In this document: in pieces, positions 1 to 44,652 of the stretch | Layout of the letters: each line of letters opens with the position of its first letter | Numbering within the stretch: the stretch's first letter is position 1 | Source of the DNA: a virus | Length of the DNA: 44,652 nucleotides | Direction: 5' to 3' (one strand) | IMG/VR virus record: IMGVR_UViG_3300009085_000043 | Span: 1 to 44,652 of that record | Translations under genes and position numbers: made by a program | The notes under the pieces: generated by a model | What the model was told of the DNA's origin: nothing | The model's input: the letters and a program-made list of their open reading frames with translations, nothing else | The model's database searches: none

Positions 1-209
1 GAGGTCTCGTAGTTCTCAAGTTGAACTACGCCCATGTTTACGACACGAACAATCAACCCGTGGGTAATGAACGCCGGGCGCAACGCCCGAATGAAACCAG
101 CCTCGCTCGCAAAGGTATAGTTCAGGTTTCTGTTTTCTTCTTTCTGCACATAACCCACCTCGCCGTAAACCGCTTGAATTGCCTCGTACACTGACTTGTG
201 TTCTACCAC
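1..209 (-). CDS. erf: ERF-family ssDNA annealing recombinase, N-terminal part (cut by window edge)
   Basis: Starts at GTG 209 behind an AGGAGG site (215-220) and runs off the left edge; 69 codons are visible. The reading SVYEAIQAVYGEVGYVQKE, followed by LNYTFASEAGFIRALRPAF and then HGL, is the typical start of phage ERF single-strand annealing proteins, which pair complementary strands during recombination and genome circularisation. The missing C-terminal part is found at the other end of the window (44197-44652, same strand). Joining the two ends directly is out of frame and meets a TGA after six codons, so some bases are missing between them. Family assignment is from sequence pattern only. 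Confidence 0.85.
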   Translation of the reverse strand, partial: MVEHKSVYEAIQAVYGEVGYVQKEENRNLNYTFASEAGFIRALRPAFITHGLIVRVVNMGVVQLENYET

Positions 210-210
210 T

Positions 211-600
211 TTATCCTCCTTTATTTTCTCTGATTGATACAGTTGGATCACCAACCGTCTTGAATTTCTCGATTTCCGGGTGAGCCGTGGCGTAACCCTC
301 GAGCGCTTTTCCGTCCCAAGACGTGCGCCCTTTTGCAAACACCGCCTGGAGGTGAGTCGACTTTACACTGACGCCAGCAAAGAGGACTTCCCTCTTGATC
401 TCTTCCTCGAGAGCGGCAATCCCCTGGGCAAATTCCTCGTTCTTTGTGACAAATTCTTCGTCAATTTCAGCCCACTTATCCTTGATTTCCTGGGAAATAA
501 CAGTTTCTTTCAACTGTTCTTTCTGGCGTATCCGGTCAGCCAGAACCTTTTTCTTGCCGTACAATAACTCGAGTTTTTCTACTGTCTTTATAGTAAACAT
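211..600 (-). CDS. Conserved phage coiled-coil protein of the recombination cassette
   Basis: 129 residues, directly upstream of the ERF gene (1-base gap to its GTG). Residues 1-75 are charged and helical (KKVLADRIRQKEQL, then EEFVTKNEEFAQGIAALEEEIKRE). The C-terminal part, AVFAKGRTSWDGKALEGYA with HPEI and PTVSIR, is a pattern I recognise from phage proteins that travel with annealases, but I know no function for it. A role as recombinase partner or host-nuclease inhibitor (Gam-like) is inference from coiled coil plus position only. Confidence 0.75.
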   Translation of the reverse strand: MFTIKTVEKLELLYGKKKVLADRIRQKEQLKETVISQEIKDKWAEIDEEFVTKNEEFAQGIAALEEEIKREVLFAGVSVKSTHLQAVFAKGRTSWDGKALEGYATAHPEIEKFKTVGDPTVSIRENKGG

Positions 601-816
601 CTATCCTCCTTTTCTTTGTGCGTACAATCGATTGATCCTGCGGGATTTCTCTGCCATCTTCCGCTTGATCTTTGTGTGTTTGTCCTCTTTACCCCTCTCG
701 TAAGCAGGCATTGAGAGGTGACTCAAGAGAGTCTTTTGAGGACGCCTGGGCTTGATCCAAAAGAACCTGCGCCAGAGATTACTAAACCAGTTCCTAATTG
801 TGTAGAAAATATTCAT
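601..816 (-). CDS. Small basic hypothetical protein
   Basis: 71 residues from ATG 816, chosen because GGAGGT lies at 821-826; a longer reading from 870 lacks this site. The first 20 residues are aromatic and amphipathic (MNIFYTIRNWFSNLWRRFFW), the rest is strongly basic (KHTKIKRKMAEKSRR). It could associate with membrane or nucleic acid. No family recognised. Follows the Rep-like gene by 66 bases in the same transcription unit. Confidence 0.6.
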   Translation of the reverse strand: MNIFYTIRNWFSNLWRRFFWIKPRRPQKTLLSHLSMPAYERGKEDKHTKIKRKMAEKSRRINRLYAQRKGG

Positions 817-882
817 TATCACCTCCGTAAGAGCATAGTACAACTTTTTGAAATGCTTGTCAAGTGGCAAAGTTTGCCAATT

Positions 883-1716
883 TCACCGATTGATAATGTC
901 ATGGTATTTACTGTCTGCCCCGGGAACCCAACCTCTTGGCTCATTCTTCTTCTTGATCGGATCAGGAATACCATCACGGTACCACTCAAGCCATTTGTAC
1001 GCCTGTGGGTTATATCCCCTGGCGATCCATTCTGTGTAGCACTTCTTCAGCATCGGCATATCTGGACTGTCCCCAATGATCTCGATAATAAGATCAACAA
1101 TCGCCTTGTTCGGTTTCCGGTTCGTCACGGAATAGAACGCCGAATAAGCCACGTGCCCAAACCTGGGGTCTGAAAACTTCTTGGGCTTGTACTCGTCAAC
1201 AAAAGACTGGGGTAGATCAGCCTCGTTATTGAATGGTTCGTACTGGGTCTCTGCGACAGCAGATAGATTATTCTCTGTTGTAGTCTCTGTAGTATTCTCT
1301 GTATTACTTATTAACGACATGGGGATTCCCTTGTTCGCCACATGGTCATTCCCCATCTCCCGAGATGGGGATTCCCCATCTCGGGGATTGCGTAAGGCGC
1401 TCCATAATTCGTCAAGTACATCAATCTCTACCCTGTACCACATTTCGTGATCTATTTTTCTGTATTTTTCAACAAGCAGTCCTGCGTTCACCAGTTTCTT
1501 GCGTGCAGTTCTTTGTTCCTCGTAAGACAGGCTGGTTTCATTTTCTATTTCAAAAACGGTCTTGTATAGCCATCCGTCTTTATTCGCCTGTTTACCTACC
1601 CAATAAAGGAATTGGCAGAGAAGTATTGTCGCCGTAGCGCTGCCGGTTATCTTCCGAAGCCCAGGGTAAAACGCAACTGGTCTGCCAAGATCAAACAATA
1701 TTTCACTTGGTTTCAC
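883..1716 (-). CDS. Winged-helix replication initiator-like protein
   Basis: 277 residues from GTG 1716 (GAGGAG lies 7 bases upstream; an in-frame TTG at 1731 has no better site). Residues about 10-110 read like the N-terminal winged helix of phage/plasmid Rep proteins: KITGSATATILLCQFLYWV, then GWLYKTVFEIENETSLSYEEQ and RKKLVNAGLL. A Thr/Asn-rich linker follows, then a C-terminal helical part (MLKKCYTEWIARGYNPQAYKWLEWY). Such proteins bind the origin and recruit host helicase. The gene overlaps the end of its upstream neighbour by 14 bases. Function is inferred from fold pattern and from the neighbouring ERF and ssb genes. Confidence 0.7.
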   Translation of the reverse strand: MKPSEILFDLGRPVAFYPGLRKITGSATATILLCQFLYWVGKQANKDGWLYKTVFEIENETSLSYEEQRTARKKLVNAGLLVEKYRKIDHEMWYRVEIDVLDELWSALRNPRDGESPSREMGNDHVANKGIPMSLISNTENTTETTTENNLSAVAETQYEPFNNEADLPQSFVDEYKPKKFSDPRFGHVAYSAFYSVTNRKPNKAIVDLIIEIIGDSPDMPMLKKCYTEWIARGYNPQAYKWLEWYRDGIPDPIKKKNEPRGWVPGADSKYHDIINR

Positions 1717-2197
1717 TGTTGATCTCCTCAAATATATTCACAGCAAGAACTATCCCACGGCTATAGTAATCACCAGTACGGAATGGGTGCTCGATCCACT
1801 CAATGACGTACTGTTTACTCTTCAGAATACAGAGGACGTCAATAAGTTTCTGGGAGACTTCTACTTTTTGCCGCCGCTGTATTTCCTTCATGTATTTTTC
1901 CTCTTGCTCAATAACGGAACTCCAGCGAAATTCACTACCAATCATCTGTACAAAGCGTAGGCGATCACTTCCCCGGTAGTAGTACACGTGAGTTCTGTCC
2001 AGGAGGTCTTTGTAGGAATATTCGTAATGATGCTTTGTAAGTCTTGGCATGCCTTTGGTATACTCGCACGAAAAACATTTGCGAGCAGCAAAGTTATATA
2101 TAACCGGTTCTGGAATAACAATCTCTTGCAGGGACATGTCGCCCAAATCCAAAATCCTTTGATCTGCTATCCCTCCGTACAGAATACATTTACTCAT
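1703..2197 (-). CDS. Hypothetical protein
   Basis: 164 residues with a clear GGAGGA site before ATG 2197. It carries a CFSCEY motif near residue 40 that could bind metal, but there is no second cysteine pair, so a zinc finger is not supported. Residues 80-125 are helical and charged. Not recognised. Lies between a 150-residue unknown and the Rep-like gene, in the transcription unit that starts at the divergent promoter near 2690. Confidence 0.65.
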   Translation of the reverse strand: MSKCILYGGIADQRILDLGDMSLQEIVIPEPVIYNFAARKCFSCEYTKGMPRLTKHHYEYSYKDLLDRTHVYYYRGSDRLRFVQMIGSEFRWSSVIEQEEKYMKEIQRRQKVEVSQKLIDVLCILKSKQYVIEWIEHPFRTGDYYSRGIVLAVNIFEEINSETK

Positions 2198-2205
2198 TTT
2201 TCCTC

Positions 2206-2658
2206 CTATGGTAGTTTATAATTATCTCTTTGCTCGTCGTCCTCGTTGATCCCCTTTGACCAATTTCTCGGCACCCTAAACGGTTTGTCCATCCTTGTAC
2301 CATCCTCTCGTAGGGTAAGTGCACTGAAAGACGTGACCATATTGTAATGACCATTCCCTGCCCATGTTTGATTTCTGGCGGTAGCGTCACACGACTCATG
2401 GTATTCGTTTCCGTCCTTGTCCTCTACAACAATTCCCTGCATAGTATTCCCCCAACTTTCGGTAATAAAGTAATCCTTGAATTTAACCTTTACCTCAAAG
2501 TCAATGACATCTGCCCAATGCTCAAACCCGTACTGGTCTGTGTACCCATTCTTTCGGTAGTCTGTGTGGTACAGCGTAAACCAGCCACGTTTCTGATACC
2601 ATTCCCTTGTTTTGGCAAAGTCCTTCTCAAGTTCTTTTGCTTTCTCGATGATGTTCAT
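2206..2658 (-). CDS. Hypothetical protein, first gene of the left minus operon
   Basis: 150 residues from ATG 2658 (AGGAGG at 2663-2668; the longer frame up to 2709 would run into the promoter). Mixed composition with many Trp/Tyr residues (TREWYQKRGWFTLYHTDY), then a likely beta-rich C-terminal part. No family recognised. It is the first gene downstream of the -35/-10 pair at 2711-2716/2688-2693. Confidence 0.65.
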   Translation of the reverse strand: MNIIEKAKELEKDFAKTREWYQKRGWFTLYHTDYRKNGYTDQYGFEHWADVIDFEVKVKFKDYFITESWGNTMQGIVVEDKDGNEYHESCDATARNQTWAGNGHYNMVTSFSALTLREDGTRMDKPFRVPRNWSKGINEDDEQRDNYKLP

Positions 2659-2687
2659 ATATCCTCCTTTCTCTAACCTCCAAGAAC

Positions 2688-2716
2688 ATAGTACTCCAAT
2701 CAATTTCAAAAGTCAA
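2688..2716 (-). promoter_or_regulatory. Sigma-70 type promoter, minus strand (left operon)
   Basis: Reading the minus strand: TTGACT (2716-2711), 17-base spacer, TACTAT (2693-2688). Both boxes match 5 of 6 or nearly so, and the spacer is ideal. Transcription would begin near 2681, about 20 bases before the start codon at 2658. It is face-to-face with the plus-strand promoter at 2729. Confidence 0.75.
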
Positions 2717-2728
2717 TACCCAAACCCC

Positions 2729-2757
2729 TTGACAATCAAAATAAAAAGTTGTAGTAT
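2729..2757 (+). promoter_or_regulatory. Sigma-70 type promoter, plus strand (ssb operon)
   Basis: TTGACA (2729-2734), 17-base spacer, TAGTAT (2752-2757); start near 2764, followed by GGAGGA at 2777-2782 and ATG 2786. This is the best consensus promoter in the window. Its -35 lies only 12 bases from the -35 of the divergent promoter, so one regulator could control both. Confidence 0.8.
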
Positions 2758-2785
2758 GAGAGAAACCACTTGAAACGGAGGAAAA

Positions 2786-3001
2786 ATGTATCAGACAGTA
2801 GATTTCGGTAGCATAAAGTTGTTTGGCAAGGGCATTGACTATTGGGCTGAACTGGACGCAAGAGCGCAGAACCTGAATGTTGAAAGCCTGATAAAAGAAA
2901 ATGTTGAACTCAAAAAGACAATAGCCCATTACGAAAACATAATGATTGAATATGTGCCCCCCGGTAATGGAAAATTCGCTGGAATAAAGGAGGAAAAATG
3001 A
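2786..3001 (+). CDS. Small hypothetical protein with C-terminal helix
   Basis: 71 residues, GGAGGA seven bases before ATG 2786. A coiled-coil stretch (NVESLIKENVELKKTIAHYENIM) covers residues 31-53. First gene of a three-gene plus operon that ends with ssb; its stop overlaps the next start (ATGA). Function not recognised; an early role is plausible from the strong promoter. Confidence 0.65.
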   Translation: MYQTVDFGSIKLFGKGIDYWAELDARAQNLNVESLIKENVELKKTIAHYENIMIEYVPPGNGKFAGIKEEK

Positions 3002-3483
3002 TTGAAAAACTGTTAGAGTACAAGCACAAAGAAATAAGGTATATGTTTTTCCGAGACGACAGGTTCACCTTCGTCCACGGAAGAATTGTTGACGATAAAG
3101 GAGACCCCCACATTATGCTCGGCGGCGCCTTTTGTACCCGTGAGGACGAGTACCGGGTTGACGTCGGGTGCCACGTAGCCCTGGAGCGGTTCTGTAAGAA
3201 CTTGCACCTGGATCGAGAAGATCGTGTCGGGCTACATAAAGCCCTTGACTTCTACCTTGCAGAGGACGGGTTCAAGAAGGAACGTGAAAAGGCGATAAAA
3301 GAAATGAAGGCACGGTTTGAAAGAGAAGTTCCTTTTTGTATCGGATATCCTGGTATTCTTATTGAAAGAGAAGTTGTCAGTGCGCTATACAATCTCAATC
3401 TTGATCCAGGAAAGGACTTCAAGTTTATTGTAAGAATGGGTCTGCCACGTTTTGGAAAGAAAGGAACTCCCCCATGCCTATAA
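2998..3483 (+). CDS. Hypothetical protein, ssb operon
   Basis: 161 residues, started by an ATGA overlap with the previous gene and a GGAGGA site. The N-terminal half looks beta-rich (YMFFRDDRFTFVHGRIVDD), the C-terminal half helical and basic. Not recognised. Its last 10 bases overlap the start of ssb, so the two are probably translationally coupled. Confidence 0.65.
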   Translation: MIEKLLEYKHKEIRYMFFRDDRFTFVHGRIVDDKGDPHIMLGGAFCTREDEYRVDVGCHVALERFCKNLHLDREDRVGLHKALDFYLAEDGFKKEREKAIKEMKARFEREVPFCIGYPGILIEREVVSALYNLNLDPGKDFKFIVRMGLPRFGKKGTPPCL

Positions 3484-3806
3484 ACCAAGTTCTAACTGGT
3501 TGGATACAGAAGGATTTTGCCCTTCGGTACACCCCAACAGGGAAAGCCGTAATGGGTTTTTCAATTGCAACCCCAGCCGGGGAAGAGGTAAACGAAGATA
3601 CCGGCGAGAAAAAGAAAGTCTACACTTACGTTCGCTGCACCGCCTGGAATGAATTGGCAGAGGATGTGAACGATAACTACAAAGACGGTGACCTGGTTGA
3701 GATCAAAGGAATACTCAAGTACGGAAAACCATGGACTCCGAAGAACTCTGACGAACCAAGATCAAGTATCGAGTTCACCTTTTTCGAGATCATCCACGTA
3801 AAGTAA
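3474..3806 (+). CDS. ssb: Single-stranded DNA-binding protein
   Basis: 110 residues. The pattern MPINQVLTGWIQKDFALRY, FSIAT, TYVRCTAWNELAEDV, GDLVEIKGILKYGKPW and FFEIIHV is the OB fold of SSB proteins; residues 1-110 are nearly all fold. It coats ssDNA during replication and recombination, and would work with the ERF protein and RusA encoded elsewhere in the window. It has no acidic C-terminal tail of the DDDIPF type, so the usual docking site for host replication proteins is missing. An intrinsic terminator follows 23 bases after the stop. Confidence 0.85.
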   Translation: MPINQVLTGWIQKDFALRYTPTGKAVMGFSIATPAGEEVNEDTGEKKKVYTYVRCTAWNELAEDVNDNYKDGDLVEIKGILKYGKPWTPKNSDEPRSSIEFTFFEIIHVK

Positions 3807-3820
3807 ACGACAGCACATAA

Positions 3821-3885
3821 TACAAAAAGCCCAGCGCTGCTGGGCTTTTCAATATGGGAGAGAGTGCGGAGGTCACCCACTCCCA
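3821..3885 (-). ncRNA. Candidate short structured RNA antisense to the ssb 3' flank
   Basis: A minus-strand extended -10 (TGCTATAAT, 3899-3891) would start RNA near 3885, and the U5 side of the ssb terminator would end it near 3821. The product is about 65 nt: a 5' hairpin closed by TGGGAG/CTCCCA (3885-3880 with 3860-3855), then the terminator hairpin. There is no ribosome binding site and no gene downstream on this strand. Inferred from promoter, structure and terminator only; it could instead be an unused promoter. Confidence 0.4.
3824..3850. terminator. Bidirectional intrinsic terminator after ssb
   Basis: Perfect 7-bp stem GCCCAGC (3829-3835) / GCTGGGC (3839-3845) with a 3-base loop. T4 follows on the plus strand; a run of five A precedes it, giving U5 on the minus strand. 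It ends the ssb operon and could also stop a minus-strand transcript starting near 3885. Confidence 0.85.
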
Positions 3886-3890
3886 CAAAT

Positions 3891-3899
3891 ATTATAGCA
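3891..3899 (-). promoter_or_regulatory. Extended -10 promoter, minus strand
   Basis: Minus strand reads TGCTATAAT, a perfect TATAAT with the TGn extension, and AAACAA six bases further upstream. There is no good -35. It resembles the extended -10 elements at 29342, 15917 and 6147. It faces the ssb terminator, so only a short RNA would result. Confidence 0.45.
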
Positions 3900-3926
3900 C
3901 AGTTTGTTTACATCTTTTGGCGAATA

Positions 3927-3951
3927 TATACAAACTGCGCCACTTTGTATA
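3927..3951. repeat. Inverted repeat TATACAAA / TTTGTATA
   Basis: Perfect 8-bp arms (3927-3934 and 3944-3951) separated by 9 bases, the geometry of a dimeric repressor operator. It lies just upstream of the extended -10 at 3891-3899 on the minus strand, in the position where a regulator could act. Confidence 0.55.
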
Positions 3952-4067
3952 CATTGGATGAACTGATACGATCCGGCTGGCATATCGTAAAATGGCTATA
4001 AATGCGATATATAGCCTGTACGCCTATATAGGGTAATGTACATAAAGTGTCTATTATCGTACGTGCT

Positions 4068-4114
4068 GTTATTATCATGTGACATTTTTGCCGTTTTTGT
4101 TACATGATAATAAC
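4068..4114. repeat. Long inverted repeat with GATAAT cores
   Basis: Arms of 13 perfect bases (GTTATTATCATGT, 4068-4080, with 4102-4114), extending to 16 bases with one mismatch, around a T-rich 15-base loop (4084-4098). It would form a strong cruciform or RNA hairpin; no terminator-like T run follows. The most striking hairpin of the block. Confidence 0.7.
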
Positions 4115-4164
4115 AAATGAACTGCAGGTCGGGTTTAATTCGGCTTCGGTATCAAATCTCGTAA

Positions 4165-4193
4165 CCCGTCACTAATAGCGACAAAGTGACGGG
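4165..4193. repeat. Inverted repeat CCCGTCAC / GTGACGGG
   Basis: Perfect 8-bp arms 4165-4172 and 4186-4193 with a 13-base loop. A further AAACCCGTC copy lies about 20 bases downstream (near 4212-4220). Part of the palindrome cluster of the non-coding block. Confidence 0.55.
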
Positions 4194-4449
4194 ACGCCAA
4201 ATCATAAAACAAAACCCGTCCAAATAAGGAAATCGTGATTATTATAACCTGGATTATTATCGTACTATTCTGCTGGTCAACCTGAAATCTCGTAATCCTC
4301 CTCCGTAATTTCAACAGATGTTGAAACAGTCACTACATTGAAATCCTGGCGATAATATACAAATGAATAATGGTCAATATGTTGACCCGTATTATCAAAA
4401 AACACGGATAATGGTCAATCTATTGCACTTTATTATCCTTATTGATAAC

Positions 4450-4479
4450 GTAATGCAGTGTACATGTACACCGCATTAC
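4450..4479. repeat. 30-base palindrome centred on GTGTACATGTACAC
   Basis: Core GTGTACATGTACAC (4458-4471) is a perfect palindrome; outside one A/C mismatch the symmetry continues with GTAATGC/GCATTAC, giving a 30-base palindrome. Such symmetry without loop suggests a protein-binding site. A related TGTACAT lies near 4038. Confidence 0.7.
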
Positions 4480-4483
4480 CTAT

Positions 4484-4521
4484 AAATTAGGTTATATCAC
4501 CTAAAAATTAGGTTATGTCAC
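4484..4521. repeat. Two tandem 17-base repeats, 21-base pitch
   Basis: AAATTAGGTTATRTCAC occurs at 4484-4500 and 4505-4521 with one difference. A 21-base pitch puts both copies on the same DNA face, as in iterons. The second copy runs four bases into the end of the following minus gene. Confidence 0.6.
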
Positions 4522-4763
4522 TCTTCAGACTCGAACTCTGGGCACTCGATCACTGGGGTAGTGACGTTGTAAGCCAGGCACAGAGAAAAGTTGAGTTGTG
4601 CGATCTCACAATTATCTTTCTCGCCAGGCTTGAAGAATTTGCAGTGATTATGGCACAGACAAAACTCCCTGTGCCTACCCTTCGTTTCTGCAAACGTGCT
4701 GACTTCGCCATCGTGATGAACGTACTTTACCGTTTCCTTGTGTTCGTCAAGAAACCTTGCCAT
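4518..4763 (-). CDS. Small cysteine-rich, probable metal-binding protein
   Basis: 81 residues, strong AGGAGG site before ATG 4763. Cysteines at FCLCHNHCKFF, DNCEIAQ, FSLCLAY and IECPEF (about residues 35, 37, 41, 52, 62 and 74) form a spacing typical of small metal-binding phage proteins ending in a C-P-x-F motif. Function unknown. It lies 13 bases after the metallophosphoesterase gene and is probably co-transcribed with it. Confidence 0.7.
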   Translation of the reverse strand: MARFLDEHKETVKYVHHDGEVSTFAETKGRHREFCLCHNHCKFFKPGEKDNCEIAQLNFSLCLAYNVTTPVIECPEFESEE

Positions 4764-4776
4764 ATTATCCTCCTTT

Positions 4777-6123
4777 CTACTCCATATCAGGTAGAGCCGT
4801 GTATTGGGCAGCCAAACCCATATCCTTACTCCAAAGGAATGACTCGCTCGCCCTTATTGATCTGTACCCGCTGTTGAACGTCCAGGCGTCAAACGCAACG
4901 AGTGATCTGATTATACGAACAACCATGCCGCTGCTCTCGTCTGCCATTGGGATAAGGTCTTTCTTGTGGTGCTTGTCACCAGTGTGCCATTCCCTATATT
5001 TTGTACTTGCCCAAAGATCAGGCTGATCGTACGCCATAATAAACGGGAGTTTCTCAAGTTTTATATCTGCGCCATGAGTAAACCCAAGTAGTGTGTTCCC
5101 ATGACTATAATACTTTGTTCCCATAGCATCATTGTTGATCGTCACGTCCTTACTGTTGTGGTACCAGGACTCCAGGGAGTCCCCCAGATAGAAAGCCCTT
5201 TGTTGATCGTGGTTCCCGGGAATAATAAGAACATCAACCGGGGCGATCTGGCTGCAGGTGTCGATCATCCAAACACACAACTCCCGCCCTTTTCTGAATG
5301 TTTTTTGCCACCTGGTGTCCTCTTGCTGCGGAGTACCGTTGGTAGTCGTATTAAATTTATTATCAACATTGAAAAAGTCGTTCCCCATCGGGAACAGTAT
5401 TCTCTCGATAGGCATTTCTTTTACGTAATATAAGAGTTTCATAAGAGAGGACTTTATTGCCTTGGTAGCCAGTTTTATATCGTAACTATCGCCGCTCTCT
5501 TCGTCCCAGGTCAACCTGCCAAAATGCACGTCAAACATGGCGATCTCGTACAACATGCCTTTTTCTTGTTTTGGGTAATTGATCTTTTTGTACACCGGTG
5601 CAAACCTTTTTGCATCCTCGATCATATCCCGGATCGCATTGTGGGCATCGGCGGTTTTTTTCTTGATAAACCGTACCTCTATTCTGTAAAGAGGAACAAT
5701 CAACATCTTACCAGAATCCCTTACTCTTCCGTGAGTAGTGTGCCCGTCCTCCACGTCCCACTCTACCTGCCGATCCTTCCGGTACCCCTCTGACGTACTG
5801 ACCCGGAACCGCTCTATTTCCCAAGTGTCCAGGTCTATTTTGAACTGGTTGATTATGTCGTCTTTCGACAACATTCTCTTTGAAGAACAGATTATATTTA
5901 TAAACCCGTCCCCCTGGGTGTAATCTGTTTTTTCACTGTCAGGATCAACCACTGTTTTTTGTGATCCGTTTTTAGACTTTGATCCATACTCCCTTCTGTA
6001 TGCGTCCCGAGCGCCTTCCCCGCTTATGCCAAATTCCTTTCCAATCTCCTCCCATGTCGTGCTCGTTGTTTCTTTTAGTTCTCTCAATTGTTCAAGTTGT
6101 GTCGATGTTAGATTTATTTTCAC
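4777..6123 (-). CDS. Calcineurin-like metallophosphoesterase with N-terminal HTH
   Basis: 448 residues, GTG start at 6123 with GGAGG four bases upstream. Metal-ligand motifs stand in family order: DVH (198-200), GND (247-249), GNHD (303-306), GFTHG (347-351) and HTGDKHHKK (380-388). Residues 5-45 look like a helix-turn-helix (STTWEEIGKEFGISGEGARDAY). Related phage enzymes resemble SbcD/Mre11-type nucleases, but a phosphatase role is equally possible. Driven by its own extended -10 promoter; followed by a small Cys-rich gene. The HTH-phosphoesterase union suggests action on DNA. Confidence 0.85.
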   Translation of the reverse strand: MKINLTSTQLEQLRELKETTSTTWEEIGKEFGISGEGARDAYRREYGSKSKNGSQKTVVDPDSEKTDYTQGDGFINIICSSKRMLSKDDIINQFKIDLDTWEIERFRVSTSEGYRKDRQVEWDVEDGHTTHGRVRDSGKMLIVPLYRIEVRFIKKKTADAHNAIRDMIEDAKRFAPVYKKINYPKQEKGMLYEIAMFDVHFGRLTWDEESGDSYDIKLATKAIKSSLMKLLYYVKEMPIERILFPMGNDFFNVDNKFNTTTNGTPQQEDTRWQKTFRKGRELCVWMIDTCSQIAPVDVLIIPGNHDQQRAFYLGDSLESWYHNSKDVTINNDAMGTKYYSHGNTLLGFTHGADIKLEKLPFIMAYDQPDLWASTKYREWHTGDKHHKKDLIPMADESSGMVVRIIRSLVAFDAWTFNSGYRSIRASESFLWSKDMGLAAQYTALPDME

Positions 6124-6146
6124 AATGCCTCCATGTGGAATACTAT

Positions 6147-6155
6147 ACTATACCA
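6147..6155 (-). promoter_or_regulatory. Extended -10 promoter for the metallophosphoesterase
   Basis: Minus strand reads TGGTATAGT (6155-6147), 24 bases before the GTG start at 6123. TATAGT matches TATAAT in 5 of 6 and carries the TGn extension like the elements at 29342 and 15917; no clear -35 and no AGAAACAAT box here. Confidence 0.5.
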
Positions 6156-6184
6156 CACATAAATGTATAGGATAAACCAACTGA

Positions 6185-6535
6185 TTATTGTTGTTCTAAA
6201 ACGATCTCTTCTTTAGTTCGTTTCTTGGCAGGAATACCACCGTAAGACTCTACCTGTTTTCCACGGCGTTCTGCCAAGTCCCTGTAGATCAAGTTCTCTT
6301 CCTCGAGGGACGAAACACGACACTCAAGACCTTTTATTGCAAACTCGTACTCTGCCTTCATATCAGCCTTCGCCTCTTTAGCCTCTTGTGCAGCCAGTTT
6401 TGCAGCCTCCATATATGACTTCGCTGCGCTGGCGTCCAAGTTTCTCATTTCAGACGGGCGTTTCAATAATGGGAGGAGAATAGCAACAACTGCCCCTGCG
6501 ATACCAACTATGCCAGTGATAAGTTCGATGTTCAT
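6185..6535 (-). CDS. Membrane-anchored coiled-coil protein, spanin- or holin-accessory-like
   Basis: 116 residues. One N-terminal membrane segment (IVGIAGAVVAILLPLL, about residues 8-25) and then a long charged coiled coil (AKLAAQEAKEAKADMKAEYEFA to about residue 90). Its ATG overlaps the stop of the three-helix holin candidate (ATGA). Topology and place after holin and endolysin suggest a lysis accessory such as an inner-membrane spanin, but no partner outer lipoprotein was found, so this is inference. Confidence 0.6.
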   Translation of the reverse strand: MNIELITGIVGIAGAVVAILLPLLKRPSEMRNLDASAAKSYMEAAKLAAQEAKEAKADMKAEYEFAIKGLECRVSSLEEENLIYRDLAERRGKQVESYGGIPAKKRTKEEIVLEQQ

Positions 6536-6816
6536 TTCTTTCTCCTCGTAAGGGTATATATTCCACCAGCAGCAACAAGCCCGCCAGTAAGCAACAACGG
6601 GGTTCTAACCCATACTTGGTGAGCAGCCAGTATGCCACCAAAGATTGTACTTTGTGCATAATAAAACACCCAGAATATACTCACTAAACCTAAACACAGT
6701 TTGATCCAGTCGTATTCCTTCCATGGCTTTTGGAGTGCGCCAATAATTTGCGTAACTGCTGCCACGCTCCAAACAAGCATTACCCACCACTTCATAAATT
6801 CAAATAGATTTTCCAT
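6532..6816 (-). CDS. Probable holin
   Basis: 94 residues with about three hydrophobic segments: WWVMLVWSVAAVTQIIGAL (10-28), LCLGLVSIFWVFYYA (40-54) and LLLTGGLVAAGGIYTL (74-89), and a basic tail TRRKK. Directly downstream of the GH25 endolysin (4-base gap), the classical place for the membrane pore that times lysis. Assigned from topology and context, not from family similarity. Confidence 0.7.
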   Translation of the reverse strand: MENLFEFMKWWVMLVWSVAAVTQIIGALQKPWKEYDWIKLCLGLVSIFWVFYYAQSTIFGGILAAHQVWVRTPLLLTGGLVAAGGIYTLTRRKK

Positions 6817-6820
6817 GACG

Positions 6821-7822
6821 TTACTCCATTAACCTTATTCCGTTGTAGAGTTCTGCGCACCACTGGTTTATCCCTACTCGGTGCCAGATTTCTCCTGGTA
6901 ACACTTTCGTTTCGAGCAAATACAGGGACGTGCCCTTTCCAACCCAATCAAGAAATGGGGCAGAAATAGAATGGGTTTTTCTTACATTCAACCCAGAAGA
7001 ACCGATAACCCGTTTGACAGAAACGACTTTTGTAGACCCTGTTTCAATTGGCTGTGGCGGCTCTTCATCTTCTGGGGTTGGTATTACAACAGGGGTTGTG
7101 CCGCCACAGAACTTTGACCATGACTCAACCGTACCAAGCCAGGCGTTCAGATCAAGGGCACTTGTTTCAAACCCAAGTTTCTTTCCGTCTGGCGATCCGT
7201 CGTCATCAATGTCTCCGTCACTGGCGTACTGCCACATAAGAATTTCGCCAAGCCAGCCCTTTTGCCGGCAATATTCTTTTACTCTTCCAGTTGTTGGAAC
7301 ACGTGTATACCACGCAACCCATAAGCGCATTTTCTTCACAGAGTTCCACAGGTTATCAAAGAAACCTGGGCTACAATAGATACAAGCCTCGGTTCCAGAC
7401 AACAGTTTCCACTCTTTGAGAAAAGCAGCAAGTATTTCGTTATACGGTTTCAGCGTGAGAAAGTTTACGTTCCATGCGCCGCCGTAGTTTTCACAATCCA
7501 CAAAGAGCGGAATTTCACCAGGATCACCCTTGAGTAAATCGTAACAAACGCCAGCCTGTTCCTTCCCCCAGGCTTCGTTCGATAAACCAGTCCCTTTGTT
7601 CGAGTAGTAATCCAGGTACCAATAAGCCCCACGCTCAAGGACGCCCTTGGCTTTTGACCAGAACCATCGAAACATTCTATCTTCTACAAGACCGTATCCA
7701 ACACGAACGATGACTCCCATAAAACCAGCCTCTTTTGTTTTCACAAAGTCTGGCTTGCGAGGAGTATCATAATCATCTTGCCATGTACTTACATCGATCA
7801 AGCGAACAGAATATTTTTCCAT
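6821..7822 (-). CDS. Endolysin, GH25 muramidase with SH3-like cell-wall binding domain
   Basis: 333 residues. Residues 5-215 follow the GH25 barrel: RLIDVSTWQ with D10, GVIVRVGYG, AYWYLDYY, the catalytic FVDCEN (D109, E111) and WVAWYTR. A Pro/Glu linker (about 240-262) leads to an SH3-like part (VIGSSGLNVRKTHSI). It cleaves the N-acetylmuramic acid linkage of peptidoglycan at lysis, released through the holin encoded next. No signal peptide seen, in line with holin dependence. Confidence 0.9.
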   Translation of the reverse strand: MEKYSVRLIDVSTWQDDYDTPRKPDFVKTKEAGFMGVIVRVGYGLVEDRMFRWFWSKAKGVLERGAYWYLDYYSNKGTGLSNEAWGKEQAGVCYDLLKGDPGEIPLFVDCENYGGAWNVNFLTLKPYNEILAAFLKEWKLLSGTEACIYCSPGFFDNLWNSVKKMRLWVAWYTRVPTTGRVKEYCRQKGWLGEILMWQYASDGDIDDDGSPDGKKLGFETSALDLNAWLGTVESWSKFCGGTTPVVIPTPEDEEPPQPIETGSTKVVSVKRVIGSSGLNVRKTHSISAPFLDWVGKGTSLYLLETKVLPGEIWHRVGINQWCAELYNGIRLME

Positions 7823-8526
7823 TACATCACTCCATAGTCTGATAAAAACACTGGTTGATTATTTTTTTCGTAAAGGTCTGCATAACGCCTTCCAATACCG
7901 CTGTTGTAAAGCCAACTGCGCTCATCATCGGTCAGAACACGCTTGTAAATAAACACCTCGTCCAAAACACCATCAAACCATTCGCCAGCCGAACCCCCGC
8001 CGATTTGAAAATTACCGTTTGAATCAGGAATACCAGCAACCCCGCCTTGCGAATATGCGCCTCCGTTATTGACTGAAATATATGCAGTATTCCCCACTGC
8101 GTCATACCACATAAGAACGAAGTACCATGTTCCTGTTGATAACGCAGCCCCCGTATTAAAATTAATACCACCGCCACGAAACGCTGGCTTAAGTGACTCA
8201 AAGGAAAGAAGATATTCACTTGCCGTTCCGTCCCACTTGGTGATTGTTCTTGCTCTGGCAACGCTTGATTCAAGAGTGCACCAAAACCCAAAGGTGACGC
8301 TCTGCTCCGTTCCCATCGACAGACTGGCGTTATCGGCAAGTATCAATGATTCGGTATCTCCGACTTCAAAATCCCTGCCATAATTTACTTTGCCAGTGGT
8401 GCTCGGAATAGTACCGCTGTTTTCTGTCAGGTGGTTCGTTCCATGGGAGTCGTAGGCTGTGCCACCGTTTTCCTCAAGCGCCCACCAACTAACTAAATTC
8501 GTAATTCCAGGATTCGTCATTCCCAT
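7822..8526 (-). CDS. LamG/concanavalin-like lectin domain protein, tail or fibre component
   Basis: 234 residues that are almost one jelly-roll domain: LVSWWALEENGGTAYDSHG, VTFGFWCTLES, WYFVLMWYD, GVLDEVFIYKRVLTDDE. This is the LamG/Laminin_G_3 pattern used to bind sugars. As it lies between the fibre gene and the endolysin, it probably contacts host surface glycans or decorates the tail. The first three residues MGM offer two ATG starts. Confidence 0.8.
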   Translation of the reverse strand: MGMTNPGITNLVSWWALEENGGTAYDSHGTNHLTENSGTIPSTTGKVNYGRDFEVGDTESLILADNASLSMGTEQSVTFGFWCTLESSVARARTITKWDGTASEYLLSFESLKPAFRGGGINFNTGAALSTGTWYFVLMWYDAVGNTAYISVNNGGAYSQGGVAGIPDSNGNFQIGGGSAGEWFDGVLDEVFIYKRVLTDDERSWLYNSGIGRRYADLYEKNNQPVFLSDYGVM

Positions 8527-8530
8527 ATCA

Positions 8531-9562
8531 TCACCCTACCGGATACCATATCATCACACCCAACAGGTAAGCGTCCACCGCCAGCGTGTCATTTGTACTG
8601 TCATTGGCTTTTCTTGAGACCCTAAAGTTCACCAGTTCGGTTGACGCAGGCGTTCCCGCTATCGTTACCGACCCCGACACAGGAGACAAGTACACGTCCG
8701 AGGTCGTGCCCCCTGTGTCATTCGAGTAAATTGCTGTCCCTTGTGCCACGTCCATTGTGTCACCGCTAGCAAGGCTAACTCCCTGCAATCCCCAAGATAC
8801 CTTAAAGTTCGTTGTCGTCGCTGGGTGAAACCAGTACACCCTAAATAGCACTGTTCCACCTGTGTAATCATCCGGCATCGGCACATTCGCATATGCGTAT
8901 TCAATAGTATCCTTATCAAACGCCAAATAATCATAGACGTTCTTGTTCGTTCCCATCTCAATTTGAGCAGAAGAGGCACACCCGGCAGTAAGTGTTGGCT
9001 TCCATCCAGCAACCCAGATTTGTTTATACTTTGTCTCTGCTTTCCAGGCGGTTTCATTAGAGCGAATTTCCCTTGAATTACCGGCTGGTATTTTACATAT
9101 AATGACTCCTGCGTCATTTTTTACGGTAATATCTTCCCATATATTACCGCTAGTATTAATAATAACAAACGAATGGTTTGTTACTGCTTCTGCAGGAAGG
9201 GTTACTATCCTGCCGGTACTATCCGGGTCTAAAAATTGGTACTTTACATCTGAATCATACAGGGTAAGGTCTCCAACCATTAAAGTACTTTCTCTTTCGA
9301 GAGAAGCGATTGTTCCAGAGGGTGCAGCCCACTTGACTCCGCTTTCTTCCGTGCTGTCCACTGTAAGAACGTGCCCATCTGTACCAACCGTAAGGTTTAC
9401 TATTTGGTCGTCGTCAGTTCCAACTATAATATCGCCCTTTGCCTCTATTACTGAAAGTGGAACTGCGCCAACCCCAGTATCAAAGTCTGCGATATTGACC
9501 GTAATCTCTTTTTCTTTCGCTTCTAATATGTCGTTGCTATACTCAATAATTGTTAGTTGCAT
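8531..9562 (-). CDS. Tail fibre-like structural protein
   Basis: 343 residues. The N-terminal part carries the fibre pattern GDIIVGTDDDQIVNL, GTDGHVLTVDSTEESGVKWA; the middle (VTLPAEAVTNHSFVIINTSG) and C-terminal halves look beta-rich. Such proteins trimerise and bind receptors. Strong AGGTGACAC site before ATG 9562. It sits in the tail block between a BppU-like protein and the LamG protein. Confidence 0.7.
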   Translation of the reverse strand: MQLTIIEYSNDILEAKEKEITVNIADFDTGVGAVPLSVIEAKGDIIVGTDDDQIVNLTVGTDGHVLTVDSTEESGVKWAAPSGTIASLERESTLMVGDLTLYDSDVKYQFLDPDSTGRIVTLPAEAVTNHSFVIINTSGNIWEDITVKNDAGVIICKIPAGNSREIRSNETAWKAETKYKQIWVAGWKPTLTAGCASSAQIEMGTNKNVYDYLAFDKDTIEYAYANVPMPDDYTGGTVLFRVYWFHPATTTNFKVSWGLQGVSLASGDTMDVAQGTAIYSNDTGGTTSDVYLSPVSGSVTIAGTPASTELVNFRVSRKANDSTNDTLAVDAYLLGVMIWYPVG

Positions 9563-9565
9563 GTG

Positions 9566-9907
<342 letters not shown>

Positions 9908-10372
9908 TCACCCCGTAATCATTTCTTGCCGCACTATTTGTTTGGCGGCATCAAGTGTAGGTATTTCATAATCATATACATCAACTGGTTCTTTTATCAT
10001 TCCCCGCATTTCGTTCATAATGGTGTTCTTTCGCAGATCATCTTCAAGTTTTGTTTGACCAGTATGCCAGTACGCCCCAACAATATTAACTGGTGTATAC
10101 AGCGGCTTTGTGAATACCATAAAGTCAAGAACCATACCTCCCCGGCGAGTTCTACCGCCAGCAATATCCATTTGATATACAAAATCAAGATCATAATACA
10201 TTAGCGCCAAAGCAAAGCGCCACTCGTGAGAACTACCAATTGGTTTCCCCTGGAGAAAGGCGGGAGCCGGGGGTTCTGGTTTTTCTGGTATTTTGTATAC
10301 ATGACCACTTGGCTTGTGATACGAGCCGTGTTTCATCTTCGCCCTTCCGGTAAACTCAAATGGTTTTGTCAT
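9908..10372 (-). CDS. PD-(D/E)XK-like nuclease-fold protein in the tail operon
   Basis: 154 residues. SSHEWRFALALMYYDLDFVYQ, then GGMVLDFMVFTKPL and NIVGAYWHTGQTKLEDDLRK resemble Vsr/DUF559-type folds: Glu in helix 1, Asp in the second strand, a strand ending in YWH, then a basic helix. The usual Glu before the last strand is not clear (NIVGAYWH), so catalytic activity is doubtful. Its start overlaps the stop of the nozzle candidate (ATGA), so it is translated with structural proteins. Alternative: an inactive nuclease fold used structurally. Confidence 0.5.
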   Translation of the reverse strand: MTKPFEFTGRAKMKHGSYHKPSGHVYKIPEKPEPPAPAFLQGKPIGSSHEWRFALALMYYDLDFVYQMDIAGGRTRRGGMVLDFMVFTKPLYTPVNIVGAYWHTGQTKLEDDLRKNTIMNEMRGMIKEPVDVYDYEIPTLDAAKQIVRQEMITG

Positions 10373-12957
10373 AATACCGTTACTGTTATCCTGTCCATAT
10401 ACCCCTCACTATATTCTTGTATTGGGTTCGTCTGTGGGGGGTCTATAAATACGTATACATCATCAAACCTTTCGTACACGCTTCTTAATTTAAGCCTCGT
10501 AATTCTTCTCGCCCAATTATCTATAACGGCATATTGTTCTTCTGCAGTTAGAACTTCTTGGTTACCATCAAGGTCGTTCCTGTTGTCTGTTGTTCTTACT
10601 CCAAATGTATATGAATACTTTACCGGAACTTTTGATACACCCTCTATAACCGTAGTCTTTACTTTTGGGCTTATTGTATTGTTGTTCGTCATAAGGCGCA
10701 ATCGATACCTAATACGCTTACCATTCACGCTGTTTTCTGAAAATGGTACTTCAACCATAGGTGTTTCTTCAACAAACGTCTTTATCGGAGTCCAGGCAAG
10801 ATCGTCATCAACCTGATAGTCAATTTCAACTTTTGTTCCAGTTTCGTTCACATCATCCACAAATATTTTTATACTGTTCCATAGTTTCTCTACGTCAAAA
10901 AGGTTATCGTACTGCCAAGAAGAAATTACAGAACATTCCCAATTGAACAATACATTCGGGTCTTTCGATGGGTCTACCGTAAGAGAAGGAAAAGCAAGCC
11001 AGATAACATCTTCTCCAACCGCTAACCATAATCTGTCGGGGGCGCCGCCGTATATTGTTTGGAATATTCCGTTATATATTCTCAACCCCTTCATCGGTGC
11101 TCGGTATAGTTCGTGCCACCCCAAGAGGTTGTACCCGAACAGAGAAGAATAGTTACTTGTACTTCCGTCCACTGTTGCAAAAAATCTACCGGGATAACCA
11201 ATCAGGTTGTTTATAATACCTTGTCTATCAGACGGTAAGCCTGCGTCCCTATTCAACCCCATATCAAGAAGGTCTCCGTCGTAATACCTTTCGAGACCCG
11301 CCCCAATATTGAAGTACAGGTAAATATTATGTACAAGTGACGCTATACCATTTTCTGACGACATTGTTGCACGCATTTCCTTAAGCGGAATTTCGTTCAA
11401 CTTATCAGAGGAGACAGTAAAAACCGTACCCTCCCTAAATAACCACGGCTGTTTTGTTGCACCATACTCCACAATACTGTTTACCTTGCCAGTATCGTCA
11501 AGTATTTTAATAGCATCCTCAAACGTCATATTTGCCCACGTTGAAGCCGCAGGCGCAACGGCGACAGACTTTAGACTTGTTGCATCAAGGGTGTTGGATT
11601 TCCAAACAACAAGACCGTCTGTTGCATCATATACAGCACAGAGTTTTTCCGCTTTGTTTGTCCCGTCGTCGGCATACTGGGGCGCCCAAGCACCAGAGTT
11701 GTTATAAAAATTTATTCGCCTTATATTTACCGCATCACCTTGCGCAAAGTAAATATTTTCGTTTACAACAAGAACGTCGGTAACGGGGGCAGAAATGCCG
11801 TGACCCGTTATTTCAGTCCATTTGTTTGAGTTAACAATTATATAGTTTGTGGCGGTAGTGTGCTCTATTTTCCAAACAGAGTCAACTGTAAGTGTTGTGT
11901 TCGTGTTTGCTGTTATTGTTCGCCAGTTTGTTGTTTCATTTGAACCAACGCCACTGGTTATAATAACAATGCACCCAATCCACTCGTCTGTAGCCCAGTT
12001 TTTTGAGGCGTCTACAAGCGTTCCTAGCGCTCCAGTATTTGCGTCTGCAGCACCCCAATCGCCATTTATCCACAGAGTTGGCGCACCGCTTTCGCCAGAG
12101 CGAACCATAAACATCTGTTGCTTATATTGAAAAAACTTCACCCTTGCTGGTAACGAGTCTGCTGCAAGTACCCTGTAGTACAACTGTGTGGTACAGGCAG
12201 ACCATTCAGTTCCGTCGCTCGACTCAAGATCAGTCCCTGTTTCGTCCTTGCACCCAATTTGCCAGTAATTGTTGTCGTCAGAAGAAGCACAATAGACTTT
12301 TATCCAGTATTTTGACCCACCAACAAGCGCCTGTGAACTTATCGCAACCCGGTAAAACTCTGCCTCTGTATCGGGTATATCTGTCGTTGTAATTGTTGAT
12401 GTTTTTAGAACAGTATATGGCGTAGATTCTGCTGAATTAGCACACAACTGTACAGTAAGCGCCGCCAGCGGAGTCCCCCTTCGCCTTACAAGTAAATAGG
12501 CTTGTGTAACAGTTACATTAACTGCTGGTTCAAGCAGAGCAGCCACATACTTTTTTCCACCCTCAAGCATTGAAACCCACTCAACACTTCCTGGAAGGTG
12601 TTGTAATGCGCTTCTTATTCCAGTTGCGTACGTCTCGAGCGGAGACAACATAATATGGTCAAACATTGTGTTCGCCCTTCTGGAATCATAGAACCGTTCT
12701 GGATCATCCTCGTCCTCTTGACCCCTACCGTTTCCCCAACTCTCTTGGGCAATCGCTGTCCACGGGGGTTCAAGGTCTGACCACTTCGTATTACCAGTAG
12801 ATGTTTTTAGTGCGGTTCTTGGAGACGCAGAAGCGGTAATTGCCGTCGGCATAGCATCACCCTTGACATTGGCAATAATCAAACCAATTTCCGTGGTTCC
12901 GTCACTCAAAGAGATATGATGTGTTGGGTTAGGTTCTGTTGGACTGACACGTATCAT
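10369..12957 (-). CDS. Large tail protein, podovirus nozzle candidate
   Basis: 862 residues, AGGTGG site before ATG 12957. Beta-rich throughout, with repeated Trp/Gly strand motifs (TLWINGDWGAADANTGALG, WLAVGEDVIWLAFPSL), as in the propeller-like nozzle (gp12-type) proteins of podoviruses. Residues about 125-250 (MLEGGKKYVAALLEP) look like a carbohydrate-binding type beta domain. It directly follows the adaptor candidate, the order expected for adaptor then nozzle. Assigned from length, order and fold impression. Confidence 0.6.
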   Translation of the reverse strand: MIRVSPTEPNPTHHISLSDGTTEIGLIIANVKGDAMPTAITASASPRTALKTSTGNTKWSDLEPPWTAIAQESWGNGRGQEDEDDPERFYDSRRANTMFDHIMLSPLETYATGIRSALQHLPGSVEWVSMLEGGKKYVAALLEPAVNVTVTQAYLLVRRRGTPLAALTVQLCANSAESTPYTVLKTSTITTTDIPDTEAEFYRVAISSQALVGGSKYWIKVYCASSDDNNYWQIGCKDETGTDLESSDGTEWSACTTQLYYRVLAADSLPARVKFFQYKQQMFMVRSGESGAPTLWINGDWGAADANTGALGTLVDASKNWATDEWIGCIVIITSGVGSNETTNWRTITANTNTTLTVDSVWKIEHTTATNYIIVNSNKWTEITGHGISAPVTDVLVVNENIYFAQGDAVNIRRINFYNNSGAWAPQYADDGTNKAEKLCAVYDATDGLVVWKSNTLDATSLKSVAVAPAASTWANMTFEDAIKILDDTGKVNSIVEYGATKQPWLFREGTVFTVSSDKLNEIPLKEMRATMSSENGIASLVHNIYLYFNIGAGLERYYDGDLLDMGLNRDAGLPSDRQGIINNLIGYPGRFFATVDGSTSNYSSLFGYNLLGWHELYRAPMKGLRIYNGIFQTIYGGAPDRLWLAVGEDVIWLAFPSLTVDPSKDPNVLFNWECSVISSWQYDNLFDVEKLWNSIKIFVDDVNETGTKVEIDYQVDDDLAWTPIKTFVEETPMVEVPFSENSVNGKRIRYRLRLMTNNNTISPKVKTTVIEGVSKVPVKYSYTFGVRTTDNRNDLDGNQEVLTAEEQYAVIDNWARRITRLKLRSVYERFDDVYVFIDPPQTNPIQEYSEGYMDRITVTVL

Positions 12958-12964
12958 ACGCCAC

Positions 12965-13765
12965 CTATGGGTTTAGTATTGGGTCTCTCGAAATAATAAG
13001 CATGTTGTTCTTTCTCTGCCTTTGACGATATTCGTTTTCTTTTTGTAAAGCCTGGTTCAATAAATCAATACTTATTGCTTTATCCTTTCCTTTTATACCA
13101 AGACTGTTCCTCAATACATGAACAACACCTGCCCACGCCAACCAACCCCTGTCTACAGACGGGGAAACAACATCACTATAATCAAACACTTCTGCGTGAG
13201 GGGCTTTGTACCATATGCGCATTTTGAAACCGTCTGTACCAGGTTTCTTTTCTGGAATAAAATATAACCAACCACTCAATTCTTTCCAAAAATAATTTGG
13301 CGCATATCCGTATGGATCAGCATCGTTCGTAGCAATTTCAACTCGCAACACGTTATAAACCCCATCTGGTAATTCGTATGCCTCGTCGTCTGGGTCGGTT
13401 GTCAGTGTAATGTCGCTGCTTACTATATCACCAAGTTCGTTTAGTGAACTTTGAACAGAGTGCCTTATTATATCCATAGGAAATTCTTGCGGTAAAACCG
13501 CATATTCCATTCCAGCAGCAATCGTTCCTGTAAGAGTTGTTGGTATAGTAATTGTGTTCCCAGAAAACGATTTAACAACAAAGCATTTTCCGGCGTGAAT
13601 ACCGCTTGTAATCCACAGAGTTCCGTTTTTCCAAAACTCTGCTTCTTCTCTGCGGGAAGTATCTATGAGTGTCGATGTACTGCCACCTGTTGCGACGCCA
13701 CTTCTCAATCCACCGAGAAGCCTTGCAACATCAAGCATAGCAGCGCCTAACGTGTAATCAGCCAT
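12965..13765 (-). CDS. Head-tail adaptor candidate
   Basis: 266 residues, AAGGAGG site before ATG 13765. N-terminal TLGAAMLDVARLLGGL and middle FPMDIIRHSVQSSLNELGD are helical, followed by beta segments ending in WLYFIPEKKPG, and a C-terminal helix LLNQALQKENEYRQRQRK. This helix-beta-helix layout and the position between capsid and nozzle suggest a gp11-like adaptor ring under the portal. The upstream terminator at 13815-13838 probably lowers its expression relative to capsid. Confidence 0.55.
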   Translation of the reverse strand: MADYTLGAAMLDVARLLGGLRSGVATGGSTSTLIDTSRREEAEFWKNGTLWITSGIHAGKCFVVKSFSGNTITIPTTLTGTIAAGMEYAVLPQEFPMDIIRHSVQSSLNELGDIVSSDITLTTDPDDEAYELPDGVYNVLRVEIATNDADPYGYAPNYFWKELSGWLYFIPEKKPGTDGFKMRIWYKAPHAEVFDYSDVVSPSVDRGWLAWAGVVHVLRNSLGIKGKDKAISIDLLNQALQKENEYRQRQRKNNMLIISRDPILNP

Positions 13766-13804
13766 ATAAGCGCCTCCTTATGACTACAAAGAAACGAGTA
13801 ATCA

Positions 13805-13838
13805 TTAGAAAAGAAAGGGGGAGGTTACCCTCCCCCTT
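13805..13838 (-). terminator. Intrinsic terminator after the capsid genes
   Basis: 10-bp GC-rich stem AAGGGGGAGG (13815-13824) / CCTCCCCCTT (13829-13838), loop of four, followed on the minus strand by TTTCTTTTC. It begins five bases after the stop of the cement protein gene. As the tail genes follow in the same direction with no visible promoter, they must rely on read-through. Confidence 0.8.
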
Positions 13839-13843
13839 AAGGG

Positions 13844-14200
13844 TTAGAAGTTGTCGTCCCGACCTGCAGGAGAAACATTGATCGCAGTGGTGAATGTCGG
13901 GGTTGTTCCACCCGTGGTAGCGTAGAACTTAACGAACTGGCGAGGGTAAGCCTTGCGGAAGTACTGCCCAACAGCAGTGATCCTCGGGAACTTCACCAGG
14001 GTGACATAGGTGCCACCAGTAGTGTCGCAATCCTGGATTTCCAAGTCCATGTACTCGGACGCATCAGCGCCCTTTGCGGTAACATCGACTACGAACACCA
14101 GGGGCTGCAAGGTACGAGTACCAAGGTTCACAACTGCACCTGTGGTTGTCGTAGTGATTGCGCCCGACGCTTTAATTACAAGGTTATTATCGTATACCAT
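13844..14200 (-). CDS. Capsid cement/decoration protein, Bbp16-like
   Basis: 118 residues from ATG 14200 (AAGGAGATTGCC upstream). MVYDNNLVIKASGAITTTTT, VVNLG, VFVVDVTAKGADASEYMDLE match the Bbp16-type capsid proteins of podoviruses, which sit on the shell and stabilise it. It lies 10 bases after the major capsid gene, consistent with equal copy number, and before a terminator. A longer upstream reading overlaps the capsid gene and has no ribosome site. Confidence 0.75.
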   Translation of the reverse strand: MVYDNNLVIKASGAITTTTTGAVVNLGTRTLQPLVFVVDVTAKGADASEYMDLEIQDCDTTGGTYVTLVKFPRITAVGQYFRKAYPRQFVKFYATTGGTTPTFTTAINVSPAGRDDNF

Positions 14201-14210
14201 GGCAATCTCC

Positions 14211-15176
14211 TTAAACAGCCTGGATATTGTACACACGGGCGACTGACCGAGGGTTCGGTATGTACAGCCCGATAGTCCAGTTGATGTGAGTGCGAAGGGC
14301 GATACCGTTTTCAAGCAAGCCAACGTCCTTTACAGAAACACCTTCCTGTTGGAAACCCTTCACGTAGTCCTCGCCCATCTTGACAGCGTACATTGAGGTG
14401 AGAGTTCCACCGGTAAGGGCGGTTCCACCAGCAACTTCGGTGTCAGTTATGATCGAGGTACTCTGATCCCCAGCCAATCCAATATCGATAATGGGGATAC
14501 CGTTGAAGGACGGCAGTTCACGCCCAAAAGCATCTTTGGTAGTCGCCCACAACCCGGCGATACGCAGACCAGCCAATAGACGCAGGTACAGCGTACTATT
14601 GACAAGGAACATATCAGCCATGTGTCCGTCAACGGCGTAGTTCAGGGCGTTCATAAAGTCAACGAGTTTGCCGGAGTCTGCGGTCAAAGTAGCGGAGTCG
14701 GGGGAAACATCGATCCCTCCACCATTGATACTCTGTGCAGCAGCAAAGTCATTAACGAGACGATACCAGATACCCGTCATTTCTTTCGGGTTCGAGGCAG
14801 GGGTTCCGTTAATGAACATATCGTTGAATTTGTACGCCAACGCCTTTGAGAACATCTTGGTCTGTTGGGCACGGATGTTCCCGAGAGTGTTGTTTGCAGC
14901 CGCATACTCACGAGGAACGTCGATATACGCAGACAAGATACTCACACTCTCGCTCATAGGTTCGAGCACGCCTTTACTCTCGGTCATTGTTTCACCGATG
15001 TTACGGGCGGTTATAGTGGGGAGGGTCTTGGTGCGAACGAACTCGACAGACAAAGTGCCCGTAGTTTCAATGGGTAATTTGTCCATCAAGAAAGACTCTT
15101 TACGCCAGGTCTCAATTACTGCCTTTTTCAAGGGCTGTGTTGCCTGGGCTGAAAAATCGGCAAGGGTATATGCCAT
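14211..15176 (-). CDS. Major capsid protein, HK97-type fold
   Basis: 321 residues, AAAGGAG site before ATG 15176. Residues 1-35 form the N-arm; LSVEFVRTKTLPTITARNIGE and the long helix FSKALAYKFNDMFINGTPA are like the E-loop and spine helix of HK97-type shells; GRELPSFNGIPIIDIG is typical of the A-domain. Preceded by the scaffold gene and followed by the cement protein. No protease gene was recognised, so the shell probably matures without cleavage or uses an unrecognised enzyme. Confidence 0.85.
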   Translation of the reverse strand: MAYTLADFSAQATQPLKKAVIETWRKESFLMDKLPIETTGTLSVEFVRTKTLPTITARNIGETMTESKGVLEPMSESVSILSAYIDVPREYAAANNTLGNIRAQQTKMFSKALAYKFNDMFINGTPASNPKEMTGIWYRLVNDFAAAQSINGGGIDVSPDSATLTADSGKLVDFMNALNYAVDGHMADMFLVNSTLYLRLLAGLRIAGLWATTKDAFGRELPSFNGIPIIDIGLAGDQSTSIITDTEVAGGTALTGGTLTSMYAVKMGEDYVKGFQQEGVSVKDVGLLENGIALRTHINWTIGLYIPNPRSVARVYNIQAV

Positions 15177-15201
15177 AGTGATCTCCTTTGATTAGTTTGG
15201 C

Positions 15202-15900
15202 TTACTGTTTATAAGCCTCGTTGAATAGTGCATCTGGGTCAGAGATCGTAAGCCCTACAGCGCCTTTTGTCGGTGATGTTACAGTGCGCACTTTCGGGTC
15301 AACAACCTCTTTCGGTTCAACTTTCGTAGGAGGATTTGACTTGGCAGTATTGAGTCTGTCTTTCTTCGCTTGGAGGGCTTTTTCGTATGAAGATAGGAAC
15401 TGTCTTGGAGTTCCGTCAACTTTCACCAGTTTAGCCTCAAGGTCATCGTTACTCAATTCAAGTCCGTATTCTTGTTCCATTTCGTCCCGCATATGATCTA
15501 TCGGGTTCACTGGAACCGGTGCTGGTTGCGGTTGCTCAATCCCTTGTCGGGCTTGCGCATCCAATTGATTCACCTGTTCGGGGGATAATTCAACCCCAAT
15601 TGTTTTTAGGCGATCAATCTGTGCCTGCACCTCTGTTCTAATACGTCTCTCTGCCTTGTCCGTCCGACTCTGGACTTCTCGTAATGTTTCTGCCGCAGCC
15701 TCTTTCGCTGCATTTCTTACGAGTTCCAAAATCTTCTGTTCTGTCAAAACTGGTTGTTCGGTTGTCGGTTGCGCTGGTTCGAGCACCTCTGCTACTTGTG
15801 CCTCGGGCTGGGCAGCCTCTGTCACATTCACTTCCGGTGAAACCTCTACTACCTGCCCAGGTAGTTGCGCCTCAACATCCTTAATTACCTGTTCGTCCAT
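15202..15900 (-). CDS. Scaffolding protein
   Basis: 232 residues, acidic and helical. Residues 1-55 are rich in Glu/Gln/Pro; about 60-110 form a coiled coil (AAKEAAAETLREVQSRTDKAE). The C-terminal part is basic (KALQAKKDRLNTAKS) as in scaffolds that bind the capsid inner face. It sits immediately before the capsid gene with its own promoter at 15917. The short conserved motif GLTISDPDALFNEAYK closes the protein. Confidence 0.8.
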   Translation of the reverse strand: MDEQVIKDVEAQLPGQVVEVSPEVNVTEAAQPEAQVAEVLEPAQPTTEQPVLTEQKILELVRNAAKEAAAETLREVQSRTDKAERRIRTEVQAQIDRLKTIGVELSPEQVNQLDAQARQGIEQPQPAPVPVNPIDHMRDEMEQEYGLELSNDDLEAKLVKVDGTPRQFLSSYEKALQAKKDRLNTAKSNPPTKVEPKEVVDPKVRTVTSPTKGAVGLTISDPDALFNEAYKQ

Positions 15901-15916
15901 GACTCCTTCTCCTTCT

Positions 15917-15936
15917 ATTATACCACAATTGTTTCT
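15917..15936 (-). promoter_or_regulatory. Late promoter for scaffold and capsid, extended -10 with AGAAACAAT box
   Basis: Minus strand reads AGAAACAAT (15936-15928), five bases, then TATAAT (15922-15917), with TGG before TATAAT giving TGnTATAAT. The site is 17 bases upstream of the scaffold ATG, between it and the giant gene. A 7-bp inverted repeat CTACCAA/TTGGTAG (15935-15951) overlaps its upstream edge, and could be an operator or part of the recognition site. Same design as at 29342. Confidence 0.65.
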
Positions 15937-15953
15937 ACCAATAATTGGTAGAT

Positions 15954-18900
15954 TTATTTGTACGTACTCGAGACAATTTTCTTGATCCCAATAATTTCAG
16001 GGTATCTCTTTTCGTACTCGTCATCCCAGTCCCAGTATTCTTCCAGGACAGGGTATTGTTTCACGACAGCACGCCTTACAGCCTTATCTTCACTCGCATA
16101 ATATAAATCTTTCGCCTCCTTTATAGTGGGGAATAACTTATCTCTCTCTGCTGCGTACTCGGCGTACATCTTCTGTTGCCGGGTATCAAGCAGGTAAAAA
16201 CCACTTTCTTCTTCTGGGGGAACCCCAGTAAGCGCCGGCTGAACCTCTCGAGTCATCCACCTGGAGAACTCGCCTTGTGGTTTGCCACGCTCTTCCCAGG
16301 TCTCGTATAAGAGTTCCCAGGCGCCGGCTGACATTACTTCGCCGGTCACGTAGAAATTAGACAGTTGCCTTATCAGAACTGGATCAAAGTCTTTTATGGA
16401 CGCACCCTCATACTTGGATCGTTCAACCGACTTCGTTGACTCAATCACCGGTGAAATTTCAGGGTGTTTCTTGATGTACTCGTTCTTCCAGTCCCAGTAA
16501 TTTTGCAGATTTTCCTGGATCACCGGCTCTTCACCAGCGTCCTTGGCGTCAAAGTATTCCTGCTGCTCTACCCACCAGAATGGGAACAACACATCCCTGG
16601 TATTTACGAACCTCTGGTAAGCAGCGGAGGTCTCTTCAGAATACATTTCGATCTCTTCAACCGTCGGTTCGTTCGGCATATCAACGCCCTGTGGTTTCGC
16701 CGGGTACATGACGTTCAACATTCTTGCGTACGTCATCAGGGTTTCCAGTGACAAGAGTTCTGGTTTTGCGTCTGTTACCGCAAAAGAGTCCACGAAGTCC
16801 TCACCGAGAGCGTTCTTGATCGCTGACTGGTTTGCATCGGGGGCATTGTAGTACACGTCACCGATCTTTCCTATAATATACTGTTTCATTCTCTCTTCAG
16901 GATCGGCTTGGTAGAGAGCGGTTCTGGCTGCCATTTCAGGATATTTATTGTATAGATCAATAACACCAGACTTGTCGCCAGTCTGTGAGTAAATTTCCCA
17001 GGCTTTATTGAACTCCTGCTGGATACCCTTGTACTTTAGTTCGCCCTGCGGCAGTAACCCAAGAGGGAAGAACGAAAGGAAGAACGAATTGATCGTTTCA
17101 AGAGCAGACGCATTACCACGGAGCGCCTCAATGGTCAGCATGCCGGGTGTTCTCAAAGACAACTGCCTGGCTACGCTTTGTTCTGCCTCGGCATATAGAT
17201 CACCAGAGTGGGTAACTATTCCATCGATAGCATCGTACACTCCAGCCCTGCCATCAAAAGCCATATTCGCAAGTTCACGCTCGATGTAGTAATCCCCATA
17301 CTTCCCAAACTTCGCAACGGCGGGACTCATTCCAACCGCTTTTCTCAAGTTTGTCTCAAGCCACGAGAGACCACCGAGAACAGCGCCAACCGTACTTCCT
17401 TTACCCCAGGTCTCGTCAGCCTGTGCCTGCAGCGCCTGTGAGGTTCTGGCACCAGGTGTAAGAGAAATATCGTCTTTGTTTCCAGATATAAGTTGTGCCG
17501 GGATAGTCCAGTACATGGCAGGCGAGATCATAAGGGATGCCAAAGTAAGAGGGTCTTTATCCTCTTCTGCAGAGGCAGCAGCATAAGCCTCTTCCCATAT
17601 TGCCCCGCTCATGTTGTTTATCGCCATTTCTGCCTGTTCCCGGGTGATCGCCTGGGCGCTTACCATGTTCCATATCTTTGTCCTGGCGCCGTGTTCGATA
17701 TTGGAGCCTTTTCTGGCAAAGTTGTCAACAACTTGGAACATCTGGGCAAAGGGAAGTAATTGTGTGAACGGATCAAACCACACGGTATCGCCCATAAAAT
17801 CTGGCAGGAATGGAACCGGGAAGGCGAGTTTTCCGTTAAGCCTGGTTGGTAGACCGTCTTTTTCAAGGCGCTCCTGCATTTCACGCCAGCGGAAGTACAT
17901 ATTGTACCAACTTGATTTGTCTACCGTCCTCAAGAGCCAGTTCCTCATGGTGTGAGTGAACCAGAATTGGTACGGCATAGCCAGGTTCAACTGCTCGTCA
18001 AAGTTTGTTTTCTGCTGGTAGTTCAGCATCGAGAGATCACGCATCGTCTGACCATACTTGAGGGCAGCGTACTTGGACGTAACAAAGTCGCTGTGTAATC
18101 CACGTGCCCACTCGTTGACTTTTGCCTGCACCTCTGGTGTGAGACTTGAAAACTTCGTGCCATTGTTTCGGTACGCTGCAATTGTCTCTTCTCTGATCGA
18201 GTCCAGTAATGGTAGCATGTGCTCAAAGAGGGTCTCGTGCGCAGCCTGTGTTTGAGGAGTAGGTTGCGGAGCGCTGTTGGGGGGAACTCTGTTAAATTCC
18301 TGGTCAGATACCTGGCGCTGTGCCTCTTCAAACAAGTCCTGGATAAACTGCTCTTTTGAGAGACCTTCCTCACCGATAATCGTGCGGTTCGGAGAGATTA
18401 CTCGCCCGTCTTGATCCACAAGACCAGGGACTGTTTGTGCTTCATCTAAAATCTTATCCCCGTATATTGCACGGATCACGGAATCGAGTGCCATATCGTT
18501 ATTGAGGACATTCATATCGACAGCCCACGGAGCATCGTCCACAGAGTGAGCCTCTTTTACCCAGTTTTCTAATCCTTTATCGAGAATAGCCTCGAGTTCA
18601 AGAACCAGTTTTTTTGCCAATTCAAAATTTCTTGATCCAACAGCAATTGCTATGTCATTGGCAAGTTTCTGTACCTTGTTTACCGGTTTCAATCTTCTGT
18701 GAGCATCAACATACTTATCAAGAGCGGTGTCTATTCGATCCCAATGTGCGTCTGACCCATCTGTAATTCTGCCCTGGTCGATCATATAACCAATGTTTTG
18801 ATCCACTTGTTCCATAATCGTAAGGAGTTGTTCAGGACTATGATCTAAAACACTTATCAGAAGGTTTACTTTTTCCTGAACATAATTGTAACCAGCGGTT

Positions 18901-21900
18901 TCAAATGTTGGGCTTTCTGACATTCTATGGATAAGATCACCGGCTGCCTCCACTGCGACAGTCAACTCTCCACCACCAAGAAGTTTCTGAACCTCTACCA
19001 TGGCAACTTCTGGCGCACCACGCTGTTCTATACCAGCCCTGGTTATCGCCTCTTCGTTTGTAAGCGGTATCTTACCGTACCCAGGGTCTTGCTGCCCACG
19101 CTCGGCAAAGTAGTCCACAACCCCGTTACGGTTATTGAATACCTTTTGGGCGCCATCTACATCAGCGAAACCAACCTGTACGTAGGCAGGGAAGTAATCT
19201 TCCATAAAGAACTTGTTCCATGCAGCCCGGCGCTCCACAGTATTACTCACTCCGGTTACCGGATCATTCAGCCCGGTTCGGAAGTCGTTGACCATCTTAC
19301 CCAGGTTTCTTCGTAGTTTGCTTACACCATCACGCCACTGGCGTACCGCAGGATCGTTCCCAAGAGATCGGAACAGTGCAGTATCAACCCGTTCAGCCAG
19401 TTTTGCCTGCTCTGCCTGTACCTGCGACCACATTTTGTCTGACGCTGCCCGTACAGCATCGAGGTCGGCTACCCTTTCGGCATCGTCTGTAAATTTCTTT
19501 GCACGGTGCTCCTCGAATATCTTCTTTTTATCATCGAAGAATTTCTTGTTTCTCTTCAACGTCTGATCGAAAGCATCCATAATTGTTTTAGCGTGTGGAT
19601 CATCTGCCTTTACCCCAAGAGTATCGAGTAATACCTCAAAAGACGCCTTGTTCCTGGCAGCAGCCTCTTCAAAACGTACTGTTTCCCTGGCGTTTACCCT
19701 GGAAAGTTCCCTTTCAAAGTGAGCGCCTTCCATTACTCCCTTCATTTGGTAGACATTATCCATTTCAAACATGTGATTAAACCCATCAAGTTGATCCTGG
19801 AGGATCATTTCTTCATAGATACGCCCAAGTTCAGTGAAGTCCCTGGTTCCAGCCTGCTGGGACGCCCTTACACGCAAGTCCTCCAGGTGTGCCTCCAGAG
19901 ACTCTTTATTGGCTTTTGAGGCGTTCTTAAGGAAGTTCTTTTCTACGTCATCGAACACCCGAAGAATTTGCGCCTCTGTTGGGTCTTTGAGTTTCTCAAG
20001 CCCATCCTTGAGAGCCTGGGTGATCCCAGTTCTATTGGCAAGAGAGGTATAAAGTTCTTCAGCGGGAATAGACCTGTGGTGCGCATCGGCATATTTCCTC
20101 GCCACGTTCCCGATGAACTCTTCTGGGAGGATAAAGTCACCCTGGAGGTTGTGGAGGATTTCGTTCATGTTCCTGCCGGCACGAACAGCAGCCTCAACCC
20201 GCCTGGGCAGGCTTGGATCAATAGCAGCGAGTTCTGTCTTTATATCTGACGGCAACTGGGGTCTGAACAAGCGTTCACGCATATCCCGGAATGGGATAAA
20301 TAGTGATTGTGTAGACTCCATGGACTCGATGTTGGCAGACCATTTCGAGAAGAACCCAACCTTGTCCTGGGCGCTACGGAAAAACCGAGAACCTCTCTCG
20401 ATCCATCCCCAGTCGGCACCCACGTTCCTATTTCCGATACCTTTCTGGAACTGACCGCCGCCAATATCGCTACCCTGGGACTTCATGTTCGCTTTTACGT
20501 CCATTCGGTTTAGATCAATACCATAAGCATCGATCTCGCCCTGTATTCTCGGGACGTAACCCCAGATACCTGTTGCTACTCTCGTAACAACATTGTTGAT
20601 CTCGTTATTTATCAGGTAACGAGGGTTCCAACCAAGTAAGAGGATACTCTGGGCGCTCTTCAGCATGCCAGAGAACCGCTGGAAAGTTGGATCATGTGTG
20701 ATCCCGTACCTGCCGGCGATCCACTCACCCATAGTATTACCAAAGTGTTGTGCTACGCCACGCCCGAACAACTCTTCAGAGTAAAGATCAGGGGCGCCTT
20801 TCTTTGTGAACGGGGCTAATTCTGTCTTAATAAACCCGTCTATGTCACCATTTGCGATCCCGTTATCAGCAAGTAGTTGGGTAAGTAACTGGAGCCGTGC
20901 CGGGTCTTGGATTGTTTTTGCTTTAGAGCCAAAGTCTACGCCGTCTTTCGCAAAGCGGATCACTTTTGAGGTAGTTGTATCAAATATCTCTGCCAGGAGT
21001 CCAAGCGATTTTCTGTTCTTCGCAACAGCATCGAACATATTTATGAATATATCCAGGTGATTCTCAACGAAGAACTTGATCCCGTCGTGCACAGAGGCGG
21101 CTATAGGTGAATTGAAATACCTGGGGTCTGTAAGAACGCCCTGGTCTTTCATAGGATCAAGAATAGCGGATATTTGATCCATCGTGAGTTTACCGTCAGC
21201 CTGGGCTGCAGCCGTGAGGATTGTTTTTATCGTCTCTGGCTTATACCCGCCCATTTCAAAGAGTGAAATAATTGCATCCTGGGTATGGTACCCATACATA
21301 AATGCCTTTGAAACGGCAGAGAGTTCAGACAGGTACGAAAAATACTTGATTGGGTTCTTGAAAGGACTCGGTTTCTTATTAAGTAACTCAAGTCGAGTCG
21401 GTTCGAACGCTTTCATCTTACCTTCACGGGTAAGACCACCAACTACCTGTGCGAAACGAGACAGTTTAGACGGAGCGATCTTCCCGCCAATAAAGTCTGT
21501 GTGTAGAAACGACTTGTAGGCGCTCAAGGCGCCAAGAATACCGGTAGATGGTTGTATTTTACCTTTAGAAAGACCCGGTAATATAATGCTCGCCCCTGGA
21601 ATAATATCAGCCACCATCCTACCAATTGTTTTTTTGTTGGAAAAGTTCCACCCAGCCTCTTTACCTGCCCTTACTAGACCAGGTTCCTTTGCGATCTTAC
21701 CAACTCCCTCCATGGCTTTTGCCCCAGCAACAGGAGCCAGTGCCAGGGGATCAAATAGAGACTGGTACACAAAGTCATTTATAAGACCTTCTGCGCCAAA
21801 GTTCTCTTCATATTCTGCCATTACATCTTCAGCGTTCTCGCCGGCGATAATGCGGTTCCTCATATCATCAAGGGCGCCGCCTCCCATTTCAAAATCAACT

Positions 21901-23147
21901 TTTACAGGATCAGCAATACCCTTGTAGGTCTGCCACATTTCACCTTTTTTGGTTGTTCCTTTACCAGAAACGAACCCGGCAATATCGCTCAATAAGTCGC
22001 CCGTGGTACCAACCTCGTACGTCAACTTAAGGGTTTCTCGTAATTCCTTACTGTACTCTTTTCCAACATAATCGAGAACGGCTGACATATCATCGTCCTC
22101 AATAGCAACAGCGATAGCACCAATAACCTGTTCCGCAGGTCTGGAGCCAATGTCAAAGATTTTTCCGATCCTTTCCATGAAACCATCGTAAGTACTTACG
22201 TACCACTCTGGCATTTCCTGGGTCTGCCATTTGTCTACTGCATCATAAATCGATCTCTTCTCTGAAAGAGAGAGGCTATTCCACTGTTCGTCCGTCATCC
22301 TCTTATATTGAGGGAGTTTTGGTTGAACTTTTGGATCAAACGCTGGCGCCTTATAGTCCCTTTTCATTTCTATGTTTCTTGAAACTTCAGTCGCATAAAC
22401 AACGCCAGTCACAGCCATAGCAGCAATCGGACTCTTCGTAATACTTAATGTAGCAAAGCCCATCATGCCAGCCTGCACCAGTGGACTCAACCAGGTCTGG
22501 GCTTTACTGGCGCTCTCGCTCATTCCAGGGGCAGTCCCCTTGTTCATTGTAAGCATTTCTATCTGCTGTGCCCAACCAAGTTTGTTGTAGTCACCGCTTA
22601 TGATCGGGTTAATTGGGTTCGCAAGATCATACTCTTCTTCTATACCAATATCATCTGGGTGCACGGGTGCCGGCATAGCCCGCAGGATTTTACTGGCGGG
22701 ATCATCTTCTGGCAAGTACGCCCAGGAGGTCTTTGGTGTACCTCTCATTCTGTTAGACAGATAAAGGTAGGCGCTGTCAACAACCCGACGATCAACCCAG
22801 GTTGGCGCAATTCCAGCGTCAGACATTTGCTTATAACGAACTACATTCTGTGGGTTTTCCCAGAAACCACGGAACCCTTCAGTCGCCAGTGGTTGTCTTG
22901 GCGCTGTTCTCCATGCCTCTTCCCCGATCTTGATAGGGTTACTTGGGTACCTTTCAATAACCTTCATCTGCTGTGTATATTTACGAGCAGCAGAAAGATT
23001 ACTCTGGGAGTGCGCACCGCTCGCCCAACGAACGCCACCAGTTGTAGGGTCATAGACCCTAATCCTTTCTGGCTGATCGTAGTTTTCTGACCAGTGCGGC
23101 ACCCCTTCTGCCGGTTTAGAGTTGTTAGGTTCGGTAGGAACGGTCAC
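15954..23147 (-). CDS. Giant virion protein, 2,397 residues, probable internal/ejection protein
   Basis: GTG start at 23147 with GGAG eight bases upstream. Largely helical and charged, lying between portal and scaffold genes. Seen: a hydrophobic stretch near residues 230-262 (MMGFATLSITKSPIAAMAV), long coiled-coil stretches around 1000-1300, an aromatic region PYQFWFTHTMRNWLLRTVDK with later FPVPFLPDFMGDTVWFDPF, and a duplicated C-terminal motif LFP...YWDW (near 2187-2220 and 2338-2374). It probably is packed in the head and ejected with DNA, as large internal proteins of podoviruses are. No catalytic motif found; vRNA polymerase not supported. Confidence 0.7.
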   Translation of the reverse strand: MTVPTEPNNSKPAEGVPHWSENYDQPERIRVYDPTTGGVRWASGAHSQSNLSAARKYTQQMKVIERYPSNPIKIGEEAWRTAPRQPLATEGFRGFWENPQNVVRYKQMSDAGIAPTWVDRRVVDSAYLYLSNRMRGTPKTSWAYLPEDDPASKILRAMPAPVHPDDIGIEEEYDLANPINPIISGDYNKLGWAQQIEMLTMNKGTAPGMSESASKAQTWLSPLVQAGMMGFATLSITKSPIAAMAVTGVVYATEVSRNIEMKRDYKAPAFDPKVQPKLPQYKRMTDEQWNSLSLSEKRSIYDAVDKWQTQEMPEWYVSTYDGFMERIGKIFDIGSRPAEQVIGAIAVAIEDDDMSAVLDYVGKEYSKELRETLKLTYEVGTTGDLLSDIAGFVSGKGTTKKGEMWQTYKGIADPVKVDFEMGGGALDDMRNRIIAGENAEDVMAEYEENFGAEGLINDFVYQSLFDPLALAPVAGAKAMEGVGKIAKEPGLVRAGKEAGWNFSNKKTIGRMVADIIPGASIILPGLSKGKIQPSTGILGALSAYKSFLHTDFIGGKIAPSKLSRFAQVVGGLTREGKMKAFEPTRLELLNKKPSPFKNPIKYFSYLSELSAVSKAFMYGYHTQDAIISLFEMGGYKPETIKTILTAAAQADGKLTMDQISAILDPMKDQGVLTDPRYFNSPIAASVHDGIKFFVENHLDIFINMFDAVAKNRKSLGLLAEIFDTTTSKVIRFAKDGVDFGSKAKTIQDPARLQLLTQLLADNGIANGDIDGFIKTELAPFTKKGAPDLYSEELFGRGVAQHFGNTMGEWIAGRYGITHDPTFQRFSGMLKSAQSILLLGWNPRYLINNEINNVVTRVATGIWGYVPRIQGEIDAYGIDLNRMDVKANMKSQGSDIGGGQFQKGIGNRNVGADWGWIERGSRFFRSAQDKVGFFSKWSANIESMESTQSLFIPFRDMRERLFRPQLPSDIKTELAAIDPSLPRRVEAAVRAGRNMNEILHNLQGDFILPEEFIGNVARKYADAHHRSIPAEELYTSLANRTGITQALKDGLEKLKDPTEAQILRVFDDVEKNFLKNASKANKESLEAHLEDLRVRASQQAGTRDFTELGRIYEEMILQDQLDGFNHMFEMDNVYQMKGVMEGAHFERELSRVNARETVRFEEAAARNKASFEVLLDTLGVKADDPHAKTIMDAFDQTLKRNKKFFDDKKKIFEEHRAKKFTDDAERVADLDAVRAASDKMWSQVQAEQAKLAERVDTALFRSLGNDPAVRQWRDGVSKLRRNLGKMVNDFRTGLNDPVTGVSNTVERRAAWNKFFMEDYFPAYVQVGFADVDGAQKVFNNRNGVVDYFAERGQQDPGYGKIPLTNEEAITRAGIEQRGAPEVAMVEVQKLLGGGELTVAVEAAGDLIHRMSESPTFETAGYNYVQEKVNLLISVLDHSPEQLLTIMEQVDQNIGYMIDQGRITDGSDAHWDRIDTALDKYVDAHRRLKPVNKVQKLANDIAIAVGSRNFELAKKLVLELEAILDKGLENWVKEAHSVDDAPWAVDMNVLNNDMALDSVIRAIYGDKILDEAQTVPGLVDQDGRVISPNRTIIGEEGLSKEQFIQDLFEEAQRQVSDQEFNRVPPNSAPQPTPQTQAAHETLFEHMLPLLDSIREETIAAYRNNGTKFSSLTPEVQAKVNEWARGLHSDFVTSKYAALKYGQTMRDLSMLNYQQKTNFDEQLNLAMPYQFWFTHTMRNWLLRTVDKSSWYNMYFRWREMQERLEKDGLPTRLNGKLAFPVPFLPDFMGDTVWFDPFTQLLPFAQMFQVVDNFARKGSNIEHGARTKIWNMVSAQAITREQAEMAINNMSGAIWEEAYAAASAEEDKDPLTLASLMISPAMYWTIPAQLISGNKDDISLTPGARTSQALQAQADETWGKGSTVGAVLGGLSWLETNLRKAVGMSPAVAKFGKYGDYYIERELANMAFDGRAGVYDAIDGIVTHSGDLYAEAEQSVARQLSLRTPGMLTIEALRGNASALETINSFFLSFFPLGLLPQGELKYKGIQQEFNKAWEIYSQTGDKSGVIDLYNKYPEMAARTALYQADPEERMKQYIIGKIGDVYYNAPDANQSAIKNALGEDFVDSFAVTDAKPELLSLETLMTYARMLNVMYPAKPQGVDMPNEPTVEEIEMYSEETSAAYQRFVNTRDVLFPFWWVEQQEYFDAKDAGEEPVIQENLQNYWDWKNEYIKKHPEISPVIESTKSVERSKYEGASIKDFDPVLIRQLSNFYVTGEVMSAGAWELLYETWEERGKPQGEFSRWMTREVQPALTGVPPEEESGFYLLDTRQQKMYAEYAAERDKLFPTIKEAKDLYYASEDKAVRRAVVKQYPVLEEYWDWDDEYEKRYPEIIGIKKIVSSTYK

Positions 23148-23834
23148 TTATATTCTCCAGTAAACGTCGTTCATCCCTCTGAAGCCTGGTTTTGAGGAGC
23201 CGTAACTACCGCCGCCACCCCACGGAGAAGTTGGATAGTAATATCCACTGTCGCCGCCCCAGCCACCACTGTCATAATATTCTTCGTAGCCTTGTTCTTG
23301 TTGCCCACCACCCCTCGGAACATAGTTGTTGTAATCTTCCTGCCAATTAGGGTCTGGAGTTCCATAAGGCATACCAAAGAACTCACTCATTCCAGGGTTG
23401 GGGTTGGCATCAAGACGCCTTTCGTCTATCCGAGGTGAATAATACGGTTTATTTGGGGGCAAAGGAGTCCCGCCGCCGCCGTAACGAGGTAAATTAGACC
23501 TGTATCGACTCGTTGCTCCTGGAGAACGGTATGGGTTGTAACCATACTGTTCTCGTGCCCATTCAGCAGTTCCATACGCTGGTTTTGTCTGCGTTTGTAC
23601 AGCAGCCGGTTTTGTCTGCGGGTAACTAGGCATCCTAGTGCTAGTTCGGCGCCTCGTTGTCTGCTGCTCTCTCCTTTGATCGTTCTCTTGAGTAGTCGCT
23701 GGTGCCCGGTAACTTGTTCCCCATGTACCAGCCGCTGGTTTTGACGCCGGCGTGCTTGGAGAGTAATAAGACAGCGGACGGATTGGTTGATAGACTGGTT
23801 TTGGTGTGGTCGTTCCTGATAAAATTAGTGCCAT
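23148..23834 (-). CDS. Low-complexity Pro/Gly/Tyr-rich virion-associated protein
   Basis: 228 residues, GGAG site before ATG 23834. Nearly all disordered: residues 1-90 rich in Pro, Thr, Ser and Gln; 90-228 rich in Gly, Tyr and Pro (YYDSGGWGGDSGYYYPTSPW). A short ordered C-terminal end reads GFRGMNDVYWRI. It has no fold I recognise. It stops one base before the giant gene's GTG, so both are coupled. Such composition can phase-separate or fill packaged space; this is inference. Confidence 0.65.
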   Translation of the reverse strand: MALILSGTTTPKPVYQPIRPLSYYSPSTPASKPAAGTWGTSYRAPATTQENDQRREQQTTRRRTSTRMPSYPQTKPAAVQTQTKPAYGTAEWAREQYGYNPYRSPGATSRYRSNLPRYGGGGTPLPPNKPYYSPRIDERRLDANPNPGMSEFFGMPYGTPDPNWQEDYNNYVPRGGGQQEQGYEEYYDSGGWGGDSGYYYPTSPWGGGGSYGSSKPGFRGMNDVYWRI

Positions 23835-23846
23835 AATAATCTCCTT

Positions 23847-24071
23847 TTATTTGCCCCCGTACTTCTGTACGAGGTTGTTCATCTGAATTGGGACGTTTTT
23901 CATAACGTCCCTGAATACATCAGGGTCTTTTATCAACGCCATAACGATCTTTTTTCTTATTTCAATGGCATCATCACCCTCTTTCTTGTTTTGTTTACGA
24001 TCAAACGCCTTTAAGCGTGCTTGCGCCATCATAGTAGCGCTATCGATGTTCTTTGAGTGGTCTGTGGTCAT
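23847..24071 (-). CDS. Small helical protein after portal
   Basis: 74 residues, charged and helical (MMAQARLKAFDRKQNKKE, IRKKIVMALIKDPDVFRDVMK). Its start overlaps the portal stop (ATGA). Not recognised; position suggests a minor head protein or a packaging chaperone. Confidence 0.6.
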   Translation of the reverse strand: MTTDHSKNIDSATMMAQARLKAFDRKQNKKEGDDAIEIRKKIVMALIKDPDVFRDVMKNVPIQMNNLVQKYGGK

Positions 24072-25816
24072 CCCATACCTACCTGTCCAGGGGTCTGACC
24101 GCCCTGGGGGGGCAAACCAGAACCAGGTAACGGGTTATTCACGTCAACGGGTTCGTTCATGGGCACACCAGGCACCCCCATACCTGGTGTAGAGGTGTTT
24201 TCAGAGCCATTTAGTTGCGACGCAGCCTCATTTGGCAAACTTTGCCCATTTTGCATCATCATTTGCTGCTGTGACGCCATGATCCGAGCCTGAATTTGTG
24301 CAGCAGCGATCTGTTCTGCCCAGATTTCGGTCTGCATTTCATCAGGATTGGTGATCTTCAGCCAACTTTCCCGTGCCCACTTCTTCGAGACAAGCGGATC
24401 GGTACCAAAAGTCGCCTGTGACGCCATAACCACGTTCTGTCTCTCGTCAGTAGGCATCGATATGTCAAGGTTACAGGTCAATTCAAAGGTTTCGGGTATC
24501 TCTTTTGCGTAAAACTTGATAAGCCCTTCATTACCAACCACGTTGATCTGCCCGTCAGCCTTCTTCATAAGCCTCATAGCCATTTTCATAACATCAGAAA
24601 AGGCAAAACTGGCTGCCCTCTGGTAAGGTATAAGCGGCAACCTGCCAGACTGGGACAAGAGGCTTACCATTGAGAACGGTGCGTTTGCTCCCAGTGGTTC
24701 TCCCAGGGTCTGCTTATAGATCGTGCTCTCAATTCCTTTTGTTTCAGCGATCTCGAGAGCCTTTAGAATTGCAGGATCAATCGCCTCTTTCTTCATTGGT
24801 TCAATTGACTCGTTCTGACCGATGTAAACAACACCGCCAGGAATAGAGAAGTCCATTTGACCGGTGATCGATTTTGTTTCGTCGTTCCTGCGATACACAA
24901 AAGTCGGGTTGTTTACGATAGCATTGACGTTTGTAAAGATCGCTGTGAGTTCCAGGTTCTGTCTCTTCCACATATTAGACTTGCGCAACGTGTAGAGGAA
25001 CGGTTGTCTTGTCTCCTGCGCCTCGCCAGTAAACATTTCGCTACCTTCGCATATCTGGGCAACGATGGGTATTTCGTCAAGTTCGTGCTCAACGGCAAGA
25101 ATAGGAACGGCGCTGGACTCAACCAACCAAACATAGTGGTAGGTATCGTTCCAGTACTCGCAGTAGGTCACAATTTCGTAACCCTTTTTTGTTCCAAGTT
25201 GTACGTCTGCATCGGAACCCCAGATAGCCTTTACGTTCGATACCTTCATCTGATATTCCGAATAAAAAGCGGATAGACCCAGAGCATCAAACTCTGGGAA
25301 CCCGTTTCTCGGATTCATCGTTTCAATAATTACCGGGGTCATCTGTTCGACCCGTGAAGCCCTGTTTTTGGCTGCTGGAGAAACGGCTTTCTCAACCATA
25401 TCTTTTGTAAGAGCCACTTTCATATGGATTTCGCCATACAACAGTGCGGAAAGTACAGGATCAAAATGCAGGGGTTTTTTCGCTACCCTGGAACTCGCCC
25501 ACCAGATCGCAGAGGCAACCTTCTCAATCGACGTAGAGACTTTGTGGGTCTCTGGTGTATTGAGTTCCCTCGGGATCGCCCAAACAGGATCAGCAGCAGT
25601 GAGTAACCGGGCACCGCCGAGCAAGGTATTCCTCGGGTCTGGCGAAAGAGTTTTCTTTATGTGCTGACCAGCGGGAACGTCGTCGTCCTCGAGCAGGAAC
25701 ATCTTCTCGTACTCGTCAAAGGCAGTATTCCTCGAGGAGAGGTTATCTTTCATAGCCTTTGCGTGCTCCGTTACCTCGCTGAAAACAGTAAGATCGGTTA
25801 TATTATTTGCGGTCAT
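24068..25816 (-). CDS. Portal protein
   Basis: 582 residues, directly downstream of the large terminase with an ATGA overlap. The N-terminal region (SSRNTAFDEYEKMFLLEDDD, then NTLLGGARLLTAADPVWAI) and the long helical part (IDPAILKALEIAETKGIES, PFSMVSLLSQSGRLPLIPY) correspond to podovirus-type portals that form the dodecameric DNA channel. The C-terminal 60 residues are a Gln/Pro/Gly-rich tail. Assigned from order, length and pattern. Confidence 0.8.
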   Translation of the reverse strand: MTANNITDLTVFSEVTEHAKAMKDNLSSRNTAFDEYEKMFLLEDDDVPAGQHIKKTLSPDPRNTLLGGARLLTAADPVWAIPRELNTPETHKVSTSIEKVASAIWWASSRVAKKPLHFDPVLSALLYGEIHMKVALTKDMVEKAVSPAAKNRASRVEQMTPVIIETMNPRNGFPEFDALGLSAFYSEYQMKVSNVKAIWGSDADVQLGTKKGYEIVTYCEYWNDTYHYVWLVESSAVPILAVEHELDEIPIVAQICEGSEMFTGEAQETRQPFLYTLRKSNMWKRQNLELTAIFTNVNAIVNNPTFVYRRNDETKSITGQMDFSIPGGVVYIGQNESIEPMKKEAIDPAILKALEIAETKGIESTIYKQTLGEPLGANAPFSMVSLLSQSGRLPLIPYQRAASFAFSDVMKMAMRLMKKADGQINVVGNEGLIKFYAKEIPETFELTCNLDISMPTDERQNVVMASQATFGTDPLVSKKWARESWLKITNPDEMQTEIWAEQIAAAQIQARIMASQQQMMMQNGQSLPNEAASQLNGSENTSTPGMGVPGVPMNEPVDVNNPLPGSGLPPQGGQTPGQVGMG

Positions 25817-27147
25817 AGGTTATTCATACTCCAAACTGGGTTCGTCGCCCGTTTTATCTCGAGTTGTCGATCACTTCGATAAGATGTAAGCGCATATCGA
25901 AGAGCATCGTACTGGTGATCGTCCTGATCTGTGTTTACGTCCTCTGTATCTCCGTGACCAGAATCATTAAGCATAAGGTAGCGGAACGAATCGATAAACT
26001 CCTTGCAGTTCTTGAACACGATCAACCCTGGTCTGCCATCTGGTAGGTTTTCAAGCAACCTGTCTACTTTTCTCTTACCATTCAGCCGGCTATTATCAGC
26101 CCTTGTGAGGTACACACCTTCGTGCATGTACTCATTATCAGAACTTGAGACCACATCTGCCAGGTTTTTCGTGTTCCACATGGACGGATCAGCGTAAGTG
26201 GCGGCGATATTCTCCTGTGGAGGGGTCATGTCACGGATCAAGCGAGCCTGGTGACGATCAGTAAGCCTTGCTCTCTTGACTTCTCTGGTGATGTAGACTC
26301 TACCGGTCTCTGGTTCTTTGGCGATCCACAAACAAGCCATGGGTTTAGCGTATCCCCAGTCAATTCCTCGGAACTTTACCCAGTGATCTGGAATTTCGAA
26401 CGGTTCACAGGTGTGTTTATTGTCGTCCCACAAAGGAAACGCTTGTCCAGAGAACACTCCCCAGTCACCCTCTACCCAGGCTTTTCGTAGTCTTTCTGGC
26501 AAAGAGTTCAATTCTTCCCAATAAGAGTCGTTCAGGTAGTCGTTGTCGGACGGAAGGGCTTGTACAAAAGCAAACTCACCAGCACGATCCTCGAGTTCTT
26601 TCGGAAAAACTTTGTCGATCCAGTACTGTTTCACCCAAGGCATGCCGCCAGGGTTCGCTGTACCGAGGAGCCGTGGTTTCTTGACCCCAACAGACCGCAT
26701 AGAACCTCGGATAACGTCAAAGGTTTCTACAGGGACTTTCTCAATCTGGTCAATACCAACCGCTGCGAACTCCGCACCCATGTATTTATTCGGTTCGTCC
26801 AGGTTGCGGAGCAGGATCGCACCACCACCAAACTCTTCCTTAAGAAAGAAACCAAGACCGTCTGTTTGAGATTTTCTGACCTCGCCCAGCCACCTCGGAA
26901 ACTCAATATTGATCTTACTGATCTGCCGGTCTTGTAGTACCGGGTAACTTTCACACGCCAGCATGACACGGATATTCGACAGCCCAACCTTATAATATTC
27001 AATAAGGATTTGCAGGAGCCACCAGCGCAAAAGATAAGACTTCCCGCCACCTCTCGCCCCTCCATACAGAACGTACCTGTGCGTACGTAACGCCTCCAGG
27101 CACTCCATCTGTTTTATCGAGGGTCTGAAGAGATTAGACCAATTCAT
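25813..27147 (-). CDS. terL: Terminase large subunit
   Basis: 444 residues, the ATPase-nuclease motor of DNA packaging. Walker A GGARGGGKS (29-37), Walker B-like AAVGIDQIE (128-136), the coupling motif GTANPGG (162-168), and the nuclease start FRGIDWGYAKP (D263) with a later YADPSMW. Its ATG overlaps the small-subunit candidate by 14 bases. It cuts and threads DNA into the procapsid through the portal encoded next. Confidence 0.92.
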   Translation of the reverse strand: MNWSNLFRPSIKQMECLEALRTHRYVLYGGARGGGKSYLLRWWLLQILIEYYKVGLSNIRVMLACESYPVLQDRQISKINIEFPRWLGEVRKSQTDGLGFFLKEEFGGGAILLRNLDEPNKYMGAEFAAVGIDQIEKVPVETFDVIRGSMRSVGVKKPRLLGTANPGGMPWVKQYWIDKVFPKELEDRAGEFAFVQALPSDNDYLNDSYWEELNSLPERLRKAWVEGDWGVFSGQAFPLWDDNKHTCEPFEIPDHWVKFRGIDWGYAKPMACLWIAKEPETGRVYITREVKRARLTDRHQARLIRDMTPPQENIAATYADPSMWNTKNLADVVSSSDNEYMHEGVYLTRADNSRLNGKRKVDRLLENLPDGRPGLIVFKNCKEFIDSFRYLMLNDSGHGDTEDVNTDQDDHQYDALRYALTSYRSDRQLEIKRATNPVWSMNNL

Positions 27148-27520
27148 CTGTCACGTCAATCGGTTCTTCCGTGAGTTGATAATCGTCCTCAACCGTAGGA
27201 ATAGCGTCAAAGTGCAAAGTAGTCGCCTGTGTACCGTCAATCGGTTGAGTGGGGTTACCATCAATCCGGTTGTGCAGCCACTTGATAAGATCGATCCACG
27301 ACTCCGGGGAAAACTTAAAAACTACCCCGGTAATTAGTTCAACCTCACCCTTTGTAATGGCGCCCCGCACGTATTCTGCGACGAGTCTTTTTGTGGTAGT
27401 GGGTTCCCGTTCGGGAAAATCACGTACCTCTTCCATTACCTCGTTCAGAATATCAGTTAGGGTACTGCCTTTTTTGGGGCGTCCACGTGGATTTCCCGTA
27501 ACTCCTGGTTTGAAAGCCAT
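27134..27520 (-). CDS. Terminase small subunit candidate (DUF5681-like N terminus)
   Basis: 128 residues. MAFKPGVTGNPRGRPKKGST is the basic GNPKGRPKG motif of DUF5681-type proteins found before large terminases, followed by helices (LTDILNEVMEEVRDF, SWIDLIKWLHNRIDG) that could bind the packaging site. It overlaps the C-terminal 68 bases of the upstream gene in another frame, and overlaps terL by 14 bases. ATG 27520 has a GGAG site. Confidence 0.7.
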   Translation of the reverse strand: MAFKPGVTGNPRGRPKKGSTLTDILNEVMEEVRDFPEREPTTTKRLVAEYVRGAITKGEVELITGVVFKFSPESWIDLIKWLHNRIDGNPTQPIDGTQATTLHFDAIPTVEDDYQLTEEPIDVTDELV

Positions 27521-27869
27521 ATGATGGGTCTCCTGTCACCGTGATCTCGAGCGTTTCAAGCAAAACTGAACTGTTCGCCAAACTCACGGCATTTTCGGCG
27601 TTCCCTTTATCCATTTCAAAGACAAAGGTAATCCCGCCGCCAATAGTAGTTCTTATTTTCCAGATTGCAGCGATCAAGTCCAGTTTCAAATTCTTGTCGC
27701 CAACAACGTGGAACTTGCAAATAACACCCTGCTCCATGAACTCGATCAGTCGTGCCATTTGATTAGACTGACCAGGTACCATCAATATCTCTACCCTTGT
27801 CTTTTGTGATCTGGAAGAGATTTGTACGCCGCCGTCCTGAACAATGCCTTGTACAACAACCGAATCCAT
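27453..27869 (-). CDS. Hypothetical virion-region protein overlapping the terminase small gene
   Basis: 138 residues from ATG 27869. Beta-rich with VRI/VEI strands (TRVEILMVPGQSNQMARLIEF, GGGITFVFEMDKGNAENAV). The last 23 codons share DNA with the terminase small gene in a different frame. Not recognised; it may be a minor head protein. The 1-base overlap with its upstream neighbour implies coupling. Confidence 0.6.
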   Translation of the reverse strand: MDSVVVQGIVQDGGVQISSRSQKTRVEILMVPGQSNQMARLIEFMEQGVICKFHVVGDKNLKLDLIAAIWKIRTTIGGGITFVFEMDKGNAENAVSLANSSVLLETLEITVTGDPSYGFQTRSYGKSTWTPQKRQYPN

Positions 27870-28273
27870 TACGGAACCCTTATATAAAGAATTACGACGC
27901 CAACTTTTGAGTTGCCGGCATTTGCAATATTCAACCGCAACCTCGAGTTCAGGCACACACCAAGCACGCTTTCTAACTTCTGTTCCGTGTTCGCCGTATC
28001 CCTGTCAACGCCGGCGCCCATCAACACATCGTATCCATCATCGTCCAGAATGGTCACGTCGTAATTGTCAGTCGGCGCAGTAGCACCTGGGTCGGTAATC
28101 AACCTCGTCACAATACCTGTGTAGTACCCAGTGGTCTTATTAATCTCGCCAGCGGCAGTGGCGTCAGCAATCGCACCGCCTACAGAGTCGGTTGTCCAAG
28201 CCCACTTAATTTTCTTGATCTTGTACTCTTCGGCTTGATAACCTTCTGTAATTGCAACAACTTGTGCAGTCAT
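27869..28273 (-). CDS. Hypothetical structural-type protein
   Basis: 134 residues, GGAGGG site before ATG 28273. Beta-rich, Gly/Thr/Asp-rich (IADATAAGEINKTTGYYTGIV, DNYDVTILDDDGYDVLMGAGV) as in small capsid or decoration proteins. Not assigned to a family. Part of the packaging/head block. Confidence 0.6.
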   Translation of the reverse strand: MTAQVVAITEGYQAEEYKIKKIKWAWTTDSVGGAIADATAAGEINKTTGYYTGIVTRLITDPGATAPTDNYDVTILDDDGYDVLMGAGVDRDTANTEQKLESVLGVCLNSRLRLNIANAGNSKVGVVILYIRVP

Positions 28274-28465
28274 TTATCCCTCCAATCCGTACTTGGCACG
28301 AAGAGCCACGTAGTCCAGGAAGGTCAACTTGTTCTTTGCCGTCAACCAGTCGATGATCGGTAACTCTTCTTTTGGCTTGTTGCTGTCTATAATTTCAGCA
28401 ACATCGACGCCACTCACGATAACTTTTTCACTTTCTTCAACTACTTTCGGTTTTGCTCTTGGCAT
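28274..28465 (-). CDS. Small hypothetical protein
   Basis: 63 residues, AAGGAG site before ATG 28465. Charged N terminus (RAKPKVVEESEKV), then a helical end (LTFLDYVALRAKYGLEG). No family recognised. Co-directional with the structural genes, ends immediately before the start of the next gene. Confidence 0.6.
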   Translation of the reverse strand: MPRAKPKVVEESEKVIVSGVDVAEIIDSNKPKEELPIIDWLTAKNKLTFLDYVALRAKYGLEG

Positions 28466-28475
28466 AATATTCTCC

Positions 28476-29036
28476 TTATTTTGCCGATTGTTTAGGCTTT
28501 GAATAAGCCTTGTTGAGTAACTTGTTAACGTCTGCCGGTTTCCCAGACGACTTAACGGATGATTTCATGGCAGGGGGTTTTTGTGCGGAATAAGCCTTGT
28601 GCCAAATATCAGGAGTTTTACTCTTTACACCGCTAACATTGTAAGAGTTGTCCTCATATGACCTGATCTTCAATTTCGGGTTATTCAGTACACGAGCCTC
28701 GTTTTGCTCAATCTTCGCAGTATCCAGTTGTCCCTTATTGTATTCGGGACGACCTGGTTGCCCAGGGGCTTGCGTGCGAGCAACTTTCTTGTCCTGCGCA
28801 TTGTTCCCGTTGGCATGACGAAACTTCGCAACCCATTCTTTGTACGGGCGAAGTTTCATCTGTTTCTGCTTTCCCCATACACCAACGACGCCAGACGCAG
28901 GTTTATCGCTTGTTTCAGCGCTGTTCACCTTCGCACGCCTCTTGATGTATTTCTCCATGTTTTCCCGCTCGCCAGGCGCATAAGCACCGGCGTTCTTTGT
29001 CTTATTGCGTGATCCCTTTTTACCGATTTGCGGCAT
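28476..29036 (-). CDS. Basic, largely disordered protein at the head of the structural operon
   Basis: 186 residues from ATG 29036 (GGGAGGGAA upstream). Rich in Lys, Asn, Gln and Ser without clear hydrophobic core; short helices only (EKYIKRRAKVN, PYKEWVAKFRHANG). Positive charge suggests nucleic acid or capsid-interior binding. Function unknown. Confidence 0.6.
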   Translation of the reverse strand: MPQIGKKGSRNKTKNAGAYAPGERENMEKYIKRRAKVNSAETSDKPASGVVGVWGKQKQMKLRPYKEWVAKFRHANGNNAQDKKVARTQAPGQPGRPEYNKGQLDTAKIEQNEARVLNNPKLKIRSYEDNSYNVSGVKSKTPDIWHKAYSAQKPPAMKSSVKSSGKPADVNKLLNKAYSKPKQSAK

Positions 29037-29046
29037 AATTCCCTCC

Positions 29047-29235
29047 CTACATTCCAGGCATAGGAGGCTGTCCACCAGCCCCACGCATCTGCTCGATCAT
29101 AGCAGCCTCTTCAGGCGTGACTTCCATGGTTATCATTCCACCAGGTTGTCCACCCATCTGTGCCTCTGGGGGTAACCCTACAGGTTGACCCATAGGCGGT
29201 AAGCCCTGTTCAAACAACGCATTTATATCACTCAT
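29047..29235 (-). CDS. Small Pro/Gly/Met-rich protein, first gene of structural operon
   Basis: 62 residues, GAGGAG site before ATG 29235. Composition PPMGQPVGLPPEAQMGGQPG with one helix (TPEEAAMIEQMRGAG). It resembles the disordered tails that accompany portal proteins. First gene after the late promoter at 29342 and its structured leader. Confidence 0.6.
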   Translation of the reverse strand: MSDINALFEQGLPPMGQPVGLPPEAQMGGQPGGMITMEVTPEEAAMIEQMRGAGGQPPMPGM

Positions 29236-29256
29236 ATTCTCTCCTCTTATTGGAAT

Positions 29257-29330
29257 GAGCGCCAGGGGGGAATCTCACCTCTCTCTCCCAGCCGTCAACA
29301 CAGACTATACCTGCCTATGACAGTTGGCGC
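29257..29330 (-). promoter_or_regulatory. Structured 5' leader of the structural operon
   Basis: The untranslated leader between the start site near 29335 and ATG 29235 is closed by GCGCCA (29259-29264) pairing with TGGCGC (29325-29330), enclosing about 60 bases. Purine-rich tracts inside could form further stems. It may control translation of the first gene or RNA stability. Seen as sequence; function inferred. Confidence 0.45.
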
Positions 29331-29341
29331 CTTACACAAAC

Positions 29342-29388
29342 ATTATACCATATTGTTTCTTCCTATTATTCACCCAATTGTTTCTTCC
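29342..29388 (-). promoter_or_regulatory. Late promoter of the structural operon, extended -10 with two AGAAACAAT boxes
   Basis: Minus strand: TGGTATAAT (29350-29342) with AGAAACAAT (29360-29352) four bases upstream of TATAAT, and a second GGAAGAAACAAT (29388-29377) 25 bases away. No TTGACA-like -35. Transcription would start near 29335 and read the whole terminase-to-lysis block. The shared box with the capsid promoter suggests a common activator. Confidence 0.65.
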
Positions 29389-29488
29389 GATAATTGTTTT
29401 AGGAATTTTGTAGCCCAGTTGCCGGAAACCATTTAGCAATTTTTGCCGGGCGATTTCGGACGGGTATCACACTGTAATACGCTGGTCA

Positions 29489-29544
29489 CTCGAGGGGGTC
29501 TGGTCGGCACGTGCAGCCGCCCGCCCCCACGAGTTTTTCTTTTT
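29489..29544 (+). terminator. Large plus-strand intrinsic terminator in the control region
   Basis: CTCGAGGGGG (29489-29498) pairs with CCCCCACGAG (29524-29533) with a single A/A mismatch; the 25-base interior holds a smaller GGC/GCC stem. T5-C-T5 follows directly (29534-29544). It is a strong terminator on the plus strand, but no plus gene lies upstream, so it either ends a short RNA or insulates the downstream promoter. Confidence 0.75.
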
Positions 29545-29836
29545 GTTGCGATAGTCTGAACCCTGGCGGCTGCTATGATATGAGATCATAGATCATATGA
29601 TTATTAATACCGATTACATTTAATAATCGGAACCTATTCTATAACCTGGATCAAGGCTCATAACCTGGGAACCTGGGATGATACAATCATACAATTATAA
29701 AATCACCTGGGATAATTCGGTGATTGTTTATTCGAATTGCATACCCTGGAGGATATAATCCCGGGATCATAAAATAGGATCATCCCAGGATCATAACCCG
29801 GAACCCGTGTTAACCTTACAGTAACCTTACAACTAC
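29545..29836. other. Non-coding control stretch with many small palindromes
   Basis: About 290 bases with no gene. It holds inverted repeats CCGATTA/TAATCGG (29610-29630) and AATCACC/GGTGATT (29701-29725), the palindrome ATCCCGGGAT near 29759, a direct repeat ATCCCRGGATCATAA (near 29759 and 29785), and dense GATC and CCWGG sites. It ends in two AACCTTACA copies upstream of the plus promoter. Confidence 0.55.
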
Positions 29837-29864
29837 TTGTAATCAGCCTTATATCGTATATACT
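29837..29864 (+). promoter_or_regulatory. Promoter of the right plus operon with TTACAA/TTGTAA operator
   Basis: TTGTAA (29837-29842), 16-base spacer, TATACT (29859-29864). The -35 is one half of TTACAA-ctac-TTGTAA (29827-29842). A second site of the same sequence family lies at 30771-30792 in front of the next gene group, which suggests one repressor controls both. Start near 29871, then GGAGG at 29873 and ATG 29886. Confidence 0.6.
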
Positions 29865-29885
29865 GATTAGTGGAGGTTAATATAT

Positions 29886-29963
29886 ATGAATGATTATTGT
29901 CTTATGCCGGGTACACGCCGGCGCCGTCTCAAGTTTATTATCCTGGAGGATAAAATCAAATGA
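29886..29963 (+). CDS. 25-residue basic leader-like peptide
   Basis: GGAGG stands seven bases before ATG 29886. The peptide holds TRRRRLKF and ends in an ATGA overlap with the next gene. It could be a leader peptide that couples translation, or a real small protein. Length is too short for similarity arguments. Confidence 0.45.
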   Translation: MNDYCLMPGTRRRRLKFIILEDKIK

Positions 29964-30274
29964 TAGAATTATCGAACGTGGTTAAATTGTCTCATTGTGT
30001 TAAAATCCTGGTACCATCCCGGAACCTGGAGGATGTAAAATCATATGCGGCAGAATTATCCCGGGTATATGGAGGATGTACAATTTATCCTGGGATCAAT
30101 GGAACCTGGGTTAATGACCTGGGTGAATTGATCGATGATCCTATAATTATCCTGGAGTCGTATTATCAGGATCAATCAATAGATCATGCTATTGAAATAG
30201 CAGCAACGATAAAAACAGAATTTAATCAGGATGCCGTTTCACTGATTAACGATAATTCACTATATTTAATATAA
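29960..30274 (+). CDS. Conserved small phage protein with GGxT motif
   Basis: 104 residues. SHCVKILVPSRNLEDVKSYA, RVYGGCTIYPGINGTWV, and a final QDAVSLIND form the pattern of a small phage family (with GGxT-x3-G-x-W) I know only as hypothetical; DUF3574-like proteins look similar. Translationally coupled to the leader peptide; an internal CTGGAGG box at 30025 is part of the coding sequence. Confidence 0.65.
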   Translation: MIELSNVVKLSHCVKILVPSRNLEDVKSYAAELSRVYGGCTIYPGINGTWVNDLGELIDDPIIILESYYQDQSIDHAIEIAATIKTEFNQDAVSLINDNSLYLI

Positions 30275-30288
30275 TCCTGGAGGATAAA

Positions 30289-30483
30289 ATGAATCAATCA
30301 TTCACTACATTAAAGGAATTGCATACACGTATACTGGAGGATAAAAAACGGGATATTGAATTGCAACGTCAACGCAAACTCAAGGAATTAACCCGGGATC
30401 ATGGTGATTTTCTGGATCAATGGATTAATGACCATCCCGGTTATACCATCCCGGTTAACTTTCTCAAGAAAGTAAAATCATAA
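30289..30483 (+). CDS. Small charged helical protein
   Basis: 64 residues, GGAGGA before ATG 30289. Lys/Arg/Glu-rich helix ILEDKKRDIELQRQRKLKEL (residues 15-34), then FLDQWINDHPGYTIPVNFL. No family recognised. Last clear gene before the repeat-rich segment 30484-30837. Confidence 0.6.
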   Translation: MNQSFTTLKELHTRILEDKKRDIELQRQRKLKELTRDHGDFLDQWINDHPGYTIPVNFLKKVKS

Positions 30484-30523
30484 TAACCTGGAGGATCGTA
30501 TTTTAATGATCCTGGAGGATCGT

Positions 30524-30553
30524 ATAATACCCATGTTAATGCATGGGTATTAT
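30524..30553 (+). repeat. 12-bp perfect hairpin
   Basis: ATAATACCCATG (30524-30535) and its exact complement (30542-30553), loop of six. It begins three bases after a CTGGAGGAT box, so the stem could hide or expose it. No T run follows, so it is not an ordinary terminator. Confidence 0.65.
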
Positions 30554-30661
30554 GCTTTAATGAACTTGTACGGAACCCTGGAGGATCGTAACCCTGGAGG
30601 TTCGTATAGCCGGGCGCGATCGCTGCCCTGGAGGAACCCGGCAGCCTGGGGATCGACGGCA

Positions 30662-30688
30662 GGGAGGGGAGGGAGGGGAGGGAGGGGA
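30662..30688 (+). repeat. Three 9-base repeats of GGGAGGGGA, G-quadruplex-like
   Basis: GGGAGGGGA repeats at 30662, 30671 and 30680 give six runs of three or four G separated by single A. One-base loops are the classical condition for a very stable parallel quadruplex, in RNA of the operon and in the plus DNA strand. GC-rich flanks (CGGCAG, GAGCCGC) follow. A replication slippage origin is possible. Confidence 0.65.
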
Positions 30689-30770
30689 GCCGCTGCAGCC
30701 TGGGAGCCGCTCATATATGTATTATTATCACCATGGTATTTAACGGTTTTCAATAATCAAATGGATTCCA

Positions 30771-30812
30771 GACCTTACAATTTTGTAAGGTCGATTGACC
30801 CTATTTTATGCT
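30771..30812 (+). promoter_or_regulatory. Operator and promoter before the main plus operon
   Basis: GACCTTACAA (30771-30780), two bases, TTGTAAGGTC (30783-30792): a perfect 10-bp inverted repeat. Its right half offers TTGTAA as -35 with TATGCT (30807-30812) 18 bases away. The same TTACAA/TTGTAA design overlaps the promoter at 29837. The operator position over the -35 fits repression. TTGACC at 30795 lacks a -10 at proper distance. Confidence 0.55.
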
Positions 30813-30837
30813 AATATGAACCTGGAGGTTAAATTAT

Positions 30838-31425
30838 ATGAATAACATATTGCATGCTTTCAAGATCGCTACTGATGACCAGATCGCCCGGGGTCTTAAA
30901 TGGTACCTTAACGCCCGTGATTGGGCAGCATGGGCAGCGGGTGAGTATAACACCTCCCCCGTTATTGTCGCCGGCATGATCGCCGCCTTGAGTCCTCGGA
31001 ACCGCTGGGAGTGGAGCCTACAGGATGTTATCAGGATATTAAATAAGATCGCCGCCGGGGATGATCCCACTACTGCGAAGAGTCATACATTTAATTCAAA
31101 TAAACTCAAGGCAATTGCAATTGCGCAGGGTCACCAGGGATTAATTACCGCCCAAAAAACAAGCGCCTTTTGTGACAATATCGTTAATCCTGGATCAAGG
31201 CGGGTCACCGTTGACGTGTGGGCTTGGAGGGTCTACACCGGCGAATATAACGCCCGCCCGATTGCAGTACGGGGTAAATTGTACGATATGATCGAAGAAA
31301 AATACCAGGCTGCAGCGGATCATGTGGGATTAAAACCCTATGAATTACAGGCTGTAACCTGGGGGGTCGCCAGGGATACCGGCGCCCGGTTTAATGAGTC
31401 AATACCGACTCACACCAATTATTAG
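30838..31425 (+). CDS. Conserved phage protein of the DUF7178 type, HhH-like
   Basis: 195 residues, GGAGG site before ATG 30838. Conserved stretches IAALSPRNRWEWSLQDVIRI, NKLKAIAI, KTSAFCDNI, VTVDVWAWRVYTGEY and ELQAVTWGVARDTG recall a family common in actinobacterial phages (as I recall, DUF7178), whose helical pattern resembles helix-hairpin-helix DNA glycosylases. DNA interaction is plausible, enzyme activity unproven. First large gene of the right plus operon. Confidence 0.65.
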   Translation: MNNILHAFKIATDDQIARGLKWYLNARDWAAWAAGEYNTSPVIVAGMIAALSPRNRWEWSLQDVIRILNKIAAGDDPTTAKSHTFNSNKLKAIAIAQGHQGLITAQKTSAFCDNIVNPGSRRVTVDVWAWRVYTGEYNARPIAVRGKLYDMIEEKYQAAADHVGLKPYELQAVTWGVARDTGARFNESIPTHTNY

Positions 31426-31447
31426 ATTGTAGAAAGGAGGTTCTATA

Positions 31448-31732
31448 ATGGGATACTCTCAAACCATGGGTTTTGCTGAACTTGTACAGGAGGGCAGCGT
31501 ACAATTACGGGCTGCCGTTGAGTACCAATTGACCGCCAACCACTACCCGCCGGTACCCAGGTCGATGATCGCCCCGTGCCTTATGGCAATTCATGCATGC
31601 AACGAGGGGAATTATAACGCCCAGATCGAACTGCCCGACGGGATCACCTGGAGGGGTCAGACCACGGCGCCCGCCGCCCAGATCGTTGAGGGTCACCACC
31701 TGGAGCCGTTTTGTGACCAGGACGAGGATTAA
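31448..31732 (+). CDS. Small hypothetical protein
   Basis: 94 residues, AAAGGAGG before ATG 31448. Helical N terminus (FAELVQEGSVQLRAAVEYQL), then APCLMAIHACNEGNYNAQIEL and an acidic end DQDED. A known function is not visible. Stop precedes the next start by one base. Confidence 0.6.
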   Translation: MGYSQTMGFAELVQEGSVQLRAAVEYQLTANHYPPVPRSMIAPCLMAIHACNEGNYNAQIELPDGITWRGQTTAPAAQIVEGHHLEPFCDQDED

Positions 31733-31733
31733 C

Positions 31734-31964
31734 ATGCCCAGACCGATTAACGAGATCGCCGCCGAGATCAGGCAGGATTGGCGCCCGGTGAATTATGCCG
31801 CCGTGCCATACCTGCAAGCCATGGGCAGCCTGGGAACCATTAACGACAATTACGGGCTGGATCGTGCCGACAATATCATTATGTATTTTCTCTGTAATGC
31901 TGGCACCTGGCGGGGCGAGACCGCCCGGAGGATTAAGGCTGAATTGAAAGCCTTAATAAAGTAG
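31734..31964 (+). CDS. Small helical protein
   Basis: 76 residues from ATG 31734, with GAGGA directly upstream; an upstream extension of the frame overlaps the previous gene without a site. NEIAAEIRQDWRPVNYAAVPYL, then NIIMYFLCNAGTWRGETARR. Composition and size fit a conserved phage small protein; function unknown. Confidence 0.6.
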   Translation: MPRPINEIAAEIRQDWRPVNYAAVPYLQAMGSLGTINDNYGLDRADNIIMYFLCNAGTWRGETARRIKAELKALIK

Positions 31965-31970
31965 TATAGC

Positions 31971-31994
31971 GGGGGAGGGTTAATCCCCTCCCCC
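31971..31994 (+). repeat. GC-rich hairpin between small genes
   Basis: GGGGGAGGG (31971-31979) pairs with CCCTCCCCC (31986-31994), loop of six; no T tract, so an RNA-stability or processing element is more likely than a terminator. It resembles the stem after the capsid genes at 13815-13838, whose loop also holds TTA. Confidence 0.6.
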
Positions 31995-32011
31995 AGAGAG
32001 GAGCATATATA

Positions 32012-32293
32012 ATGCCACAATTACCAGAGATCAAGAATTATGGGGATTACAGCAGCGATAATTATGGCGCCCACACCTTACGGGTTGACCTGGGCGAGAT
32101 TGAATTATGGTACTCATACCAAACAATCGTTGCGTACCGGGACGCCCAGGACGGGCTGACTATATCGGAAAACATCTGGGGCACCACTACCGGAAAACAT
32201 CTTAACTGGATCAATTCGGATCATTCCCGGCGCCTGGATCATAGCGAATTTTCAAAGAGATTGGCTGCTGCCCTGCAGCGGCACATCATATAA
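32012..32293 (+). CDS. Conserved phage small protein, DUF8033-like
   Basis: 93 residues, GAGGAG before ATG 32012. VDLGEIELWYSYQTIVAYRD, then ISENIWGTTTGKHLNWI and EFSKRLAAALQR match a phage family (DUF8033 as I recall) frequent in actinobacterial phages, function unknown. It lies between a hairpin and a zinc-ribbon gene. Confidence 0.65.
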   Translation: MPQLPEIKNYGDYSSDNYGAHTLRVDLGEIELWYSYQTIVAYRDAQDGLTISENIWGTTTGKHLNWINSDHSRRLDHSEFSKRLAAALQRHII

Positions 32294-32347
32294 TCAAACA
32301 GATAATTTAATACGGGGTGCGCATGTTACACGCACAGGAGGATTAAA

Positions 32348-32608
32348 ATGGCAAAGATTTTCAATAGTAGATTTTTCGAGATCACCCCAGACCCCGGCAT
32401 GGATATAATGGACAAGCCGATCCAGTTTTACATCAACCAGGAGCGGGACGGGGACGCCGTTTGTACATACTGCGGCACCCCCGCCCTCCAAGGGGAACAG
32501 ATCGCCTTTGATCCGGTACTGGATAGTGTGTACTGCACCAAAAAATGCCGGGATCAACACCTGGTATTTGAGCCTGGACTACTCAAGTTATACGAACAGG
32601 AGGAATAA
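32348..32608 (+). CDS. Zinc-ribbon-like small protein
   Basis: 86 residues, GGAGG before ATG 32348. CTYC (residues 39-42) and CTKKC (63-67) form a plausible four-cysteine site. N-terminal part beta-rich. Probably a small metal-binding regulator or adaptor. Function unknown. Confidence 0.65.
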   Translation: MAKIFNSRFFEITPDPGMDIMDKPIQFYINQERDGDAVCTYCGTPALQGEQIAFDPVLDSVYCTKKCRDQHLVFEPGLLKLYEQEE

Positions 32609-32610
32609 TT

Positions 32611-32817
32611 ATGAAAATGACCACGTTTAACGAACTGAAAATAGGGGATTTGTTCTACAAGTACGAAACCACAAAGTCCACACCCCTGGTGAAAATTGAA
32701 CCGATCTACCCAGAGGGCTGCCAGGCACTGAATTGCCACGACGACAACACGGGTGAATTGTTCACGATTGACCCAGGTAGATTGGTGTACACGGAGGATC
32801 AAAATGCCCAGGAATAA
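32611..32817 (+). CDS. Small phage protein with F-x-E-L-x-x-G-D-x-F motif
   Basis: 68 residues, GGAGG before ATG 32611. FNELKIGDLFYKYETTKSTP then LVKIEPIYPEG is the pattern of a small beta-barrel family found in many phages, of unknown function. Overlaps the next gene start by 14 bases. Confidence 0.6.
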   Translation: MKMTTFNELKIGDLFYKYETTKSTPLVKIEPIYPEGCQALNCHDDNTGELFTIDPGRLVYTEDQNAQE

Positions 32818-33244
32818 CATCACGATCTACGAGGACAACGGAAACAAGACGATGCTGGGGAGGGAGTGGAACAACGGGGATTGGAACCTGCGCCTCGCCA
32901 CTCGTTTAATTGACCTGGAGGGCGAAAACCCCAGGTACCAAATTGAAATAATCGCTGTGTCACCAGAGGCTGCCGGGGAAGAGAACCTTAAGCGAGCCAG
33001 GGAGTGCTGCGGGATCGATGAAAGCGATCACTACAAGCACATCGATTATGAGGTGTTGATCGATTATGGGGTTTATGCAACCCTCTGGGTTGAGACCGGC
33101 AACAACCTCCGGGTGCTGCTGAAAAAAGCCAATGCCCAGGTGCCGCTGATCCATGGGCTGTTCGGGTTCTTTATGGATCGCCAAGAAAACAGGATCGGAA
33201 ATACCGGCTGGGACTTTATCGCCGGGAGCATCGGGTTCAAATGA
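32804..33244 (+). CDS. Hypothetical protein
   Basis: 146 residues from ATG 32804 (GGAGGATCAAA upstream), overlapping the previous gene by 14 bases. Sequence with RNNITIYEDNGNKTMLGREW, YQIEIIAVSPEAAGEENLKR, VLIDYGVYATLWVETGNN. No family recognised. Ends with an ATGA overlap onto a 57-residue gene. Confidence 0.6.
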   Translation: MPRNNITIYEDNGNKTMLGREWNNGDWNLRLATRLIDLEGENPRYQIEIIAVSPEAAGEENLKRARECCGIDESDHYKHIDYEVLIDYGVYATLWVETGNNLRVLLKKANAQVPLIHGLFGFFMDRQENRIGNTGWDFIAGSIGFK

Positions 33245-33414
33245 GAAACCGCCGGGCACCCAAGAGAGAGACGCCCCAGAACCTGCTGCAGTGTTTCGGA
33301 GGCGACACTGCAGCACTGGAGGCGGCGATCCTGGCGCTGAAAACCCGCCAAGGTCTGGCAATTGAAAATGGCAAACTTTGCCATATACACGTTCGAACCA
33401 AGAGAGGAGGATAA
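33241..33414 (+). CDS. 57-residue basic protein
   Basis: Starts with ATGA overlap at 33241 and ends at 33414. Sequence begins RNRRAPKRETPQNLLQCF and ends HVRTKRGG; a central helix is Ala/Leu-rich. The end of the frame contains the AGGAGG that serves the following GTG start, so the two are consistent. Could bind nucleic acid. Alternative: the region belongs to an N-terminal extension of the next gene. Confidence 0.5.
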   Translation: MRNRRAPKRETPQNLLQCFGGDTAALEAAILALKTRQGLAIENGKLCHIHVRTKRGG

Positions 33415-33415
33415 T

Positions 33416-33871
33416 GTGGAAAAAATACTAAAAATGAGGGCGTACTCAAACAACCGCCCCGGCGATATGTACAACATCATAACTGTTGACCTGGTGCCGG
33501 CTGATCCAATCACCCTTGAAACCGTGCCGAACCACGCCGAGGACTTGTACTACGGGTATGAGCACCTCCGGTTTGAGGCACAGAATAACGCCTACCTGAA
33601 AGAGCACGCATGGTACGGCTGGAGCCTTCGGTGCATGGGTACCTTGAGTATTGAGGATGTGGAGCGGGTGTACAAGATCATGCGCCTGTTCAATACCCGT
33701 TACACCAGGGCGAGCGGCAGCACTGGGTTCCCCACAACCTTTGAGGAGTATGTGATGATCTCTGCCAAGGTTCTTAACGTGAAAGCATTTGAAATTGGAA
33801 ACATGGCTACAGTGGAGCCGAGTTTATTTCGATCCTGCCTGTCTGCGTTTATGAAAAGGATGACAGAATGA
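33416..33871 (+). CDS. Hypothetical protein
   Basis: 151 residues from GTG 33416, chosen for the AGGAGG five bases upstream. An in-frame upstream ATG at 33368 would overlap the 57-residue gene and has no site. Contains YGYEHLRFEAQNNAYLKEHA and YGWSLRCMGTLSIEDVERVY; alpha/beta mixture. Not recognised. Confidence 0.6.
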   Translation: MEKILKMRAYSNNRPGDMYNIITVDLVPADPITLETVPNHAEDLYYGYEHLRFEAQNNAYLKEHAWYGWSLRCMGTLSIEDVERVYKIMRLFNTRYTRASGSTGFPTTFEEYVMISAKVLNVKAFEIGNMATVEPSLFRSCLSAFMKRMTE

Positions 33872-33933
33872 ACTGCCTCGTTATCGCCATTATCATCCTG
33901 GGCTGTTTATTCAACTGGTTCGATCAACCATAG
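33868..33933 (+). CDS. 21-residue membrane micropeptide
   Basis: ATGA overlap with the previous gene. The peptide is one hydrophobic helix (CLVIAIIILGCLFNWF) followed by DQP, with a cysteine after ILG as in lipoprotein signals, but far too short for a lipoprotein precursor. Membrane micropeptides are common in phage accessory operons. Function unknown. Confidence 0.45.
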   Translation: MNCLVIAIIILGCLFNWFDQP

Positions 33934-33945
33934 AGAGGAGGTCTT

Positions 33946-34146
33946 ATGAACGCAAGCGAAGAGCGGGTTTTGAGTGTAAGGGCTGAAGAGGTATACAACT
34001 ACCTGGTAGACGAGATCGGGAACAAAAGCACGATCCATGACAGGACGAAAAATGACCGCCTGCACGTGCTGCTGCAGGTTCTCGAGTATATCCTGGGGAA
34101 CGAGGACGAAAACCCCATGGACGAAATATTTGGAAAGGAGGTATAA
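33946..34146 (+). CDS. Small acidic helical protein
   Basis: 66 residues, GAGGAGG before ATG 33946. Helices RVLSVRAEEVYNYLVDEIG and RLHVLLQVLEYILGNEDEN; acidic. Not recognised. Immediately followed by the next start codon at 34147, with a GGAGG just before it. Confidence 0.6.
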   Translation: MNASEERVLSVRAEEVYNYLVDEIGNKSTIHDRTKNDRLHVLLQVLEYILGNEDENPMDEIFGKEV

Positions 34147-34413
34147 ATGGAACCGAAAATTACCACACGCATTAACGGGTTCAGGCTGGACTTTGAGAAC
34201 GGGTACGCTGTTGAGGTGAGAGTAAAGGCGTGTATAATCGAACTGACAACCGAGAAGATCGTGTCGCCAGACGCAGAAATAACGATCTTTGACCGCCAGG
34301 GCACAAGGATCACCGGCGAGTGGAGCGGACTCGATGAATTAGTTTCTTATGACATTGAGCCGTACTGGATCGCAGACGCCATATCCTGGGCAGCAAGGCA
34401 GAGGAAACAATGA
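34147..34413 (+). CDS. Small beta-rich conserved phage protein
   Basis: 88 residues. FRLDFENGYAVEVRVKACII, then IVSPDAEITIFDRQGTRI and a C-terminal helix resembles a phage family with a conserved NGyavSV start and SPDAEIAI core, function unknown. GGAGG lies nine bases upstream. ATGA overlap with the next gene. Confidence 0.6.
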   Translation: MEPKITTRINGFRLDFENGYAVEVRVKACIIELTTEKIVSPDAEITIFDRQGTRITGEWSGLDELVSYDIEPYWIADAISWAARQRKQ

Positions 34414-34532
34414 TCTGTTCCAGGGAATGTAAGCCTCGCTGGGTTGCTGGCAAAGGATCATTTAATGGCTGGCGGCTGCTGTTGTGCAGCAGGCACCAGA
34501 TCATACACAAAATGAAGAAGGAGGAAGAATGA
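34410..34532 (+). CDS. 40-residue zinc-finger-like microprotein
   Basis: Begins in an ATGA overlap. Cysteines at 3, 7 and 26 and a histidine at 29 (CSREC, then CSRH) fit a C-x3-C / C-x2-H metal site; the end is a Lys/Glu helix. Ribosome coupling is suggested by overlaps at both ends. Function unknown. Confidence 0.5.
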   Translation: MICSRECKPRWVAGKGSFNGWRLLLCSRHQIIHKMKKEEE

Positions 34533-34750
34533 ACCTAATGTATATTAAGCCGATTGACATAGTAATTAACCTCGATAACGTATCCCAAGTACACTTCGAG
34601 GCATACAACGAGTTATACAACAACGATCCAAAGTACAATCTGTTGATCGACTTCAGTGACGGAGCAAGTACCCGCTTGATCCAGGGCGACCTGGCAAAAA
34701 AGGTGTATGACAGGATCAGGAACCTCTGCTCCGCTATAGTGGAGGGATAA
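34529..34750 (+). CDS. Small hypothetical protein
   Basis: 73 residues from ATG 34529 (AAGGAGGAAGA upstream). MNLMYIKPIDIVINLDNVSQ, then helical SDGASTRLIQGDLAKKVYDR. Alpha/beta, no family. Two bases before the methyltransferase start, so probably coupled. Confidence 0.6.
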   Translation: MNLMYIKPIDIVINLDNVSQVHFEAYNELYNNDPKYNLLIDFSDGASTRLIQGDLAKKVYDRIRNLCSAIVEG

Positions 34751-34752
34751 CA

Positions 34753-35331
34753 ATGGCTATAGTCATGCACTTTGGGGACTCCGCAGAGTTTCTTCTCGAA
34801 CTGGCAGACAAGTCTGTTGACGCCATCATCACTGATCCACCCTATGATTTTAATGAGGTGACCAAAGCATGGTACCAGGCACAGTTTACCCGTATATCAC
34901 TGGGCGCCGTGATCGTGTTCTGTCCTCCAGAAAACCAATGGCAGCGCACGTGTGACCAGTGGTTGTTTTGGGTCAAGCCGATCTCAACCAAGAACACCAG
35001 CAAGTCCTACTCCAGATTCGTTGAAATGATCCAGGTGTGGAACGGTGAAACCTGGGACACAACCAACCACTGGAGCCAGTACACCAATGTGTTCACTGAC
35101 CTTGTTGACGGTAAACTGCATCCGTACCAGAAACCGGTGTCCATGATGACACGCCTGATAAGGAACCATACCAAGATGGGTGATCTGGTGCTTGATCCAT
35201 TTGCCGGGAGCGCAACCACCGGGGTCTCTTGTTTCCAGACCAGGCGCCGGTTCCTGGGAGTTGAGAAAGAACTGATCCACTACAACGAGGCAGTACTACG
35301 CCTTGAGGGACTGGGAGCAAAGGTGTATTAA
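34753..35331 (+). CDS. DNA adenine/cytosine-N4 methyltransferase, beta group
   Basis: 192 residues. Motif IV TDPPYDF (D28-Y31) comes before motif I DPFAGSATTG (148-157), with HPYQKP (123-128): the circular order of beta-class N6-adenine/N4-cytosine MTases such as small phage enzymes. It transfers methyl from S-adenosylmethionine to DNA, probably protecting the phage against host restriction. No nuclease partner is near, so it is an orphan MTase. The target site cannot be read from the sequence. GGAGGG site upstream. Confidence 0.9.
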   Translation: MAIVMHFGDSAEFLLELADKSVDAIITDPPYDFNEVTKAWYQAQFTRISLGAVIVFCPPENQWQRTCDQWLFWVKPISTKNTSKSYSRFVEMIQVWNGETWDTTNHWSQYTNVFTDLVDGKLHPYQKPVSMMTRLIRNHTKMGDLVLDPFAGSATTGVSCFQTRRRFLGVEKELIHYNEAVLRLEGLGAKVY

Positions 35332-35417
35332 TGCTATCCGAACCCTTGTTTTGGAGTTTTGTGATCGGGTTCGTGATCGGGTTGATCGCCTACGACATAT
35401 ATGAAAGGAGGAAATAA
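35331..35417 (+). CDS. 28-residue membrane micropeptide
   Basis: ATG at 35331 overlaps the MTase stop. One hydrophobic helix FWSFVIGFVIGLIAYDIY with basic end ERRK, giving a typical positive-inside anchor. Its codons contain the AGGAGG of the next gene. Function unknown. Confidence 0.45.
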   Translation: MLSEPLFWSFVIGFVIGLIAYDIYERRK

Positions 35418-35683
35418 TGCCAGAAGATTTTGAATACCCCTTTGAATACACCGTCGTACCAATGTGTATCCCTGCGGTACTGCAAGCGCTCGGTTTTCAC
35501 TACCGGGAAAATGAAAGGGTATGGCTATGGGGGGACGAGGCAGAGATCATCCTCGAGAACAATAAGCCTGTTGACTTCAGGAAACCTCTGTCTGTGATCT
35601 TCAGCACCTACAGAATGTGGGGGAGGGAGGAGGCGCTTGCCAATATCAGAAAAGCAATTGGAGCCAAGAGAGACGATGAATAG
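35417..35683 (+). CDS. Small hypothetical protein
   Basis: 88 residues, AGGAGG before ATG 35417. EYTVVPMCIPAVLQALGFHY, then VWLWGDEAEIILENNKP. Ordered alpha/beta look. No family recognised. Confidence 0.55.
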   Translation: MPEDFEYPFEYTVVPMCIPAVLQALGFHYRENERVWLWGDEAEIILENNKPVDFRKPLSVIFSTYRMWGREEALANIRKAIGAKRDDE

Positions 35684-35876
35684 GTATAGTATCGTAAACT
35701 GGGACAAGGGCGTGTTTGCTGAATTTGAGACTAGGGAACAGGCAGTACAGTTCAGGCTTGACCACCAAGACATCTTCAAGCACTGCCCAGCACGTCCGGT
35801 GCTGCAGTTGTGCCCGTCAAAAGTTGAGTGTGGAGTGATCCACGAAATAGGAGTTGAAAATGAACCAGGGGTATAA
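35676..35876 (+). CDS. Small hypothetical protein
   Basis: 66 residues from ATG 35676, overlapping the previous gene by eight bases. MNRYSIVNWDKGVFAEFETR, then a helix EQAVQFRLDHQDIFKH and CPARPVLQLC. The ribosome site is weak (GAGAGACG), so coupling is likely. Confidence 0.55.
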   Translation: MNRYSIVNWDKGVFAEFETREQAVQFRLDHQDIFKHCPARPVLQLCPSKVECGVIHEIGVENEPGV

Positions 35877-36063
35877 CCCAAGGGACGACAGGTACTACGA
35901 TCCTCCAGAGGAACCCGACGAGGCGGTTTGCGAGGGGTGCCAGGTTGATTGTTTCTTTGATGACCTGGAGGAGGTCAACGGGAAATGGTTGTGTGCAGCG
36001 TGCGTAAAAAAAGAGGCAGCCATGATCGCAAAAAAGAGAGGAGGAGTAAATGGCAAGAAATAA
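35860..36063 (+). CDS. Small zinc-ribbon protein
   Basis: 67 residues from ATG 35860 (AGGAG upstream; an in-frame TTG 35854 is less likely). CEGC and CAAC pairs separated by about 24 residues form a CxxC/CxxC zinc site, followed by a Lys-rich tail. It overlaps the neighbours at both ends. Function unknown. Confidence 0.65.
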   Translation: MNQGYNPRDDRYYDPPEEPDEAVCEGCQVDCFFDDLEEVNGKWLCAACVKKEAAMIAKKRGGVNGKK

Positions 36064-36268
36064 TGTAACGTACCGGATCGTGGTAAATACACCGAACCCA
36101 AACTACTCGCTCGAAATAAAAGACGAGACCGAGGCAATCAAGAAGGCAGATAAAATATCAAAACTGTTCCCCTGCACGATGGTAGTCGTGCAGCGCAAAT
36201 TTGCCAACAGCGAAGATCAGTGGGTTGAGATCGATAGAACCACATTCAACTGGAAAAAAGAGGAGTAA
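36050..36268 (+). CDS. Small beta-rich protein
   Basis: 72 residues, AGGAGGAG before ATG 36050. NVTYRIVVNTPNPNYSLEIK, EAIKKADKISKLFPCTMVVV. One helix between beta strands. Not recognised. Confidence 0.55.
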   Translation: MARNNVTYRIVVNTPNPNYSLEIKDETEAIKKADKISKLFPCTMVVVQRKFANSEDQWVEIDRTTFNWKKEE

Positions 36269-36269
36269 A

Positions 36270-36524
36270 ATGCCAAAATTAGCGTGCGTTAAATGCCAGG
36301 TCGAGTACGTCCAAATAGGAATTGGCGTATATGCCATTGAGACCTTCCTCGACAAAGAGCCGTACAAAATCTGGCGTGCTGATATGTGGGCGTGTCCAAA
36401 GTGCAGGCACAAAGTCCTGGACGGGTACGGGAAAAACCCAATTGCCATGCACTTTGAGGAAAAGTTTCAAGAGGTCTTACTCGAGGCGAAAGAGGGGACT
36501 CACGTGTTTATACACGAAAAGTAA
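36270..36524 (+). CDS. Zinc-ribbon protein, last gene of plus operon
   Basis: 84 residues from ATG 36270 (GAGGAG upstream). CVKC (near residue 6) and CPKC (near 44) frame a beta-rich middle part, a rubredoxin-like spacing. Fourth or fifth small Cys-pair protein of the operon. It ends just before the bidirectional terminator. Confidence 0.65.
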   Translation: MPKLACVKCQVEYVQIGIGVYAIETFLDKEPYKIWRADMWACPKCRHKVLDGYGKNPIAMHFEEKFQEVLLEAKEGTHVFIHEK

Positions 36525-36551
36525 AAAGAGAGGTGGTCAACTGACCGCCTC
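36521..36551. terminator. Bidirectional terminator between plus and minus operons
   Basis: 10-bp stem with one G/T pair, GAGGTGGTCA (36530-36539) / TGACCGCCTC (36542-36551). On the minus strand a TCTTTTT run follows; on the plus strand a weaker T-rich stretch does. The stem includes the stop codon of the minus gene. It separates convergent transcripts of 30.8-36.5 kb and 36.5-44 kb. Confidence 0.75.
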
Positions 36552-37061
36552 CTTAATTATTTCCTCGATCTGTTCCAGGATTGTTTCGATCCTCTCCCGC
36601 AGAAAACGGGGGAGGTTTATTATGTACCTCCTGATAGGCTGAAGCACAGAGTCCAGGCTTTCGCTATTTGCCTCTTTTATTGCGAACTCGGATATGCAGG
36701 CGTCCACCGTCTGGGGTCTGGAGTCCATGGAGCCTATCGCCCATTCAAGAACCCTTTCCCAGTCATCTGATCTCATAGCCACTTTGAAATGGTCAAAGGA
36801 CAGGATCGGGTACCGCTCTCTTATCTGTTGCGGGTAGAATGAGGACACCACAGAATACGAGCGCACGGTTCGTGCCTGCTTGCCATAGTATGATCCAATT
36901 GCCGAATACATAAAAGCCTTGGTCACACCAAAATCCTTGGCACGGTGCGTATACTTGTTTGCCAGATCACCAACCCGGAACTGTGCAAACGTAGAGTGAT
37001 CTCTCATTGAGAGTAACTCGTTTATGTCGTCTGGTTCGAGAATATCATCATAGCCTGCCAT
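36537..37061 (-). CDS. Helical DNA-binding-like protein
   Basis: 174 residues, GAGG before ATG 37061. Helices with a possible HTH near 32-60 (FGVTKAFMYSAIGSYYGKQA), then ARTVRSYSVVSSFYPQQIRE, ILSFDHFKVAMRSDDWE and VLEWAIGS. This pattern is like helical plasmid/phage regulators with DHF-x-V-A motifs. Alternative: nucleoid-type protein. It overlaps the GT2 gene by 14 bases. Confidence 0.55.
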   Translation of the reverse strand: MAGYDDILEPDDINELLSMRDHSTFAQFRVGDLANKYTHRAKDFGVTKAFMYSAIGSYYGKQARTVRSYSVVSSFYPQQIRERYPILSFDHFKVAMRSDDWERVLEWAIGSMDSRPQTVDACISEFAIKEANSESLDSVLQPIRRYIINLPRFLRERIETILEQIEEIIKEAVS

Positions 37062-37725
37062 AGAACCTCTTTATCTTTGCGTTTTCCCATATCAACCGGT
37101 CTGCTTTTCGGAACTCGAGGTTATCTCCCCTGTCCCAGAACTCGCCCAGGCGGTACTTCAGGTGAGTGAAAAGCACTCCAGCCCGCTGCAGCCGCATCCA
37201 GAACTCGTAATCCCCAGCAATATCATAAGTGGTGTCATATAAACCATATTTTTTATGCAGGATCGACCTGTACATGGGGAAATGCCCAATGTAACACCCG
37301 TCATAAAGGTCATTGTCTGGATCACGTAGATCAAGAAACCCAACAGGATCACCGTGCTGCTCTTTTACGATCACGCTGTCAGCATACACCAAACCAGCAT
37401 CAGGGTTTTCGTCCAGGGTACCAGCCATGACCTCAACGGCATTGTTCCTCAAGAGATCGTCCGAGTTGGCGATCATCACGTAGTCACTAGCAAAATCCAG
37501 CGCCATATTCCACGCCTCGTACACGTTCGGAACCAGGTGCGGGGGTAAATAGGGAGTGAATATCTTGCACTCTTTGTACTTACTGGCTATCTTTTCTTCC
37601 TTACTACCCATAGGGCATATAATAATAGGGGTTACCTGCCTGGTCTGTTCCAGGAGGTTTCTGATCCTGTTATCCAGCCACTCTTCACAGTAGTAAGCAG
37701 AGACAATTGCATTAACGGTTGTCAT
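37048..37725 (-). CDS. Glycosyltransferase family 2-like
   Basis: 225 residues. VNAIVSAYYCEEWLDNRIRN (nucleotide-sugar domain start), YVMIANSDD (acidic metal motif at 87-90), AGLVYAD, and late GDYEFWMRLQRAG (typical of the GT-A acceptor motif). It transfers a sugar from a nucleotide donor. Overlaps its neighbours by 14 bases on both sides; last catalytic gene of the cassette 37.0-39.7 kb. Confidence 0.85.
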   Translation of the reverse strand: MTTVNAIVSAYYCEEWLDNRIRNLLEQTRQVTPIIICPMGSKEEKIASKYKECKIFTPYLPPHLVPNVYEAWNMALDFASDYVMIANSDDLLRNNAVEVMAGTLDENPDAGLVYADSVIVKEQHGDPVGFLDLRDPDNDLYDGCYIGHFPMYRSILHKKYGLYDTTYDIAGDYEFWMRLQRAGVLFTHLKYRLGEFWDRGDNLEFRKADRLIWENAKIKRFYGRL

Positions 37726-38326
37726 TTTGTCTCACAATCACTATCCCGTGTTCTGTTTTCTTCCAGGTTCTCCATCCCTCTCGTAGCGCAAGCGCCACAG
37801 CGAGCATTACCTCGTGGTGCGCACCATCGAAATTATCAAACATGATCGCTTTTGCTATATCCTTTACGTTCCGAAAGTCACGATATGGCATATACCCTTC
37901 GTGGTCGCCATCGATAAACACAGTATCAAAGTCCATGCCAACGAACGGGAATGGATCGCTTTTCACGCAACACAGGAGGTAATTTGAAAAAGTGAGCAAG
38001 TCCAGGTTATTAAGCACGGTCTCTGGATCAACCTTCAAGCCCGTACACGGGTCTAATTCGTTTCCGTAATCCGGGTGACCTTTGTAGTAGCCATCAAGTG
38101 GATCAATGCCAACAACCAGAGGATCATCGTCTATCGAACCCATCTGGTTAAGCAGGCTGCCGGCAAACACCAGAGAGCCGCCGAACAAAACCCCGATCTC
38201 GAGGTGATTACCGCCGCCAAGGGTTTGGATCATATCACCCAGCAAAAGCATTTCGTCGTCCTCTGTCGCTATACGCCCAACCATTCTCGCTTTAATGTCG
38301 TCCAGTATTTCTTTATGACTCGCCAT
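37712..38326 (-). CDS. SAM-dependent methyltransferase, MTase_24-like
   Basis: 204 residues from ATG 38326 (AAGGAGGAAG upstream). NHLEIGVLFGGS (motif I, 40-51), VVGIDPLDGYY, TVFIDGDHEGYMPYRDF (138-150) match the Methyltransf_24 group that methylates small molecules or sugars. A longer upstream reading lacks a start site. Being embedded between glycosyltransferase-type genes, a sugar O-methyl role is the best guess. Confidence 0.8.
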   Translation of the reverse strand: MASHKEILDDIKARMVGRIATEDDEMLLLGDMIQTLGGGNHLEIGVLFGGSLVFAGSLLNQMGSIDDDPLVVGIDPLDGYYKGHPDYGNELDPCTGLKVDPETVLNNLDLLTFSNYLLCCVKSDPFPFVGMDFDTVFIDGDHEGYMPYRDFRNVKDIAKAIMFDNFDGAHHEVMLAVALALREGWRTWKKTEHGIVIVRQNDNR

Positions 38327-38984
38327 AATCTTCCTCCTTTTCAAAAACATCGAGAGCGGTGCCAGGGGTGATGTTAATGATCCTCCTGCCGTCCTCTTCA
38401 AACACACGCTTTGCGATCTTGTACGCCCGCTCTGATCCTTCAAGGTCTGGAGCGTTCCAAACTTTATTGTCAGAAAAGTAGTGTGGATCAAAGTGGTTCG
38501 GGTCTGCGCCAGCAGCCACCAATTCCTGGTGAGGAGCACCGTCAAACTTGTATGAGTGATCCACTCCAACAAGAAGAACGGTAGAGAACCCCATCCAATA
38601 AGCCAACTGCAGACAAACGTAAGTGACCGTGTTCCCCTCGTTTACGCCCTTCCATGGTTCATGCGAGAAAGCCATCGTGTAAAAAGAGTGGAGGGGTATC
38701 TGCTCTATGCTCCCAGGTATCTTCACCTTTTCAGTGACAAACTTCACCGTCCCAAGGTGACCAATATCATCCTTGTATTGACTCGCAACCAACTCGTTGA
38801 TACACACGTAATAGGTTGGAACAAAGTTTTTGAGGTAAATACGGTTCGTTCCAAAAGAGGTATATGAGCACAGGAACTCGTTGGTCTCGTCAGCCAGGGA
38901 CTTCCCGTTCCCAATTACCAAACAAGTCTCGCCCTGGTGCAGGTTGTGGTACGCATCCCAAACCTCCTTAATGCGATCTTGCAT
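38313..38984 (-). CDS. MptE/DUF115-like protein
   Basis: 223 residues. CLVIGNGKSLADE (21-33) and later VTYVCLQLAYWMGFSTVLLV, GVDHSYKFDG resemble the MptE-like/DUF115 family. In bacteria such proteins act in surface or flagellar glycan synthesis, possibly as sialic-acid-type transferases; the archaeal homologues phosphorylate a pterin. Context with GT genes favours glycan modification. Overlaps neighbours by 14 and 17 bases. Confidence 0.75.
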   Translation of the reverse strand: MQDRIKEVWDAYHNLHQGETCLVIGNGKSLADETNEFLCSYTSFGTNRIYLKNFVPTYYVCINELVASQYKDDIGHLGTVKFVTEKVKIPGSIEQIPLHSFYTMAFSHEPWKGVNEGNTVTYVCLQLAYWMGFSTVLLVGVDHSYKFDGAPHQELVAAGADPNHFDPHYFSDNKVWNAPDLEGSERAYKIAKRVFEEDGRRIINITPGTALDVFEKEEDYGES

Positions 38985-39687
38985 AGTACGACCTCCAGGT
39001 TTCTTCTTTCACAGTATGGTAGTCTATGTGAGGGGATGTTACGTCTGGATCACAGAACAGCCGTATACCAGCCTCACGGCAGCGCCTTGAAAACACAGTG
39101 TCCTCGCCAGCATAATACCCGGTTTCCCACATAGAAAAATCATTCTCAAACCATGGCGGGGTCAAGTCCTCAAAGACTGTTCTATTGATAAGTATGCAGC
39201 CCGTTCCCAGCATATCAACCTCGAGCAACTTTCCCTTCTCAAACTTTGTTGGAAAAGTAAACTCGCCCTTATCGTTCTTGATCCCTATACAAGGATTGTA
39301 CGGGGGGCGGCGACCATAATTTAGACCACCAACTACCTGAATATCTGGGTAGATGATCGCCCACTTCGCCAGCCTTTCAACAATATCTGCCGGGTGTACA
39401 TGGTCAAGGTCAAGCATAAGAACGTGGGTAAACTCGGTTCCCAATAACTGGATCGCTGCTTTGTTTCTACTGATTGCTACCGGGGAATACTCCGACCAGA
39501 TAAAATCAGCGCCCCGCTGGGCGATCTGCGTGATCTGTGGGAGTACGGAGTCTGCGTATGAGATTGTTCTTTCAAGAGGGATAAACACAAGAACCCTCGG
39601 GTAGTTCCATCCATTTATTGGAACCCTCTTCAAGTCTTGTTCAATTTGTTCGAGCCGCTCCGGGTTCTGCGTTAAATATTCTTCCAT
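38968..39687 (-). CDS. Glycosyltransferase, GT-A fold
   Basis: 239 residues from ATG 39687 (GGAGG six bases upstream). VLVFIPLERTISYADSVLP, ISRNKAAIQ, HVLMLDLDHVHP (acidic motif 93-99), IQVVGGLNYGRRPPYNP, GTGCILINRTVFEDL and GEDTVFSRRCREAGI are typical GT-A features. It starts the four-gene sugar/methyl cassette. The upstream 16 codons of the frame are not counted because the ribosome site lies inside them. Confidence 0.85.
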   Translation of the reverse strand: MEEYLTQNPERLEQIEQDLKRVPINGWNYPRVLVFIPLERTISYADSVLPQITQIAQRGADFIWSEYSPVAISRNKAAIQLLGTEFTHVLMLDLDHVHPADIVERLAKWAIIYPDIQVVGGLNYGRRPPYNPCIGIKNDKGEFTFPTKFEKGKLLEVDMLGTGCILINRTVFEDLTPPWFENDFSMWETGYYAGEDTVFSRRCREAGIRLFCDPDVTSPHIDYHTVKEETWRSYYARSH

Positions 39688-39862
39688 CTTCATCCTCCAT
39701 GAGCAAAAAATCAGTTCCTTCTGTTTCGTCAACAATACACTGGACAGTGGGACTATCCAGCCCCGTGATAGAACTCAACTCTTCTATCGTACGACCTGGA
39801 TAGTCCCTTATCACATCGTAAATACGCCTACTGTTATTCGACGCCGGCTTCAGCAAGTTCAA
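39641..39862 (-). CDS. Small winged-HTH protein, start uncertain
   Basis: 73 residues if it starts at TTG 39862. Core RRIYDVIRDYPGRTIEELSS, then ITGLDSPTVQCIVDETEG, is a helix-turn-helix with a typical IYDVIRDYPG entry. It overlaps the holin gene by 29 bases and the glycosyltransferase gene by 47. No good ribosome site, so a coupled or alternative start is possible. Confidence 0.5.
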   Translation of the reverse strand: MNLLKPASNNSRRIYDVIRDYPGRTIEELSSITGLDSPTVQCIVDETEGTDFLLMEDEDGRIFNAEPGAARTN

Positions 39863-40256
39863 GTTTGACTTCGTTTTGTGCTCGCAAGGACTCGTTCTTC
39901 AATGGATTGCTGCGATTTAATTCAGTCCAGACAGCAGCCTCGATCTTTGCCACAATAACAGCAAGATCGATCTTGAACCCCCGGAACTCCAACCATTCCT
40001 GCGCCACATCAATAGCATATTCTTTCTTGTCGGTAATGAACCCGGCGAGATTGGCTTGCTCTGCAGCATTAACAGCGGCAACAACTGCCTCGTCAAGCGC
40101 CCACGCCATTTCTTCTGACAACTTCGATTTGATATTGGCGACAACCTGCTTGATCTTCGCAACGGCTAACACCGCTAGGGCAGACACAAGCACCGGCAGT
40201 ACAACAGACATAAACTGCTCGGCAAATATAGATAGTACGTCTTTCCAGATTTCCAT
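39834..40256 (-). CDS. Phage holin of LLH type
   Basis: 140 residues from ATG 40256 (AAAGGAG upstream). One membrane segment VVLPVLVSALAVLAVAKI (about 17-34), then a long helix and WALDEAVVAAVNAAEQANL, YAIDVAQEWLEFRGFKIDL, IEAAVWTELN as in the LL-H holin family. It lies 33 kb away from the endolysin and its three-helix holin, so the phage would have two holin-like genes. Confidence 0.75.
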   Translation of the reverse strand: MEIWKDVLSIFAEQFMSVVLPVLVSALAVLAVAKIKQVVANIKSKLSEEMAWALDEAVVAAVNAAEQANLAGFITDKKEYAIDVAQEWLEFRGFKIDLAVIVAKIEAAVWTELNRSNPLKNESLRAQNEVKLELAEAGVE

Positions 40257-40257
40257 T

Positions 40258-40521
40258 TCATTTACTCCTTTTTGTTTTATTATACCCGACAAACAAACTG
40301 TTTTTTGGCGGGTCTTTATCGGTTCTCACGACGAGCAGGTATTCCTGCCATTTTACGGCACTTTCTGGTGTGTACCCGTACTGTTTTTCAAATTTTGCCA
40401 GAGCCTCCTCTATTGTATATGCGTTCTTTTTGATCCCGTCACCAATCCAGTACCCAACATAATCATTTGGTAAGTCGTTTACCTTTGCAGTACGGGGAAG
40501 TTCAGTTATTTTGGTTTCCAA
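40258..40521 (-). CDS. Small hypothetical protein
   Basis: 87 residues from TTG 40521, with GAAGGG eight bases upstream. KVNDLPNDYVGYWIGDGIKK, EALAKFEKQYGYTPESAVKW. No family recognised. Overlaps the HTH gene end. Its 3' end holds the TATAAT-like stretch near 40280 but without other promoter features. Confidence 0.5.
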   Translation of the reverse strand: METKITELPRTAKVNDLPNDYVGYWIGDGIKKNAYTIEEALAKFEKQYGYTPESAVKWQEYLLVVRTDKDPPKNSLFVGYNKTKRSK

Positions 40522-40726
40522 GTTGCAATCCCTTCTTGATGAACGGGTTGTACTCCTCTATTGGGAGCATTGAGTACAAAACTCGCCGCACAGTTGCTGT
40601 GCACAGGTTGTACTTCCACGCAATCTCCTCAATTTTCATCCCGCTGCGGTACAGGTCTATCACCGCACGGTTCCTGCTCATATACCACCCGATCTGTTCC
40701 TTTGGCGATCTTTGGTACTTCCTCAT
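40502..40726 (-). CDS. HTH protein, sigma-region-4/homeodomain-like
   Basis: 74 residues, AAGGAGG before ATG 40726. SRNRAVIDLYRSGMKIEEIA, WKYNLCTATVRRVLYSMLP is a clear helix-turn-helix. Its first 98 bases overlap the end of the RusA gene in another frame. It could regulate the TTACAA/TTGTAA operators or the extended -10 promoters; there is no direct evidence for the target. Confidence 0.75.
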   Translation of the reverse strand: MRKYQRSPKEQIGWYMSRNRAVIDLYRSGMKIEEIAWKYNLCTATVRRVLYSMLPIEEYNPFIKKGLQLGNQNN

Positions 40727-41078
40727 ACACCTCCTTAATTTTTATTCTTACACCAGGCATCTCTTTTGAGTATTCTTTGTACAAGTGTAAGCAAGCAATC
40801 TGGGCGTCATCTTTATAACACACCTTATTTAAGGCGTCCAAAATGTTCTTCGATAAATTGTCCAGGTCTACCCGGCGCCGGGTTGGTAAGAGAAACTCCA
40901 ACACCACACATATCTTGCCGGTATACATTTCATACCCGCCCTCATTCATCACATTATGAGCAACGCCATTCACGGTATTGTGCCACGCAACTACATGATC
41001 CGGCGTGTACCCGTGACCGTTCGCCATGCGGAACGATTGTTTTGGTACTGGTTTTCCTTCAACGAAAAACCCTATCAC
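40629..41078 (-). CDS. rusA: RusA-like Holliday junction resolvase
   Basis: 149 residues from GTG 41078, chosen for the GGAGG five bases upstream. FFVEGKPVPKQSFRMANG and RVDLDNLSKNILDALN, then CYKDDAQIA give the RusA catalytic aspartates (D71, D73, D91 by this start). It cuts branched DNA made by ERF recombination before packaging. The C-terminal 33 residues share DNA with the HTH gene. Confidence 0.88.
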   Translation of the reverse strand: MIGFFVEGKPVPKQSFRMANGHGYTPDHVVAWHNTVNGVAHNVMNEGGYEMYTGKICVVLEFLLPTRRRVDLDNLSKNILDALNKVCYKDDAQIACLHLYKEYSKEMPGVRIKIKEVYEEVPKIAKGTDRVVYEQEPCGDRPVPQRDEN

Positions 41079-41362
41079 CACAACCTCCACAGAAACCTTT
41101 TTATCTTTTTCAGGAGTCCAGCCGGGGGGTACACGGGCAAGTCGCCATCGACATAAATCACCTTTGTCCAGATTAATTGTTTTTCAGACTCCTCCCAGTG
41201 CCCTTTGGTGATATTGTACCTCAAGTATCTTTTGGTAATGTAAAAATTCTTGCCGTACTGGTGGTCAACTACAACATTACACCACGCCAGAGCCGGGTCT
41301 TTTGGTAGTACCATCCTGCCCATTTCGTCGTATTTGATATATAGTTCGTCCAATACTTTCAT
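41075..41362 (-). CDS. Small hypothetical protein
   Basis: 95 residues from ATG 41362 (GGAGGTGGAGGG upstream). ELYIKYDEMGRMVLPKDPAL, HQYGKNFYITKRYLRYNIT; C-terminal basic amphipathic helix LLKKIKRFLWRLW. Its stop overlaps RusA start by four bases (GTGA). No family recognised. Confidence 0.55.
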   Translation of the reverse strand: MKVLDELYIKYDEMGRMVLPKDPALAWCNVVVDHQYGKNFYITKRYLRYNITKGHWEESEKQLIWTKVIYVDGDLPVYPPAGLLKKIKRFLWRLW

Positions 41363-41378
41363 CCCTCCACCTCCTTCA

Positions 41379-41585
41379 TCAGCGCACGTCTCGGAAAGAT
41401 TTGTCACCGCCCCTGTTATTCTCCCAAGCGCCAAGCATATCCATAATGCTTACCTCGTCCGGTGTTTTGTTGCTATATTCGCCACACGTTGCGTTTGCAG
41501 CGGCTCTGATAGCACAGAAATAGACTAACTGCTTCGGAAGTTTCCAGACGAACCAAAACATAAATTTCTCAACATATCTTTTCAT
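41379..41585 (-). CDS. Small conserved phage protein
   Basis: 68 residues, AGGAG before ATG 41585. FWFVWKLPKQLVYFCAIRAA, NATCGEYSNKTPDEVS: a pattern (KLP-K-x-VYWCAIR) seen in many phages without a known role. The aromatic start could associate with membrane. Confidence 0.65.
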   Translation of the reverse strand: MKRYVEKFMFWFVWKLPKQLVYFCAIRAAANATCGEYSNKTPDEVSIMDMLGAWENNRGGDKSFRDVR

Positions 41586-41586
41586 T

Positions 41587-42009
41587 TCAATTCTCCTGTT
41601 TGTTTTCTGATTGATTGTTTAGTTCCTTCATCAGCGCACGGTGAGAGTCGATTAATTGCTGATACCCACGCAAGTCGCGGCTATAACAAATCCGAGCATA
41701 AAGCGAATCGTATAAATGTGCTGCGTCCTCCACCAGCCGCTTGATGATGTCGTCACGGCGGGCAATCGTATTACTCATTACCTCGAACACGGTCTCTTTC
41801 TTTTCCTCTACGGTGGCTAATTCGACTGTCAGGCGGGCAAGGTCGGTGCGGAGAGCGTCCTCGATGGGGCGGTCATTCCATCTTGCTACAGATACACCAT
41901 CAACACAATCACACCTTACAAAACCTGGGTGTTCGTGTCCAAGTAAACCAATCATTTTATAAACACCAACTTTACCGCCACAAAACGGACACGCCTTAAG
42001 TTCACTCAT
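41587..42009 (-). CDS. Lar-like zinc ribbon with coiled coil
   Basis: 140 residues, GAGGGGG before ATG 42009. SELKACPFCGGKVGVYKM, later VRCDCVDG and VARWNDRP follow the Lar restriction-alleviation family at residues 1-48; the rest is a coiled coil. True Lar counteracts host type I restriction, but many ribbon proteins share this start, so the role is tentative. Overlaps the next upstream gene (ATGA). Confidence 0.7.
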   Translation of the reverse strand: MSELKACPFCGGKVGVYKMIGLLGHEHPGFVRCDCVDGVSVARWNDRPIEDALRTDLARLTVELATVEEKKETVFEVMSNTIARRDDIIKRLVEDAAHLYDSLYARICYSRDLRGYQQLIDSHRALMKELNNQSENKQEN

Positions 42010-42545
42010 TCCCCCTCGCTTTCAGGGGCGGGAGGTAGGGGCAAGCCGTCAATCCACTTATGCAGGTCTATCCAGTGGGTCGTTGAAAGATGTTCAAAAC
42101 CCCCTTGTTTGTCATACATACATTGGGACGGGTGCGGGTCAACGTCACGCATGTTCACCATAACAACATCAACGCAATATCCGTCGTCAACTTCCGGCAA
42201 TCTCTCACTCACCGGAATCCACCTGCGCTCTGCGTTCAAGTCATCAATTACCTGTTGGCGTTCCGATATGGTTTGAAGTAGGCTTATATTCAATTCGCCC
42301 CACGTTATTGCCTCTGCGTTCAGCCGCTCGATTTCAACTCGCATGTCGTGGTATTCTCCGTAAATAGACTCGGCGGTTTTTCCAATTAACTCCCGTTGGG
42401 TATCACGCTCTGCGTTCAGCCTGTTGTTCTCTGCCTCCAACTCGGCGACATGAGCGATAATTTCTTCCCCTTCGCCTTCACGCAGAAATCCCTCGAAATC
42501 AGCGTCATCCAGTATCACTTTCAGCCGTTCGATAAACTCACTCAT
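42006..42545 (-). CDS. Coiled-coil protein with C-terminal DUF551-like domain
   Basis: 179 residues from ATG 42545 (GGAGGAGAAA upstream). Long coiled coil (about 25-110: EEIIAHVAELEAENNRLNAE), then RRWIPVSERLPEVDDGYCVD, with THWIDL and GLPLPP at the end, the DUF551 phage domain of unknown role. Overlaps its upstream gene. Confidence 0.7.
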   Translation of the reverse strand: MSEFIERLKVILDDADFEGFLREGEGEEIIAHVAELEAENNRLNAERDTQRELIGKTAESIYGEYHDMRVEIERLNAEAITWGELNISLLQTISERQQVIDDLNAERRWIPVSERLPEVDDGYCVDVVMVNMRDVDPHPSQCMYDKQGGFEHLSTTHWIDLHKWIDGLPLPPAPESEGE

Positions 42546-42882
42546 TTTCTCCTCCTGCAATACAACGTGGTTTTGGTGATCCGCACTTTGGACACGAACC
42601 AATATTGTCACTGACCGTGCCACAATACAGGCAGGTATCTTCCCTGTTTACGGCAGCAGCAACGTATCTCATGGCGTCTTGCTGGTGACCTTCCTCCATT
42701 GACCAGCGATCCCGAAAACCAGTGTACCCAGCCATGATCTCGCTCTTCATGCACTCACGAAGATAGTCTTTTTCTGCAAGTTCCATCTCTGTATCTTCCC
42801 GGAGCCTCCGGCGAACAATCACAAAGATATTTATAAAGATCGCCAACGTAGCAACTATTATTGAAAACATATCCCAGTTCAT
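42538..42882 (-). CDS. Membrane-anchored zinc-ribbon protein
   Basis: 114 residues from ATG 42882 (GAGG upstream). A transmembrane helix MFSIIVATLAIFINIFVIV (about 4-22), a helical stalk, then CLYC and CPKC (near residues 85-105) as a C-terminal ribbon. Function unknown. Confidence 0.6.
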   Translation of the reverse strand: MNWDMFSIIVATLAIFINIFVIVRRRLREDTEMELAEKDYLRECMKSEIMAGYTGFRDRWSMEEGHQQDAMRYVAAAVNREDTCLYCGTVSDNIGSCPKCGSPKPRCIAGGENE

Positions 42883-43181
42883 ACGAACCTCTGTCTTATT
42901 TTGAGAGGTAACGAGTCGTTCCACTCTTCCATGTGGGAAGAACCATATACGCCACACTGTTTGATATAAAATTCTACTCGGTGCCTCCAGGAATTTACGC
43001 TGCCCCTGGCATGGCAGGCGTTACACAGCAACTCAAGGTTCTCTTCACAGTCCAGGAACGTCGCCCCTCGACGTCTATGGTATAGACAGTGGTGCAACTC
43101 CGTACCTTTTTTGCCGCCGCAATACTCACAGAACATACCACGCCTGGCAACAATCTTTTCGTACAACTCCAAAGTGGTCAT
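42879..43181 (-). CDS. HNH endonuclease
   Basis: 100 residues. CEYC (18-21), LHHCLYHRRRG (29-39), CEENLELLCNACH (45-57): the HNH/beta-beta-alpha-metal fold with H30/H31, N48 and the zinc cysteines. It may act as packaging-associated nuclease or free-standing nuclease; it is not next to terminase. ATGA overlap at both ends with small genes. Confidence 0.85.
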   Translation of the reverse strand: MTTLELYEKIVARRGMFCEYCGGKKGTELHHCLYHRRRGATFLDCEENLELLCNACHARGSVNSWRHRVEFYIKQCGVYGSSHMEEWNDSLPLKIRQRFV

Positions 43182-43342
43182 TCCTTGTTTTCCTCGGGAG
43201 TCTTTTCTTTGATCTCTTTCACGTCTTTTTCTACTTTGTCCAGCCTGTCCTTTGTATCTTTTATACTTTCTTTCAATTGTTCATACTCCGATACCAGGAT
43301 AACAAGTTTGTGCTGAATTTGTTCTGGGGTGCGCTTTGCCAT
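43178..43342 (-). CDS. 54-residue coiled-coil protein
   Basis: ATG 43342 overlaps the upstream stop by one base; stop overlaps the HNH start (ATGA). Sequence KRTPEQIQHKLVILVSEYEQ, then LKESIKDTKDRLDKVEKDV is a two-heptad-rich coiled coil with an acidic/basic end. Coding is supported by the exact overlaps at both ends. Function unknown. Confidence 0.55.
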   Translation of the reverse strand: MAKRTPEQIQHKLVILVSEYEQLKESIKDTKDRLDKVEKDVKEIKEKTPEENKE

Positions 43343-43854
43343 TATATTTTCAACTCCCTTCTTGGGTACGCATATGCCGGGACGGGCAACTTTTTATTTA
43401 TCATGTGCTCCTGGATGATCTTATCTGCCTCGATGTATCCCCTGTAGTAATACTCTGGAAATTCGCCAACCAGCAAAGCGTAAATATCTGGTCTCGAGTA
43501 GTTATGGATCGGAACAATAAGATCGTATTCATCACCGTGCCGGCTGCTCTGTTTTACATTTACCGTTCTTCCGTCTGGCAAAACAGCGTCATGCACAGCA
43601 CCTCTAGGTCTATCTTGATCTCCCCAGACCCACAGGTTTGGGTACACGTTCATCAGCCGGCAGTAACCGATCTCTGCGCCTATCGCATTGAGGTTGTTGG
43701 AATTGTTCGCCGCCCCACTCAAATTAGGTGCGATCATCTTCTTTGCTGTTTTTTCGTACATTCCCCAGCGCCAGACCAAATATTTTGCCAGTGCCTGTTC
43801 TGACTCATTGAGGATTATGTGTCGTCTCTGTCCACAATCATACATATTATCCAT
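43342..43854 (-). CDS. PD-(D/E)XK-like nuclease-fold protein
   Basis: 170 residues. LNAIGAEIGYCRLMNVYP, DAVLPDGRTVNVKQSS, then DIYALLVGEFPEYYYRGYI matches the pattern E...D-G-x-x-V-(D/N)-V-K of small phage nuclease-like proteins. The Lys of the VK motif is there, the Asp may be replaced by Asn. Two ATG starts are possible (43854, 43845). Role unknown. Confidence 0.55.
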   Translation of the reverse strand: MDNMYDCGQRRHIILNESEQALAKYLVWRWGMYEKTAKKMIAPNLSGAANNSNNLNAIGAEIGYCRLMNVYPNLWVWGDQDRPRGAVHDAVLPDGRTVNVKQSSRHGDEYDLIVPIHNYSRPDIYALLVGEFPEYYYRGYIEADKIIQEHMINKKLPVPAYAYPRRELKI

Positions 43855-43928
43855 CCTATGATTATTGCACTTACTATGAGTACCAACAGAAACATCGCCC
43901 CACCGTGGTACTCATAGTAGTAGTGCAT
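43815..43928 (-). CDS. 37-residue membrane peptide
   Basis: From ATG 43928 (GGGAAGAA upstream). Helix MFLLVLIVSAIIIGWIICMI, then VDRDDT. Overlaps the nuclease-fold gene by up to 40 bases. A longer frame to 44015 lacks a site and covers another small gene. Confidence 0.45.
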   Translation of the reverse strand: MHYYYEYHGGAMFLLVLIVSAIIIGWIICMIVDRDDT

Positions 43929-43929
43929 G

Positions 43930-44025
43930 CTATTCTTCCCAGCCCATGAACACAATCGCAAGCCACAACGCCGCCAAAAGTGCAATAACACACAACACGA
44001 GAAGAACAACGACAACTATTTTCAT
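43930..44025 (-). CDS. 31-residue membrane peptide
   Basis: ATG 44025 in overlap with the previous gene's stop (ATGA). Nearly all hydrophobic: KIVVVVLLVLCVIALLAALW, ending GWEE. Together with the next 37-residue peptide it forms a pair of membrane micropeptides in tandem. Function unknown. Confidence 0.45.
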   Translation of the reverse strand: MKIVVVVLLVLCVIALLAALWLAIVFMGWEE

Positions 44026-44204
44026 TTCAGCAATCCCTTTTTTCTTATTTCTTCAATCGCCCGGCGATCCATTTCGTGGACGTAGCGCACGGCGTATTCT
44101 TGAAACAAGGGGATAACAATAACCTGAATCACAAAGAAGAAACCTACGATACTGAACCAGGCTACCTTGATACTTGCCTCGATCTTCAATATTGTATTAT
44201 CCAA
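44022..44204 (-). CDS. Small membrane protein
   Basis: 60 residues from TTG 44204, with AAGGAGA five bases upstream. A membrane helix VAWFSIVGFFFVIQVIVIPL, then helical YVHEMDRRAIEEIRKKGLLK. The frame is open to 44258 but without another site. Overlaps the ERF end by eight bases. Confidence 0.5.
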   Translation of the reverse strand: MDNTILKIEASIKVAWFSIVGFFFVIQVIVIPLFQEYAVRYVHEMDRRAIEEIRKKGLLK

Positions 44205-44652
44205 GAATCTCTCCTTGACCGCCGAACAACTCTTCAGCAGCACGATCAGCCTGGTCACCAGCCGTTTTCATTACATCCTTGTAGTTGGCGATCAGAACCT
44301 TGATAGCAGCCATCTTCATGGCGTGCTCCTGGGTAAACTTGTCGGGGTTATCTTTCTTGTACTTGGTCATCGAGTTGAAACGGGTTGTCAGTTCTTCCAT
44401 TTTCAACTTGCCATAAGGGGTTCCGTCCTCGGCAGTAACAGCGCTTGCCTCTTCATAGGTCAGTTCAACTTTTTCTGACTTACTTGGTACCCCGCCAAGT
44501 TCCTGGGCAGCCTCTTTCAAGCCTGCTGGCTTACCGCCTTTACTCGATTTCCGTTCCTCTGGTTGACTCTGGTCTGGATCATCACCAGTTTCGATCATAA
44601 ACGCCTGGCGTAGAGCGTACTTGTAGCAGTCCGTCATGGCTTTATTGACCGC
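44197..44652 (-). CDS. erf: ERF-family ssDNA annealing recombinase, C-terminal part (cut by window edge)
   Basis: The frame is open to the right edge (152 codons, no start needed). AVNKAMTDCYKYALRQAFMI, then ETGDDPD is the conserved C-terminal signature of the ERF domain; a disordered linker and a charged tail follow. It continues the protein that leaves the left edge. About 45-60 residues of the domain are missing between both parts, by comparison with the usual ERF length. Confidence 0.85.
   Translation of the reverse strand, partial: AVNKAMTDCYKYALRQAFMIETGDDPDQSQPEERKSSKGGKPAGLKEAAQELGGVPSKSEKVELTYEEASAVTAEDGTPYGKLKMEELTTRFNSMTKYKKDNPDKFTQEHAMKMAAIKVLIANYKDVMKTAGDQADRAAEELFGGQGEILG

Follow-up and report, generated by a model that had tools for sequence, protein, structure and literature searches.

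A putative three-glycosyltransferase cassette with a candidate methyltransferase in an uncultured phage, and its possible role in virion glycosylation

To our knowledge, glycosylation of phage particle proteins has been shown in just a few systems. In mycobacteriophages, capsid and tail-tube proteins are reported to be glycosylated by phage glycosyltransferases (PMC12363180), namely Che8 gp108-gp110 and Corndog gp38 (Freeman et al. 2023, cited therein). In an archaeal virus, STIV, the essential viral glycosyltransferase A197 has been proposed to glycosylate the capsid protein, which is itself glycosylated (PMC10551542). Outside viruses, Maf enzymes carry out the O-glycosylation of flagellin by placing nonulosonic acids onto Ser/Thr (PMC11339370).

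The locus described here lies in a 44,652-base record of an uncultured bacterial virus (IMG/VR IMGVR_UViG_3300009085_000043), referred to as the window, and comprises four genes, A to D, that are predicted to encode three glycosyltransferases and a methyltransferase. We propose, with a probability of roughly 0.62, that this cassette serves the glycosylation and O-methyl capping of one or more virion proteins. By analogy, glycosylation of the mycobacteriophage particle would be its closest working counterpart: Che8 gp108-gp110 are three adjacent glycosyltransferases, a set comparable to the cassette, and one of them apparently carries a methyltransferase-like part. However, the Che8 genes are found at the right end of the genome and not between capsid and tail genes, no GT42/Maf-like enzyme is among them, and their similarity to D is a weak one at the level of the GT2 superfamily; homology of A, B or C to the Che8 enzymes was rejected by sequence comparison.

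The other described systems each resemble one gene of the cassette. STIV A197 (structure 2c0n), also viral, is the solved protein nearest to A in both the profile and the fold comparison, but it is a lone enzyme and belongs to an archaeal virus. We know of no partners of the B, C or D type for it. For B, the best fold match is Maf 5mu5; however, B is a single domain that aligns to part of this 632-residue protein (TMt 0.23), and the phage records carry no nonulosonic-acid genes. B is Maf-like but not a canonical Maf, which is a multi-domain protein of ~600 residues. The GT42 sialyltransferases CstI and CstII are the sole significant solved sequence relatives of B and have the G-N-G-x-S-L and F-x-x-N motifs in common with it, although identity is low (11% in the fold alignment).

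Gene layout and conservation of the cassette

A first-pass annotation of the window had described a four-gene set joined by overlaps of 14-17 bases, and both statements were borne out: four intact ORFs, all starting with ATG and all on the minus strand, occupy positions 37048-39687 (Table 1).

Table 1. Genes of the cassette and its immediate neighbours in the window
Feature	Coordinates	Strand	Remarks
Gene A, GT-A glycosyltransferase (predicted), 239 aa	38968..39687	minus	ATG start
Gene B, GT42/Maf-like glycosyltransferase (predicted), 223 aa	38313..38984	minus	ATG start
Gene C, class-I SAM methyltransferase (predicted), 204 aa	37712..38326	minus	ATG start
Gene D, GT2 glycosyltransferase (predicted), 225 aa	37048..37725	minus	ATG start
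Gene E, 174 aa, no family	36537..37061	minus	directly after D
Small ORF, 73 aa	39641..39862	minus	from the ORF list; immediately upstream of A, overlaps the A start
Holin-like gene	39834..40292	minus	phrog_6918 holin, 2.1e-10; hydrophobic segment

The genes are transcribed in the order A, B, C, D and then E, with an overlap of 17 bases between A and B and of 14 bases at each of the B/C, C/D and D/E junctions; overlaps of this length are ordinary for a phage operon. Purine-rich motifs of the Shine-Dalgarno type lie upstream of A, B, C and E, while none was seen in the upstream sequence of D. The 73-aa ORF, for which a PHROG search gave no match, is co-directional with A and probably shares its transcription unit. 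The holin-like gene is part of the same co-directional run, which is consistent with late expression of the cassette.

In the nearest relative, L002 (contig 3300002219_000069), the order A-B-C-D-E is kept, with protein identities to the window of 72% for A, 71% for B, 53% for C, 63% for D and 76% for E. Between the two, pS is 0.69-0.80, that is, near saturation, while pN is 0.19-0.32 for A-E, values that point to strong purifying selection on all five genes. Since the order is conserved despite near-saturated synonymous sites, and pN is low, the gene set is not a product of chance. No significant Pfam or PHROG family was found for E; L002 and L024 likewise have its homologue behind the cassette, so that its place is kept within the sub-lineage of the window (pN 0.19 against L002). 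Both ends of the window fall inside one erf gene, with ~40 codons absent between them, and the window is therefore a nearly complete genome.

Families and folds of the encoded enzymes

No Pfam family reaches its cut-off for A; among PHROGs, it matches phrog_1574 (9e-13) and one of phage glycosyltransferases (1.6e-4). When the family profile of A was compared with the PDB, 2c0n was the single significant structure (4e-4), and it was also the top Foldseek match of the AlphaFold model (pLDDT 88.6; E 4.1e-9, TMt 0.65); further matches of the model were glycosyltransferases as well, among them collagen hydroxylysine galactosyltransferase and mimivirus R699. The DxD motif (D93, D95), E195-D196 and H220 are invariant in 16 sequences. 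As judged from the model, A is predicted to adopt a GT-A fold with a metal-binding DxD, in agreement with the GT-A label it had been given earlier.

The earlier name for B, MptE/DUF115-like, is right as a Pfam name and misleading as to function. B passes the MptE-like family PF01973 (3.7e-10; 40.3 bits against a cut-off of 34.6), the sole Pfam family that it matches, and this match would fit a true 6-hydroxymethylpterin pyrophosphokinase (MptE) set in a mosaic of unrelated moron genes. PF01973, as we understand it, covers Maf-type proteins too, and the match does not, for this reason, settle the function of B. With a profile of 24 sequences, all nine significant PDB matches were sialyltransferases of the CstI/CstII type (2.8e-5 to 3.8e-4). 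The AlphaFold model (pLDDT 94.0) gave Maf 5mu5 as its top Foldseek match, with E 8.5e-7 and prob 1.0 for an alignment that covers part of the chain, and CstII (1ro7_D) with prob 0.98 but an E of 0.012. The pterin-kinase reading was rejected, as the solved structures matched are sialyltransferases and Maf, not MptE; moreover, B is fused to A or D in some relatives and almost never occurs without D. We regard that reading as barely credible, and B is better read as a putative GT42/Maf-like glycosyltransferase.

Several residues of B are invariant or nearly so (G-N-G-x-S-L, N47, N63, D142-H143 and H164), and the asparagines of its GNGxSL and FxxN motifs align with those of CstI/CstII. H143 and H164, both invariant, are candidates for the catalytic histidine from conservation and not from alignment to a known base. 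Folds like that of B occur in uncultured Caudovirales proteins annotated just as MptE-like or uncharacterized. Bacterial homologues of B sit in surface-polysaccharide loci, together with O-antigen ligase, FkbM methyltransferases and GT1/GT2 enzymes, which argues against a role in the virion, and bacterial giant proteins combine a B domain with several D domains.

C had been called MTase_24-like, which describes its type: it appears to be a class-I methyltransferase of the Methyltransf_24 type, but at 24.7 bits (4.5e-5) it falls just under the PF13578 cut-off of 26.3 and is not a member by the curated threshold, and the same holds for its homologue in L016. The best PDB match of the C profile is 6g7d (3.4e-6), which we take to be the mycobacterial sugar 1-O-methyltransferase MeT1. 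The enzyme activity of MeT1 has been described (PMC9883506), and C, from its profile, resembles a sugar O-methyltransferase and is probably one itself.

The GT2 label for D was confirmed. D passes Glycos_transf_2 (PF00535; 2.6e-6, 27.9 against 23.3 bits), its profile matches chondroitin synthase (1e-14), SpsA (1.6e-12) and TarS/TarP-type structures, and its D89-D90 and GDYEFW motifs are invariant, so that D is predicted to be a family 2 glycosyltransferase with a DxD-type motif. In named phages, A and D gave weak matches only, these being from cyanophages and from uncultured phages of marine or spring origin, and C gave no match.

Recurrence of the cassette and its place among virion genes

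Viral contigs were scanned with B, A and D as separate seeds, followed by a count with family profiles. D was present in 43 of the 44 B-positive contigs, A in 37 and C in 15; the only contig without D is a 5.6-kb fragment (L048). Seven contigs had no scoring A (L129-L131, L138, L141-L143), and in L138 and L141-L143 a divergent A-like gene is present, together with a GT61 enzyme, the latter as seen in L138. A and B form one fused protein in L003-L008, L018, L088, L089 and L095, while L138 and L141-L143 have a B+D fusion. Elsewhere, genes for GT2, a MobA-like nucleotidyltransferase, an FkbM methyltransferase and NKWYS are placed between the core genes. This co-occurrence, taken together with the fusions, indicates that A-B-D is one functional unit, a core with exchangeable extra genes. 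C is an optional member: its homologues lie within the cassettes of other phages and were recovered from the gene neighbourhood, a single-sequence search of viral contigs with C having given no match. The first-pass annotation held a set as complete as this to be rare in phages, which is true of sequenced isolates, B having no match in 50,697 sequenced phage records, but not of uncultured phages, in which A-B-D recurs.

DNA methylase genes are inserted within the cassettes of L023 and L063, which argues against a virion role, and a DNA methylase gene is found elsewhere in the window (34753-35331). These genes would fit a hypermodification of DNA in which the cassette glycosyltransferases decorate hydroxymethylated phage bases, and there are precedents for DNA modification by phage glycosyltransferases (for example PMC12838424). 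However, no thymidylate-synthase-type hydroxymethylase was found in 11 records, in a search for which control genomes were positive, and Tet/JBP gave no match in a search that had no working positive control. The window is a nearly complete genome, and A and B match protein/glycan glycosyltransferases and not DNA glucosyltransferases. We regard base modification as highly improbable.

The position of the genes was surveyed in 33 B-positive and 44 A-only contigs, which are not independent of each other. Capsid, head-tail adaptor, tape measure and TerL genes were called by PHROGs, and the pre-tape-measure (tail-side) gene was labelled from its position, without a family match. A capsid gene lies upstream of the cassette or of A in 46/46 contigs showing both, and the pre-tape-measure gene (~330 or ~268 aa) lies downstream in 36/36, both being raw counts over related contigs. 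In L016 the cassette follows the capsid gene and is located between the head-tail adaptor and tape-measure genes; L010, L011, L013, L019, L023, L026, L027, L043, L049 and L129 share this synteny to the extent that each contig covers it, and in L025, L045 and L052 the cassette occupies the corresponding place in a different capsid lineage. It is upstream of TerL in another eight contigs; it precedes TerL and portal in L003/L008, L018, L088, L095, L097 and L118, and in L014 it precedes TerL with a DNA methylase between. A also occurs alone, without B or D, in many viral contigs, and a head, neck or tail gene is found at most 5 kb from it in 41 of the 44 A-only contigs.

Some bacterial genomes were also looked at with a view to the host. 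In a genome of the Leptolinea class (Anaerolineae), a phage-like region carries an A+GT2 fusion that is placed between capsid and head-tail genes, and another genome has a TerL that is 42% identical. A sample of the phylum of an Aminicenantes bin, searched without a control, was empty.

In five contigs (the window, L002, L024, L059 and L063) the cassette lies away from the structural genes. It follows genes for recombination, HNH genes or small genes there and, in the case of the window, a holin gene; the capsid gene of the window is at 14211-15176 as against 37-40 kb for the cassette. From gene order, then, the association with virion genes appears to hold across the relatives but not in the window's own sub-lineage, and these exceptions argue against the virion reading. 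A serious rival is a modification of the host surface, by which the cassette would alter a lipid-linked or cell-surface glycan (for example with an acidic sugar plus methyl), mask the receptor and so block superinfection or the loss of progeny onto debris. Among the acceptors of GT42 enzymes, and of GT2 enzymes such as TarP/TarS, are LPS and wall polymers. The structural matches of D to TarS/TarP and of B to the CstI/CstII type are in line with such a role, as are the location of bacterial B and D homologues in surface-glycan loci and, in the window, the place of the cassette next to the holin and outside the virion block. However, the sequences of A-D contain no transmembrane-like segment, so that nothing in the cassette points to a flippase or membrane transferase of the GtrA/GtrB kind; most relatives carry the unit within the capsid-neck-tail block, and phages that have A but neither B nor D carry A in this position as well. 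We consider a host-surface role possible but rather unlikely.

A proposed pathway for virion glycosylation and its meaning

Decoration of the virion, DNA-base modification and alteration of host surface glycans had all been suggested for the cassette in the first-pass annotation. The first gains strong positional and structural support, the second lacks a supporting partner enzyme and the third is the less probable of the two serious readings. The computed basis of the virion reading consists of protein families and folds, conserved residues of catalytic type, the co-inheritance and fusion of the genes and their position; the acceptor, the donor, the order of the steps and the biological benefit, which may be altered adsorption, stability or surface recognition, are what we infer.

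According to the virion reading, the soluble enzymes of the cassette would act inside the infected cell on newly made capsid, decoration or tail-tube protein. A would attach the first sugar to the protein; it is the likeliest priming enzyme, since it can stand by itself where capsid and tail genes meet and its closest match is a viral glycosyltransferase that has been proposed to act on a capsid protein. D and B would then lengthen the glycan, B being expected to take a CMP-activated acidic sugar, and C, where present, would cap it by O-methylation. Alternatively, B may act directly on protein, which the Maf precedent (PMC11339370) equally allows. Neither NeuB nor a CMP-sugar synthetase for acidic-sugar synthesis was found in 17 phage records, and the donor sugars would therefore be made by the host, or B would take another nucleotide sugar; some relatives bring a nucleotidyltransferase of their own.

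More tentatively, and at somewhat less than even odds, we suggest that these genes represent an undescribed virion module, composed of an A197-like GT-A, a GT42/Maf-like and a GT2 enzyme and, as exchangeable additions, methyl-, nucleotidyl- and other glycosyltransferases. It would have a wide distribution among uncultured tailed phages of little-cultured bacteria and would build an acidic, methyl-capped glycan directly on a capsid or tail protein. No paper naming such an A-B-D module was found in the literature searched. Glycosylation of phage particles is already known; what would be new is a GT-A/GT42-like/GT2 module that probably serves it.

If the virion reading is true, the presence of a recurring, mosaic and ordered module in the capsid-to-tail block in many uncultured phages would imply that glycosylation of the particle is a trait common among phages, and the module would provide a sequence signature from which it can be predicted. 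It would also link A197, a glycosyltransferase of an archaeal virus, and the flagellin-type fold of Maf to the particles of phages.

Gene layout and completeness of the record

When the Erf-like recombinase of L002, the nearest relative of the window, was aligned to the record, its residues 16-89 and 130-252 were matched by 74 and 129 residues from the window's two ends. Both record ends thus lie within a single Erf-like gene, and the window is therefore a permuted, nearly complete genome, with about 40 codons absent at the junction. The holin-like gene stands beside the cassette and remote from the endolysin gene, and the run of small ORFs is convergent with the end of the cassette operon.

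Further features of the window
Feature	Position	Strand	Remark
Erf-like recombinase gene	1-338 + 44197-44652		split over record ends; alignment to L002 Erf
Endolysin gene	6821-7822		distant from holin-like gene
2397-aa ORF	15954-23147		between capsid gene and TerL-side genes
Run of small ORFs	29960-36524	plus	strand opposite to nearly all other genes
DNA methylase gene	34753-35331	plus	within small-ORF run
Holin-like gene	39834-40292		adjoins cassette

Bacterial homologues and a possible host

In the bacterial contigs L028 (812-7775), L029 and L030, domains of the GT42/Maf-like glycosyltransferase B are found within giant proteins of up to 2423 aa, and in L028 and L029 several domains of the GT2 glycosyltransferase D share one giant protein with them. 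In contig L036, binned with a Candidatus Aminicenantes genome, genes for NTP-transferase and FkbM, a disrupted B and a D follow one another as they do in the phages; the contig is probably a phage fragment. The window TerL is 42% identical to that of L149 (genome G524, class of Leptolinea), a likeness that weakly hints at a Chloroflexota host.

Additional genes in related viral cassettes

The cassettes of L063 (7690-9955), L118 (5231-6370) and L023 (7390-9316) are split by intervening genes, namely DNA methylase genes and one gene each of the NUMOD3/GIY-YIG and HNH types, a pattern that looks like the work of visiting homing elements. In viral contig L010, the cassette also encodes, at 4055-4669 and adjoining D, a protein of 204 aa that belongs to no known family; it is possibly a decoration protein and a candidate acceptor.
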